In this document: in pieces, positions 1-64,000 of the stretch
How the letters are laid out: the number at the start of each line of letters is the position of its first letter
How positions within the stretch are numbered: the first letter of the stretch is position 1
From: Ceratodon purpureus
Lineage: Eukaryota > Streptophyta > Bryopsida > Pseudoditrichales > Ditrichaceae
DNA length: 64,000 nt
Direction: 5' to 3'
Assembly: GCA_014871385.1 (NCBI GenBank)
Contig: CM026426.1
Span: 26,882,265-26,946,264 of the forward strand
Made by a program: the position numbers and the translations under genes
The notes under the pieces: generated by a model
Seen by the model: only the letters and a program-made list of their open reading frames with translations
Database searches by the model: none
Told to the model about the DNA's origin: nothing

Positions 1-2116
1 GGTTAGGGAGTGGACCTGAGGTTGGAAGAGAGCGCAGCAATGCGATTGACAGAGGCCGATTAAATGTCTCTCAATAACATTGTGACACAGTTGAGAACCC
101 CAGGGGCAGCCGCCGTTCGACGTGAGCCATGGGCGACGACATCTCATCCCTAAACCTAGAGCCTTGCAAGAAAGTGGGAAATCCCCCCCGATGAGTAAGA
201 CAAGAGCGCCCACAACTCTCCCGATCACGGCGCTCTGAACCATTACTACTGCTGCTGGTCTGCAAATCAGATAACAAACGGGACGGTATGCTAAATATCA
301 CCATACTGTCCGCCATCGTGGTGCATGTGGTGGAGAGTGGGAACTCCGTCTCAGAGGAGGTATCTTCAGCATCATAGCTATCCTAGGTTTAATGGTGGAA
401 GTCCTCACTCATGGACGTCGTGGATGGGTTTCCGAAGTGACGCGCCGTGTCGATGATTACTAGAAACTAACCAATATACCCGGTTGTTACCTGACAAGGC
501 CGACCAGGTACAAACCGAACTTCCCCACTTAGAAATAGATAATATAGATCAAAAGCAGCTTTCGCGAGAATCCCTCAGATGACGGCGCCTATCATGGTTG
601 GATGGGCCGAGGGTCGGGGATTGAAGGAGCCTCGTCGCTGAAGGTCATCCTCGGACGATGGCACCAAGAGACTAAGGTACTCTGGTTACGCACTACGGGA
701 GGTTTGGAATGGTCTATAGGTGCATGGGAAGACATAGAATATTTCTATTGCAACGCTGTTCAGGTGGGGACGTTCCCTTCAAGAGAGCACATGCGTTCCC
801 GCTCACCGATGTACTCTGCTTTCCTTGTTGCGCTGTTGCGTTCCGGAAGAGTGTACTGCAGACGCACACCCAACACTCCTAATTAGGGTTTACAGAGTAA
901 CGGACAATTTCTGAGGTGCTTACTCTGATCGTGGTGTGGTTGAAGTGGATAGAGAGTACTGAGAGGATGCATCGAGAGGATTTGGAATATAGCTCTGATT
1001 ACGGAACAGATTCGTTACGCGTTGACCGATTTGGTGGGGCACCAAGTCTGTTAGAGAGCGCAATCCGGGTGTATGAGTTAGGAGTGCTCGGTCCTCGTCA
1101 CGTCTGCATTGAGTTCTGCGATTGCAGTTCGTGTAGGAAACTTAGGTGGTTTAATAATCCGAAATGCAACTGCGCTCTCGGGAAAATGTGGGGAAAGTAT
1201 TTCACCCGTGGGATGGAGCGATGCGGGTGAAGTGGTTGCGTTGCAGGTGCAATACACTCTCGTCATTGGCGACCGTCGGCCCTCTCTATTCTGCAAGTGT
1301 CTTTACTACTCCCTACGCAGGAATACAATCCGTCGGAAGGTAGTACACGTCCCGAAGAATACGAAGAGCCTTCTGCAGAAGTCTCTAGCTCTGATTTTCC
1401 AGCGGACTTGGTTCGGATTGAATTCGACGGCTTGGAGGAGGTGTATCGCCTTGGATAGGACCAATGCTGGTCAGAATAGTTCTGCACAGAAAAGGGGATT
1501 TCGCTCAGACGCTTACATTTGTTGGGTTTTGCGAGGTGAAGCATTAGGTATGCTGCCATTCCTTGACCCGTTGGGCACCAATTGTGATTAAGGAGTTTTC
1601 GGTGGGTAGAAGTGCTTAATTACGTAGTTACCCGGATGTACATGGCTGTTCATTGACAGTGCGTGAGTCTGAAGAACCGCTGTCGTCGTTCTTCATGTTC
1701 TTAGAATGGAAGAGGGCATTCGAAGGAATCCACCGGGGGAGGCTCGCATCCTGTCTCGGAGGAGCGAAATTACTCAGGCGGGAGTTTGGCGTACGCGAGG
1801 CGGATGAGTTGGACGAAACCTGCCATGTCCATGTCAAATCCACATGCGGGAGGCGGAACTCACTCTCGACTCATACCGGAGATGCCTGAGGGATAATGGA
1901 AGGCATGTGTGGTTCTATGGAAGGACAGAGGTATGTCTCATATTTTCCTTCGTGTGTTGATGTGGTGCTCATATGTAAGATTAACCACGACAACTCAGGA
2001 ACTCGAATTCTGAAAATTCACTTAGAGCCTTCACCTTCCATGCACAGTAGAAGAACACAATACCGATTGGTTGATGCTATGAATTGGGATATCGCATGTC
2101 ATGAAGCACCTCCTGC
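1..2116. other. Left-edge region, possibly upstream exons of CACTA element 1
   Basis: No open frame here is convincing on its own. In one plus-strand frame around 1116-1160 a C-x-C-x2-C-R arrangement appears, with the same spacing as the Cys cluster in the N-terminal exon of CACTA element 2 (11226-11483). This stretch may therefore hold eroded or intron-split N-terminal exons of the downstream tnp2 gene. No terminal CACTA repeat is visible, so the left end of the element lies outside the window or is lost. The remainder shows nothing I can name. Confidence 0.3.
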
Positions 2117-2693
2117 CTAACAGTCGAAGATGTTCTGTTGTACCAGGGATACGAGGACGACGACTCCGACGTCGAGTGGGAGGACCACATTACGTGGTAC
2201 TATGGAGCGCAGGCGAGAATGCGTCCAAACGCACTACGGCGGAGGGATTTAGACCCGGGGATTTGATGTGACGCAGATGGTAGTCGAAGCTCATGATATC
2301 GTGGACAGAATTCATGAAGAGGTGATGGTGGACCAGGTTCATGCTGGAGAGCATCCGAGAGGAGATCCGCACCAACAGAGATTTCCGAATGGAGTCAGCG
2401 ACGACTTAGGGCAGGAGAACAGAGCATCACCCGTAGGAGCAGGTCGGGGTGGGGGGATTCCTAGTCCGGAGAGAAGCAGTGACTCGGCAATCCCCTTACG
2501 CGAGGAAGGTAATGCAGCAGGTGAAGACGGCCGTGACATCTCCGATGCACCGTCAGTCGACGTTTCTGATGATAGCTCTGGAGACGAGGGGGCGCACCAG
2601 TGGGGAGACTCTGACGACGAGACAGACGCTTCCATCGCGGCCCTAGAGGAGGGCAGCGACTACTCCCTTGTTCCCAGGATCAGAATACTCTAG
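2117..2693 (+). CDS. Probable upstream coding segment of CACTA-1 transposase (acidic)
   Basis: Two successive open frames read through this stretch. The first (about 2117-2266) follows a possible AG acceptor and encodes an Asp/Glu-rich start ending in a basic patch. The second (2268-2693) encodes an Asp/Ser/Glu-rich low-complexity segment. Copy 2 has acidic sequence at the equivalent place before its conserved core. A frameshift or an unrecognised short intron lies near 2260. The placement by position before tnp2 is inference; no domain is recognised. Confidence 0.35.
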
Positions 2694-5600
2694 CATGGGA
2701 ACGACGTATGTGCTTCTAAGTAGTGGAAAGCTGCACGGCTGTTCCGACGTCTACCTGGATGAGCTATTCCGGACCTTAAGCACTACCATTCTTCCTAAGC
2801 CGAATACCTTACCCAAGACTTACAGAGAGGCATCCGAGTACTTGAGGAAGTTGGGCCACACTTACAAGTCAATCGACTCCTGCCCCAACAATTGTTGCCT
2901 GTATCGGAAGGACCTGAAGGACGCTCGTGTTTGTCCACATTGCAGGGCTCCGAGAAAAAGAAGAGCAGGGAGATCAGAAGTGCCGTTCAAGGTTACGAGG
3001 GCCTTCCCTCTTACTCCGCGACTCAAACGGATGTTTCGAAGTGCTCTTCAGGCAGCTGCAATGACATGGTGGGCGACCCTCGCAGTCACGGACGGTGTGA
3101 TGTCTCATGTCTCTCACTCAGCGCAATGGAAGTGGATCTCGGAGAGATTTCATGCAGAGTTTGGCCATGACGATAGAAACGTGCGAATGGCTCTTGTTAC
3201 AGATGGATTCAACCCCCACGCAGACAAGAGGAGTACTTACTCTATATGGCCTATTCTCCTCATGAACTACAACATTGCACCGTGGCTTACGACGAAGAAT
3301 TATTTTATTATGTTGGGGATCCTAATCCCGGGTCCTAAATCCGTAACAGCTGATTACTTCGATATCTATATGGAGCCACTGATTGAAGAACTCTTACATC
3401 TTTGGGAAGAAGGGGTGTACTGCATGGATGTCGCCCGTTATAAGGAGTCGTCTCATTTCATATTGAAGGCGATGATCATCTGGACAATTGGCGACTTCCC
3501 AGCCTACGGCGTTTTAGCTGGTTGCACAACCAATGGGTTCGTTGGCTGCCCAGTGTGCGGGGAGGGCTTTAGATCACGGCGTTCTAAGGTTTTACACAAG
3601 AACGTCTTCTGTGGATGTGCCCGCAGGTTCCTTGTTAGGGCAGACCATCCCTTCAGGGGCGACAGTTCAAACTTCATAGATGAGGAGCACCGAGTGGCCC
3701 CTACTCCCGTTACCGGAAGTGAAGCATTGCAGAGGGGAGAGGAGCGTGTCAGGTGGCTTAGAGAGTATGGAAGACCGAAGGAAAATGACCCCGTCAGAAG
3801 GCACGGCATCAAGCGAGTTTCCTCACTATATAGGCTTCCTTACTGGAAGGTAAGAGTGCCACTGAGCCGCCCCTGATCCTTGTTTACAGTCTGCACATGT
3901 TGTCTTCGACGTCTCGATATTGTGTGGCTCCAGTGGCTTCATGTCATGATCACTTGGGACTCTATGTCTAGACGTCGGGGTGATGTAGCTGTCTTAACAT
4001 ATGTCATTGAAGTTTAGCCCAGCCTTTTTTTTCGGTGTCGATAAACTTGCTGGTGAATGGGGTTCGAACTACCAGGCTCTGTCCACCGGGACTTCTAACC
4101 ATTCATTTAGCGTATGTTGTTCTCTTAGATAGCGTATAATGACTGCTGGAATTGGATTATATGATCATGCTGTTCGACGACATGAATTGCACATGTCGAT
4201 GCTCACCTGCGCATGATCTGGTACTGTGTGACCAGATGAATATGTAGCAGACTATGTTTCTCGGTGCAATGGTCAGTCGTGCTTGCTGATCCCCCATTCT
4301 TATATTTTCAGCTGAAGTCTCACAACTTTCTTCATGGTGCTGTGAATAGGAACTTCCAGTTAGGCACACACTCGACGTCATGCATGTGGAAAAGAATATA
4401 GCGGTTACAATTACTGGATTTTTACTCGGTGAAGAAGACACGATAGCCGTGCGAAAGGACCTACAGGATCAAGGGGTCATGCCTAGTCTGCATCTTGTGC
4501 GGGATGAGTTAACCGATAGCTACCTGATGCCGCAGGCACCCTACGTTCTTAGCCCCGGTGAGAAACGACGAGTCCTACAGACGATCAAGAATGTTCAAAC
4601 ACCGACTGGTCACTGTTCGAACTTGTCGAAGGTAGTTAACTTGGATAAAGGGAAGTTCCAGTTCATGAAAAGCCACGACTGGCATGTTGTTCTAGAGGAG
4701 GTGTTACCTGCCGCCTTGAGAGGGTCGCTCGCAGATGGACCTCGGGTAGCTGTTATTCGACTAGGGCACTGCTTCAAGAAGATTTGCGAGAAACAAGTAA
4801 CCGTGAGTGAGCTCCCGAACTTATTGAACTACATTGCCGAAACTTGCTCTCTGCTGGAGATATACTTCCCACTGGCGTATTGGAATATAATGCCCCATCT
4901 CGTACTTCACTTGCCAAGGGAGCTTTACTGGTGCGGGCCCGTTCATGCCCGCTGGATGTATAGCGTGGAAAGGTACTTAGGTCACTTGAAGAGCCTCGTG
5001 CGTAATAAGGCCAGACCCGAAGGATCCATTGCCCAGGGTTATATGTATACGGAAGCCATCGGATTCGTCACAGAGCATTTCCAAATGTATCCAGGAGTTG
5101 CGAGACTACTCTGGGACATGGAAGAAGACGAACAGGACGCAGGGGAGGTGATGGAGGGGCAGGGTCGTGAGCAATTCTGGGACGACATTGAATTGAAGAA
5201 ACTTCACGAACATGTTTTGCGTCACTGCGTCCACACGGAGGACCTCTATAGGTATGCTACCCTCATGCGTACTGTTTGGGTCAGTGTCATCGCATTGGTG
5301 ACTAAATAAAGAGTGCTCTAACTGTTATTAAAACGAGTACGTAGAGTACTGTTTAACTCTACAGCCGTTTCTGTTGCAGTATTTTCTCAGAGGAAAGAAG
5401 ATCGCTTAGGGGTCGCAATCCAAGGAGACTCGTTCCATTCGCAGACTGGATCGAAGAGAGAGTGCGTCAAATGGGAATCGATGGTCATAACCCCTCTCCA
5501 GATCTGGTGACTATGTCCAGACTTCCGTCTCCGTACGTAAAGCATCATAACTCGATGTGGGCTTTCGGCTACCACTTCAGAACTGACGAAGAGGACGGGA

Positions 5601-6391
5601 AACAACACGTAACCTTCGACGCTGGAGTGGCAGCCATCATAAACCAAACCTGCCGTTCTTCAGTGTCGGATGTGAACCAAATTGAGTCGGAGCTCCTTTA
5701 TGTAGGAATTATTAAGGACATACTGCGCGTTGACTACGGACATTTGAAGTTCAACGTATTGAGGTGTTCATGGATCAAGCCTGATCTCGCAGGGGAGCCG
5801 ACAATCAAAGTAGACCAAGACGGTTTTTGGCTCGTAAAACACGCTGCTCGACAGAGTGCAGACGTCGAGCCGTATCTCATGGCCGCACATGCCCGTCAGG
5901 TCAGTTAATCGACGCAATTCCCTTTCATTCGTACAGTCTCCCAATGTTTGCATTCCGGTCTAAGCTGAACCTCTGAATTGCATCATGAGCATCGTATCAC
6001 TTATCACAGTCGTCATTATGGACTACCCAATGCCGAACAGGTTTATTTTGTCGATGATCCATACAATGAAGAATGGAAGGTTGTGAGGTACAAGGAGCCG
6101 AGATCACGGCGGGTCACTGATGGGCTACCAGACGCTTCTCTTAGCGCACCAGGTCGGACCACTGCCACCGAGCTTAACATTGCTAGAGGACAAGGCGAGG
6201 CTGCAGCTGAGCCTCAGAGGCAGCCAGTACTAGAGGCCGACGTGGTGCATGTCATGGCACACGAAGAGGTCGACGAAGAAGCAGCTTACATGCAAACGGA
6301 CCACATCCATTCCGATTCAGAGGACGACATCCCCAACGACGAGGCAGCAGTTCCAGTGATTCCCGTACCTAATGCGATTGACGATGCATAA
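2668..6391 (+). CDS. CACTA Tnp2-type transposase, copy 1 (four exons)
   Basis: This is the transposase of an En/Spm element. Exon 1 (2668-3849) has the Tnp2 hallmarks: a CPxxCxLY segment, CPHC, the SDGFNPH-like segment (here TDGFNPHADK), YSIWP, the GPKS block, DIYMEPLIEEL and a second CPVCG zinc knuckle, ending in the conserved PYWK at a GTAAGA donor. Exon 2 (4350-5251) resumes in phase with RHTLDVMHVEKN and holds the DUF4218-like block (HLP, WMYSVERYLGHLKS, RNKARPEGSIA). Exon 3 (5380-5899) carries FADWIEERV and a GYHF motif. Exon 4 (6041-6391) starts VYFVDDP and ends in an acidic tail. All joins keep frame. The true start is uncertain because earlier exons are not resolved. Length and order match plant Tnp2 proteins. 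Confidence 0.85.
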
Positions 6392-7749
6392 CTCTAACGA
6401 GTTTGAAATGCCATCAGCCCTTCACGCAGAGCTTGAACTCGGTGTTACTACGGCATTCCCTAAGACATTGGTACGTCAATTCAGCGAATGAATCCTTCAT
6501 TACAGTCTCTCACAGCATTCTGCAAACTGATCAGTTGAGGTTACTCTCTGAGGTCAGTAACTGAATAACTCCCCAAAAGTTTTTCCGCAACCTCTATATT
6601 CTAGGTTCTGTTCAGAGAAATACCGTGTGCTTCTCTGGCCATGGGGCATCAGTAGGTCCACGGTTTAGTATATCCACATCCCTCTTAGGTAATATGTTCA
6701 CACGTCCAAACTGAGTCAGAGGCTCGTCCCATGTACTGACTTGTCAGAACTTGCTTCACGTACGAGCCAAGGTTCTGACGGAGGACGGTCATGTCACCAG
6801 CACCGGACACTGAGTAGGCGGAGCCTCTTTCACCTGTCACAAAATCTTAGCCTGTTTGTCTATTCAGGAAGTCCATCTAATCAATCATAATCCAGAGGAC
6901 GAGTACATACGCATGTCAGTTCCAGCCGTTTCGAGTCCATTCCATCAAAGTAGGCGTAGGTCATGCCGTCATGGGGCACTGAAGTAGACATGAGTAGAAC
7001 GCATAGCATCCCATCAGCGAGGCGGCTCCTTCTAGTTTCACATGTCATTATTCTGTCACCTCTGGGCTGTAATTAGCAGCAGTCTGCCTCGCTGTATCGT
7101 CAATGAGTGGAAGGTGTTGTGGAGAATTGACAGGTTAGTGACACAATGACCATCGTGGCGTATCCACACCCGTCACGCATTGGATTTCAGCATCATATTA
7201 TGACAGGGAGCAATAGATGTGAGGTGACTACCAGCCCCAATCAATTGTCGGCTGTCTTCTAGAACCCTAATTTCCTCAGAATAAAGCGAGTCGCCTGAGA
7301 GATGGAGAGGCGGATGCTCCTCAATGCTTCCATCGCACAGGTGGGCGGAGCCTCCAGAGTGCGAACCCGTCGACTGATGCTTTCTGGCGTCTGTGTGCTA
7401 ATCCACTCCTTCCCCGGTGCGTGCGAAGCAGAATCACGGGCTTCATTACTGAACCAGGTACGCGCTTCCATCTATGATATTATGTTCCGAATAGTATTTC
7501 CATGTGCTTGTACCATGCTGACTTCTCCATATCTTGTCGACGGTCCAGACGCCCTTCTCCTCCATATTGTGTGTGTTTGAATGACTCGTAACCATTTCAT
7601 CCTCCGAATTTGTTGGGTTCTCGTTCCTCTTTGCTGGAGTTGTGTAGTTAGTGCGCCTTTTTTTTATTTACAATGGAATAGAATTTAACCCTTGCTGTCT
7701 CGGCTATGGAAGACTTAATCAATATGATGTCTTCTGTATGTCTTCGCAG
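6392..7749. other. Inter-gene region of CACTA-1
   Basis: This lies between the transposase stop and the first clear exon of the second gene. An open stretch from 7302 with a possible donor at about 7458 could be an upstream exon. However, its phase (0) does not fit the phase-1 acceptor at 7749, so I do not join it. Otherwise I see nothing. Confidence 0.4.
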
Positions 7750-9908
7750 ACATGGCCATCGACAGCCATGACATTCCACGGAACCCTCATCGGGGATCGC
7801 CACGATGGTTTTTCGTGGACAAGAAACTGAATAACTACGGATACTTGCCGGGAGCCCCGAGACGCGACCGGGACGCACTTCCAGACATAGTCGTGAACGA
7901 GGAGAAGTGTGCGAAGCGATGGGGACCAAAGCAACACGGCAAATTCTGGTACGCGCGGCCAGGTTCGAGCGAGAGTCCGAGAATGATACAGAGGATTGAG
8001 AGTCTGTACGAGGTTACCCACCAGCGCCCAATGGGGAAGCAGCGCTGCATTGGACTCGCCTTTGCACGGGGACTGATTGCAGAGAAGCTCGGGCACGCAG
8101 TGGATTGGGCCTCCTTTGCCGCCAAGCAGTGTCAGCGGGGGGGGCGTCCGTTCATATCCTTAGAAGAGCTGAGAAGCAAAACAAGACGGGAGTCCGGTTG
8201 GTGGCCACGGATTGAGGCGTCGGAGCTGAACGCGAATGACTTGGAGGGGGCTCCGGATGACTGGGAGGTTAATAGGCATCCTCGGCAGATGAACATGAGG
8301 CTCATCAACGGCTACGACTTGAAGGATGCCTTGCCAACGAGGCCGGACACCGTCGTCTCCCCACCACTGTACGGGCGAGTGGTTCATATCGGAGGTCAGC
8401 CCCCCTACCGTTTCCCTTCAAGTACCTTGAATATGAATTCTACTCCGCTACTCTGACATGAAATTACATTGTTCTGTACTGAAATAGATGCTGGCTGTTT
8501 GTACATAGTGTCGTCGCATGCAGACAGTGATACTGCAAGCTCTGGGAGTGACTCGTCGGAGAAGATAGTTAATAACCACGGTGAGTCTCCTGTCATCCAT
8601 TATGTACGCTGATGTTCAATCCAGTGTTAGTTAAATAATCCTACAATTGGAGGACATTGTGCTTGGTGGAATCCACTACGTCTGCCAATCATTAGAATGT
8701 ATCGAGGCGTGTGGTCCAATTCGTGCAGGTACAGCTCCACTCTCGGTTGAAGAGGTCCAATCCGCGGAAGTACCACCTATTGCAACACAAGGATCACCAA
8801 TCGTAGAAGGAGGCAACGAGTGGGACAGCTGCCCCGTGTCACCAGGACCAGGTACTATTATGTACTCCAGAAATAGCCTCGGTTTAGCTTGTTAGTAGAT
8901 TTGAAGATATAACACTTAAGTGTTTAGTCGAATAGAAGCACTTTTTAACTTGCTAATGGGTGGCCGTCAGCAGTTTCTCCTGTCGGTGGTCGCCAGGTTG
9001 GACGATCCACATCGGACTCTGATTACGAGCCGTCCGACAGGCATAGGACTGAAACGAGTATCCACCCATCCGCCGGCGTGGAGCGCGACCTCGAGGACAT
9101 TGTTAGCGATGAGGATGTCCTCGGAGTAGACATCTCCGACCGTGTTCACGCCGAATGTGAGTTTTCAAGAGTTCCCCTGTCATTGTCTCATCCTGAAATT
9201 GTAGTCGAGAAGTGAGACACCTAAACCTTACTGAACCTATTCGACTTCAGAACCACAACCCGTCTTGATTTTTTTTTTAATCTCATGCGACGACGTGGGC
9301 TTACTGTACCTCTGAATTTTGCAGTGGATCACTGGGCCGTGGAGGCTGGATTCTACACAATCGAACCCGAAGCACAGTTGACCTTCCTCCAAGAGAAGGA
9401 GACGGAGTTCAAGAGAGAGTCGAAGAAGCGGAAGGCGGAGGAGGAGGCACAGGAAGGGTGGCTTACGAAGATGAGATGGAAAACAATTGACATGGCTTTT
9501 CCACCTGAGGGGAATGAGGCGTCGCAGGTGCCGGATTGCAACATCGTAGTGGACAAGTATGTGGCGGATTCCAACGTTTCTGTGAAGTTCTCACCGCTGA
9601 GGTTCCAGCGACGTCCACTATTACTCCCTCGCGGTGAGCGATCTATCACCTTTCACTTACATAAGGATAATCTCTACTGCTGAGTTGCTTACGTACTCAT
9701 GAATATATATAACGTATCACTTTTTGTGAGTGCTGATAGTCGTAGCCATGTCTCCTGTAACAGCAGTTACACTTATAGAATATCTCTGTACTACGTGTGT
9801 GAATTTGACGCAGAGGTTGCGGCTTCTGGTTCGGGATCGGGAGATTACGATGCGAATGTTGGAAGGAATATGGGGAGCATCAATATCGGGGACACCGATA
9901 GCGACTGA
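7750..9908 (+). CDS. Second gene of CACTA-1, six exons, unknown function
   Basis: I do not recognise this protein. Exons at 7750-8394, 8509-8580, 8729-8851, 8971-9156, 9325-9633 and 9814-9908 are all bounded by AG/GT signals and join in one open frame ending at TGA. Every intron is phase 1, and the four middle exons (72, 123, 186 and 309 bases) are multiples of three. The first exon encodes about 215 residues rich in aromatic and basic residues. The next three encode a Ser/Asp/Glu/Pro-rich linker. Exon 5 encodes a helical KKRKAEEEA-type segment and a compact C-terminal part. Exon 6 ends in a Gly/Ser/Asp tail. It lies just downstream of tnp2 in the same direction, where CACTA elements carry a second (TnpA-like) protein; that role is inference. 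An earlier exon ending in phase 1 probably exists. Confidence 0.6.
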
Positions 9909-11225
9909 TGTGTTCAGAATTGGAGGGCTTCAGTAATAGTATGAGTACTGGGGGGTTTTGGTCTGTACATAAATCATTTTGATGCACATCCGGACGGGCT
10001 GATATAGAGCTTTAAAATGAACTTGACGACTGCCGGAGAGTTAGTGTGATCGTAAAGTAGGTGTGATCGGAAATTAGGTGTGAGCTTAACATTTTCTTTG
10101 AACTCACTCGGGTATCATGTGCGTGATTGCACCGGACTGAGCGTATCCGCTATGTGGTGCACTCGTTACATACTTCTATAATGGATAATTGAATTTCGTT
10201 TCTATCTTCGTATTACTACAGGCCCATGAATTCCACTGCTTTTTCTGTGAAATGGCGTGCTTGTCATGTACTGGACTGGATGTGGTCGTTCAAAGTATTA
10301 GGAAAAAAATTGCATCCCTCAGACGTCTATTTGAATCTAAGTGACGACGCGGTACAACTACCGTAATGTGGATCAACAGTAATATCATCAGGAAAAAAAG
10401 CGTACTGTACACATTGAGGTCATTCTCCCACATGAAGCACCGGGCATCAACCGGCACCCGAGTCACCCCAACGAGGACGACCTCGAAATCGTGGGACCTA
10501 AAATTCCCGGCGTCTTGGACCAGTAATCTCGTAGCTATGTCGAGGGAGGGTCGTAATTCATACGTGGCTCGCGCTTGCTTATTACCCTGTCCGAGGTGGT
10601 TCCACCCAGGATAAATCCAGTACCATCGCGCATCCTGATTCGATGTTCAGCCTTCCAAGGAGTGGCCCACACCGCCCACACCGGCGACCACGCAGGGAAA
10701 GACAGAAACCGCCGGAGGAGCGCCTAAGCCGCGACCCAGCCCTTACAGTCCGGAGTGAGAAACGACCACTTCGCTAGTAGTGAGGTCCAGGCGATGTCTT
10801 CCATTTTGATGGCGGACCAAAACAGCGAGCTTTGTCCTCTATATACACCAAGGGAGCTGGTGGCGTTGATTTACTTAGAACACATTAGAAAGGAAGCACA
10901 TTTTTTCAATGCACGCCCAGGTCCGTCAGAAATTCTTATTTTGGGATTCGGCAGGATCGCCTCTACATGTAGGTTATTTTATAAGTTCCTTGGAGACGGG
11001 TATGTCCGGGATCACTTTTTTTTTGACTACTATCACCTATTCGAAATGATTATTTAGAAGCACCAAGGTATCCTCCACGTTTACTCACTGAAATGCGATT
11101 CCTTTCGTCATGTGTCAGTTCGCGGAATTTTGGAAAGGTTTCTTTAAATTATGACATCAACTAATGCTTCGTATTACGCAGGTAACAGAAGGGAATATTA
11201 AGCGTCCGTTACTCACAACCGACGA
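9909..11225. other. Region between the two CACTA copies
   Basis: Short open frames (10366-10614 and 10755-11057) show no known motif and no good splice context. The boundary between the two CACTA copies must lie here or close by, but no terminal repeats are visible. I see nothing else to support. Confidence 0.35.
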
Positions 11226-11483
11226 GTGATAAAAATGAGGAGGCGTCGTTACGTGCCAGCATACCATATCGAGCGCTCTATCTCCCGCCAGTTAGAGTTA
11301 CAAGAGTATCCCTGTGCATGCTCAAAGTGTCGTGGGGGCCGCATCCGCAAAGTGGAGACAGTGAAGAACCACCACAGACTGTATGGACGAGACCCGTATT
11401 TTTCTCATCCTATATTGGTACGTAACAATCTATGTGACTTAGTAAGTGCATTCACTGATCATGTTCAGAATAGATTCGTTTGA
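11226..11483 (+). pseudogene. N-terminal exon of CACTA-2 transposase
   Basis: The open frame carries the N-terminal Tnp2 signature: an RRYVPAY-like start, then C-x-C-x2-C-R followed by a basic helix, H and GRDPYF. Plant Tnp2 proteins start with the comparable CPCRKC...VxxHLxxxGF block. A stop follows after a further 20 or so residues, and an intron probably begins near 11418 (GTACGT after ATATTG). It belongs with the exon that resumes after the nested element at 12925. Confidence 0.55.
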
Positions 11484-11620
11484 CGTTTTTGCTGCTTGCA
11501 TTGAAAGGGACCATGATCATAATGTAACCCCTGACTGATATTACATTTTTCCAACATTATTAAAAAATTAACTTTGCATTAGTAACGATCTTGCACACCG
11601 TGGACGGTAGGAATTTAAGA

Positions 11621-12924
11621 CACTACAAGAAAAAAAAGGCAGTGAATCAACTAAGGGGGAAGAGGACTCTCTTGGTGGAGGCTGTCAACTCGGACGTCTT
11701 GGTTCGGACGTGAGGAACAGAGTTTAGTTGATTCTAATTCCGGGAGTCAGTGACGTGCCACTTGACGGGCCATGTCGGATCCGCAGACGACGTAGGTGCC
11801 AGGTAAACGTCCAAATCAGATCACGTACGTGGATTTCTCTCCGCTAATTTTGCGATTTGCAATTTTTCAGGGTTTTCGGTTTAGGGTGTATTGCTGGTGT
11901 TTAGGGTTTAAGTTGTTGATGTGTGCAATGTTGATATGGCCAATGTTGATGTGATCTTGAAGTTCATTCTTGTAATCTCAGGATAACACAAGCCTCTGTC
12001 AAAAAGCTTCTCAAGCTTATTGCAACACTTTAGCAAATTGCACCCTAGCATCTTTGGTCGAAACTAATGGTGGTTTGGTGCCAGCTCAACCTGCGCATCA
12101 CAAAATGAATACTTACCAATCGGCAAGATTGAACAACTGGCTAAACAAAGACGAGAAGCCATCTCGTTGTACATCTGCTCAACTGCTCCGTTGAGTGTAA
12201 GATCGCAGTACTACTTGTATCTCCGAGCTGGAGCGCAGCTTGATCTGAGACATCCGTCGTGAGAACAACTGGAAGTAAAAATCACACCTGCAAAACACTG
12301 CAGCACTATACTCATAAGCTCAAGCTAAGCTCAAGCTGAAACCATCAACTCACCTGCAGCCTCGATTCAAGCTCGAAACCTGATTGCAGCTGCACAAAAC
12401 CGGTAACACAGAACTGGTCACACGAAATAGGTTACACAAAACAGGTTGCAGCACTTCGAGCAGGAGATTAGACTTACGACTCTCGTTGCAGCACTCCGAC
12501 CAGTAGGTCACACTTGCGAAACAGGTTACAGCACTTCGAGCTCCACTAAGCAAGTTCCCCCTCTACGCCGCCACAACACCTCCTCCAAACATCTCCTAAA
12601 CCCTGCCTTCAAACCCTAAGAAACTCCAGACTTCATCTGTTCATACTTCCTGATCGGACGGTGTCACCTTATATTACTTGTCACCTTAGATTCCGGTGCG
12701 TTCCACTCACAAGGGGAACTATGCCACGTCATGGCGGAGTACAAGAGTCAGGAAACGGAAACAACACATTTCTCTCGATCCAGAACAAACTTCTCTTGAT
12801 CCAAAAACAGCCTCATTCTGTTCACTTGGCTCACGTTCTAAATCAACTAAAAGACATGTCTCCTGTTGGCTCTAAGAGTTTCCTCTTGATTATTAGTTGA
12901 ATTCAGCTCGATTTTCTTGTAGTG
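11621..12924. mobile_element. Non-autonomous CACTA element, 1,304 bp, nested in CACTA-2
   Basis: The left end reads CACTACAAGAAAA and the right end is its exact inverse complement, TTTTCTTGTAGTG. Similarity continues imperfectly inward; both ends contain a GAAT(T)CAACTAA tract. The flanks carry the 3-bp duplication AGA, as expected for CACTA elements. Inside there is no transposase, only short imperfect repeats of a motif like ACAGGTTGCAGCACTTCGAGC around 12430-12550. It must have been moved by an autonomous CACTA element. Confidence 0.88.
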
Positions 12925-14360
12925 AGAGGACCTGTGCGCCAAATAAACCCCGGTGAAGAATTCTACAGCAGAGGCCGTGCAGAAAGTGGTTCGCCTGATT
13001 TAGTGTGGCCGAAAGTCGAGGGGGTAGATTACCAGAGAATGATGTACTTTGCAATCGGAAGGGCGGATGGTCTTCACATGGACGCGACAAAGGATCCCTT
13101 GAACTTTGCTCCACAAGATGAAATGGCGATTGAAGATGGAGACGAAGTAGATTACGAGAATCTCATTCGGGAATCAATAGACCCGGTTTCCCCGGGATGT
13201 CATGAAAACCAAATACAGTGCGGAATAGTTTTAATGAGTCTCGCATCGATGTATGGCGTCTCGGATGCTTTCTTATCGGCACTACTCACGTGTCTTGCCG
13301 GAAGTTTGCTATCGCGGACTAACATTTTACCAAGGACAGCCTATGAATTGAAGATTCTTATTCGGAAGCTTGGATTGCAGCGCAGCAAAATTCACAGCTG
13401 TCCTGAAGGGCATGTGCTCTATGAAGGCCCAGAGAACGGGGACTTGATAAACTGTGCGACCTTTCAACGTTCCAGGTACATACCGGGCTTTACCACAGTG
13501 CCCGCTGCTGTAACACGTCATTTCTCTCTAGTGCCGAAGTTAATTCGCATATACAGATGTCCGAAGTTAGCTTCGCTCTTGGAGTACCATGCCATGCACC
13601 ATTCGACGGGAAGAACATGACTTCTGTAGCACACAGCTTCCAGTGGCCGGAGATAACTAGAATGTATCATGAATTCGCTAACTTATCTACACATCTAAGA
13701 CTTGCGTTGATTGCAAACGGTGTGTGTCCCCACAGCCACCAGAATTCTAAACACTCTACCTGGATCGTGTTAGTGGCTGTCTATAATCTTCCGCGATGGC
13801 TGGCGACAAAGAAGTTTTTTCTTAATTTATCCTTATTAATCCGTGGTCCACGAGCGCCTATTTTAGAAACATTCGACGTGTATTTGAAGCCTCTAGTGGT
13901 TGATCTCCTTAGACTGTGGCACGGTGTACCGGCTCTGAACATGTCGAAGCCCGTTGGAGATAGGAACTTCACCTTGAGGGCCATCTTAATGTGGACTGTT
14001 AGTGATTTCCCTGCATTAGGCCTTGTGTCCGGGCATACTGTTAAAGGATATTTGGCTTGCCCAATATGCGGGACAGAGATCGAAGCCGAGCACTCTCGGT
14101 ACCTGTGCAAGATGGTTTACCTCAGCCATCGACGCTTCCTTCCAGAAACTCACAGGTTCCGATGGTCAAAGACATTGTTTAATGGTGAGTCAGAGTTTCG
14201 GCGAGCACTGTAGAGAAGAGGTGGATCCCAGATCCTTGACGAGGGGCGAGGAAGATCAGAGTGGCTACGTTGTGGAGGGATTGAAGATTCTGTAGGAGAC
14301 CTAGTTAAAGAGCATGGTGTTAAGAGGGCTTGTATTTTATTCGCCCTCCCTTACTGGAAG
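12925..14360 (+). pseudogene. CACTA-2 transposase, main core exon, broken
   Basis: The stretch aligns with exon 1 of copy 1: an acidic lead, LLSR.NILPRTAYE, HSCPEGHVLY, FQWPEITRMY, ANGVCPHSHQNSKHSTWI, LIRGPRAPI, DVYLKPLVVDLLRLW, FTLRAILMWTVSDFPALG, YLACPICG, and PYWK just before a GTATGA donor. A frameshift near 13612 moves the reading from the 12922-13620 frame to the 13557-14213 frame. An in-frame TAG at about 14211 is followed by clear homologous reading to PYWK. This is an inactive relic of a Tnp2 protein with about 30-40% visible identity to copy 1. Confidence 0.8.
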
Positions 14361-15466
14361 GTATGATTCCAACCTATTAACTTGTTTTCAAAATTCTTTC
14401 ATTTTATACATTAAATAATGTCTACGCAGTGTATGGCCGGGTGTAGACGTCCCTCTTTGAAGCACTACCTCGGTTGGAGCGCTGTATATGTTCTTTTTCG
14501 TGATATACATTCTGTTCAGAACAGCATACTTGTCATTTGCCAAGTACTCCCTCATAACATATCTATGTTTGTTCATTTAGAAATCGTTTACGAAGAAGCC
14601 GCTTTTAGTTATGCATAACTTCCTCTACGCAGCTGGGAAATGTTTTATCATAAGTCGTTTTTAAGTTTGCATATAATAGTGAAGAGGTTCAAATTCTGGA
14701 GTCAAGTTACATGTTCTGGACTCAGAGCTTGAGGTGTTAGGTATGCATAGAGATGGCGAGGGATTTTTTTGATTGGCTTCATGTGTTATGAAGGAACTGT
14801 TACAGTGTCATAATAAATGAAATGATGGTTGTCCGCTGTCATGTCGATTCATGAACTGCGTACATAGAGCAAATAAGTCAAACGAAATTAAGTTGTAACG
14901 ATGTCGAATGAAGTAGAAGACTTACAGAAGTTGCAAGCGTTAGAAGCCCAAATTCTAGATAACGGTTTAGGTGAAATTTGTATGTCACAAAGTGGTTCCA
15001 CGTTTACATGGGGGCTTGTGCAGTCTACTGTTTGATAGTACAATGTCCCATTTCTGCACTTTTAGTACTCATTTAATATCAGTGTTCATATGGATTTTTT
15101 GATGTTGTAGCATGTCGAATCTCTGTGTCTTGTTTTCAGTCGTCATTGCAATCTGCCATTGTCTGATCAGGTATTTTTCCACAGAAATTACACTTGAAGA
15201 TTTGAACGTTCTTAACCTGAGATTATCACTATGCATAACTGATAATATGATAGTAGCATAGTATAACTTAGTTGATCACAGTATTGTGCTCTCTTTCTCT
15301 CTGGGGTGATATGAATATGCTGAGTCAATATCTACTGAATGCTTTTTCGTGACACTCTTTACATGAACAGTGTACTCACTTCTTGATCGATGTACACTGT
15401 CATCAGTTTAAATGCCCGAGGTGGAGTTTATCCCTGATGAATTTCATTTGGTTTTAAAATGTGCAG
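14361..15466. other. Intron of CACTA-2 transposase
   Basis: The position is equivalent to the 500-bp intron of copy 1 after PYWK. A GT donor lies at 14361 and the acceptor TGTGCAG ends at 15466. The 1.1-kb sequence is AT-rich with no convincing coding content. Confidence 0.6.
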
Positions 15467-15749
15467 GATCTTCTTGTGAGAAATACGGTGGACGTGATGC
15501 CTATTGAAAAGAATATCGCCGAGAATTTAATTAAAACCTTATTTGGAGAAAAGGATACGGCAAAGGTCAAGCTGGAAATGCTGATGAAAAACATACGCCC
15601 ACATTTATGGCTTCGGCCTGTGGCAGAAGAAACGAATAAAGCGTTCATGCCTCATGCAAAGTATGTTCTTTTGAAACAGGATCGTGAGCAATTCTTGAAG
15701 ATTCTGAAGTCATTGAAGATGCCTCGCCATTACTGTAGCTCCCTATACT
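15467..15749 (+). pseudogene. CACTA-2 transposase exon, left half, cut by hAT-A
   Basis: The frame resumes directly after the acceptor with a VRNTVDVMPIEKN segment, the counterpart of RHTLDVMHVEKN in copy 1. It then runs through the LWLRP and PHAKYVLL blocks to a CSSLY motif. There it stops abruptly at the terminal repeat of hAT-A. The continuation, including the SHDY block of the DUF4218-like domain, is found in the same frame right after the other end of hAT-A at 32522. Confidence 0.85.
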
Positions 15750-15760
15750 CAGGGTTGTCA
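15742..15760 (+). repeat. hAT-A left end: target duplication and terminal inverted repeat
   Basis: CCTATACT precedes CAGGGTTGTCA. The right end is the inverse complement CAGGGTTGTTC followed by ACTATACT on the plus strand. The terminal repeat CAGGGTTGT is hAT-like (compare the CAGGG start of Ac). Seven of the eight duplicated bases match; the mismatch is the first base. Confidence 0.85.
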
Positions 15761-15775
15761 CGGTCGTCCGGGACG

Positions 15776-16090
15776 CTCGGGACGTGGGGACGTCCGCGGA
15801 CGTCCGCCAGCGCCAGGGGACGTCCTGTGACTTAGAAAAAAAAAATCACCCGCATAGGTTTCACCCCGGGGTGAAACCACATCTTCTACGCGGCGGAGGG
15901 GTTGCGGGGGAGGGTGCGGCCGTCGCCGCGGAGCGGGGGGGGCCGTCGGACGCGTCGGGAAGGGGCCGTCCCCGGCGACGGCCCCTTGCCGTCGCCGCGG
16001 TGGGGGGGGCCGTCCCCGGCGACGGCCCCTTCGACGGCCGTGACAGTCCATGATCGGACGGCCCCTCGTTGACTTACGGCCTCGACGGCC
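15776..16090 (+). promoter_or_regulatory. GC-rich array A1 upstream of hAT-A transposase
   Basis: It starts with subterminal GGACGTCC copies and continues with GGCCGTC/GACGGCC motifs in both orientations, embedded in almost pure G+C. A perfect 22-bp palindrome lies at 15857-15878 (arms GGTTTCACCCC and its complement). It precedes the TATA box of the transposase gene. Binding by the transposase or another element protein is inferred from hAT biology, where transposases bind subterminal repeats. Confidence 0.7.
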
Positions 16091-16121
16091 GTCCTTCGTT
16101 GATTTTTAGGGCTCACCCCTT

Positions 16122-16166
16122 GGCATTTCAGGGAATGAGTATAAAAGACCCCTCCTGAAAGTTGCC
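16122..16166 (+). promoter_or_regulatory. TATA box inside an inverted repeat, transposase gene
   Basis: TATAAAAG at 16140-16147 is flanked by GGCA-TTTCAGG and CCTGAAA-GTTGCC, which pair apart from a two-base gap. The start codon at 16352 is about 210 bases downstream. The same TATA-in-inverted-repeat layout recurs at the other promoters of both large elements. Confidence 0.65.
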
Positions 16167-16351
16167 ATTACACTTCTGAATTGTACTCCATGTGCTACTA
16201 GTTGCACTAATATACGTGTGTATCTGTTGCATGGTGAACGGCGGCGTTCAGAAGTGTGTTGAATTGGAGCTTCTTCGGAGGCTCTAGTTCTCTTGAGGAC
16301 GTGGTACCCCGATTTTTTGAAGTTTTTCCGGGCGATCTATCAAGTGCACCA

Positions 16352-19335
16352 ATGGCGTCTAAAAGTTACTCCCCATGGTATACCGAAGTCCATATGATCG
16401 ATGCGGAGAAGAAGAAGACTGAGATGGTTCAATGTATGCTATGCAAGAACACTTTCGCAAAGAGGATTGAGCGGATGCTCAGTCATTTGGGCTATGACAA
16501 AGTTCTAGGGGTACGGACTAGTGGAGTAGGTCGTTGCACTAATTTGTCACCCGCTATACTGTCCTTGTTCAAGAATTGCGGTGGCAAATTCCCTAACGAC
16601 TCCAGAATATTCATGTCGGAGCAGAGTACTTCCCCGGTGACTCGTGGCAATATATCCCCGAGAGTGAACACTCCCATGGATGTGGACTCATGCGCTGGAT
16701 CCCGGGTTTCTACTCCGAAGAATGAACCCGTTTTATTTGGTGAGGGTGTACCTTTCATTTCCACTTTTCCGGGGGAAGGTAGTGGACCGTTTCCTCCTTT
16801 GAAGGCAAAGAGGCAATCTACCCTTCAGGAGGCTTCGAAGAGACTCAGAGGCGGGAATGCGACAAAGCATGGGCCACATGTTTTTACGAGAACAGTATCT
16901 CGTTTAACGTGGCTCAGAGTGCCTCTTTCAAGGACGCGGTGTTGAAGACGTCCAACATGAAGAGATCATACACACCTCCATCTTACCACCATCTCCGAAC
17001 AAATTTACTAGCCCAAGCAAGGACTGATTTGGAGACTTCCTTGAATGATAGGATTTTTTCAAGTGTTAGGAAGTACGGGGGAACGTTGGCCCTGGATGGG
17101 TGGACTTCTGTAAGCAGTCGCCCTCTAATAAACGCAATGCTGGTATCTCCAGCTGGTGAGTTATTCTTGGGAGCCGTTAACACGAGTGGGAAAGAGAAGG
17201 ATGTTGTTTTCGTAGCAACCGTCATTGAGAAGTTTATCCAACAAGTTGGAGAACAGAACATCATTCAAGTATGCTACGATAATGCTCCGGTGATGGTTAA
17301 TGCCGGAAAGTTGGTCCAAGCACTCTATCCATCCATATTTGTCCAAGGATGTGCTGCCCATGCGATGGACCTTTTGTTGGAGGATTGGAGTAAGATGAAG
17401 TGGGTGAAGGAGCTCCTAGATCGGGCTAAGAACTTGGTTAAGTTCATAAAGATAAGGCAAATGCCACTCTCCGTATTTCGAAAGCACGAGGCAAAACTTA
17501 GCTTGCTGATGCCTGGTCAGACTAGGTTTGCATCGCACTACATTATGATTTTGCGTCTACTGAAGGTTCGAGGAGCATTGGAGCAGAGCGTTGTGGATCC
17601 TGACTGGAGAAACTACGAAACGAAGAAGACCTTATCTGCCCGTGACAAAGCGAAGATCTCACGCGATGTTAAGAGGGTTGTCTTGGATGACGTTTTCTGG
17701 GAGCAATGTGCAAACTTCAAGTGGATGACGAGTCCCGTTGTATATGCCCTACGAGAGTTTGATGCGAAGGAATCGGCATTGGGTAAAGCCTACGTCGTTC
17801 TCCGCAACCTTGAGAAGCATGTTCTCTCTTTACGCCATGAGCCCTTCAAACTAGACTCAGACAATGCTGATTACTGCGAGGACTCATTTTACGAGCGTAA
17901 AGCCATGATTAAATCACCCTTACAGTGTGCTGCTGCGCTTCTAAACCCTTATCTTATTGACGATGAGGACCTTTGCAATGATACTGATGCAATGGCATCC
18001 GCGAAGGAGGTCTTGTTGTCGATGGATCCTCCGACACTGAAGGAAGTGGTCATAGAAGAGTTCTTTGCATTTCGTGAAGCTTATCCTCCGTTTCGTGACG
18101 TACGTGAATCCTCTAAGTCACAACTGCCGCCTTCTGGTTGGTGGGATATATACGGATCCGCTGGTAAATTCATTTCCCCAATTGCAAAAAGGATTTTAGC
18201 TCAGCCCCTGTCTTCTTCTTCATGCGAGCGGAATTGGAGTAGCTACTCCTTTGTCCACGACAGGAAGCGAAACCGTTTACTTCCGGAGAGGGCTAATGAC
18301 CTCGTGTTTGTGTATACAAATTCCAAGATAATTTCCCAGTCCAAGTTGAGTGCCTTAGGCAGGTTCTACGGGGAGTTGGAGGGGAAGGAGGATCCGAAGG
18401 CTGTGGAAACCGAGGATGTTGACTACTCTAGTGAGTCTGATGTTGATCTACCCTTCGATGATCTATCAATTGACCCCCCCATCGAGGCCCCAGTCGACGA
18501 CCTCGAGGTGTCTCCGAAAGGAAAATCCCGTTGTTCTCCTGCGCCAATGGAGCGTGCTTTCGAGTATGATGATGTCGAAGAAGAAGGTACCAACGAGGAG
18601 GATACGATTCATCTTTCCTCTTTTTTGAATGGAGACGGTTTATTAAACAGTGATAAGATTCTCCAGGGAGGATCCTCTCATACTACCGTGGATTTGGTCA
18701 TACCAAAGAAAGAGGGAGACCCCACCATTGATACTTCTAAGGTTGTTTCTCCAAACTTCAACCGCCTAAAGGACGATATGGTTCCACCCACTACAAAGGA
18801 GGATGTGCCCGTACCCGTATCGGGTGCATCTCGCACATTGTTTGGAACTGCAAAGACTAGGGTCCAAGTTGGTGGGTTCGAATCGTCCACGAGGTTGGTT
18901 GAGTTGTCTAAAAAAATGAAGGCAGATGCTAAGGCTGCTGAAGTAGTGGAGAAATGTAGGAAGAGATTGGTCCGAACCCTACAAGCGGACCCGGGCCTCC
19001 TCTCTACTGATGACGGACTTCCAATTGGGAATCTCTTTGGGCCGAAGTTGGCTTTGGGAAAACCGGACATATTTCCTGAGAAACCCCCTGCTAGAGCCAC
19101 GTCCAAGCGAAAGGCTGTAGACAAGACTCAGAAGGTGTTGGCTTTCAATCGTGGTAGGCCAAAAACTCCTTTGGATGACCCGAATGGCCCAAAGAAATTC
19201 CTGAACCCATTCGAGTCAAAGAAGAAGACTAAGGCGAGGGTGAAGAAGGTACGCGAGAGCGATGGCGATGACAAATACGATTCTTCCGGTCCTAGTGGGG
19301 CCGAAGTGAAGGACGACAGCGATTATGTGGCCTGA
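16352..19335 (+). CDS. hAT transposase of hAT-A, with BED-like finger and long tail; one frame break
   Basis: The N-terminus (from ATG 16352) has a BED-like C-x2-C...H...C finger (CMLCKNTF). After a linker come the RNase-H-like parts: LDGWTS (first Asp), GCAAHAMDLLLEDW and CYDNAP (second Asp), a DUF659-type region, and the hAT dimerisation motif SSCERNWSSYSFVHDRKRNRL. About 290 further residues form an Asp/Glu-rich then Lys-rich tail, absent from ordinary hAT proteins but also present in hAT-B. The finger part is open in one frame (to 16945) and the rest in another (from 16909, recognisable from about 16860 by likeness to hAT-B). A frameshift or undetected short intron therefore lies near 16850. 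The gene converges on the RING-like gene. Confidence 0.88.
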
Positions 19336-19799
19336 TTGGGCACGATAGTTAGAAGGCGGCATTTCCAGTGCACCACCCTAGAATGCCACTCTTTTATGAA
19401 TGTCCATTTCTAGAAACCATTATCATATTATATCTCATTTAAGCGGTGGTGCTTGCCTCTTCAATATTGTCCTCCACGTTGTGTACTTATTTTTACTTTG
19501 ATTGTACTTCTCGCAATTTCTTTCTCGTAATGAATGTACACAATCTACATATGAAGTTCGATGCATCTAAGTACTAACAATTCTTTCAACACAAATGCAA
19601 CTCCGATAAAACATAAATGAAATTGTATTAAAACCAGAGGTAATTTTTGCAAGTACATATAGAAGTAGTGTAAAGTCCATACACCCGGCTCCGCAACCAA
19701 TATATATATATATATACTGCTCTAAATACGACTATCACCCAGTGTATTGTCACATTAACCGTAGTAATGCGGGTACCATGTCCAACGAAAATACTGTAC
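19336..19799. other. Intergenic, between convergent genes of hAT-A
   Basis: AT-rich 3' region shared by the transposase and the RING-like gene; it includes a short TA repeat at about 19699-19716. No gene is seen. Confidence 0.5.
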
Positions 19800-22700
19800 T
19801 CAACGTCCATTGTTTGCATTTGACCTCCGAGTTTGGCGTCGCTGGCTTGGATGTGTAATCGTACCCTCCGAGCGATATTCTTCTTCCACGCGATCCAAAG
19901 AACGACGATTATCTTCCCCCCATTCGGGATCATCTTCATAAGGGTTGTCTCGATTGCGCTTCTTGGAATTCTTCCCGTTCCACAACTCCTTTGCCTTCTC
20001 AATCTTGGCTACTGTTTCTTGCACAATCTTCTCAATCCTATTGCGTGACCAACGAGAGGAATTATCCTCCGCACGAAGTGCCCTCCTCCAGTCGTTAACT
20101 ATTTTCTGAAGAGCATCGTCAAACTTCTTAATGATCACCCAGTAGTCTAGGTCCGAATATTTGAAGGATTCCTCTGTAAAAGTGCGACGATGCTGAATGG
20201 CTTCTTCTAGTTTGGCCAATACAAGTGCCGTACCAACCAGGGTTCTGTCATACATCTTGTACTCATCAAGTTGGCCATAGTCCCGTTCTACTTCTCTTCT
20301 CTTACCGTCGGCATCTACCACAACTTCCGGTTTTGGAAACCGGAAGAAGCGATTGCGATGTATACTCCAATGTCCACCGAAGTTCCTACAAAAAAATTCT
20401 CGGTCCTTGGCATCCGGAATTTCACTTGCCCTCATCTCCACCTCATAGTCGTGTGTCATCCATGAAAGATCGTCCAATCGGCATCGTTAGCCGTAGATAG
20501 TTGGTGAGTCATTGTCTCCGGGTTCCAAGCCAGTGATTTGCCCCAATCATAATAATTCAGCTCTTTCTTAGGTAGTTGGTCTAGTGGTAAATTCCACCGA
20601 TCAAACTCATGCCCAGGCGGCATCACGTGTTGTAGTCCCAGCATCTCGTAAAAACGTGAACTAATTGGGGAGCGACACATAACACACTGTTTGTTGTTTA
20701 AAGCAGCCTTTGCGATGCAGGTTATGTGGAACTTGTGATTACAATTTCCCATCTCAAAGGCCCCTTCCGGCCCAAAATATTGTTGACAGATGGGACACGT
20801 TTCCTTCGAATATTCCTCCGACGGTTTGCGGGTATGGATAACCACACGTTTCGATTCATCCAAATGAGATGATAGTACATCGTACGGCATCCACCCCTCC
20901 TCGACCTCTAGCGCCCAGTCAATGACTCCTTCTTTATTTTTGGAACTATGTAATGTGCGCTCCATCATTTCTCCTACATCGCGCCATATCGTGATTTTTG
21001 TAGCATCCTCGCCGCCCTTGGCTGCTGCCTCGTTATACTTCTGTAAAGATGATTGGATAGCTTCTTCGACATCCATAGAAGTAATTGCACATTTCTTCAT
21101 ATCCTGTTGTGCTCTAGAGACTATTGTCTCCTTATCTCGTAGTTTGTGGACCCAACCAAGCCATGATAATGCCCTTATGGAAGATGGTGTATCATCTACC
21201 ATCTTTATGGTGGTCTTCAGCCTTTCCAGTTCCGTACGGGCCTCGTTTCTTTTTCTTCTAGCCACCTCCAAATCCCGTAAAAGAATGTCTAATTCTATTG
21301 AATCATCCATTGGCCCTTTTCCTCTATCCTCATGTCCTGGTGTTGCTTGGCTAGAGCCAATGTCCAATGGAACTGGACTAGATGTCATTTTAGACTTCTG
21401 AGACGCCATCCCTTGTGTGGCCCCATCTCCACTTTTATTTGAAAATTTAGAAAGGCCAAGGTCATCGGAATCCTCACCATCGCTCAGTACTTCAATGATA
21501 CGAACCTTTCCTTCCACCTTCACCACTTCCTTCTTCACCGTAGGCTTCACTTCTTTTGTTTTGTTTTTCTCCTTCTCTACCGGGTGGTAGATTTTGCACT
21601 CTTCCAATTGTGCATAAAAATTCATCTTCACATGGTCCAACCTTCTTGTCAAACTCTTGATTTGTTCCGTTGCATCCATTAAATCCTTACTCAGGGCCAC
21701 GTTCTCTTCGCCTAACTTCACACGGTCTTCCAGAAGAGGCTTAATGGAAGATGCCAAAGTGTCAAAGCCAAGGGCACCCTGTATCATGCCCGGAGTGATA
21801 CTTCCAAATGCATGAGCCATATTTATGAGACTTGGTGCCATAGCGCCTAATACGGAAGCCCCTTCTTTCAGGGTGTGTGCAATCTTCAACACATTATGAA
21901 TTTGTTGCACTTCCTCTGTGGTTTTTCTTGCAGCGTCTCCCTCTGTGGTATTCTCTAAGCCCCCACGCTGTTCATCAGAGGACACCTCCGTCAATTTGAT
22001 GCTAAAATCTAGTAACTCCTTCAATGATTCATTGTTTGGCATCGACTTCACCAGCTCCATAATCTCCGAAATGGAATGAACTGCATCCTTTGTGCTATCC
22101 TCTTCGGTAGGCACTTGTACTATTGCCAAGGAACTTGGACCATCATCCACTGAACGAGGGTTGGAGCATCCGGCTTCCGCAGCCGTAAGATGTGTTGAGC
22201 AGTCATTGTCCACCTCCACTTCCACCTCATCTACGGCTGCCTTGCCCTTTGTATTGTTGGAAGATTTCACCGTGATTTCCAGGTCTGCTCTAGGAATAGT
22301 AGGGACATTAGTTTCTGTGGCAACGGGGAACATCGTAGCAATCACATTGGCAATGGCAACGGGCTTCTTTTCCTCTGGACGATGCGGAGTTTCATTCTGT
22401 AATTTTTTTACTTCATTCTTCGGAAAGCTCTTTAGATGTGGCCACTGCCGCTTTCGGAACTCCGCTACGACCTTCTTTGCTTCCAGAGGATCGATCAGAT
22501 ATAAATCCGGAATGTCTCTTACCATCCATCCAATTTTCAACGGCCTGTCTTTCGTAGTGGGGTACGTACACCAACTAATCTTCCGCTTCAATATTAGCTC
22601 TCCATATACCATACTGCAAATGGTATAATTGAAATGGCCTTTGCTGGGCTTCCGTTGCCCAAACATAGTAGTCCAGACTTCATATGCCCGATGCAAGAAA

Positions 22701-22969
22701 TGGTCATCCATGCATGACTAGGGCTTGCAACTAAAAGTCCGTGTGTTCATCTCGTGTTCTTCTCGGGGCCACAACTTGTCAATGTGATTCATCTTCACAT
22801 ACTTCTTGCACTCCATGAAAGTCCAGAAAATCTCCCCTACAGATTCCCAGCCTTCTTCTGCTACAATGTTTTTGTTGTCTAAGATCTCCCAAGAAAAGTT
22901 GTGGCACATTCCCTTCGGCCTGTTCCTCTTCCCGGTTCCTCCAATCTCATCATGTTCCGGATCCGCCAT
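19800..22969 (-). CDS. N-domain/RING-like protein of hAT-A (about 1,050 codons), broken
   Basis: Starting at 22969, the first 130 or so residues form a domain shared with the proteins at 41080 and 27455: a GW.. block, CKKYVKMNHIDKLWP, then YEVW...MVYGELILKRKISW. A long middle follows, with coiled-coil-like and Lys/Glu segments. A RING-H2-like finger lies near 20660-20800 (CPIC-x14-C-x-H-x2-FH-x2-C...C-x2-C), followed by SPISSRFYEMLGL and a C-terminal domain with GHWSI. The arrangement matches the intact hAT-B protein. An in-frame TAG near 22718 and a frameshift near 20480 interrupt it. A ubiquitin-ligase role is possible from the RING but unproven. Its promoter is GC array A2, directly upstream. 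Confidence 0.75.
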
Positions 22970-23189
22970 AGTAACCTCGTTTTAAACAAAAACGATATGG
23001 TTTTGTTTTAAAGAAAACAAGGAGTTGATAAATGACGTTTACAAAATAACGAATACAGAAAATTCAAAAACTCCCCCCCCCACAATAAAAAGGGACCCCC
23101 ATCTCCTCACCCCCACGTACCAACAAGCTCCCAAGTGAATTGGGAAACTGTAGCAATAGGAGAGGGACTATTGAGGAGAGTGAAGTGAG

Positions 23190-23765
23190 GAAGTGGGGGA
23201 CGGCCGTCGCCATATATGGCGACGGCCCCCAACCCTACGGCCGTCCCCCCGAGCCTAGTGCCGTCGCCCCCCGATCCTACGGCCGCGGCCAATGGCCGTC
23301 GTCCCGAACCTGACGACGGCCGTTGGGGGACGTCGGGTCGGGGGCCACGGCGACGGCCGCGGAGGCCCGTGCCTCCGCGGCCGTCCGATCGGGCCGTGTC
23401 CTCGGCGACGGCCGTCCGATGAAGGCCGTCGCCGAGGGGACGGCCTTGGAGACGGCCCCCGACGGGGCGGCTTGCGGCCCTCCGATCGCGGCCGTCCCCG
23501 CGGCCGTCGCCGTCCGATGGCGGCCGACCGCGCGGGGACGGCCGCGTAGACGGCCTTGGAGACGGCCGCGGGGACGGCACCGTCGGCGACAGCTTGCGGC
23601 CGTCCGATCGGGGCCGTCTCCAAGGCGACGGTCGTTCGATCACGGCCGCGATCGAAGGGCCGTCCCCGCGGACGGGCCCTCGCGGAGACGGCCCACGGCC
23701 GTGGAAACGGCCCCCGACCGTGGGGACGAGGCCGTCGCGGCCGCGGGAAATTTCCCTCCCCCCCC
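23190..23765 (-). promoter_or_regulatory. GC-rich array A2 upstream of the RING-like gene
   Basis: About 570 bases of almost continuous GGCCGTC/GACGGCC motifs with interspersed CCGCGG, CCCCGA and GATCGG. It lies at the 5' side of the minus-strand RING-like gene, with the TATA palindrome at its gene-proximal edge. The many long open frames across it on both strands are artefacts of the composition. Confidence 0.7.
23202..23227 (-). promoter_or_regulatory. 26-bp perfect palindrome with central ATATAT
   Basis: The half-site GGCCGTCGCCATA is followed by its exact inverse complement, leaving CATATATG in the middle. It contains the array motif GGCCGTC on both sides of the TATA-like core. It lies about 235 bases before the start codon of the RING-like gene. 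On the minus strand the leader then has a run of G followed by GTTTTTGAATTTTC (about 23054-23081), matched in the kinase-like gene leader. Confidence 0.7.
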
Positions 23766-26385
23766 CTTTTTTAAAATACAAATGAAAAAAACATATAATG
23801 CTACATCTTCCGACCACATATTACACTAAACCTGTTAATTTCTTTCACCAATTAAAATGAGAACAGCAGTTAATGTAAACATGAATTAAAATACTTCATG
23901 GTATGCAAAGCATCTAAATTCTTCAACGAGTCATTATTCCGTATGCTCCACTGAAGTTAATGTATGTGTCATTTATTCGAATCATTATTTCTGTTGTTTC
24001 TATCGTACGCATTTCAAGGTGGTCTATCATCGCACTCCAAAAGTTCCTTGCAGAAATCGAACTCATCTAAACTTGTTTCAGAAATTGTAATCTAAATAGT
24101 TCTCCGTCTTCTTATTCTCCGCTTTGAATTTTTGTTTTTTTAAATACATAAGTGCTTCTATTATACTTTCATTAAACGGCTTCATATTATCAATTTAATT
24201 CGAGTTACCATCTCTTTATGTACTTTTAACGTTCCTCCCTCTATACAATTTCCACTTTCGAATATTGTTTTCATTTACCTCTTCTTTATTTTCCTCTATG
24301 TTTATTCCCCTCTAGTTTATGCCCTTTTTTTAACGTCTAATTTGTCTAATTTAGAACTTCAACCCTCGAAGCTCCATAAATGTCATTTCGTGAATTTCTT
24401 CCTTTCATATCGTTTTGAACGTTCGTATTTCGATTTATTTCCTCCATGACCCATGTTAAAGTATATTTTACTAATTCGACCACTATTCCACCATTTTACT
24501 AATTCTACCCTACTGCTTTAGTTTTGAATTATATTCTACTAGATGTACCCTACTGCTTTAGTTTTTATTGAGTACTGTACCCCTCTTTCATATATACGTT
24601 TTCAACTCTCCATATATCACTACATCATGGCCGACTTCTATTTCTTGTAATAATTATAATTTCGATACTTTCCCTCTCAAACTATTCTTTATTCGTCTAT
24701 TATTTTGATGGTTCACTCATCTGTTTACTTATGAATATACTTCTACTTCACAGCTTTCCCCAAGTGTATCGATACGTTATTTCTTAATATTACACCCGTC
24801 GTCGTTATAGTTCTAATATTCATATCCGTCCTCAAACCTCTTGTTCTTTGTGTTGTTCATTAATTTAATTAATTACTATTCCGAAACAATACCACCCTAC
24901 TAAACATCGTTCATCAGTATTTTTAGTATTCCAATAATATATATATATATTTCTAAAATTATGTCCCGTCAATATACGTTTTCGTGTAATAATTTTATTT
25001 CTGTACTTGTAGCTCCAAGTATTTCACGTCGTGACTTTTTAATTTTTCCTTGATACAGTATAGTCTATGTGTCTCTATGAATTATCGTGCTTGTTAAATT
25101 CTCTCATTGTGTCATTAGTAAGTGATTACTTTTGTACGTATGTACTATACATTGTACAAGTTAGAATCCAATTCCATATTTATATTTACGTTAAAGTGTA
25201 TATGAATAAACATATATTTGTATAGAGTATAATGTAAATGTGTTACCTAATTTATTTATTTTATTTCATATAAGTTGCAAGGTACAACTCAATTCTGGGC
25301 GTTGGAAACTAGAATTGTTTATAAAAACAATGATTTCAATTTTAGTCGTTCACAAATTGGCATTATTCAGTGACGGTTGAATGTTTTCTGTTTTAATTTT
25401 GTTTTTTACTATTATCCCTTCCTCATCTCATAATGTGAGCTAGTGATTTTTTTTTTTTTTTTTAATGATAACACAGTACTACGGTATGGAAGTTTGTAAA
25501 ATAAAAGACATTAAAGAGCAAGGAGAGTTTTTATATTTCATATAACTCTAAACCAGCCATGAGAAATTAGAATTGGACCATTTGTTATGAAAACAATGAT
25601 TTGAGTTTTATTCCTCCCATGAATTGCATAATCCCAAGAGAATTGAATGTTTGTTTTGGTTTATTTCACTTTATTATTATCTCCAGTTTCTCTCATAATC
25701 TAAACTACTATTTATGTTTTTATTTTTGATTCTACCATAATACTAAAGAACGAGAGTATGTAAAATTAAAGAAATAAAACTGGGGTAAATCATTCCATTA
25801 AAAATTAGAGTCAAAGAATCTATATAAATATTTTCATTGTATACCACTATTCGAGAAGAAATTGGATCTATATTTCTAAGAGATTACCCTAAACCGTAAA
25901 CCGGTGAAATATAAATGCAAATCTCTTAACCATTTAAACGTAAGGTGCACCGCATGAAAAACCAAGTGTGTACATCAATTTATGCGTTGAATTACTTCTA
26001 GTGCATTCTCTCCGCGATGTTCCTCTTATCATATTGTTGTTGACATTTACTCTTTTGATTCGTTAGTATAAAATGTTAATTCATTACCGTATGCTAAAAC
26101 ATGAGTAACTTCGTTTCTTTAAATGACAATTGGTAAAAACTGTTTTAGTGTACCCACAATGTTTACGGTTCTTTCCATTCAATAGGATATATATTCTTCT
26201 TCATAAACGTGTTCACATTATTTGTAGATCCTAGGGGGTTATCCACCCCCAAAGAACCAAAATATCACATAGTTCATTGGATCCCAATTTCAAACGTCGA
26301 CCCCACCTCCCCGATCACAGGATCTTCAGGACATTCCCCACAATATCCGGGATATGTCTGAATTTTCCATTTGTAGGAGATATGC
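23766..26385. other. AT-rich non-coding centre of hAT-A
   Basis: About 2.6 kb of strongly AT-rich sequence with no credible gene, lying between GC arrays A2 and A3. A unit ending in TACCCTACTGCTTTAGTTTT occurs twice (about 24503-24526 and 24546-24569). A TA run lies at 24938-24950 and a T run at 25447-25464. The contrast with the flanking GC arrays is extreme. hAT-B has a T-rich centre in a comparable position. Confidence 0.6.
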
Positions 26386-26388
26386 TGT

Positions 26389-26416
26389 CCAAACAATCCC
26401 AAGTGGGATTGTTTGG
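26389..26416. repeat. Perfect 13-bp inverted repeat at the border of array A3
   Basis: CCAAACAATCCCA, two spacer bases, then its exact inverse complement TGGGATTGTTTGG. It sits where the AT-rich centre gives way to a G-rich strand and array A3. It may be a hairpin or protein-binding site; the function is unknown. Confidence 0.6.
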
Positions 26417-26499
26417 GACAAGAAGGAGGGGGGAGAGTAAGGGAGGAGAGGGGGGAGGAGAGGAGAGAAAACACAAGGGGAGGGGAGTTCCTTCGACCC

Positions 26500-27080
26500 T
26501 CCCCCCCCCCCGGCCGTCCCCGGGGACGGCCACGGCCGACCCCGCGTGGACGGCCGTCGCCCACGGCCGTCGGATCTTCTCCGACGAGAAGATCCTACGG
26601 CTGCGGACGACGGCCGTCCACGCGGGGACGGCCGCGGCCGACCCCGCGTGGACGGCCGTCGTCGACACCGCGGTCGCAGCCCCCCGACCCCGGGGTCGGC
26701 CGCGGCCGTCCCCGCGGGGTCGGACAAGGCCGTCCCCGGGGACGGCCACGGCCGACCCCGCGGTCGGAAGGTCCGTCCGCGTGGACGGCCGTGGCCGACC
26801 GCGGGGTGGAGCACGGCCGTCCCCGCGGGGTCGGACAAGGCCGTCCCCGCGGGGTTCAGCACGTCCGTCCCCGGGGACGCCCGTCGACGTGGTCGGCCGT
26901 CCCGACCGCGGGGCGGCGGTCCACCGACGCACCCTTTGGGGAGCGGTCGCGCCCGCACGACCGGTCGCGGCCGCGATCGTGGACGGCCGCGACCGCTCCC
27001 GCGACGGACCAGTTACGGCCGTTGGATTCTCCATTCCCCGAGATCCAACGGCCGTAGGGGGGCCGTCGTTTGACCTAACT
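26500..27080 (+). promoter_or_regulatory. GC-rich array A3 upstream of the N-domain gene
   Basis: About 580 bases of GGCCGTCC, CCGCGG and GACGGCC motifs, same type as A1, A2 and A4. A GATCTTC...GAAGATC inverted unit lies around 26572-26594. The array ends shortly before the TATA-like stem at 27097-27119 (arms GGGCCAGC and GCTGGCCC, loop ATAAATG). Confidence 0.7.
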
Positions 27081-27454
27081 GGCTGCCTAGGGGTTCGGGC
27101 CAGCATAAATGGCTGGCCCTTCTTCCTTTTTCTTCACTTGGGTGCTCGTGCTACATGTGCTGGATTTACTTCAGCTCAGTTGCGTTCCTCCAAGCTTTTA
27201 CTACTTCCCCACGGGTTATCGTGGGATTGTGTTTAGGGTTGTCAGCACCGTTTGTTGGTTATTATGAAACCAACAAACTAGTGCTTCATACCTACGGTTT
27301 CTAGGTAGGAATTTGGGGTTTTGTTTTGGTCCTTATGCACTAGATATATACGAGATTAAATCAACTTTTATACGGTGGGGAGAAGTTACAGGCATTGTTA
27401 CGAGGTTGGTACGATACACGGTATTCACAGCTACTCGCTTACCGGACTTTCGCC

Positions 27455-28957
27455 ATGCCTCGTAACGACCGGGGAGGACCCTCCACTCCTAAAAGGAAAC
27501 ACCCCTTGGATCCATACGCTACGAATGACCCTGATTGTGTAGCAGAGATTGGATGGGAGGGGGAACCATCACCATGGCGGATGGTAACTTGCAAGGAATA
27601 TGTCAAGATGAAGCACCTCATGAAGTTGATCCCAGTACATCTACGTACCGAGGTTGCGGAGAAACAAGCAACACGGGGAGAGATCAAGATCGACAATTGT
27701 GAAAGTAATCATTTCAAAATTCGATACAAGGAGGTTTTTCGAGCAGCACAAATCCAGAACTCCCGACCTCATATTATGTTGTATTCGAATATGGCAATGG
27801 TGTGGGCGGAGATAGTCTTACATAAGAGGGTTGACTGGACCACAGTCTTGGGCCTGAGGACAGATAAAATGAACGGAGACAACATGGATCTTGTAACAGA
27901 CTGGAGTGGACATAGCGATTGTCCCCCATTACATATTTCAAACCGTCGGAGTCCACCGGCACAAGATGCAGGAATACAAACTCTAGCCATCGAATATAAT
28001 GATGAGGAACAGGAGAGACGTCGTTTAAGCTATGATGATGAAGACAACTATCGAGGGCGTCGCTCAAACGAAAATCCCAGGAATCGCAGAGGGCATCGTG
28101 CCAGAGAGTCATCACGTACCAACCATGAGGAGTATGGACAAAGCTCTGCCCACGGGGGACACCGTTCGCTAGATCGTCAGGACATGGGACCCCACGAACA
28201 AGGCTATGGCCACGGGGAACCGGAAGGAGCTGATTTACCCTTTGACTTTGCAGATGGTGCGTATGGACCCTATGGGGGACGACCGTGGCCAGATTATGCA
28301 ACGGGATCAAGATACTTTAGTAACTATGACGACGGCTGGTCGGAAATACCGAGTCCTCCAAGGAGTGCTAGTCCGCGCCATCGAACACCTCCGAGAGAGG
28401 TACCTCACGGTTATTCCCCTGATCGCGAAGAAGATACGCAGAGACTGGGACGTGATGATTACGCAACTCCCCCTCCATACCGCGGATATGGTGGTCATGG
28501 TACCCCATCTGCCCTATTTGCAGAAGATGATTACAGATCATCTTCGCGGACTCCGCCTGGAATATTTCCTCCACCTCTAGGTTATCACACCGACGGTACT
28601 GATCACAATAGCGGGGACAACCGCAACGTACTTCATCGCGATGACAGAGTACCACCTCCTCCTTTTGGATACCCTCCCGGTCGAGTTGTAAGAGATAGCT
28701 ATTTTGAGGAAGAACTAGAGTTGGAGCGAACAAGGCAAAATTACGTACTACAGATGGAGAATCATGCGTTTCACCTTAGACGGGATAATCGAAGATTGAT
28801 GGAGGAGAGAGAGAGACTTCTGAGAGCCTCCACAAATTCTGCAAGGCACGGGCCACAAGAAACGTATGATCGGGGAGGTCCAAGCGAACTCCCCAATGAT
28901 GGGAACTATTATCATCCATATGACTACAATGGATTAGGGTGGAGGGGAGACTATTAG
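27455..28957 (+). CDS. N-domain protein of hAT-A with long disordered tail
   Basis: About 500 residues from ATG 27455. The first 150 residues carry the same unnamed domain as the RING-like proteins: CKEYVKMKHLMKLIP, a KIRYKEVFRAAQ segment, then MVWAEIVLHKRVDW. After this comes a long low-complexity region rich in Arg, Gly, Tyr, Asp, Pro and Ser (about residues 210-430). A helical, probably coiled-coil C-terminus follows (EEELELERTRQNYVLQMEN, RLMEERERLL). There is no RING finger. It is open throughout, the only undamaged gene in hAT-A. It has its own array, A3, and converges on the kinase-like gene. It could be a nucleic-acid-binding or scaffold protein; function unknown. Confidence 0.75.
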   Translation: MPRNDRGGPSTPKRKHPLDPYATNDPDCVAEIGWEGEPSPWRMVTCKEYVKMKHLMKLIPVHLRTEVAEKQATRGEIKIDNCESNHFKIRYKEVFRAAQIQNSRPHIMLYSNMAMVWAEIVLHKRVDWTTVLGLRTDKMNGDNMDLVTDWSGHSDCPPLHISNRRSPPAQDAGIQTLAIEYNDEEQERRRLSYDDEDNYRGRRSNENPRNRRGHRARESSRTNHEEYGQSSAHGGHRSLDRQDMGPHEQGYGHGEPEGADLPFDFADGAYGPYGGRPWPDYATGSRYFSNYDDGWSEIPSPPRSASPRHRTPPREVPHGYSPDREEDTQRLGRDDYATPPPYRGYGGHGTPSALFAEDDYRSSSRTPPGIFPPPLGYHTDGTDHNSGDNRNVLHRDDRVPPPPFGYPPGRVVRDSYFEEELELERTRQNYVLQMENHAFHLRRDNRRLMEERERLLRASTNSARHGPQETYDRGGPSELPNDGNYYHPYDYNGLGWRGDY

Positions 28958-29907
28958 AATGGGGTGCATGGTAGTACTTTCTACAGCATCGGAGCGTACC
29001 GAGACTTTAATGTGGACTTCGCATATTACAAATTTACAACGGAAAGTAAAAGATGCAAGCATAGTATGTACGTAGTTTGCAGTTTTGTAGATGGAGGTTT
29101 AAAATGTACGGACTCAAGAATACAGGCACGTGCGACATTTTGCAAGTAGAATAGATATAATTAGTGTTTTAGAGTGTAGTTGTGTTATCTTTTATATTGT
29201 AGTTGTCTTCACATTTGAAAGGAATTTACCTTTTTAATATTCTTGTAGCCGTATTCGAAGTGCACATTACTATCAATATCACTATTTTTAAAATGACAAC
29301 TTCCTATTGACATGGGTTACGAGTCTACAGCTTACGAGCACTAGAATATAATGAATCTCAAGACAAGTATGCAAAATAATTTTCAATTATTTTTTTGGCT
29401 AAATTAATAAGAATATCGTGAATGATATTTTTTGATGGATGCATATTTATATCTAAGGTATTTGTTTGTACAGGGGATTATGAGCAATCACGTTTTGCGG
29501 CCCTTACGCTTTCGTCTTCACGAAAAGAACTTGAGTATACGCTTGCCAATATTTGTAAGAATAAAAATTACAAAGCATAACGGTTACAATTCACATATCG
29601 CATAATTTTCATAATTAGAATTGAGAGTATCGACTTTTAGCTAGATGTGTGGAGCCAATCCGTTTTCCTCATAATACAAGGGGTAGAAATAGACCAATCT
29701 TAGTACAGAGACCATATTTGAACCAAATGCAAGTAAACTTTATAAACAAAATATTGACCGGTGTACAGAAATTGAGATTCCAACATCTCATAATAATATA
29801 GAGTGTAAATATGACTATTCACTACTAAGAGCTATGCCCGCCGTCCGGTAACAAAAAAAACATTATGCTTTTATAGGAATACGGAAAGGTAGATATGTAA
29901 CTCCATA
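28958..29907. other. AT-rich intergenic region between convergent genes
   Basis: This separates the 3' ends of the N-domain gene and the kinase-like gene. It is AT-rich with only short, unsupported frames. No gene is seen. Confidence 0.5.
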
Positions 29908-31383
29908 TCAGTAACCCTCGCGATAGTGCTCGATGGGAGTGGGCCAGTTGTATGTATCTCTGAAACGGTTAATAAGATGTCCGAGTCCACCAATAGTTCC
30001 TCTGTTGTTTTGGCAAACTCTCTCAAGGTAACCTTCGAAAACCATTGCGAGTTCTCCGATATTCTGGAAATGGCGTGTTTCTACTGGCTCGGCTTCGTGG
30101 TATGCCGTGCACATGTTGCCCCTGTTGATCTTCGCCGCTATCTTCGCAGCTGCGAAATCCTCCGATGCAACCGTCAAATCTGGAATGATTTGAATATCTT
30201 GGTTTTCCTTGTGTACGTATACCACGCGAGGATCCACCCAGTATCGCCTCCTCATAGTCTCCTCCTTCTGATGGACACTCTAAAAAACCCAAGGCGACCT
30301 TCTGTTCTCTAGTGTCTTCGTCATCAAGCCCCAATCACAAACCCCGATGTAGATCTTGGACTCATCTTCCGGAAAGTGAAGTAGGATGTTGTCCGGTGAC
30401 AAGTCATTGTGGAGGTAACCGTATTTGTGTACGGCATCTATGATGTTACACAATGCCCAAGCAAGCTCTGTACGCTTACTTCGGAAAAGTTGGAGACGCT
30501 TCCCTAGAATCGGACTGTCCTCTGCATTTTCTCTGAAGATGTAGTCGATGGGGAGGTCACCCGCGGCCTCGTCGTCTCTCTATAGCATGGCTCGAAGGGT
30601 CCCACCGTTCCACCAGTACATGAATCCCACATGTTCTAACTGATGAATGGCCATGAAGCGGATGACACCAGGATGGGGAATCCTTATCGCAAGAGATTCA
30701 TTGTTGTGGTCCACACGTGCCAAATCCGGCCTCATAGACCAATTGAGCGGCCGTTTCTCAGCAAACTCCCAGTACGGTGGGATTTGCGGGTTTCCTTCGA
30801 TACGAACCCTACGTATGGTAGCATAACCACCTCTCTGGACTTCCTTGTCCAAGTAATAGAAAACTGCAAAGTCTGCCAAGATAGTCAAATGCCGTTTACG
30901 TAAGTCAGCCGCCGTCTCCATCCCAATCGGAGAATTCCACCAAGTAATAGACGCCCGTCGATGCTTTCTTGAGCTATGGGGCGCCATTAGTCTCGTGAAG
31001 CAATCTGCCTTTGCAATAGTATCCTTGAAGGCCTGGACTCCCCCCCTTTGCGCCTTTGCATACTTAGTAATAACCTCTTTAGCATTCCATAACGCATCGT
31101 GTGCACGTTGTGACACGAAATGATCGTAACCAGGCTTCTGTGTATCCGAATGCCAGCACGGATCCATCAAACGATCCCTAATCTTTGTCTCCATCTCTGA
31201 CTTGAATTTCCAGGGCCCATCTTCCTCATACCGAACGTAACCACTATTCAATGAAACAAGGGTATTCTCCTGGTAAAATTCCACGATGAATGCCACAATA
31301 TAATCCTTGCAACGTAAGCTCGGCATGTCATCGAATTTGTTCGCCCATTCCCCCACATTCTTCTGCTTCTTATTCTTCGGCAT
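29908..31383 (-). CDS. Protein-kinase-like protein of hAT-A, with two in-frame TAG codons
   Basis: Read from ATG 31383, one frame runs for about 490 codons apart from TAG at about 30582 and about 30266. Parts in order: an N-terminal region of about 190 residues shared with the hAT-B protein; a Gly-rich loop (RGGYATIRRVRI); a probable VAIK-like Lys (FAEK); IPHPGVIRFMAI; WWNGGTLR; the catalytic loop YLHNDLSPDNILLHF with HxD and Asn; the metal-binding triad as CDWG; then WVDPRVV at the APE position. The fold is eukaryotic-kinase-like, with DWG in place of DFG. A4 is its promoter array. Substrates are unknown. The TAG codons make this copy inactive unless read through. Confidence 0.75.
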
Positions 31384-31642
31384 CGTGGAAAGCCTTCAAG
31401 GCTTCAAGAAATCGTAACCGCAACTCCAAAGAAACCGTCAATTCCCACAATGATTAATAAGAGCAATACAAATCCAAAGGGTTTTGAAAAAAACCGTTTA
31501 AAAATTCGAAAAGTCCCCCCCCTCCCCAAATGAAGGACCCCTTTCCTCCCGGTGAGAACGACCAACGGAGAAGGATCAAGTCCCCCACCAGTAGCAATCA
31601 GCCTCACTCGAAAAGGGAGAAAAAAGGTAAAAAATGAAGAGG

Positions 31643-31669
31643 CGGCTTCCCCTTATATAGGGGAAGCCG
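31643..31669 (-). promoter_or_regulatory. TATA box in a perfect stem, kinase-like gene of hAT-A
   Basis: Arms CGGCTTCCCCT and AGGGGAAGCCG (11 bp each, perfect) enclose TATAT. The stem lies about 270 bases before the start codon at 31383. The leader then carries a G run followed by ACTTTTCGAATTTTTAAAC on the minus strand, like that of the RING-like gene. Confidence 0.7.
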
Positions 31670-32400
31670 ACCTCGCGGCCGTCCCCACGGCCGTCCCCAC
31701 GGCCGTCCCCGCGGCCGTCCGATCGGGCGCGACTCCGCCCGAAGGCGCCGGCCGTCCGATCGGACGGCCGCGTCGGGCGATGGCGCCGCGTGGCCGTCTC
31801 CGCGGTCGGCCCCGTCTGCACGCGGTCGGCCACGCGGACGGCCGTGTCTCCCCGCGGTCGCCCACGCGGACGGCCGCGGGATCGGACGGCCCTCCGCGGC
31901 GGCCATGGTCGCCCGCGGAGGGCCGTCCGATCCAGTGGCCGTCCCCGCCGCCGACCGCGGAGACGGCCGCCCGATCGGACGGCCCACCCAGGCCGACCAT
32001 GGCTGCCGCGGGCCGTCCGATCCCGCGGCCGTCGCCGTTGCCGACCGCGGGGACGGCCACGGGGACGGCCGCGGGATCGGACGGCCCGCGGTCGGCCGCG
32101 CCGATCGAGCGGTCCCCAATGGCCTGCGCCGGGATCGATCCGGGCCGTCGGATCCCGCGGCCGTCCCCGAGGCCGTCCCCGCGGTCGGCCGCGGCGACGG
32201 CCGTGGGATCCGACGGCCCTGGAGGGACGCCCACATCCGACGGCCCGCGATGTGCCAGCACGGCCGCATCTTGGCCGTCGGATCGACGTGCAGCCGTCTG
32301 CAACGACCCCGCGGCCGTCTCCGCGGCCGTCCCCGCGGCCGTCCCCGCGAACGGACGGCCGAGATGAGGCGTGGTGGCGGGATCGGCCGATCGGACGGCT
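31670..32400 (-). promoter_or_regulatory. GC-rich array A4 upstream of the kinase-like gene
   Basis: About 730 bases of repeated GCGGCCGTCC, CCGCGG and GGGATCGGACGG units, the longest array in hAT-A. It abuts the subterminal GGACGTCC copies and the right terminal repeat. It serves the minus-strand kinase-like gene by position. Confidence 0.7.
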
Positions 32401-32510
32401 GGGGAATGTTTTTACCCCTCCGGGGTCGCAAAATTATTACCGCGGCGTAATTCTCGAGCGTCGGGGACGCCACGTCCGGGACGGGGGACGTCCGGGTCGG
32501 ACGTCTATTT

Positions 32511-32529
32511 GAACAACCCTGACTATACT
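32511..32529 (-). repeat. hAT-A right end: terminal inverted repeat and target duplication
   Basis: ACAACCCTG ends at 32521 and is followed by ACTATACT, the right copy of the duplicated target. The CACTA frame resumes at once. Confidence 0.85.
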
Positions 32530-33145
32530 CGAAAATCAGTAAAGGTAAATTGACAGGGTTAAAATCGCATGACTACCTCGTTCTTTTACACGATATTCTG
32601 CCTCTATGTCTTAGGAATATTGGGGATCCTACGACTACCGCGGCCATAGTCCGATTAAGTAGGAAATTTCGCAAAATATGTTCCAAATCTGTCGATGTGG
32701 ATACTAGGGAGATTCTCTTTGAAAAATGTGCAGAAATACTGTGTTTGTTGGAGAAAGAATTCCCCCCAGTTTTCTTTGACATCATGGTCCATCTGACAAA
32801 ACACTTAGTACAAAAGCTATTCCTGTGTGGCCTAATACATGTGAGATGGATGTACCCATTTGAAAGGTATCTCAAGACTTTGAAGGTGTTCGTCTAAAAC
32901 TTGGCTAAGCCAAAGGGATGTATGGCAAAAGGCTATGAGGTAGAAGAGGCTTGCGGTTCTGTGGGGGAATTTGTGTCAGAGAATGTTGGTTCCTTTAGAA
33001 GATTGTGGGACTCTGTTGAAGACCCTATCCAGAACAACGTAGAACTTGAACGACGTCCGAAACGGCGTGTTTTGGATTTGGTGATGCGTCATCAAATGCG
33101 TTCCTTCTTTCTGGAAAATGCGGACATACTGGAGCCTTACCGACT
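32522..33145 (+). pseudogene. CACTA-2 transposase exon, right half
   Basis: It continues the DUF4218-like domain cut at 15749: a SHDYLVLLHDILP block, FFDIMVHLTKHL, GLIHVRWMYPFERYLKTLK, then KPKGCMAKGY, and ends at a GTAAGC donor. One in-frame TAA lies at about 32895, just after the LK.FV position where copy 1 reads LKSLVRNK. Reading across the two flanks of hAT-A with one target copy gives an unbroken family match, which proves the insertion. Confidence 0.85.
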
Positions 33146-33388
33146 GTAAGCATTTCATTTTCTTTTTATTTTTTTCCTCTAGTTCACAACATAGCAATTA
33201 CATCAGCTAGTGTTATTATGAGTTGCTAGAGAGTCCTGTTTTTTTTCTTATCCCAGCATTCCATTTTGTCACATCTGATGGCAAAGGCATATTGTTGTCG
33301 TCAGATGTATTGCCACACGACCTTTTAGTGATGGTCATAAATAAAACTGCCCACTCTAACAGACATTCTCTCGGATTCTTAATTGCAG

Positions 33389-34205
33389 CCAGTACGCCGA
33401 AGTTACTCAGGAGAGGGCAAATGCTAGACAACAGTGGCGGTCAAGACACTATGCTCGCGCCGGGGCAAGAGCTCCGAACTTCCCACCCCACTTGTCAGAG
33501 ATACAACCTTTTCCAGAATGGCTGCGTGATACTGTACAGGCTCAAATACTCACTGACATGTATGTGGACGAAATGGTGGAAGCCATCTCCAAGTTTCCAT
33601 TACTGGTGGCCAAAAAATACTGCAGTTTATATTCTTACGGGTACCATCTACGAGTGCAAAGTGCGGAAGAACATTTGAAGACGTGTGACTCTGGCATTGC
33701 AGGTACATTCATCAGAGCCTGTAGAGCCGGTGTTGGAGATAGAAACATCGTTGTGGCTCCTGTTGAATACGTCGGATCACTGGATGAAATAATAGAGTTG
33801 GACTATGGTATATTCACTCAAGTTGTACTGGTTGCTTTGTGGATAAAAGCGAACTACAGGGGTACAAATGCTACTATGAAAAGGGACAGATGGGGGTTTA
33901 CCTTGGCCAATTTCAACAAGATAATTGACTTTGGTGAAGATTCATTTGCCTTACCTTCCCATGTTCAGCAAGTATTTTTTTCAGATTGCTCTGAAACTCC
34001 AGAATGGCGGGTTGTAATACGGACAGAACCTAGGGGGCGTAGAGTTGTAGCTTCTGCAACAGACAGAGAAGAGGGGCAGCTATTTCAACTTGGTAGAGAT
34101 GATGAATTTGAAGGTCTACAAATTCCAGTAAATATATCCGAAGATCTTCCTCCACGAACTGAAGAAGGCAGAGTGCTTCTGCGGAAAACCTGTTTGGGAA
34201 TCTAG
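33389..34205 (+). pseudogene. CACTA-2 transposase, C-terminal exon
   Basis: An acceptor TTGCAG ends at 33388 and the frame continues in phase from the exon ending at 33145. It contains PFPEWLRDTV (copy 1: PFADWIEERV), a YGYHLRV motif, a LDYGIF..VVLVALWIK block, RWGFTLANF, and VFFSDCSETPEWRVV, matching VYFVDDPYNEEWKVV in copy 1. It ends in an acidic tail. Open throughout, but part of a dead gene. Confidence 0.75.
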
Positions 34206-36106
34206 AGGCAGAGCCCGCTGAGGTCTTCGACAGAGCTGTCGGAGAGTCTTCAGAATCTGAATAAAGGATGCTGTAGTACACAAGTTTATATATGGATTTT
34301 TGGTACGTTAATATTTTATAATAGATCTGAATATATGTTACAATACAGGGTGTGTTTGGGTTATTGTCGACTAAGTGTTAAGCCTACGTATGTTTTCTTG
34401 CGTTAGTTTAAAATGCATACTTGTTTATCTTCCTTAAGTACCAAAGAGCCCATGCACTGTCATTGTTTCTCCCTACAAAGTGATGCAGTTCTAACTAGTT
34501 TGTCATTGTTCACACAGAGATATCCGCTGGCGCATGTGTATGTTCATTGGGAATGATTCGAACAAAATTTGAACTTTTACGCTGATAGCTCATGTGTACG
34601 TATAAAGATTAACGACATGTTGTTTTTATTTTTTTCCGTTTAGGCTGGTATATTTTCTAAAATCAGTTACCTTTTTAGAAGATGCTCAAATTGATTATCG
34701 GTCTTAAGAGTCTGAGCGAATCATTCACACGTTGTTCCATTCGACATTATTTTTGATTCATTTTTTATGAACTCTTATGTATCCACTACGCATCCGTATC
34801 GTTATTGCAACCTCACTAATGAGATTTTGTTTGAATTGTTACCTCGATGAACCCGGAGTAATCCAAATGACGAACTCATGCTTGCAAGTATTGCCGGATG
34901 TATTGCAGATTCTATGTGATGAAAGTCGAGTGAGAGTCCTGAACAGGGGTGGACGTGACCTCTTTGAAAAATTACCATTTTTTAAATTACTGGTCGACTG
35001 AATAGGCTCTAATTCTTCTCAGTGTCTTCTATTTCCACGTAGTATGCTAATCCGTGGCTCAATAATGACCACAATATATGTTTCCTGTTGGCGATTTTCT
35101 GCAAATGAGGGTCTATGATGATCTCCACCGTTTGGGATTATGTACCTGTCATGCATTATGGAGCTTGGATTTCCAAAAGTCAATGTTTACGTTGGTGATA
35201 CGCACATGAGTGGACGTGCATGCGAAAATAGTAGACCAGGGGACCTCAGCACTGAAAGAGGTATCATCTGTACACCAGTATGATTATTTTGATTAAGTCC
35301 TGTGTGTCCACCGAAATTGACTGAACTTCTGTAAGATTAGCAATCATCAGAATAAAAAATGAACCTGATCGCAATCATAGGTTGATTGAAAGGCTACAAT
35401 TTAAGTTTTTTGTTTCACACTTGGGGCAGTGATGCTGTAAATATAATCCTCAAATGAAATGCATTGCATTTTCTTTAGTATGATAAATCACTCGAGAACT
35501 CCTATCGTTCTGTTGTATACATCTTTGGACGCTACTAATCCATGTAATCCGTACTATGCTTCATAGTATCCCTCGTATACCCGAACAGTGACTAGAAAGT
35601 ACAGTTTTTTAGTTAAATCTCACATTTATTACATATTTGTGTATGGTTTCAGATTTACAATCGTCAAGAAAACGCCATTTATCTAACGCCATTGACGCTG
35701 TAAAATTCATTCGACTCATATGTGTTCCCTTTTTTTTTTTTTCTCCAAGCACAGGCTGTTAGCAGAAGGTACAAACATGAATCCAATACTTCAAATCCAA
35801 TGATTAAGAATTGATGAGGCTACTTCAAGTCTTCTAGATTCTATATCTCACTGATCCTGAGTAGCACACTCACACATGCAGGTACGTGACATCCAAGTGT
35901 TTGTAAACCATCAATTCAATCATCGTCTCTATTTTGTAGGACCTACGCTAGAAACTAGGCAAATTTCCCGTAGGTCTAACATCATGATCTATACTCAGCG
36001 CCTGTGTTTAAGACTCCAACATATATCACCTGCTTCACCTGCTTTATCTTGTCTGCGGATTGTGTCTTCTTGTTTGTGACTTCCTCGTTTATCACTCCGA
36101 AATTTC
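34206..36106. other. Non-coding region after CACTA-2 transposase
   Basis: AT-rich. The open stretch 34777-35001 has no recognisable motif or splice context. Nothing else is supported. Confidence 0.4.
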
Positions 36107-36166
36107 TTGCTATCCGTCCCTCCAACAGTCCAGTTCTCAACTCCGAGGTCAGTCCCGTCGTTCAGC

Positions 36167-36670
36167 ATGGATTACGAACTCATTGCTTGCCACGGCCTCT
36201 TGCAGAGGCTGCTATCGGAGGTGACTTGCGGCCCGGACCCCTGGGAGTATGTTTTTTCGTCTGGCTCGTGGACTCCTCCCCCTGTAGTTACACTCGCAGA
36301 CATTGATCGAGCAAGGGCAGTTTCCAAGTCCAGGAAGGCAATTATAGATGCCAGCCCCGAGTACGCCACCATCCGACTGGCGAGGTGGGATTTCTCGCAG
36401 CTGGAGCATACGTGTTGGGTGACAAAAGTTGAGTTTGAGACTGGACGTTTCAATTGGAGCTGGAACTTCTTTAACACTTCCTGGAGCATGGCGGTGCCTT
36501 TCTCCCACGCCAAATTTCGTAGCGGACCCCTGGCTGACCTCACCAACACTGAGCTCAATCACCTCCGAGACCGTCTCGCCAGGCCGGGAAATTCTCCCAT
36601 CTACACTTTTGATGGTCAGAAGCTCTCCCCACGCCCTGACATCTGGGTCGCTCCAGCTGCAGGCGCCTGA
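36167..36670 (+). CDS. Hypothetical protein, 167 residues, unknown
   Basis: It is open from ATG 36167 to TGA, with balanced amino-acid use that looks like real protein: a PDPWEYVFSSGSW segment, a long predicted helix (ADIDRARAVSKSRKAIIDA), and a Trp/Phe-rich stretch (WSWNFFNTSWSMAV). I do not recognise the family. It lies downstream of the CACTA-2 transposase in the same direction, where copy 1 has its second gene. It could be part of a CACTA-2 accessory gene, though no likeness to the copy 1 protein is visible. Confidence 0.4.
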   Translation: MDYELIACHGLLQRLLSEVTCGPDPWEYVFSSGSWTPPPVVTLADIDRARAVSKSRKAIIDASPEYATIRLARWDFSQLEHTCWVTKVEFETGRFNWSWNFFNTSWSMAVPFSHAKFRSGPLADLTNTELNHLRDRLARPGNSPIYTFDGQKLSPRPDIWVAPAAGA

Positions 36671-37758
36671 GGAAGGTAAGTGACTTCGTACAATCTACTG
36701 TTTCTGCGGTTTCATGTGGGATAGCTTGTCACCATCAAGGCAAGAGAAGCGTTGTTCTATATTCGCGGTGTACAGTACTTTTGGTCCTCGTGCATATGAC
36801 TATGTGCAGCTTTACGATGTGTTATACAAGTCATATTCTACGGCATGTACAGGGACTGTCGGCACAAGTGTGACTTCGAGGTGCTTCTAGAAGGATAGTC
36901 GTTTTTTTGCATTTTTAAGGAGACCGTAAACTGCTAGGTACAAGTGATCAACTAAGGACACAGAGGTGTCCAGGGGACTTCAATGGTGTTTACAATTATA
37001 TAGGCGTTATTCCATTTTGATGTGGACACTTTATAGACACAGAGTAGATTTGTACTGAGCTGAATGTCCTCGTTTTCAGTGCATTCCTAAACTTTGTGGA
37101 TAAATACATATGTTTTCGTCAATTTCATTTGTGCACGTCACTGTATCTATGAATATAGCGTCGATGTCTATCATCTTAATACTGCAGAACACCGTGAATG
37201 TGACTTGGTCCTCAGTCCTACTTGTCTTCGTTACACTGCGTCGTGATTTTTGACTTATGCCATTTAGTAACAGAGTTTTGAAATCTGACAGAGTTCACTA
37301 AACCCTCTCCTTGAAACCCTAATTTAAAACAACAGAGGAATCTGACATCTATGAATTGCAAAACTAGATTTTCCATACATCACTCACCGTGGTATGTAGA
37401 TATTTCCATATCCACAATCCGTTAACATCTTTGCGATAATGTTCAAGTACTTCTGGAAATCTACATATGCAGAATCTATCTACGCCAACATCGTTGTGCC
37501 ATCGTGACACCTTACTGCCACGTCGGCCCATGACAATTCTACGGATAAGCCACACTCTTGGTAGCAAGACAGTTCAGTTGATAGTCGTTCTCAATCTCTT
37601 GATGGTAAACCGAGGCACCCCATTTCGAGCCCTCCTCTTGCTTCCAACATTTTTCTCTTGCTTTTTAATTGATGTAAGTGGGTTTTCCTTGTAGTAATAC
37701 GTGAAAGAATGAGGCAGCAACTAGTGGGTCGCCCGACCCGGAGGAGATCTCTAACGAG

Positions 37759-38460
37759 ATGCACAAGGATAAAGGCTACAGTGGGAGGTCTCGGAACAAA
37801 CAACGAAATCTGACTTTCTCTTCCCCCAATGTCGGGGATGAAGTAACGACAATTTGTACTGGAGGAAACGTGGGAGAATTAGAGAGGGATCAAGCGACCG
37901 TGAATCCAAATAGTCCGAGCACAGGGCATGATCATAGAGTTGAAGACGAAGACAGGTCCAGTGGCGTCTCAATTCCAGTAAGATCTACGTTGACTCTGCC
38001 ACAAGCCGATAATATTGTACCTACCAACCCTTTAATCCGGATAATTGAGAAACAAATCTTTGAAATTTGACAAAGTGCTCTGGGCACGTCAAAAGACGGT
38101 AAGGTTCTGGTGTCGACACTAGAGAAACAGCTGACGACCATGAAACGTAGGGAGGAATCGTCGAACCTTTATGCTGGACTGCATGCAGCTGATCCCTCCG
38201 ACACTGTCGTTGATGAATCAAATAGCACACCAATACCTGTTTCTGTTCAAGAGGGCGAGGTACACTTCTTTCTGATTAATTCTGTTTCATGAGGTTCACA
38301 TTTCTCAGTTAGAACATTTCTAACAGGCTTTGAGCAGGTAAATGCATCTGCCAATACAAATGAGGTACCTACAGAAGCCATCACCGAAACCACCAAGGTA
38401 CCCCTAGCTGCAACCAGGAAGAGCGCAAGAAAATGCAAGCCTAGAGTCCGAAACGACTGA
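37759..38460 (+). pseudogene. Hypothetical gene fragment, two exons, one in-frame stop
   Basis: The frame from 37759 reads through a TGA at about 38068 and continues with good protein-like composition (Ser/Asp/Glu-rich, then a helical TLEKQLTTMKRREESS stretch). It runs to a possible donor after GAGGGCGAG at 38258. A following AG at 38337 opens an in-phase exon ending at TGA 38460 with a basic C-terminus (ATRKSARKCKPRVRND). It may be the decayed rear of the gene that starts near 36167, or of the CACTA-2 second gene. No known domain. Confidence 0.35.
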
Positions 38461-39504
38461 TGCACACATTTTGTTCCCGTAAGCATACAAACCTCACCGT
38501 AAAAATTTGTAAATAGAGATAGGCATGGTTCATAGCAATGGCGGTTTCTTGCATTTTTTTTTATTAGTTTTGTCCACTTAAACAGTAGATAGAACTATTG
38601 AATGACGTGAGCTCTTTGTATGTTCATGCACATATCCCCCGTCGAAGTGATCATACCACGAAACCTTTGAATTTTGGATCCTCCTCATTCGTTGGACAGA
38701 AAGCTTCTAGTAAAAGGTTATAACGCACTCCCGCAATGAATCGTGTTAGTTTCAGTTTTCCACAAATGCCATGCAAGGTGTTAGTGCCTTCCTTGTAATC
38801 CTTTAGTTCAAACATTACCTGATCATGCAGTAGCGTCTTTCTGAGTAAGGCTTTGATGCTTTTTGTTTAGAGACTAGTTTATGTGTTCAGAAATTGTTGC
38901 GGCGATGCTGTCACTAACCGCATGCGGCACATAGAACAGTAACTTCTCTTCATGTATTTTCAGTAATATCAACTTCCAAGAAGTATTGTCCATCATTCAT
39001 TCCGTGTCATGGGGATGGTGCGACTGCGTTCAATTCTCGTACCATCTGAATTTTCAAATGCATTGTCGTATATGATTAATATCATTTCCGTGATGGAGAT
39101 GAGTATCTTCCGTCATCGATGACCTGAATTAATCGGATTACTGCAATAACGAGGTGCCCCGCTCATCAAATTTGATGCATGCAAAGAATGTCAATATGAA
39201 AAGGTTTACGAATTTTCACTGCTGACAAAATATTCATTTACATCGCTTCCGAAATACCGGAAGGAAATTAAGTTCCAAGAATTTCGACCGCTATTGCTCA
39301 ATCCCATTCACCAACTACCACGTGTTTTCTTATTATACGACTGCCTATTTTACGAAATCAATAACCAAAACCACGCGTCGAAGCAGTATAGGAGACCGCA
39401 ATACTGGTTGATCTTCAGAAACTTCCTTGAAACACACATAGAGCCAACGGAAACGCCAACTGATATTACTGAAATTCATCCAAACATTCATTCACGTTCG
39501 AATA
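38461..39504. other. Region left of hAT-B
   Basis: AT-rich flank with no supported gene. The open stretch from 39294 runs into the hAT-B end and is not convincing. Confidence 0.4.
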
Positions 39505-39512
39505 CGCTAGGT
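39505..39512. repeat. Left target-site duplication of hAT-B (CGCTAGGT)
   Basis: CGCTAGGT occurs here and again at 53192-53199, directly outside the first and last GC-rich arrays of the second large element. Eight bases is the hAT duplication length. The terminal inverted repeat is weak (GGCATTTTCCAGTGC against CTGAATTAGTGC), so the border is less certain than for hAT-A. Confidence 0.6.
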
Positions 39513-39534
39513 GGCATTTTCCAGTGCTCAATCC

Positions 39535-39786
39535 GACGTGGAGACCCCGTCGTCAGTCTCGCGCGCGCGCGGTGATCGCGCCCGATTACCCTCGCCCGAT
39601 CAGGGTCGCCCGTGCCCGTCGCACGCTCGCTGTGATCGCGCCCGTCGTCAGTCTCGCGCGCGCACAGTGAGCGCGCCCGATTACCCTCGCCCGATCACGG
39701 TCCCGCACGCCCGTAGCTCAGGAATAACGTGCTCGCGCCCGTACCAGCCTGCGCGCGCCCACACTGTCGGCCCCGTGAGTATAAAT
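39535..39786 (+). promoter_or_regulatory. GC-rich array B1 with TATA box
   Basis: Repeated TCGCGCCCG and CGCGCGC motifs. A unit beginning CGTCGTCAGTCTCGCGCGCG and continuing through CGATTACCCTCGCCCGATCA occurs twice, at about 39548 and 39643. TATAAAT lies at 39780-39786. The leader that follows (to about 39885) is clearly similar to that of the RING-like gene at 40799-40903. Confidence 0.65.
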
Positions 39787-39907
39787 TGCCACCCTCCTCC
39801 ACTTATTTCGCACCCCCCCACTTTGTGCATTTTGCCTTCAACAGCCCAAGGGTAGCTGATTGCTTAGTGCTACGGTGGGTTCCTCAACATTCGCTGTACC
39901 GTCCAAC

Positions 39908-40312
39908 ATGAATTCCAACGCCTGCAATTGCCAACAAATCAAGTCGATTATGAGTTTAACGAATGGCGCCACTCCACCGGGCACTGCACAGCGAACGGAC
40001 ACAGTTATTTGGTCAAAGCTGGAACGACTCCGTCAACTGATTGACTTCTTCGAGGATTGGATCTCTCGCCGTGACAAATTGGTGGCCTACGCAGAGAATG
40101 GACGCCCTCTGCCTCCAACCACTGAAGAGCAGTTGGCAACCCAAGCGACTGTCGAAGAACTTGACTGTGAGATTGGCGATCTCATCAAAGAAATGAAGAA
40201 GGAGATGGCAATACTTTGTGTCCCCAATATTGTCTCTAGTGCTCAAACGAACCATTTCGAGACGCACTTGAAAGACCTAGAGGACCGGTACCTAGAGTGC
40301 ATGGCACTGTAA
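39908..40312 (+). CDS. Small helical protein of hAT-B, 134 residues
   Basis: ATG 39908 is the first start after the TATA box and leader. The protein has a CNC motif near its start, then long amphipathic helices (SKLERLRQLIDFFEDWISRR, LDCEIGDLIKEMKKEM, LKDLEDRYLE), suggesting a coiled-coil or dimerising protein. I do not recognise a family, and hAT-A has no equivalent. Its promoter and leader are paralogous to those of the next gene, so the unit probably arose by duplication of a promoter segment. Function unknown. Confidence 0.6.
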   Translation: MNSNACNCQQIKSIMSLTNGATPPGTAQRTDTVIWSKLERLRQLIDFFEDWISRRDKLVAYAENGRPLPPTTEEQLATQATVEELDCEIGDLIKEMKKEMAILCVPNIVSSAQTNHFETHLKDLEDRYLECMAL

Positions 40313-40424
40313 TCGACATTACAATGAAGTGATACATTTTCAAAATAAATAAAGTATTTTTTTTAAACTCTGAATTTGCAAGTTCTCTTTGGTTACTCTG
40401 ATTTTTAACAGTGTTCTAGTTTGT

Positions 40425-40810
40425 GGTGGCGCCGGTCCTGAACTAGTGCTCGCGCCCGTCCATCCAGCGTTGGCGCCCGACGGTCGCGCCCGTGCAATCC
40501 GGATCGCGCCCGACTAATATCCGCGCGCCCGCATCGACGTCCGCGCGCGCGCCCCTTCGGTACTCGGATGACGCCCGCGCGCGCTTGACGAAGACCGGGT
40601 CGCTACCCGCTCGCGCGCGGTAAAACCCGCTCGCGCCCGTCATATACCCGCCACTGAACCGCTCGCGCCCGTTGATATCCGCGCGGGTGCGGAGGTATAC
40701 ACGGCCGAAACCCCGCCGTCGGCGCCTGCGCGCGCCCGTCGGGTTTCCGCTCGCGCCCGTAGCAGGTTGTTTGCGCCCGTTCCCTGGCGCCCGTGACTAT
40801 AAAAGGGCGA
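40425..40810 (+). promoter_or_regulatory. GC-rich array B2 with TATA box, RING-like gene
   Basis: Dense CGCGCCCG/CTCGCGCCCGT motifs. TATAAAA at 40799-40804 sits between CGCCC (40788-40792) and GGGCG (40805-40809). The leader to about 40903 matches that of the small gene almost base for base around TTGCCTTCAACAGCCC and GGTAGCTGATTGC, at an offset of 1,020 bases. Confidence 0.7.
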
Positions 40811-41079
40811 TTCCCCCCTCATTTTGCACTCCCCCCCCCCCTTTGAGCACCTTGCCTTCAACAGCCCCCGGGTAGCTGATTGCGTGGTACTCAGGTGGGT
40901 CCCAGCACTCTGACACGTGTCTTTGTTTTTGTTCTCTGAACTCTATGGTTTTTCTGTGGTAATTTGAGAATTTTGTAAATGTTTATAATTTGTAAATGTG
41001 ATTGAGGTTCAGGGGTAGTCGTAGGCTTTTAATTTTGCACCTTCGGAAGACTTCGAAGAACGATCTACCTCGAGCAGAT

Positions 41080-43635
41080 ATGGAACGGCAACAACCAAAT
41101 CAGCCCACGGCGGCAGAGCAGAGGAAAAAGCAAAAGGATGCGGGACGGGCCAGGCATGGAAACCTCCAACATAAGAGGGTCCACGTCTTATTGAATCCAG
41201 CAATGCTGTTATTCAGAGGGTGGGAAGCTGCACCGCAACCGTGGACTCTACCAACGTGTGAACAATTCATTGAATGGTGCCACATTGGGAAGTTATTCCC
41301 GTTGCACCGTCATAAAAACAATCGTACTTCAAACAAGGCGAACATGAAATATTGCAAGAACCGTCAGTTTGAAAGGCGGTGTTTGGAGGTGTGGCAGGTC
41401 CTATACAACCAGGCGATGAACGATAGAAATGAGGTTCCGCTCTTTATTTGTAGAATGGTATATGCCGAGGTAGTGCTTCATAGGCAGGTGGACTGGAGGA
41501 CCATACGGTTGACTCCTAGCGTCCAACGGCGTCCACATGAGATGGCGATACCTACAGGGGTCCTGAGATTTCCAGGTGTGGACTGGGCATACTTGGATGA
41601 TCTTGAGGATCAAGCGCCTGTTGAATGGAGTGACTCAGGGGAGGATAATGATTCTGATGGTACGGTAGACCGTCCCCCTCATTCACAAACAAGAGCAGCG
41701 ACTAGTGCTAGAATCACACGGTTAAAAAAGAAGGATCCTGTGCTAGCTGCCTGTTTGTCGACGAGGAATCGTGCACCGCCTGCAAATCCTACTGGACTGG
41801 GTATTCCTCATCAGGCTCCTCCAGCAATCGTCGGGGGCCCGAGCAATGTTGATGTTGCTCCTCCTATATTAGTTCCACAGATTGCGGGCCCGAGCAATGT
41901 TGATGTAGCTCCTCATGTACTGAATCCACAGATTGCGGGCCCGAGCAATGCAATGGAAGATGATGACACTGGGTTTGCAGATGAGTTGGAGGCTACAATA
42001 GCCGCCGCTGATGCCGAGGGCCCGCAAGGCGATGCATTGCAGAAGGAGCTGGAAGGAAAAAATGCAATAATTTCTGAGATGGAGAAGACGATCCAGAACT
42101 TGTACGAAGAAGCTGATAGGATGAATGAGATTATACGGAAGCAGAATGAAGAGATTTCGCAACTTAGATCTGCGAAGACTCCGACTTACGTACCCGAGGC
42201 AAGCCAAGCTCCAATCCCTGGTAGCCCTGGAATGAACGAGGAAGACGTGAATGCCATCATTGAATCGGCCACGCACGGTCTCCTGGAAGATACCCCGGTC
42301 CGAGTTCCCCGTAAGCCAATCATCCCATTCGCGTCATCAAGTCAAGTGATGCACCCCCCCCAGCGGCAAATCATGTTCGTGGATTCTCAAGAGACGGAGG
42401 ACTCTTTGGGATTTCAACAGCCATCGGTACCCACTGTCTCCGAATTGCAAGCTACCAACGGGATGCTCAGAAAGTATCTGATCCAGATGAGCAGACAGTA
42501 CTACCAATGGAAGATTGCATGCATCATGAACGTCGACCGTTTCAGACAGATGCACGATGAGTTCAAGAGGATTGACCGCGACTACCTCCAGCTTAACTCC
42601 AAGAGAGATTTCGGATTTACCTTGTGGGCAGATCTAGATGAAATGTTCCCTGACGACATACCGATGATTGCTAAAGCAATAGATTGGACGCAGTTGGAGT
42701 GGGAGTACAAGACCGCCATATCCAATGAGAAGATCCCTAAAAATACAAAGCCAAGCTTGCTCTGGCCCAATCCAGCGAAGTATGTGTTGGATGGAACCAA
42801 GTGTGCAATTTGTACCAATCTATTTGGGCCAGAGGGGGGCTGGCAATTGGGATCCTGTCAATGCATGTATCATCCACAATGCTTGATTTCCCATGCCTTG
42901 ATACGTCGGCGGTATGCAGTATGTAAGGCCCCCTTACACAAGCGTTTTTATGAGCAATTCGGCCTGGTGATTTGGATGCCACCGCATTGGGAGCAAAATA
43001 AGGAAAATACTCCTGACGTTCCGGACAAGTGGGGTGAAGACTCGATTTGGAATTGGCTTATGGGAATGCACCAGTCCTATGTTAAACAAATGAGCGATCA
43101 GTGGAGGTGGGACCAGAAACCTGCGGAGATTGTACGGATCTGCCACGAACTCATCAAGGGCGGGACGGAGGAGGAACTCGAGGGAAGGAGGAATTTCTTC
43201 TACCAAGTGCTACATGGGCACTGGGATATTCAAACTAGTACATTCCAGTACGGCCCCCATCCTCTTGGATTTAAGTGGAATTTCAAAGGGAAGTTGGTTG
43301 CGGATCAGATCAAGGAGTTGCACGACATGACTGCAGAGGATTTCCGGATCGCTGAGGAAGTACAAACCGCGGAATCTGAATGGGATATATTGTTCAAGAC
43401 TCAAGCCGTGGATTTCCTATGTGCGGAAGTGGCTCCGGATGTCGTTTTAGTGCTCCGTCGGATGCGCAACAACAACTTCATGGAAGCAATGCTTGGAGGA
43501 GATGGCATAGCGAAGAGAACCCGTTCTGCAAAGCGGAAACTCATCGCCAACGATGGGGCAGAATGTAGTGCAGCAGGTACCTCTCGTGCTCGACACGATG
43601 AGGGTGGATCGAGTTCCTCTGCACCGGGCACGTGA
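41080..43635 (+). CDS. N-domain/RING-like protein of hAT-B, 851 residues, intact
   Basis: It starts at ATG 41080 after the leader; the frame is open to 43635. Residues about 35-145 carry the shared domain (GWEAAPQPWTLPTCEQFIEW, KLFPLHRHK, VWQVLYNQA, MVYAEVVLHRQVDW). A Pro/Ala-rich linker with three near-identical AGPSNxxVAP-type repeats follows (41835-41950). Next come a coiled coil (EKTIQNLYEEADRMNEIIRK) and a second helical part. A RING-like finger spans about 42803-42930: CAIC-x14-C-x-C-x2-YH-x2-C, but YAVC where hAT-A has CVMC, so the seventh zinc ligand is missing. A C-terminal domain with GHWDI and a basic, Ser-rich end follows. It is homologous over its length to the 19800-22969 gene. 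E3 activity is doubtful given the altered finger. Confidence 0.82.
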   Translation: MERQQPNQPTAAEQRKKQKDAGRARHGNLQHKRVHVLLNPAMLLFRGWEAAPQPWTLPTCEQFIEWCHIGKLFPLHRHKNNRTSNKANMKYCKNRQFERRCLEVWQVLYNQAMNDRNEVPLFICRMVYAEVVLHRQVDWRTIRLTPSVQRRPHEMAIPTGVLRFPGVDWAYLDDLEDQAPVEWSDSGEDNDSDGTVDRPPHSQTRAATSARITRLKKKDPVLAACLSTRNRAPPANPTGLGIPHQAPPAIVGGPSNVDVAPPILVPQIAGPSNVDVAPHVLNPQIAGPSNAMEDDDTGFADELEATIAAADAEGPQGDALQKELEGKNAIISEMEKTIQNLYEEADRMNEIIRKQNEEISQLRSAKTPTYVPEASQAPIPGSPGMNEEDVNAIIESATHGLLEDTPVRVPRKPIIPFASSSQVMHPPQRQIMFVDSQETEDSLGFQQPSVPTVSELQATNGMLRKYLIQMSRQYYQWKIACIMNVDRFRQMHDEFKRIDRDYLQLNSKRDFGFTLWADLDEMFPDDIPMIAKAIDWTQLEWEYKTAISNEKIPKNTKPSLLWPNPAKYVLDGTKCAICTNLFGPEGGWQLGSCQCMYHPQCLISHALIRRRYAVCKAPLHKRFYEQFGLVIWMPPHWEQNKENTPDVPDKWGEDSIWNWLMGMHQSYVKQMSDQWRWDQKPAEIVRICHELIKGGTEEELEGRRNFFYQVLHGHWDIQTSTFQYGPHPLGFKWNFKGKLVADQIKELHDMTAEDFRIAEEVQTAESEWDILFKTQAVDFLCAEVAPDVVLVLRRMRNNNFMEAMLGGDGIAKRTRSAKRKLIANDGAECSAAGTSRARHDEGGSSSSAPGT

Positions 43636-44039
43636 CGTCGTGGAGATCCATGAGTGAAGACCACATTCTGTAAAAAGATATCGGAATATAAATACATGTA
43701 GATGGCATAGGGGTATGGATAGGTTTGGGATTACATTCACATGTTTAATGTTTGATAAACTCAAACAATGGATGATAATTTGCTTTTGTAAATCATTGTC
43801 GTGATTCTCAAGACGCTTTTATTCTCCCTACATAATACATTGGCCTCCCTTTTTTTGATTGCCAATCATGTTATTCATTCCGCCCGTTGTCTCATCTCCT
43901 TCCATCGTATGATAAGTGTATAAATATCTCTGTTGCACACCAAAATGTTTAATATGGTCTGTGGATTTAAGTCACGGTAAGAGAACTTAAGTTATTGTAA
44001 GTGTATTTAACTTATGGACTGAATTTTATGTTACGTGGA
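43636..44039. other. Downstream region of the RING-like gene of hAT-B
   Basis: AT-rich 3' flank with no gene seen. Confidence 0.5.
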
Positions 44040-44720
44040 TTTGAACTCTGATCGCGCCCGCATAGTTGCGCGCGTTTGCGCGCGCCCGTAGTGGGCGTAC
44101 CCGCGCGCGCGCAAACGTGCCCTAGCGAGAGTTAACCCAGGATTACGCCCGTACGCGCGCGCGCGCGGGAACTGCTCGCAACCGTCGCACCAACAGCGCG
44201 CGAACGGATACTGAAATGTGGAACTCTCAAGGGTGTCTCCGTCGTTCCGCTCGCGCCCGATTTTGCACGCGCCCGCCGGATTTCGCTCGCGCCCCACATC
44301 GCACGCGCGCGAGCACTGCAACCCGAGTGAGGGACTAATTTCTCTCCCCTAACCCTCTTTTCCATTTGCACGCGCCCGCACCGACGCGCGCGTCCAGATC
44401 GCACCCGTCGAACCAACCGCGCGCGTCCAGATCGCGCCCGTCAAACGAACCGCGCGCGTCCAGATCGCGCCCGTCAAACCAATCGCGCGCGCACGGTCGC
44501 GTGATTCTGAAACTCTTCCCCATCTCACAATGTCTCCCGCATTCCGCTCGCGCCCGATTTCGCACGCGCCCGATTGCGCGCGCCCGTCAATACTCGCGCG
44601 CGAGCACTGCAACCATATCATGGAACTAATTTCTCCCCCCGAACTCCCTCGTTCCATTTGCACGCGCCCGCATGCGCTCGCGCCCATCAATGCGGGCGCC
44701 CGTTTTGCACGCGCCTGATC
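44040..44720. repeat. GC-rich array B3, without an adjoining gene
   Basis: CGCGCCCG-type motifs arranged in larger units. A unit containing GCGCGCGTCCAGATCGC occurs three times at about 33-bp spacing (44386-44480). A longer block (44235-44395) recurs at 44530-44690 about 292 bases on. The open frames across it are compositional. It lies between the 3' end of the RING-like gene and a T-rich array, so it is not an obvious promoter. Confidence 0.6.
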
Positions 44721-44747
44721 ACTCCAACAACATCACACAAATAAATT

Positions 44748-45430
44748 TTATGATTCCACCACTCTCCCATCTTATCCCCTTGTTTTTATTGAATATTCCC
44801 ACACTCTCTAAATTTTTAATTTTTTTTTTCTCCCTTCGTTGAACACTACGCTTTTATTTAATTCCTTCTCTCATTTCGTTTGTTCATTTTTATAATTCCA
44901 CCTCTCCCCTATCCTCCCGCCTTATTTTTATTCAATACTCCTACGCTCTTTAATTCTTTTTTTTTTTTTTTTTTCCCCCTTCGTTGAACACTACGCTTTT
45001 ATTTAATTCCTTCTCTCATTTCGTTTGTTCATTTTTATAATTCCACCTCTCCCCTATCCTCCCGCCTTATGTTTATTCAATACTCCTACGCTCTTCAATT
45101 TTTTATTTTTTATTTTTTTCCCCCTTCGTTGAACACTACGCTTTTATTCAATTCCTTCTCTCATTTCGTTTGTTCATTTTTATAATTCCACCTATCCCCT
45201 ATCCTCCCGCCTTATTTTTATTCAATACTCCTACGCTCTTTAATTCTTTTTTTTTTTTTTTTTTTCCCCCCTTCGTTGAACACTACGCTTCTATTTAATT
45301 CCTTCTCTCATTTCGTTTGTTCATTTTTATAATTCCACCTCTCCCCTATCCTCCCGCCTTATTTTTATTCAATTCTCCTATGCTCTTTAATTTGTTTTTT
45401 TTTATTTTTTTCTTCATTTTATAAATTCGA
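44748..45430. repeat. T-rich tandem repeat array, about 145-147 bp unit
   Basis: The marker CGTTGAACACTACGCTT recurs at about 44838, 44983, 45128 and 45275, giving spacings of 145, 145 and 147. Each unit includes CATTTCGTTTGTTCATTTTT, TATCCTCCCGCCTTAT and a long T run. A diverged first unit begins near 44748. Almost all purines are on the minus strand. It is flanked by GC arrays B3 and B4. Confidence 0.8.
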
Positions 45431-45579
45431 ATGCCTATTTGTTTACTTTTTTTTCTTTTTTTTTCTTTTGGGTACTCCAATCTCTCATACTAATGTATGG
45501 TATTTCAGTGTAGTCCATTCTCTCCCTTAAGCTTTTTTTTTTTTTTTTTTTCTGAACTTACGACTTTTAAACTTCATTG

Positions 45580-45835
45580 CGCGCGCCCTGTTGGATCGCG
45601 CGCGTCCGAGCGCGCCTGCAGGCGCCCGCGCGATCGCGTCCGCAGTCGACCCATTGAACCTTCCCGCGAGCACGCGCGCACTCGCGCGACCGCGCCCGCA
45701 AGTACGCGCGCGCGTCTGCCTGTTCGACGCGCGCGCGCGACCTCCTCGCCCTACGCTCGCCCTGCTCGCGCCCACCCGTTCGCGCGCGCCTGCTCGCGCC
45801 CCACGCCGCCTGCGCGCGCGCTCAGGGTTTCAACT
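45580..45835. repeat. GC-rich array B4, without an adjoining gene
   Basis: GCGCGCGCC/CTCGCGCCC motifs right after a T run. No TATA box or gene follows within 300 bases, so with B3 it brackets the T-rich tandem array. Function unknown. Confidence 0.6.
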
Positions 45836-46149
45836 GGATTAACGCAGTAACTAGTAAAATTTATCCCATATTTTAAGTTAACACTGCCTGAGGTTAGCTT
45901 AAAACGACTTACCTTCCTGTGGGAGGGCAGAAACATGAAGGGCGAGATGACAGCCTGCTCCAGTTCTTAGACATGTGTGAATGGGGTGGGTAGTCCTCCC
46001 GCACTCTCATGTTTCTCAATCTTTTCACATAAATAGGATTCCTTTTTATGTAGATGTGCACGTGTATGTAGTTCACACACTTTAATTTATTTAAATTTTA
46101 TTCATTTTTCCCTCTCGTTGTTACTTCTTCTCATTGAATTGAGGTGGCC
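45836..46149. other. Spacer between arrays B4 and B5
   Basis: No gene seen. Confidence 0.5.
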
Positions 46150-46483
46150 AAATCGATCTCGACCGTTCGATCGCGCCCGCACCCGACCGCCCGTGCGCGC
46201 CCGCGCCTTCATTCGCCCGCCGCTCTCCGCCCGTGCGCGCCCGCGCCTGCATTCGCCCGCCGCTCTCCGCCCGCGCCCGCCCGCTCCCGCCCGCTTCGCG
46301 CTCCAGCGCTCGTGCCCGCATGCGCCCGCCCCCGCCCGTCTTCCCCCGCGCGCGCTATCCGCCACGCGGCCTGCAATCGTGCGCACCCACCTGCGCCCGC
46401 CCGTTCGCGTCGGAGCGCGCCCGCTCGGTCGCGCCTGTCCGGACAGTACTCGCCCGGTCGAGGGCGGCAGTATATAAACTGCC
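46150..46483 (+). promoter_or_regulatory. GC-rich array B5 with TATA box, transposase of hAT-B
   Basis: CGCGCCCG/CGCCCGC motifs; a unit with GCCCGCCGCTCTCCGCCCG occurs twice (about 46213 and 46255). ATATAA at 46472-46477 is flanked by GGCAGT and ACTGCC, a perfect 6-bp stem. The leader contains GGTGGGGGGAAT at about 46588, matched by GGGTGGGGGGGAAT in the kinase-like gene leader. Confidence 0.7.
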
Positions 46484-46721
46484 CCCTTGATTTGACATCC
46501 ACCTTACCTCCTTGCGTGCTTCATGTCCTGGGTCTCCTTGAGGGCTCCTTGCTTGAAACTGTTAGCTTGGGGAGACACTTGGTTTCGGTGGGGGGAATGT
46601 AAAAATTCTTCTCGCCATAAATCAATGTGTCAAGCACTTTTCAGACACACTAAGTTATTCAGATAATAATCTTTTGGTACTACTGGTCCTATTAGTCCCG
46701 ATACTTCCCTAATCATTCACT

Positions 46722-49700
46722 ATGGATCCGGTTGAAGCGGTTGTACCGGTTGAAGTGGTTGCTCCGGCTAGAGCCATTCCAAGACTCGGTACGAGAGAGT
46801 GGGCACCATGGTTTACGATCAAGCTCCAGGAAGGGTCACTGTCACATAAAGTAGCCCAATGTGTGTATTGCAGGACCAAGTTTTCGTACGTGAAGTCTAG
46901 GTGCTTTCAGCATTATGGTTGGGACCAGTCCAATCTCTCGAGGGTTTGCCAAAAGGCACCTACCGTAGTGAAGAGGAAGTTTCAGTTTTGCGCTGGAAAG
47001 ATTCCCGGCCCTTTGACACAAGAGGAGATGGATGGTATGAGGCCAACGTTCCCCGCGTCAGTTCAACGTGGAACATCCAGTGCTTCCACACACGGCACTC
47101 TGTACGGTGGATCCGAACCCTCGTACAATGATACCGAAGAGGACCGAAATGTCTCCAGTGTTGCACCTAGTAGGGCCGGTTCGAATACCACTAGGAGCTT
47201 GCGGCAACAGGACATGAGTGAAGCACTCCAGATCGCCAAGCGGAAGGAGCTGGACATGTTGTGGTCATCCTTCTTTTACGAAGCCAACGTCGCATTCAAC
47301 GTGGCCAAGCACCCATCATTTATTAAGGCGGTGAGCACAACCGCGGCTGCCGGATTTAACTACGGTCCTCCTTCCTATGACGCGATGCGAACAACGCACA
47401 TCAAGGAAAAAAAGAAGTTGATCAAGGCAAAGATTGATGAACGTACGAAAACCTCGACCGAGTTATACGGGGCTACCATATGCTCCGATGGTTGGGATAA
47501 TGTGAATCGCCGACCGTTGATGAATGTCATGCTAGTATGTCCGGCAGGCGATGTATTTCTTGGGTCTGTTGATACGACTGGCGAGAAGAAGTCAATGGGA
47601 TATATTGCCGGGGAGATGAAGAAATATATTCGAGAAATTGGCCCTCAGAATGTTGTCCAGATTTGCACGGACAATGCAGCCAACATGCTTGGCGCCATGG
47701 ATAATATCCTAGAGGAGTTTTCTCACATGTACAAGCAGGGCTGTTGTGCCCATATTCTAGATCTTCTTATGGAGGACTGGGGCAAGGAAGTCTTTGTGAA
47801 GGATTTGGTCGCCAAGGCTAAACACGTGTGTCATTACATTCGGAGACATCATGTTCCCATGGCCCTTTTCCGCAAATTTGAACCGAAGTTGTCCTTGGTG
47901 GTTCCTGCTGAAACCAGATTCGCTTGTAACTATCTGATGATAGCGCGCCTTATGGAGGTTAAATTTGCTTTGGAGCAAGTGGTCATGGCAGCGGAGTGGT
48001 TCGAGTATGTTGACGGTCTATTCAACCAAACCGAGGGGGTGCGTAATCATGCACGCGCAAGCGTAGTGCGTCAAACAATTCGTGACGATGGGTTCTGGCA
48101 TCAGTGTGACAACTTCACGCACCTAGTGAAACCAGCCCTAGTAGCTCTCAGAACCTTCGATGGGAGCCAGCCGGCAATGGGCAAGGCATGGATTACAATG
48201 AGCAACCTAAAGGATCACGTGTACAATCTCCGAGGATCCCCTTGCTTTTTCCCACCTGTCATGGCAACAAGGATGGAGATGCGGTTCAACCGTAGATGGG
48301 ACATGATGCATACCGATCTTCATTATGCCGCGGCGCTCTTGAACCCTTGGGTTAGAACGCATAAGGGCTTACAAGTCATAGGAGAAGCGAAGGCGGCTCT
48401 CAATCGGGTGTTTCGTCAAGTGGGTGGCCAAATGGGAATTCCATTTGGCGATCTTATGAAAGAGATGATCGAGTTCGACGAGGGACGTGGCCCTTACAGC
48501 CCCGAAGTGACCATCGATATCAGAGGTTTGAATCTGGAACCCCATCAATGGTGGCAGAGGATTGGAGGGGGACCATTGGCAGTCATTGCAAAGCGCATTT
48601 TATCTCAGGTCTGCTCCGCCTCATCGTGTGAACGGAATTGGAGCATGTATTCGTTTGTCCACAACAAGGTACGCAACCGCCTAGGGTTGGAGAAGTCTGA
48701 GGCCTTGGTGTACATTTATACGAATAGCAGACTCCTCCGCGAACGCCCAAAGCCCAACCCCCTCAGATGGTACGAGAACAATGCATGGTCAGAGGAGTCA
48801 GATCCGGAGAGAGATCCAAGCGAAGAAGAAGGAGATGACGACGATCATTACATACCAGTTGACCACGCAGGCAGTGGGGATGATGATGTCTGGGGACATG
48901 ATAACGTCGACGTTAACACGAATGGGCAAAACGACGGTAATGGCAACGGACGCGGTGACGCTAACCGCAACAATCCGCGTGACCGCAACAACCACGATGA
49001 TAACGGTGAAGCGTACGACTTCAACAATGAACCAGAATATAACCAGGGAAACCCGGACATGAACATCTATGGAGACGAATTACCCACACTCCCGGTATTT
49101 GATGAAGCGGCTAATGCAGAAGGAAGAGGCGCTTGTGACGAAAGAGATGCTATTCCATCCAAATCAATCCAGAGAACAATGACGGGGTTGCAGATGATTC
49201 ATCCAGCGAGGACCATCTTGGCAACAATATCCATGCTGGCGATGATGATGAGGACAGTGACGAAGGGGGTGATGGAAGTCATGGACGGGCTGTAGATGGA
49301 CCTCATTGGACCGGCCTCGTTAGTGGGGAGGGCAATTGGGGAACCGTTCTGGCACAAGGCGACTCAAGCTTGCTTCAAGAGATTCCTCCTGCTCATCAGA
49401 GAAGGACCGTTTACGCAATCCCCGCACAGACTGTGCCTCCATCGCAACCCACTGGTACGGGGGGTATCGAACCAGATACAATCGTGGATGGAGGCCTGAC
49501 TTGGAGGCCCACAAGTTCAATGGGCGCAAAAATAGCTCGACTCCTTAGATCATCAGCAGCGGCGAGGCCTCCACTCAATCGAGCTGGTGGTAGTCGGCGT
49601 GGTGCCTCTACCGCCAAGCTAGTCCCCGTGGCGCCAGCTATAGACGACGCCGTACAGAATGTGGCCCAACGTGGTGCGAAGAAGTCCACAGACAAGGTTG

Positions 49701-50167
49701 TTAGGAAACCACCATCACAAGAACCCCGCGGAGGAACACGAAAGTCAAGCAAAAGAACTGGACCTGATCCCCTTCCATTCTATACAGGGTACACTAAAGG
49801 GGGGCCTTCTTCTGGAACTGGGGTTGTTCGCACACGCATAATCAGTGAGGATGGCATCACAGCCATCGGTAATTCCGGAAAGGAGAGGCCTATGAAGCGC
49901 CTAGTAAGTGCAAGAGATGGCAATACGGGTGAAGTTTCCATGCAAGTGCGCAATATTACATCGGAGATGGAAGGAGAGGTACAAGCTCCAGTGGTCGGAG
50001 CTCCTGAGGATGAAGGTGACAACGAGCACTCAGAGGAGGAAGACCCGGATTGCGATGAGGCGCCAGATGACGAAGATGTGATAATCCGGCACGAATTGGG
50101 GCCCACTGTGGCTCGCAAAAGACAATCTTCACGCAAGAAGAAGCCCCGCAAAGCAAGGAGAGTCTAG
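46722..50167 (+). CDS. hAT transposase of hAT-B, with long acidic/basic tail; one frame break
   Basis: From ATG 46722: a BED-like finger (CVYCRTKF...H...C), a Ser/Thr-rich linker, FFYEANVAFNVAKHPSF, the first Asp in CSDGWDNV, the second in CTDNAANM, GCCAHILDLLMEDW, the DUF659-type core, and the hAT dimerisation motif SSCERNWSMYSFVHNKVRNRL. An Asp/Asn/Gly-rich tail follows. At about 49150-49200 the natural composition passes to another frame, which is open to 50167 and ends in an acidic stretch then RKRQSSRKKKPRKARRV. The 49295 stop is therefore probably the result of a frameshift. The whole is about 1,145 residues, far longer than typical hAT transposases, with the same plan as hAT-A. Confidence 0.85.
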
Positions 50168-50495
50168 ACTGTGGTCACCTTTTTAGCGCATGAAGTAGCA
50201 GTAAATCTAAACATACAATCTACCGGGTAAAAACCAAAAAAAATACTATGTTATTCTTGATGTTTTTTTTTTTTTTTCGTAGCACCTTCTTATTACGTAG
50301 ACTTATACTGTTACTTAGAGTCAACCTAGTTCATTATCTCACACTCGAAGGAGTTGTATGGTTGTGCTCTGTATTATTTTTTGTGCGCTAAATGCGGTTA
50401 ATATATCTCCATTGAGTAATTTCGCAGTGATTTTTTTTTGTATTCTGTTCAATATACGAGTATACCGTAACCGAACTTGTACAGTGTATGTAACG
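50168..50495. other. Spacer after the transposase gene of hAT-B
   Basis: AT-rich with a T run near 50263-50277. No gene seen. Confidence 0.5.
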
Positions 50496-50846
50496 CTGCA
50501 TATCCGGGCGCGTGCACGGGGACGGGCGCGTACAGGAAGGCGGGCGAGTGCACGGAGTCGGGCGCGTGCGCGGGGACAGGCGCGTGCACGGTCACGGGCG
50601 CGTACAGCGTGCTCGCGCGTACAGATAACCGGCGCGCGCAGGGGTACGGGCGCGAGCACGCGGGCACGGGCACCTGCGGCGTCGGGCGCGCCCGATGTGG
50701 GCTGGCAGGCGCACACGCGGGCACGGGCGCGGGCAGTCCCCCGTGCGAACGCGGTGGACGGGCGCGTGCGGACGGGCGCGTGTGGAGGCCCTGTGCGCGC
50801 GCGTGTACGCGCTTACGGGCGCGAACAGCCGAGGGGAGCATAAAAG
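50496..50846 (+). promoter_or_regulatory. GC-rich array B6 with TATA box, kinase-like gene of hAT-B
   Basis: The motif here reads CGGGCGCG on the plus strand, the reverse of the other B arrays, although the gene is also on the plus strand. ATAAAAG lies at 50840-50846 between imperfect GGGAGC and GGCGCCC arms. A G run followed by AATTTTTTATTTTT lies in the leader near 50968-50993. Confidence 0.65.
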
Positions 50847-51020
50847 GCGCCCTTTAACCCTTATTTTCTACTTTTCAAAGTCTCCTCTTCCAGGTGGCTC
50901 CTTGTCCTAGCCCGTGACTCCACGTGCTCTGCTTGGAATTGCAGGAAGTGGGAGCAACTAGATTGGGTGGGGGGGAATTTTTTATTTTTTTTATTGTGTG
51001 TCCAGTTCATTATTCCAACT

Positions 51021-52589
51021 ATGTCGGTCTCTTGTGGATCCGGGAAACGCCCTGCCTACGTAGATCTTGATGTGCCTGTAGAGGATGTGATGGCAACCTC
51101 CACAGCACCGACCGTTACAGGCTCAAACCCGTCATCAAGCTCATTGGGAAAGAAGAACCGAAAGTCGGCGAGTGAGAGGGACCCGGACTACCCACCTCCT
51201 CGGTACCAGGAATTCGTTAGAGAGCTAGCATTGGAGTGGTACGGATGTCGGAAACGGGAGATGATTACCCGTACATACGTTGAGAAGGGGGAGACCGGAA
51301 TTAAGGACTTGAAGACCCATTTGGAAAAGTATTTGTGGAAGAAGCTGGACCTTTCCGAGAGATATAATGATTGTATTCATTACTTTCATTTCCCTAAGTG
51401 GATGGAGCAACAAATAACAACAAACACTACGAACATTGTGCATGTCTTTGAGTGTGTCAACAAGAAGCCGAAGGAGGGCTACTCGCGGGCGCAGAAGGAG
51501 GAGATAGAGAAGCTCAAATATGTCCAGGATTCGTGCGCGAGATTCTCGAATAATAAGACGAGGGCGAGGCCATGGCTTGAAGCTGGATTGAAAAGCGCAA
51601 TGGAGAAGTACTTGTGGGGAGCAGTGGTTGGAGTTCCGAGAGGGGTCAAGTTGGTTCCGCTGTCAGGCACAAAGGAAGGCGGTTATGGTAAAGTCCGAAA
51701 ATTACGTATTGTTGGCATGCAAACCATACCTGAGACTTGTGTCTTTGCGGGGAAGACGTCCAAGGCTCTTGACGAGACCCAGAAGCGGCACGAGACATCA
51801 ATAGAAGCCATGGTTTGCAGGATTGACCATCCCGGCGTTATTAAGTTTTTTGCGGTCAATGACTGGACGATGGAAGCCTACACGCTTTGGTGGAATGGGG
51901 ATTGCCTGCAGAATTTTCTGCACAAGTTCAATTCAAATATCGGTGAGGGTACTCAGAACCCTAACATCCACAAGCAGATCGATATGCCCATGGAAACACG
52001 TGACCGTGTTAAGGCCTTCCGCACCCATAGGGCCAAGCTAGCTTGGGCACTCATCTGTATTATGGACCGGGTCCATAAGGGGTATTTGCAGTATAATGAC
52101 ATCTCCCCGGGAAACGTCTTGCTTCACTTCCCAGAGGATAAAGTGAGCGAGGTTTACATTGGAGTATGCGAATGGGGCCTTGCAAGTCGGGTGTGTGAGA
52201 CAACTCCTTCAAGGTACGGTTACCCAAGTGATGAGGCGCGTACGGAAGCCTTCAAGGAACGTGGTAGTTTTGTGGCTCCGGAGTTGTGGTACACTTATGG
52301 TAAGCCAAATTCGGAGACCTCATATGAAACTGTAAGGAGGAGACATCTATATACGCAGGCTGCCGATGCGTACTCGGTTGGAGTGGTAGCAAATATGATT
52401 TGGAAGGACAAGGACGACTTCGACCTTTTCAAGGATACAGCGGGGAAGGCTAGATTTGCGGTGGCGTTGAAGGAGCTCACAAATCCCGATCCCAAGAGCC
52501 GCTCCACCTTGCGTTTGGTCCACGCTACTCTAACAGCCCCTCCCTACAATTTCCAAATCCCAGAGTGTTGTTATCGCAAACATATTTAG
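51021..52589 (+). CDS. Protein-kinase-like protein of hAT-B, 522 residues, intact frame
   Basis: It starts at ATG 51021. A Ser/Thr-rich N-terminus is followed by about 150 residues shared with the hAT-A protein. The kinase-like domain begins near residue 220: Gly-rich loop KEGGYGKVRKLRI, probable VAIK-like Lys in VFAGKTS, an alphaC-like RHETSIEAMV, HPGVIKFFAV and WWNGDCL. The catalytic loop is YLQYNDISPGNVLLHF, with Asp and Asn kept but the HxD His position changed. The metal-binding triad is CEWGL, where Glu replaces the DFG Asp. VAPELWY is the APE motif, and DAYSVGVVANMIW resembles the alphaF region. The changed triad suggests a weak kinase or pseudokinase. The last gene before the right end of the element. 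Confidence 0.8.
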   Translation: MSVSCGSGKRPAYVDLDVPVEDVMATSTAPTVTGSNPSSSSLGKKNRKSASERDPDYPPPRYQEFVRELALEWYGCRKREMITRTYVEKGETGIKDLKTHLEKYLWKKLDLSERYNDCIHYFHFPKWMEQQITTNTTNIVHVFECVNKKPKEGYSRAQKEEIEKLKYVQDSCARFSNNKTRARPWLEAGLKSAMEKYLWGAVVGVPRGVKLVPLSGTKEGGYGKVRKLRIVGMQTIPETCVFAGKTSKALDETQKRHETSIEAMVCRIDHPGVIKFFAVNDWTMEAYTLWWNGDCLQNFLHKFNSNIGEGTQNPNIHKQIDMPMETRDRVKAFRTHRAKLAWALICIMDRVHKGYLQYNDISPGNVLLHFPEDKVSEVYIGVCEWGLASRVCETTPSRYGYPSDEARTEAFKERGSFVAPELWYTYGKPNSETSYETVRRRHLYTQAADAYSVGVVANMIWKDKDDFDLFKDTAGKARFAVALKELTNPDPKSRSTLRLVHATLTAPPYNFQIPECCYRKHI

Positions 52590-52779
52590 AAGTAGGCAAG
52601 TAGTGACAACAATGTGATATTCTCAGTTCTCCATAAGAGGGGACATTTTTTGTAAGTGGTTTACTGCCACAATTTTGCAAAACTTTTCAATAAACATTGC
52701 ACTTCCCAATTGCCCTCTTCTGAAATACATGCCCTCTCTTGTCATTTATGATTTTGCCCGATGTCGCTCTTTCCCTACT

Positions 52780-53190
52780 AATCTGCAGCGCTCGCGCCCG
52801 ACCGCCGGCGCCCGATGCAGCGCACTCGCCCGAATGCACGCGCCCGATCTAGGCTCGCGCCCACATGACCGCGCCCGATAAGTGTGCTCGCGACCGCCAA
52901 CTGGATCGCACCCGCAGCGACGCTCGCGCCCGTTCGCACGCGCACGCGCGCGGCCGGAACGACGCACGCGCCCGATCTAGGCTCGCGCCCACATGACCGC
53001 GCCCGATAAGTGTGCTCGCGACCGCCAACTGGATCGCACCCGCAGCGACGCTCGCGCCCGTTCGCACGCGCACGCGCGCGGCCGGAACGACGCACGCGCC
53101 CTCGCTCTCGCGCACTCCAGCGCGCGCCCGTGACATCGCGTTCGCGCGGACGCTCGCGCCCGTAATCGCGCTCGCGCCCGCACTAATTCA
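52780..53190. repeat. GC-rich right-end array B7 with 128-bp tandem duplication
   Basis: CGCGCCCG motifs up to the element border. A 128-bp unit at 52837-52964 is repeated without visible change at 52965-53092, followed by the start of a third copy. The near-identity shows a recent duplication. Confidence 0.8.
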
Positions 53191-53191
53191 G

Positions 53192-53199
53192 CGCTAGGT
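53192..53199. repeat. Right target-site duplication of hAT-B (CGCTAGGT)
   Basis: Exact copy of 39505-39512, immediately after the last bases of array B7. Confidence 0.6.
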
Positions 53200-53700
53200 A
53201 AATTCGTTTTACCCTTACCGTGAGTCAACTGGTCAACGCCCTTATGTGACGGACACGGGGGTCTGTCTTGTCACCATGACGGACTAGCGGACTAACGGAC
53301 GGTCGGTCCATTATGACAACCATGGCGATGGCCGGTGTGGTGACGGTTGTGGTTTGTCCTCTGGATGTGTGAATTGTTCGGGAATGTCTACGCGCTCTGC
53401 TCGATCCTAGTCATCGGGGATGATGATGCTTGGGGGCCGCGTTTCTGCCATAGGGCTGATTGGGGCTGGCTCGGTAGTTGGGTGCAGAGACAGGGCCTCT
53501 ATATCCAAGTTGTCAAACTCCATGTTGTCTAACTCCATGTTTTCCCAGTCATTTTCTTACTGTTCTAACTCCAGAGTGGCCAATGTAGAATCAATACAAT
53601 GATCGAGGAATTCTTGGGGAGGATTCGCTGTGGTTGAAGGGTGCTCCTGGAGCCACACACATGCACTGTTGGTGATCAGCTTGGCAGCCATGTGAATCCA
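53200..53700. other. Region right of hAT-B
   Basis: No supported gene. CGGACTAGCGGACTAACGGACGG-like short repeats occur near 53280; otherwise nothing. Confidence 0.4.
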
Positions 53701-55032
53701 TCAAACCTTGTTAGCCTCGAACTCTTGGAGAGCTTGCTCGGCCGTGGCCCTCTCATCTTGGAGGTATGAGCTCTCCTCTACGCCCTGTGACTTCTGCCCC
53801 TGCCTCAAGGTCTCGTTTTGTGCTGTAAGAGTTTTGCATCTTGCTAAGTACTCTTGTCCTTGCTGTTCCAGGTGTGGGATGCGCTCCACAGCACTGGCTT
53901 TTTCCTTGGCGAGCGTGTCTACGTGGTCTTGCGTTGCCTTGATCTCCAGTTTGAAATTAGCAACTTGGTGACGCAAGTTGTCCAGGGTTTGATCCTTCTC
54001 TTCTATCTGCTGGCGGTACTCGCTGTGTGTGTTGTCGAGGACCCGTTGGGCCTAGTCTCGGGCGCTTTGGATAGCCTTGGTCACCTTGCGTTTGTAGCAT
54101 TCCTCCATGTCTTTTTGCTCCTCCTTCTCCTGTTCCGTTGTGCGAATCCATTCCAGCATCTCCCCCACGCATTGTGCAAGAGCAATGCTCTTGGTGTGAA
54201 ATCGTGTCGCACATGGCCCCTATGTCGTTGCTCTCAGCAATGCTGATGTTGTCCCTGTTGGCTTGGCAGGTTCCTCGCTTCGTGGACGCTTGCTTGGTCC
54301 TGGGAGGTTAGGGTCGCGTGCTGCAGCCGTGGCGAGCTCCTGCTGAATATCAAAGAAGGTCCCCATAAGAGGGCCCTTGCCATGCCTTCTATGGAATGCC
54401 AGGTAGTTCTGGATGTACGCTGTGAGGAATGGCCCAGTGGGGCTGTGGTAGTCGAGGTCCTTCCGATGTCCGAGCAGCTGGACGCGGAAGTTCTATTCTA
54501 CCAACATTCCCCAATTGATTTTCTCACCCTGGTCGGCCATGAGGAGTAGGGACAACTGTTCTGGCAGAATGCCATTACAGTTGTTCTGAAAATACACCTG
54601 ACTTAACACTCCACGCATACGTGAAAACCATGGGTCTGTCAAATGATCTACCAAGGCGAATACATCGTACATCTTGTCCTCCTTGAGCTGCAGGTTGCCG
54701 ACGTGGGCTGCTATGTCGGGCTGTGGATGTCGGCAGTCGCCGCTCCAAGCCGTGACTCCCAAGCCGTCCCAGCCAAAAAACTTGTGCAGGTAGCGCACGG
54801 AGAACTGCACCAACACTCCCTCCACCATCCCGGACGGGTAAAGTTTTGTCTCATCCCGAGTTCTCATGGATGCCATGAATTCGTTGCAGTGTTTGATGTT
54901 CACCTTTCCTTCTAGCACTGTCCAGTATTTGCCAAGTCCGACCTCGGTATGCCAAATAAGATCTGGCTTGCGCTTCCACTCTAAAATCATACCCGGGATA
55001 TAGAAGGGGGGGTATGGTTTCCTAGCCTTCAT
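53701..55032 (-). pseudogene. Broken gene of unknown family with coiled-coil C-terminus
   Basis: The minus strand from ATG 55032 reads a protein-like N-terminal part (YIPGMILEWKRK, YLHKFFGWDG, FALVDHLTDPWFSRM, GILPEQLSLLL). It is followed by further homologous-looking stretches and a strongly helical, coiled-coil region (LEIKATQDHVDTLAKEKASA, QNETLRQG). The reading is interrupted several times, so it is a relic. I do not recognise the family and cannot say whether it was a host gene or part of a mobile element; I found no transposase or polymerase motif in it. Confidence 0.45.
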
Positions 55033-55033
55033 G

Positions 55034-56841
55034 GTGACTAACCATGTGTGTGGTGGGTGTGAGAGCCAGGGTAAGAGAAGAGGAAGACGGGGCTGCAAGG
55101 AAACACAAGGAGAAGAGGCGTTGTGGGGGGTCGCGCGGACTGAGCGAGCGCGCAATGGCAGCAGTGGAGGAGGAAAACGAGGGAAACTTGAGAGAGGAAA
55201 GGGAAGGTGAAGTGACCCTTGGTGTGTTGATGATGATCCCTGGGGCCTTGGCGGCCGAGACTGGACTGATGGGGAAGGGCAGGGGCTGCCATGGTGGAGA
55301 TGATCTAGCCTACATCCTAGCGTAGATGGTGGCGGCATGGGCCTATTGATGCGGAAATCAGTAGGGCTTGGGTATGTCCCATCGTTGGGACATTCAAGTT
55401 GGCCTTGGCTAGCTGGAAGGCATACGCGGATGTCGCTCACATGAATTTCCACGGTGGGTGGAAGTACACTAGACGAATGTACTTTTTGAGTCACAGTACA
55501 ATATACATTGAAGGCATAAATTTGTACTTGCAATTACTTGTACTCAAAAGCTTTTTCCTTGATTTTTGTTTTGTTTTTCCAAATACTACATATGTAGAGA
55601 TCTCCTGTTCATTATTAAATCAGTTAGAAAAGCAAGTTAAGTGTGTTCAATTAGTACTATTGTGCAGTAGTACAAAAAAGTCACACAGTACTCGAATGTA
55701 AGAAAAGTACAAAAGTCTTCAACATCAAAAGCTCTAAATCTGTTTTTGTTTTTTGCAAAGGAGATAATAAGGAATAGCCTATTGGAATCTATCCCTGATT
55801 TTACAAGTACATAGTTAATTTGGTCTGTACATGGAAGTAAGTGCTGGTTTCAGTTGCAACGGAATACAAAGTGGAAAATTAAGATTTTTTGTAATCGGAG
55901 GCATGATTTCCGACGGCGGCACACATTTCTACAATGGCCTTCTCTCAAATAAAGAGAATTGTCATTTTTCCGTTACTTGACCCTCGACGTGTTCCTGCGT
56001 GCTACTTGTACAAAATGTACGCATGAGTATATGATGTACATGGTATTTGTCATAACTACTGCCTCGTTGTTTTCAACAGATCCTGTTTTCCTGGGCCGCC
56101 ATGCCATGAAGGCGCCGCCACCTCTTGATTTGTCCACGTCATCGTCTCTCTCGTTGGTTCCTCTCATCGCCCATGCAGCACACTGTTGCGTCTTTGCTGT
56201 AGCATGCTGTTGCTTGCGAATTGAAGATTATGCTTGGTGCTGTAGTTTAGCTTGTATGCTGTGGGATAACTCTTGTTCACGAGTTCAAGGGCGGTTTAGG
56301 GTTTCCTCTGTGAATAATGTCAAAGTCCACGCAGCGGCAAGTTGTTCTTATTCAGAAACTGATAACATCATACTTTACTACAGATGTGATCACTGAGTTC
56401 GGTTCTTCTTGCTGCCATTCACCTGTGAGGTTTCTGATTCGGGTTATGTTGAAGAAACACCAGTGTCAAAGCAAGGGAATCGTGACTTCTATCTAGGCAA
56501 GTGCAACAACGTAGATGAGTCTCCTAGGCGGTCTTTATTCATGAGTCCAGTTTCGTTATGTTATTCTGGAAGTAGCTTTGACAACACACCTTCTCTTTCT
56601 GAGGGAAGGCTTTCAGTAGGGTCTCCTACTGCTTCTTCCGAATCTGTTGCGTTCAAGAAGTGAAAAGATTGATATTCTACGGTGAGTTTTGGTTGCAGTC
56701 TCATGAAAGAGTAACTCTGTCTTTTTCTTCTATAAGCTTATCGTGCTTCCTGAACTCGTCGACCATGAATTCTCATTCAGTTTTTGATAACTAATGTGTG
56801 TTTCTTGTTTTCTACGTCTATTATTTTCCTAGGTTCCAGCG
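55034..56841. other. Region upstream of the D-D-E-like gene
   Basis: AT-rich; the tetramer GTAC is conspicuous around 55460-55720. The open stretch 56409-56663 (Ser-rich, with SPRRSLFMSPVSL) could be a 5' exon of the next gene but has no clean donor. Nothing firmer is seen. Confidence 0.4.
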
Positions 56842-59800
56842 ATGGGTAACACTGCTAAGAGGCAACGCTTGCGACAGGGTATCAGCCGCCCAGGTCCAGC
56901 AGCGAGGCTTGCTGAAGCTCGCTTGCAGGAGGACTTACGGGCAGTAGTTACAGAGAGGGCGAGAGAACGGAAGGCCCTTCAGAGAGCACGAGATAGACAA
57001 AGACACGAGGAAACATTGGTGTTAGCTTCTGTGCCGCCGGATCATGAAGTCGAAGATGCTCTAACTGCGCGGGAGGGGGGAAGCACAATAAAGTGGACCA
57101 AAAAAGTGCTTATCTTTTCACCAATTTCAGCCCCTTCCGTAAACACTAGGGAAAGTGGGATCTACGTTATGTCGATGCAAGATTAAGTTTGGAATACCGA
57201 AAATAGACTTGATGGACTTCAACGTCCCAAAGTGGCGGGAGAAGACATGGAGTTTAACATGGAAAACGGAGATGTCGAACTCAAACAAAGTGAACTGACT
57301 CGTTTCGAAAAGTGAACAGAACGGTTTAGGGTTTTGTCCGATATCACTTTTAATTTCGCTAGGCACCCCGCTTTTGAAATAGGGTTATATAAATGTACCT
57401 GTTTCAGTACTTTGGAACCTCGGATGGACTAAAAGTGTCGTTCCGACGTTTTCAGGACAGTGTTTTCGACGAAACTTTTGGGGCGTTTTTTTTCACCGAA
57501 CATTGTTTTTCAAATTGAAAAAAACATCCTCTAAAGACAATAGATGGCTCCAAATGAAGAAATTAAGACTTTGGAAAAGTTCATTTTCATGAATTAGAAC
57601 TAGTGGTCAAATTAAGTTTCAATTGAAGATGTTCTTTTTATGAAGATGTATAAAAGATACCTTATGACACCCTAAAAAGTGACTAAAATGCTCAAAAACT
57701 ACACCAAAATGCTCAAAATCAGCTTTGAGCATTAAAAAACAGCACACTTCATATTCACTTGTTGGTGGTCACATTTTGCACTTTGTGGTCCACTTTATTG
57801 TGCTCTCCCCCGGGAGTTGAACCGAATCTCCCTTCGCATAGCACAATACATAGTCGAAGAGTTGAGAAGTTGTCCCGGTCCATCTAGTAAGAGAGATGTT
57901 ATGGAGAGGGTCATGCGTCATAACACTATTTCCCCTTTGCTACCTGTTTACTATGCTCGGCCACAGGAAGCAAAAGTTATTCATTCTTTCATTGAGAACT
58001 TCAAGAACGAGTTACAGTTAATGAAGCAGGCTAACTCTAACGAGCTGTTGGCAAGGAAGAGTGCCTTGTTAGATGCCGCAGTTAGCCAGGGGATCGAAGG
58101 AGTGAGGCCGTTGTCACGTGTTTTGGTTACGACACAGAAGAGCATCAATATTGCGTTGAACAGAAGGGTTTACGCCGCCGACAGTCAAGACACGGTTTGC
58201 AGTATTCGCTTAAATCGGAAGAAGAGAGCAGGGCTATCTGAGTATATCAAACAATGCATTCATGCATGGTGGAATGGTCAAACAAAAGTATCACCGAACA
58301 AGAAGGACATCGTCAAGCACAGAGTAGGTCGAAAAGACTGGGCCGAGCCTCATCCAACACATTACTTGTGCGAGCCTCAGGTGAGTTGTAACTTATTTAT
58401 ATATTGAGTTTGTGTAATATGATGAGTCCGAATACTTAGTCTTCACACTTTCGGTATCTCACTGGACAAAAAAGATATCTAAAGATTCTAGAGAAGTCGA
58501 GAACAGTTACTTTGTAGTTTTTGTACAGCATGTTTTGCCTAGGCTGCATTCCATGGTACATAATTTGGATCAAAACATTGCAAGACAAATTACTATATAT
58601 AGTCAATTTCGGGTGAGTACTCTTTGTAATGTTAACTTCTATCAGGGTCCTGTTGGAGTGAAGTATAAATTGTACTGGTTCTGTAATTTGGAGGCAATAT
58701 ATGATATAGTACTTCTGAGGACTACAGATTAGAAGTGGAGAAGTGGTACCATGCGTACTTTACGTTCATAGTAAGTCTTAGATGTGCGTCGTGATGTACT
58801 TTTTGACTTGGGACTTCCACTAGTTGCGATGTAGCAGTACAAATGTCCATAAGGTGGTTCTTCATTGTACTTATTGTACGAGTAGAATTTCACTTTGGTA
58901 CACAGTTTACTTGTTTCTATTTTTTTAGCTACTTTTGAAAACTTATCAATAACTTAGAATATAGTTCAGTACTTGGAGTCATGTTGATACGTGGCGTTGC
59001 GATGTATTGTACTTTCTTAGTATACAATTTATACTTACGTAATTGTCAGAAGTACTGAGGAGTACCCATTGTGATTTATTGTGAACTTTTTTGTAGAGTA
59101 AGGGTGTTAGTTTTCTACAATTAGTACATTGTGTTGTATGTTTTGTAAGAGGTTCTGAAATGAGGGTCCTAAATTGTACCTGATGTATACTTGTGCGTGA
59201 TTGGCAGACCTCGTTCTTCTTGTGCTTCGAAGAGGTCCATCCAGAATGTACTGTGCGGCAAAGGGCTTTTGAGAGGTTGAAGCCTTGGTGGGTGCGAAAA
59301 CTGAAGGAGAGGAATACCTGTTGTTGCATATACCACGTGGAGATGGACATGATGAAGGCTGGATTGAGCAACCTCAGAGACAAAGTCAGGGGGCTCCATG
59401 TGCATACCACCTGTGATTGTGCGTGTATAGTGTGCACAGGCAGTAAGGAAGGGACTTGTTGTGCACATGAGAATACTTTCAAACGAATAACTCTGATGTG
59501 GGAATCATGTGTTTGTGCAAAGGGAGAATTTGATGTGTGGCACAGACTTGAATGTCTCATGGGCAACTGTTCTAGTTGTGGTTTCCAGCTCTTTCCTATT
59601 TGTCCGCATGAGTTGTCTCGTTCTAACACCTTTCTTGTTAGATGGAAATGTTTGGAGTACTACCAGGTGGGAGTGGATGCTCATTCTGGAAGAGTGAAGA
59701 AACGGCTTAGGGAGGCTTTCAGAGAAACAGCTGCTAACGAATTCCTATCTTATATGGAGAAAAAACAGTGACCACCTTTATCACGCACAACTTCAAGGCG

Positions 59801-61117
59801 CGATGGCAAGATGAGCAATGCCAATTGATGATGAAGAACGTTCCGGAGGGAGTGGTTGTGTCACATATTGACTATGCAGAGAACTACACTTTTGCCATCC
59901 AAAACGAGGTCCAGAGCTTGTACTACTTCAGTACTAGTGTGACCATCCTGGTGCACATTACGATGTGGAAAGAAGGAGAGCAGACCATGAAGCAGACTCA
60001 CTTCTACATATCTGATGATAAGGCTCACGATTCAGCTTTTGTTCAACATTGTCTGACGTTGCATTGGGATTGGCTGGGTGATTCAGGGTTGACACCGGAG
60101 GAACATTGGGTCTACAGTGATGGGTGCAGTTCCCAATTTAAGTGCGCAACAGCGATGTACTTTGTTGCACGCTACCCAGCGCTCACGGGGGGCTGCAAGA
60201 TGCGGTGGAACTACTTCGAGTCGGCTCATGGAAAAGGAGAATGGGATGGGGCTGGTGCTGTGGTGAAGAGGGCGCTGGCTGCTGAGCAGATCCAGAATCC
60301 ACTCAGGCCCTTACAGAATGCCGCTCAAGTGGTGGCGTTCCTGGAGGAAAAATACACAGAGCGTGTTGCCAGCTCATATGCTCATGCTAGAACTTCCCCT
60401 CTTTCACGTGTATTTTGGTTGATAGGAAATACAGAGGTGGATCATACTGATAAGAGTATCAAGTGTAACACTTTGCCGGGCTCAAAGAGTCTATATTCTA
60501 TTATGGGCTTTTCTATGTCTGATCCTACTATGCTTAGAACTCGGGAGTTGTCATGCTTCTGTGTCCCGTGTATTGATGGTGATTGGACTGAGTGTGAGAA
60601 CCTGTCGCAGGTGCAGGAGTGGACTGTACAGAGGCTCTGTCCGATGAGTGCAGGGGCCGTAGCACAGCAAATTGAAGAAGTTGACGACGAGGCTAACTGG
60701 GTGTATGACGGCATTTCAGAGGAGGTCGGTGATTTGGTGGACATCGGCGACAATTTCATGATTCCAGCAGAAGAAGAGAACGAAGACGGGGTGGAATTCT
60801 ACATTCTTCAGTGTGAAGCAAAGAAGTTTGTGTTAGCAGAGCCTATGACTTGCCCTTGGGGGGGGATATTTAGGGCTGGAGACGTTGTGATCAGAGCAAA
60901 GTATTACAAGAAGTATGGACGTGGTGAGAAGACATATGTACTCTGTGACAAAGCAGTTGATGCACATGTCGATGCCCATCTGGTTAGAGCTTGTAAATTC
61001 CCTATGGTTCTAGCTCCTCACAGGGTTAAAGGTACTCCTGTATACACAATGTCCAGTGAAACGCAAAGGATATGTGAAGATGCCTTGCGAGAGTGGTGGG
61101 CGTTCAATGAAGATTAA
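56842..61117 (+). CDS. Large protein with D-D-E-like core; frame disrupted by an insertion and a frameshift
   Basis: Coding pieces: 56842-57075 (basic helical N-terminus), 57817-58380, then after an 827-bp phase-0 intron 59208-61117. The first two are one exon split by a 735-bp element. Cys-rich blocks follow (ERNTCCCIYH, CDCACIVCTG). The core has SHIDYAENY, EVQSLYY, YSDGCSSQFK and the FESAHGKGEWDGAGAVVKR motif. From memory, this arrangement occurs in a large uncharacterised protein family common in animals (xDFAENY, HGKGxxDGxGxxxKR). The D...D...E/D spacing suggests an RNase-H-like fold, perhaps transposase-derived; that is inference. A frame change lies in a run of six A at 59759-59765. It could be a real frameshift, slippage or a sequencing error. 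Confidence 0.65.
57076..57810. mobile_element. 735-bp non-autonomous inverted-repeat element inside a coding exon
   Basis: The left end reads GGGGGAAGCACAATAAAG then TGGACC; the right end is the inverse complement with one extra G in the first part. The similarity extends for about 35 bases (to CACAAAGTGC). CGGGAG (57070-57075) is repeated at 57811-57816. Removing one copy and the element restores the flanking frame (ALTARE|LNRISLR). No open frame inside. The superfamily is unsure; the 6-bp duplication with GGGG ends does not settle it. Confidence 0.8.
58381..59207 (+). other. Intron of the D-D-E-like gene
   Basis: GTGAGT donor and TTGGCAG acceptor, phase 0 on both sides. AT-rich; the open stretch 58535-58732 inside is not conserved-looking. 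Confidence 0.6.
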
Positions 61118-62050
61118 GTACAAGTTGGCCCCCTATGTACACTGATTTCAGGATTGTTTCTCATTTGACGTTGGTTTTAGTAGTATTGGTCCCGTGATGA
61201 TACAAGTCAAACAAATGCTTGGGTATTTGTCTGACTCAAAGTGAGCTCCAGAGATATCCCGCTATCCAAAAGCTCCCCCTTTTTTTGCTTCAGTCATCTA
61301 TTGTCTGGCATAGTAGTCTGTGATTAAGAGAACCTGCAATCCCTTTCTTTTTTTTATTCTTTATAACCTTCTTTTTATAATTTCATTTTGTACCTTCTAA
61401 TGTCACTCTCTTTTGCGTCTCTGCCTCTTCACTGTAGTATCACCCATCCATATTTCTTTTTTCATTTCGAGTCAGGCTGGACGATCATGGTTCTACATTT
61501 TGCTGGATATTAGGTACTGTAGTTTTTTTCCTTTTTGTTTTGGGCCTTCTACAGGGAGCACTGGATAGTGGTATCTCAAGAGCTCATGTCTGAGGATAGC
61601 TACTCAGACTACTCAAATAGTAGCATTGAAACATAGAACTAAGACTACTCAAACAGTGCCATCGAAACATTCATTCTAAGAATTAACAAGTGAGTTTATA
61701 AACTCAACTTCAAGCTTCCACATCCAGATTTTGAATGGTTGTATATTTATCCGAGTTGTTCTATGTTTGCTACACAATAGTTGAAGTTCCAAGAGTCAAA
61801 AAAATCCTTGCCTATGGCCAACTTCTACATGCCTCGAGCTCCCAAAAATGTACAAAGAGTATGTTCTGAATAGACACGGTACTATAAACAGTACATGGGC
61901 TGAACCATTCTTCAAAATCTTTGCATTTTGCTTGTTTGTACATGTAGTATATCAAAAATGTACAAATAGTATGTTGTAGATTTATATACGGTAGTACAAA
62001 CAGAACATGGGCTGAAATATTGTTCAGAATAGCACAACACAGATGTGAAG
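61118..62050. other. Intergenic region
   Basis: AT- and T-rich, between the D-D-E-like gene and the SET gene, which converge. A segment with AAAATGTACAAA-AGTATGTT occurs twice (about 61847 and 61954). No gene seen. Confidence 0.5.
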
Positions 62051-63114
62051 TCATCTTCTCCTAGGTGCTTTCCTGGTTGACCTTCGGATGGCAAGTGGTA
62101 AGGCATTGTCTCTACACATTTTACTCTTACACTTACAAGAAAACTGAGGTAGGTCCGGATCATCATTGTTAAAATTAGTGCCATAGTCCCAAGTTAGTTC
62201 CTCCCCAGGCCGTATGATACGATTTGCAAAAAATGCTACATGATAGAAGCGGCGATCCACACTCTCTATCGAGACAGGTACATCCACTAGGTTAGAATCT
62301 TCACACCTGTAATGAGAGAGGCCCACCGTCAGGTCAGATTGAAAACGTGAGGACAAAGACCGCTGAGTATATAGAATATGGTCGCAAGTTCTAACCTGTG
62401 GTTCAAAAACCTGGCCACATTTCCAAACCGAGAAGAGTCCAAGCATAGTGCACTGTGGTCGTCCAGTTTCCGCTCAGTGGCCCAGTCAGCATCAAGTTGC
62501 AAGCTATAGGACTGACCCCCAACTACCTCCAAGTTCCTAACCATTTGCTCAGCATTTGTTAAAATCTCTCCCGTCAACTCAAAAACAAACGCACCTCTAG
62601 GAATTAGCTCAGTCGTCCGAATCCCCCACCCCGTATGGGCTGTAGGAGAAACCTCTACTTGATACTTCATCCCCTGCTGGACAACACGATTGCCACAATC
62701 ACGATGACACCTACACTTGACATTGCACTCCTTAACAAAAAGACGACCTACATGACCCCGGCACACTGAATCTCCATTAAAACAGCGTGCACCCTTCTTA
62801 CAGTAATGTGCATCTTCTTCGTTGCGTGGCTCCAGGTACGCGTCCTCCAATTGGCCTCCTTCACTATATGCAACGCCTCCCCGTGGACTAGATTGGCATG
62901 CACAAGTACCATTCGCCCCCAAGCATTCCGGGGAACATATACAGAAGTCCCCGGGGCGGAGGCTTTGAAGGGTGGTAGGCACGACTGCTTGGTCAAAGAC
63001 CACACTCGTATTCATATATTGAAAGTATGTCATAGCAATTTCAGACTGACCGACAAGGACAGGAATCCTCTCTCGCCCCTTAGATAGGTCTGCTGCATCA
63101 TACCAAGCTTCAGC
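62051..63114 (-). CDS. SUVR4-type histone lysine methyltransferase (SET domain), 3' exons
   Basis: Two exons: 62396-63114 and 62051-62306, joined by a GT-AG intron that splits the conserved FLNHRCEDSNLVDV motif. In order: an LSKGRERIP lead typical of plant SUVR proteins; a Cys-rich pre-SET region (CICSPEC, CACQSS, ECNVKCRCHRDCGNRVVQQG); the SET domain with AHTGWGIRT (cofactor loop), a FELTGEIL strand, NVARFLNH, AFFANRIIRPGEELTWDYG (catalytic Tyr); and a post-SET CKCKSKMC zinc site. All key residues are present. It should methylate histone H3, probably H3K9, in chromatin; in plants SUVR4 acts in transposon silencing. Upstream exons (WIYLD domain if present) are not resolved. Likely a host gene. 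Confidence 0.88.
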
Positions 63115-63438
63115 CTGGTTGAATCACATCCCAACAGACCACCTTCCCCTCGTCATTCTCTTAAAAATAGAAAAGATAGGTTCTAGGACTGCAGGGGAAA
63201 ACTACGAAAAGTACAAATGCAAAGGAAAAAAAAATGGGCCGCAAATAGCACAACCGCATGGGGAAAAAAATAGACAAGCTTTGAACCTTCCCTGTTAGGA
63301 AGACCTCAGTGATGAGGTAAGATACATTAATATACCTGCAAATCCATTCTATGCAAGCATTCTACCGCAGCTCAATAGATCAAAAAACAAAAAAATTAAA
63401 CACTACAAGCAATCCTACTGATTGCTGAAGCCTGTATT
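63115..63438. other. Intron or spacer upstream of the SET exons
   Basis: AT-rich. It is bounded on the minus strand by a CAACCAG acceptor at about 63115. No coding content is seen. Confidence 0.4.
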
Positions 63439-63999
63439 CTATGTGGCAACACCTCTCCGCCGTTTCTGTGAGGCTGCGCCACCTACCTTGCCGCCCTTAA
63501 CCTTCTCATTCTTTTTCCCCTTTGCCCTGGTCTTCTCAGCAGACTCCTCTGCTGCTTGCTCTGCCTCCTTGGCGGTGCGTGCCCTGGTCCGCACATTGAC
63601 TTTAGGGACAGCAGCGGGACTCCCACTCACTCCGGCAATCCCGGCCAGCTCCTTGTATGTGGTCCTGTCGGCTGAGTACAGATTCTCAGGTGCAGTCTGA
63701 TGTCCCGGCCCAACATCATCCTCCACATTCGGCCCCTTCATCCTCTTTGCTCTTAGCTTGAAAGGAGACCCGGGCGATACTGACTTCGACACCTGGGCTC
63801 CTTCTTCCTCCGGTGCTCCCAACGACAAGTCCTCCAGAAGATCCGCTTCATCCACCGCGGCTGCCTCCCCACCGCGGCTGCCTCCCTCCTCTACAAGCAA
63901 CGTTGCACCTCCCTGCTCCTTTGCTGCCGGCTCCTTCTGCTTTGCTGCCGGCTCCTTCTCCTTTGATGCACCCTCGGCCTTCCTTCTTGGTATCGCCAT
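63439..63999 (-). CDS. Lys/Ala/Glu-rich ORF, possibly N-terminal exon region of the SET gene or a separate gene
   Basis: Open from an ATG at the window edge for 186 codons to a stop at 63439. It has repeated EPAAKQKEPAAKEQ-type segments, an acidic middle (DEADLLEDLSLGAPEEEG) and a basic end (KGKKNEKVKGG, SQKRRRGVAT). Low complexity, probably disordered and nuclear by charge. It is in the same direction as the SET gene, 325 bases upstream of its first visible exon. Whether it is spliced to it cannot be told; it ends in its own stop. No known domain. Confidence 0.4.
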   Translation of the reverse strand: MAIPRRKAEGASKEKEPAAKQKEPAAKEQGGATLLVEEGGSRGGEAAAVDEADLLEDLSLGAPEEEGAQVSKSVSPGSPFKLRAKRMKGPNVEDDVGPGHQTAPENLYSADRTTYKELAGIAGVSGSPAAVPKVNVRTRARTAKEAEQAAEESAEKTRAKGKKNEKVKGGKVGGAASQKRRRGVAT

Positions 64000-64000
64000 G

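Follow-up and report, generated by a model that had tools for sequence, protein, structure and literature searches.

A multi-gene hAT transposon family of a moss with RING and kinase-like genes that travel between the same ends

Short CAGGGTTGT ends, 8-bp target duplications, a hAT transposase gene and three further genes travel as one unit in the genome of a moss, and this unit has been amplified recently. The copy in the window (the whole stretch of 64,000 nucleotides analysed here, on what is probably the moss V chromosome) covers 15750..32521 on the + strand; its ends and duplication could both be read, and it is 16,772 bp long. We call this element of about 16.7 kb family 1. The left terminal inverted repeat, CAGGGTTGT (15750..15758, +), is followed by subterminal GGACGTCC sites, and the right one, ACAACCCTG (32513..32521, -), ends at 32521. 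The flanking duplications, CCTATACT on the left (15742..15749, +) and ACTATACT on the right (32522..32529, +), agree at 7/8 positions. Outside them lie the two parts of a CACTA/TNP2-like exon (15458..15749 and 32530..32897, both +), the right part with a DUF4218 match, and the frame of this exon reopens once the flanks are joined across one copy of the duplication. The terminal repeats, the imperfect duplication and the precise exon interruption claimed by the first-pass annotation were therefore all found as described.

That annotation also proposed that the whole 16.8 kb moves as one unit and called for a search for other copies with the same ends. We studied 20 family-1 copies outside the window, all from among the top 40, by score, of many candidates; 10 of the 20 were picked because a kinase lay at the distance expected. 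Ten copies were retrieved at length; for the other ten, the ends were read and the kinase was located. Both exact ends were present in 15 of the 20 (a sixteenth had both ends with one change in the left end), and 14 had perfect 8-bp duplications, all of them different. Of the ten retrieved at length, 8 had all four genes in the same order, seven of these having one perfect duplication around the whole, and the proposal of a single mobile unit is borne out by these copies. Four intact open reading frames (994, 1056, 500 and 491 aa) were found in 3 of the 10, while accessory genes were broken in several copies. Six young copies diverge from one another by only 0.17-0.36%. An element with the transposase alone between these ends, named beforehand as the observation that would speak against the proposal, was absent from the 20 copies, all best-scored candidates; relatives with a lone transposase may exist among the other candidates. 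Candidate places for such elements number in the hundreds in the moss genome.

The four genes form two convergent pairs, separated by an AT-rich spacer (23800..26250). The hAT transposase gene (16352..19335, +; 994 aa in intact copies) has a frame change at about 16831 in the window copy. It faces a gene for an N-domain plus RING protein (19803..22969, -; 1056 aa in intact copies), which in the window has an in-frame TAG at 22718-22720 and a frame change at about 20477. In the second pair, the N-domain protein ORF500 (27455..28957, +; the stop-to-stop frame is ORF537) is open in the window copy, and the kinase-like gene (29908..31383, -; 491 aa in intact copies) has in-frame TAGs at 30580-30582 and 30280-30282. 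The claim of a four-gene hAT with RING-like, N-domain and kinase-like genes stands for the family, but three of the four genes in the window copy (transposase, RING and kinase-like) are broken, which the first-pass annotation did not mention. The window copy is older than the six young copies, and its deamination bias is slight, C-to-T changes at CG sites (27 of 2196) and CHG sites (17 of 1254) exceeding those at CHH sites (34 of 4833) only a little.

Assignment to the hAT superfamily rests on the short terminal inverted repeats (9-bp CAGGGTTGT ends in the six young copies), on the 8-bp duplications and on a transposase with the C-terminal dimerisation region, found in both families with Pfam. 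In family 1 the transposase matches DUF659 (1.3e-35) and Dimer_Tnp_hAT (2.2e-9), both above cut-off, as is also the case in family 2; a tblastn search of the family-1 protein against plasmids gave no match. A tblastn search is thus without a plasmid match. The RING-like fold claimed for the second gene is supported by a RING domain in family 1, with zf-RING_2 at 32.1 bits against a cut-off of 27.3 and all eight RING-type zinc ligands present, as seen by eye in the C12 copy; a relative, P0002, scores 26.5, slightly below the cut-off. BLASTP relates the N-domain of ORF500 to the N-domains of the RING protein and of the relatives of that protein (E 4e-11 to 1e-14), and also to the family-2 RING-like protein (E 1e-17). 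A predicted structure of the N-domain (pLDDT 43) is too poor to serve as a structure-search query. A profile comparison of the kinase N-terminus with the N-domain gave no match.

The kinase-like protein has the bilobal protein kinase fold, as had been claimed from the sequence; its Pfam Pkinase score is below cut-off. Five residues, K210, E229, D327, N332 and D350, are invariant in 31 sequences (30 of 61 matches plus the window) and correspond, with roles assigned by eye, to the VAIK-type Lys, the helix-C Glu, the catalytic Asp, the Asn and the DFG-type Asp. These data support a kinase-like fold with its catalytic residues retained. In the intact family-2 copy the HND and DWG motifs are kept; the His of HND is replaced by Gln in P0003, and the family-2 kinase copy in the window reads YND and EWG. 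Among young family-1 copies the kinase dN/dS was 0.71 (pooled over pairs, with frame-shifted copies included), and dN/dS was below 1 for all four family-1 genes. Profile scans for kinase relatives returned 19 pattern stretches in genome contigs and 52 in viral contigs, none of which was confirmed; a prokaryotic or viral origin is therefore without support in the collections scanned.

A second, distant family, with protein identities of 27-34% to family 1, has a similar toolkit and has likewise moved recently into many places, which is unusual for the hAT class. It has transposase, N-domain/RING-like and kinase genes and a different fourth gene. Its copy in the window is left-truncated (39546..53324, +; right end ..GACAACCATG) and contains a 134-aa ORF (39908..40312), the N-domain plus RING-like gene (41080..43635), the transposase (46722..50167; DUF659 and Dimer_Tnp_hAT) and the kinase-like gene (51021..52589; 522 aa), all on the + strand. 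The transposase lies in two overlapping frames, with the change between 49139 and 49295, and has 1148 aa in the C1 copy. The absence of the left end was revealed by this copy, an element of 14,475 bp on contig C1. A perfect duplication flanks it, and its transposase, N-domain/RING-like, kinase and 134-aa ORFs are all intact. Family-2 ends are CATGGTTGTCATAATGGAC or CAGAGTTGTCATAATGGAC, and 6 of 10 copies have perfect 8-bp duplications. Within the window, a direct scan for family-2 ends gave no pair, and a relaxed scan gave 90 pairs; the 25 best of them looked low-complexity or unconvincing. An ORF on the - strand (54493-55533), considered as a family-2 N-domain gene, was rejected (E 0.11; it lies beyond the family-2 right end). 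No ORF500 counterpart was found in family 2 besides the N-domain of the RING-like gene, and the four-gene set is therefore not constant. In the two family-2 copies compared, one RING zinc ligand is missing per copy, a different one in each, and the RING-like protein of the window has no Pfam match; because of this, ubiquitin ligation may not be a function common to the RING and RING-like proteins of the two families.

GC arrays precede genes in both families, each family having its own motif. In family 1 the motif is GACGGCC/GGCCGTC, and the arrays lie upstream of the transposase (A1, terminal; 15750..16110, +), the RING gene (A2; 23195..23750, -), ORF500 (A3; 26505..27085, +) and the kinase gene, close to the right end (A4; 31660..32440, -). 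The window has 46 GGCCGTC sites on its + strand, 45 of them inside the 1-kb bins of these four arrays; for both strands, 82/84 sites fall inside the arrays. Family 2 has seven arrays of a GCGCCCG motif on the + strand (39535-39790, 40440-40800, 44050-44720, 45575-45830, 46160-46475, 50500-50842 and 52790-53195; bounds by eye). It had been claimed that an array, a TATA box and a G-run leader stand before each family-1 gene. Arrays do so for all four. Judged by eye, however, the TATA box is clear for the transposase and the kinase, weaker for ORF500 (CATAAA) and represented before the RING gene only by CCATATATGG, and the G-run is clear for the RING and kinase genes and weak for ORF500, whereas none was seen before the transposase gene.

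We consider it fairly likely that these multi-gene hAT elements have array promoters and a reader of their own and are aided in trans by the kinase and RING proteins. The transposase would excise and reinsert the element, for which it would use the ends together with the subterminal GGACGTCC sites. The arrays, specific to each family, would serve the element as promoters of its own; a DNA-binding protein that the element encodes, either its transposase or an N-domain protein, would read them and thereby turn on the element genes together. The first-pass annotation suggested that the element acts on host protein turnover, signalling or silencing. In our reading the kinase and the RING protein would work in trans for the element, and would most likely modify either a complex of transposase and N-domain protein or a host factor involved in silencing the element. 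Points that speak against this reading are the kinase dN/dS of 0.71, the missing zinc ligands and Pfam match in family 2, the inconstant gene set and the choice of copies from the best-scored candidates. A more far-reaching version, which we regard as possible but short of an even chance, is a moss hAT lineage with its own regulatory system, in which arrays would be co-regulated promoters read by the N-domain protein or transposase, kinase and RING would disarm host silencing or tune transposition, and motif and reader would change together between families, as the differing motifs of the two families suggest.

The arrays might instead be non-regulatory, consisting of subterminal transposase sites and tandem expansions or of GC-rich promoters with no specific reader. 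Plant DNA transposons commonly have subterminal repeat arrays, and the copies seem to differ within A1 by tandem units, each of about 88 bp (query 243-332 was matched repeatedly). However, two family-1 and at least four family-2 arrays lie far from the ends, several internal arrays sit beside genes and sites resembling a TATA box, and each family has its own motif, so that we find this explanation rather unlikely. Far less probable, and already disfavoured, is a chance capture of the Pack type, in which the RING, N-domain and kinase genes would stem from the host and be carried unused. Plant DNA transposons frequently pick up pieces of host DNA, and the broken accessory genes in several copies would fit such passengers, but the ORFs are intronless, full-length and intact in 3/10 copies, dN/dS is below 1 throughout, the same three gene types recur in the second family at 27-34% identity, and relatives of each accessory gene occur in diverged sources. 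We give marginally less credence still to a composite of two separate elements (15.7-23.8 kb and 26.3-32.5 kb) joined once. The similar convergent pairs, with arrays at their outer edges and the AT-rich spacer between, suggest such a junction, which could describe the first origin of the family; it fails for the present element, as 8/10 copies have the two pairs in order together with most or all of the spacer, seven of them within a single perfect duplication.

Accessory genes are carried by the plant DNA transposons En/Spm (TnpA/TnpD), MuDR (mudrA/mudrB) and VANDAL (VANC), and VANC, which counters silencing by binding element-specific repeats, is the nearest functional parallel to the moss arrays. 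To our knowledge, these elements belong to other superfamilies, encode other proteins and have no kinase or RING. Ac is known to encode a transposase only. Like the moss element, plant hATs of this kind have a hAT transposase, short ends and, as one survey defines them, 4-8-bp duplications; this survey found no Physcomitrella hAT (PMC6027215). Fungal TET-positive hAT7 transposons have a TET/JBP dioxygenase gene and 7-bp duplications, and IS3EU transposons have an alpha-kinase with TET/JBP (PMC12730594). The hAT7 elements, like the moss element, are hATs with a second enzyme gene inside the ends, but the moss element, with 8-bp duplications and RING, kinase and N-domain genes, falls outside that fungal group, and no TET/JBP family was among the Pfam matches of its proteins. 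In IS3EU, too, a kinase gene is a regular member, placed in opposite orientation to the transposase, but these elements are of another superfamily with 6-bp duplications. Alpha-kinases are another kinase class than the protein-kinase fold found here. A further DNA transposon lineage, Lanisha, has reportedly been found in Ceratodon. Lanisha has an EnSpm-like transposase and belongs to a clade with 2-5-bp duplications (PMC12730594), whereas the moss element, with 8-bp duplications and a DUF659/hAT transposase, lies outside EnSpm/CMC, including Lanisha. ToxhAT/ToxTA, a 14-kb transposon first filed as hAT and now considered likely Tc1/Mariner with a TA duplication, carries other genes as the moss element does, but is non-autonomous and single-copy (PMC12506042). 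The claim that no comparable element has been described must be narrowed, as hAT7 with TET/JBP and IS3EU with alpha-kinase are in print; a hAT with RING and protein kinase is named in no title among the literature matches listed. The moss element shows that a plant hAT can be multi-gene and possess a kinase-like protein, a RING protein and promoter-side arrays of its own, and a haploid moss with intact young copies offers a tractable test of transposon use of protein turnover or phosphorylation against silencing. Such transposon genes may also pass as ordinary genes in sex-chromosome annotation.

The genome search placed the window at G000:C6:26882265-26946264 (assembly, 362,488,568 bp; contig C6, 110,524,308 bp). 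This is probably the V sex chromosome of Ceratodon, the "V" being taken from the locus tag (KC19_VG055000) of a kinase relative, P0003. Rereading of the sequence confirmed the ends, the 7/8 duplication and the precise break in a CACTA/TNP2-like frame that the first-pass annotation had claimed for the family-1 hAT element at 15750..32521 (+). The transposase of this copy carries DUF659 and Dimer_Tnp_hAT domains (Pfam), and its RING gene has zf-RING_2 over the Pfam cut-off and two open relatives in the protein collection (1058 and 1061 aa; 80% and 65%). ORF500 had no match in the Pfam search; its residues 1-130 show homology to the N-terminal part of the RING protein and of that protein's relatives (E 4e-11 to 1e-14), as well as to that of the RING-like protein of a second family, family 2 (E 1e-17). 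The kinase-like gene, whose product has a kinase fold, has 61 relatives in the protein collection. In the window copy, the transposase, RING and kinase genes are all interrupted.

The first-pass annotation raised the question of whether the four genes travel together in other copies. Among ten other family-1 copies, each fetched at about 20 kb from the best 40 of 438 candidate places, eight have all four genes in unchanged order and orientation; the exceptions are C4:765944, which is interrupted inside the transposase, and C11:1353018, which runs into N. Perfect 8-bp duplications flank 7 of the 10, including C6:97593401, whose left end is altered and which carries an insertion, with CTTACATC at both flanks; C6:87826134 has N at its right end. 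A further ten copies were read at the ends only, at least nine of them picked for a kinase at the expected distance (the kinase is so placed in all ten); here the duplications were perfect in seven, 7/8 in one, 6/8 in one and N in one. Thus, 14 of 20 family-1 copies outside the window have a perfect duplication, and all 14 are different. Ends, duplications and gene order in the other copies bear out the earlier claim that the whole 16.8 kb moved as a unit. Four intact ORFs (994, 1056, 500 and 491 aa) are retained in three of the ten long copies; in the other seven, one or more genes are broken or absent. An AT-rich spacer stretch of about 584 bp (window 24501-25084) is shared with C6:97593401 and missing in the other seven copies read there (eight counting C11:1353018); it is a subfamily mark. 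Positions 6482-7983 of contig C128, which also bears family-2 RING-like and transposase genes, are 100% identical to the insertion in the window together with 50 bp of its left flank; C128 is perhaps an unplaced duplicate of the window locus.

Among the best 40 of 221 kinase candidates, 21 have one of the best 40 of 438 transposase-end candidates upstream of them in the correct orientation, at 15.2-15.8 kb in 19 pairs and at 32 and 39 kb in the remaining two. Of the best 40 of 223 RING places, 25 have a transposase end at a distance of 7.3-7.7 kb and 25 a kinase at 7.9-9.6 kb; 33 have one or both of these neighbours. Within the best-40 lists, a RING/transposase partner is missing for seven RING places and 15 transposase places; some partnerless places, such as C6:97593401 and C11:1353018, contain the RING gene on direct reading. 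The longest contig listed in the protein collection measures 7321 bp for both transposase P0066 (76%) and RING protein P0002 (65%), and 27,639 bp for both transposase P0084 (49%) and kinase P0038 (48%); we read these pairs as linkage in relatives, the shared contig being deduced from equal size where thousands of pairs are open to a chance match.

The family amplified recently: pairwise divergence is 0.17-0.36% among six complete young copies and 1.45-1.57% between these and the window copy. Point estimates of dN/dS from the window copy, C6:97593401 and C12:12578358 were 0.38-0.45 for the transposase, 0.40-0.56 for RING, 0.28-0.39 for ORF500 and 0.42-0.48 for the kinase. Pooled over young pairs, the point estimates were 0.31, 0.30, 0.42 and 0.71, respectively; we think the last is inflated, because copies with shifted kinase frames were included.

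Relatives of the family-1 proteins, used as tblastn queries, revealed a second gene set at 41-53 kb of the window. This family-2 copy (39546-53324, +), left-truncated at about 39,546, carries a gene set resembling that of family 1, with GC arrays that differ; identity to family 1 is 34% for the transposase, 27% for the kinase, 31% for the RING part and 30% for the N-domain. The ends of the two families agree at 10 of their first 11 bases. A copy on C1 (20 kb read) spans 14,475 bp from CAGAGTTGTCATAATGGACGG to ATGACAACCATG, is flanked on both sides by CTCGTCGT; its four ORFs (134, 850, 1148 and 522 aa) are intact and share one strand. The ends of nine more copies gave five perfect duplications, one of 7/8 and three with one end only in the stretch, hence perfect duplications in 6 of 10 copies. 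A first look found 314 kinase, 345 RING-like and 597 transposase candidates; among the best 40 of each, RING and kinase are 9.9-11.2 kb apart in 12 cases and transposase and kinase 4.29-4.37 kb apart in 13 cases, with a partner for 19 of the 40 kinases. By eye, CT/AT-rich units of about 190-200 bp recur in tandem between two family-2 arrays (44800-45400). A 346-aa open frame (54493-55533, -) adjoins the family-2 end on the right, with no Pfam match and a weak N-domain resemblance (E 0.11).

Each of the four family-1 genes has its own GC array upstream, as first annotated, and so does each of the four family-2 ORFs; family 2 has three additional arrays, none directly before a gene. The four family-1 arrays hold 82 of the 84 GACGGCC/GGCCGTC sites in the window (both strands). 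A TATA box had been claimed at each family-1 gene: three have a TATA-like site, but the RING gene has only CCATATATGG. Over both families, 7 of 8 genes or ORFs have such a site close to the array edge that faces the gene, 130-352 bp 5' of the ATG. GACGGCC or its reverse complement occurs 82-105 times per family-1 copy (seven copies) versus once in the C1 family-2 copy, and GCGCCCG or its reverse complement 67 times in the latter versus once or twice per family-1 copy. Arrays before genes in both families with a different motif in each would be expected if a DNA-binding protein changed along with them. In array A1, on the transposase side, many copies match one unit of about 88 bp repeatedly (query 243-332), as if it expands in tandem.

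The element's own transposase would move it by cut-and-paste, the arrays may place its genes under joint control, and the kinase and RING proteins might act on the transposase or on host silencing. The nearest parallel for the arrays is VANC of VANDAL elements. For enzyme cargo it is the fungal hAT7/IS3EU elements, which carry TET/JBP and alpha-kinase genes (PMC12730594). A 2018 survey reports no hAT in Physcomitrella (PMC6027215). The first-pass annotation knew of no described element with this gene set. Accessory enzymes in DNA transposons, hAT included, are already known; among the records listed by the literature searches there was no plant hAT lineage in which two highly diverged families both retain genes for a transposase, an N-domain/RING protein and a protein kinase.

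P0003 (95% identity, 126 member sequences) is a transposon gene, deposited under Ceratodon purpureus as if it were an ordinary gene for a hypothetical protein, and gene counts for its chromosome may include transposon genes. Another kinase relative, P0024, has been assigned to a "Bacilli bacterium" MAG (IMZ40_01335); a kinase profile scan of prokaryotic genome contigs confirmed no relative, and P0024 is therefore likely to be plant DNA in a bacterial bin. Outside both elements, an ORF at 62329-63123 (-) has Pre-SET and SET domains and is histone methyltransferase-like.
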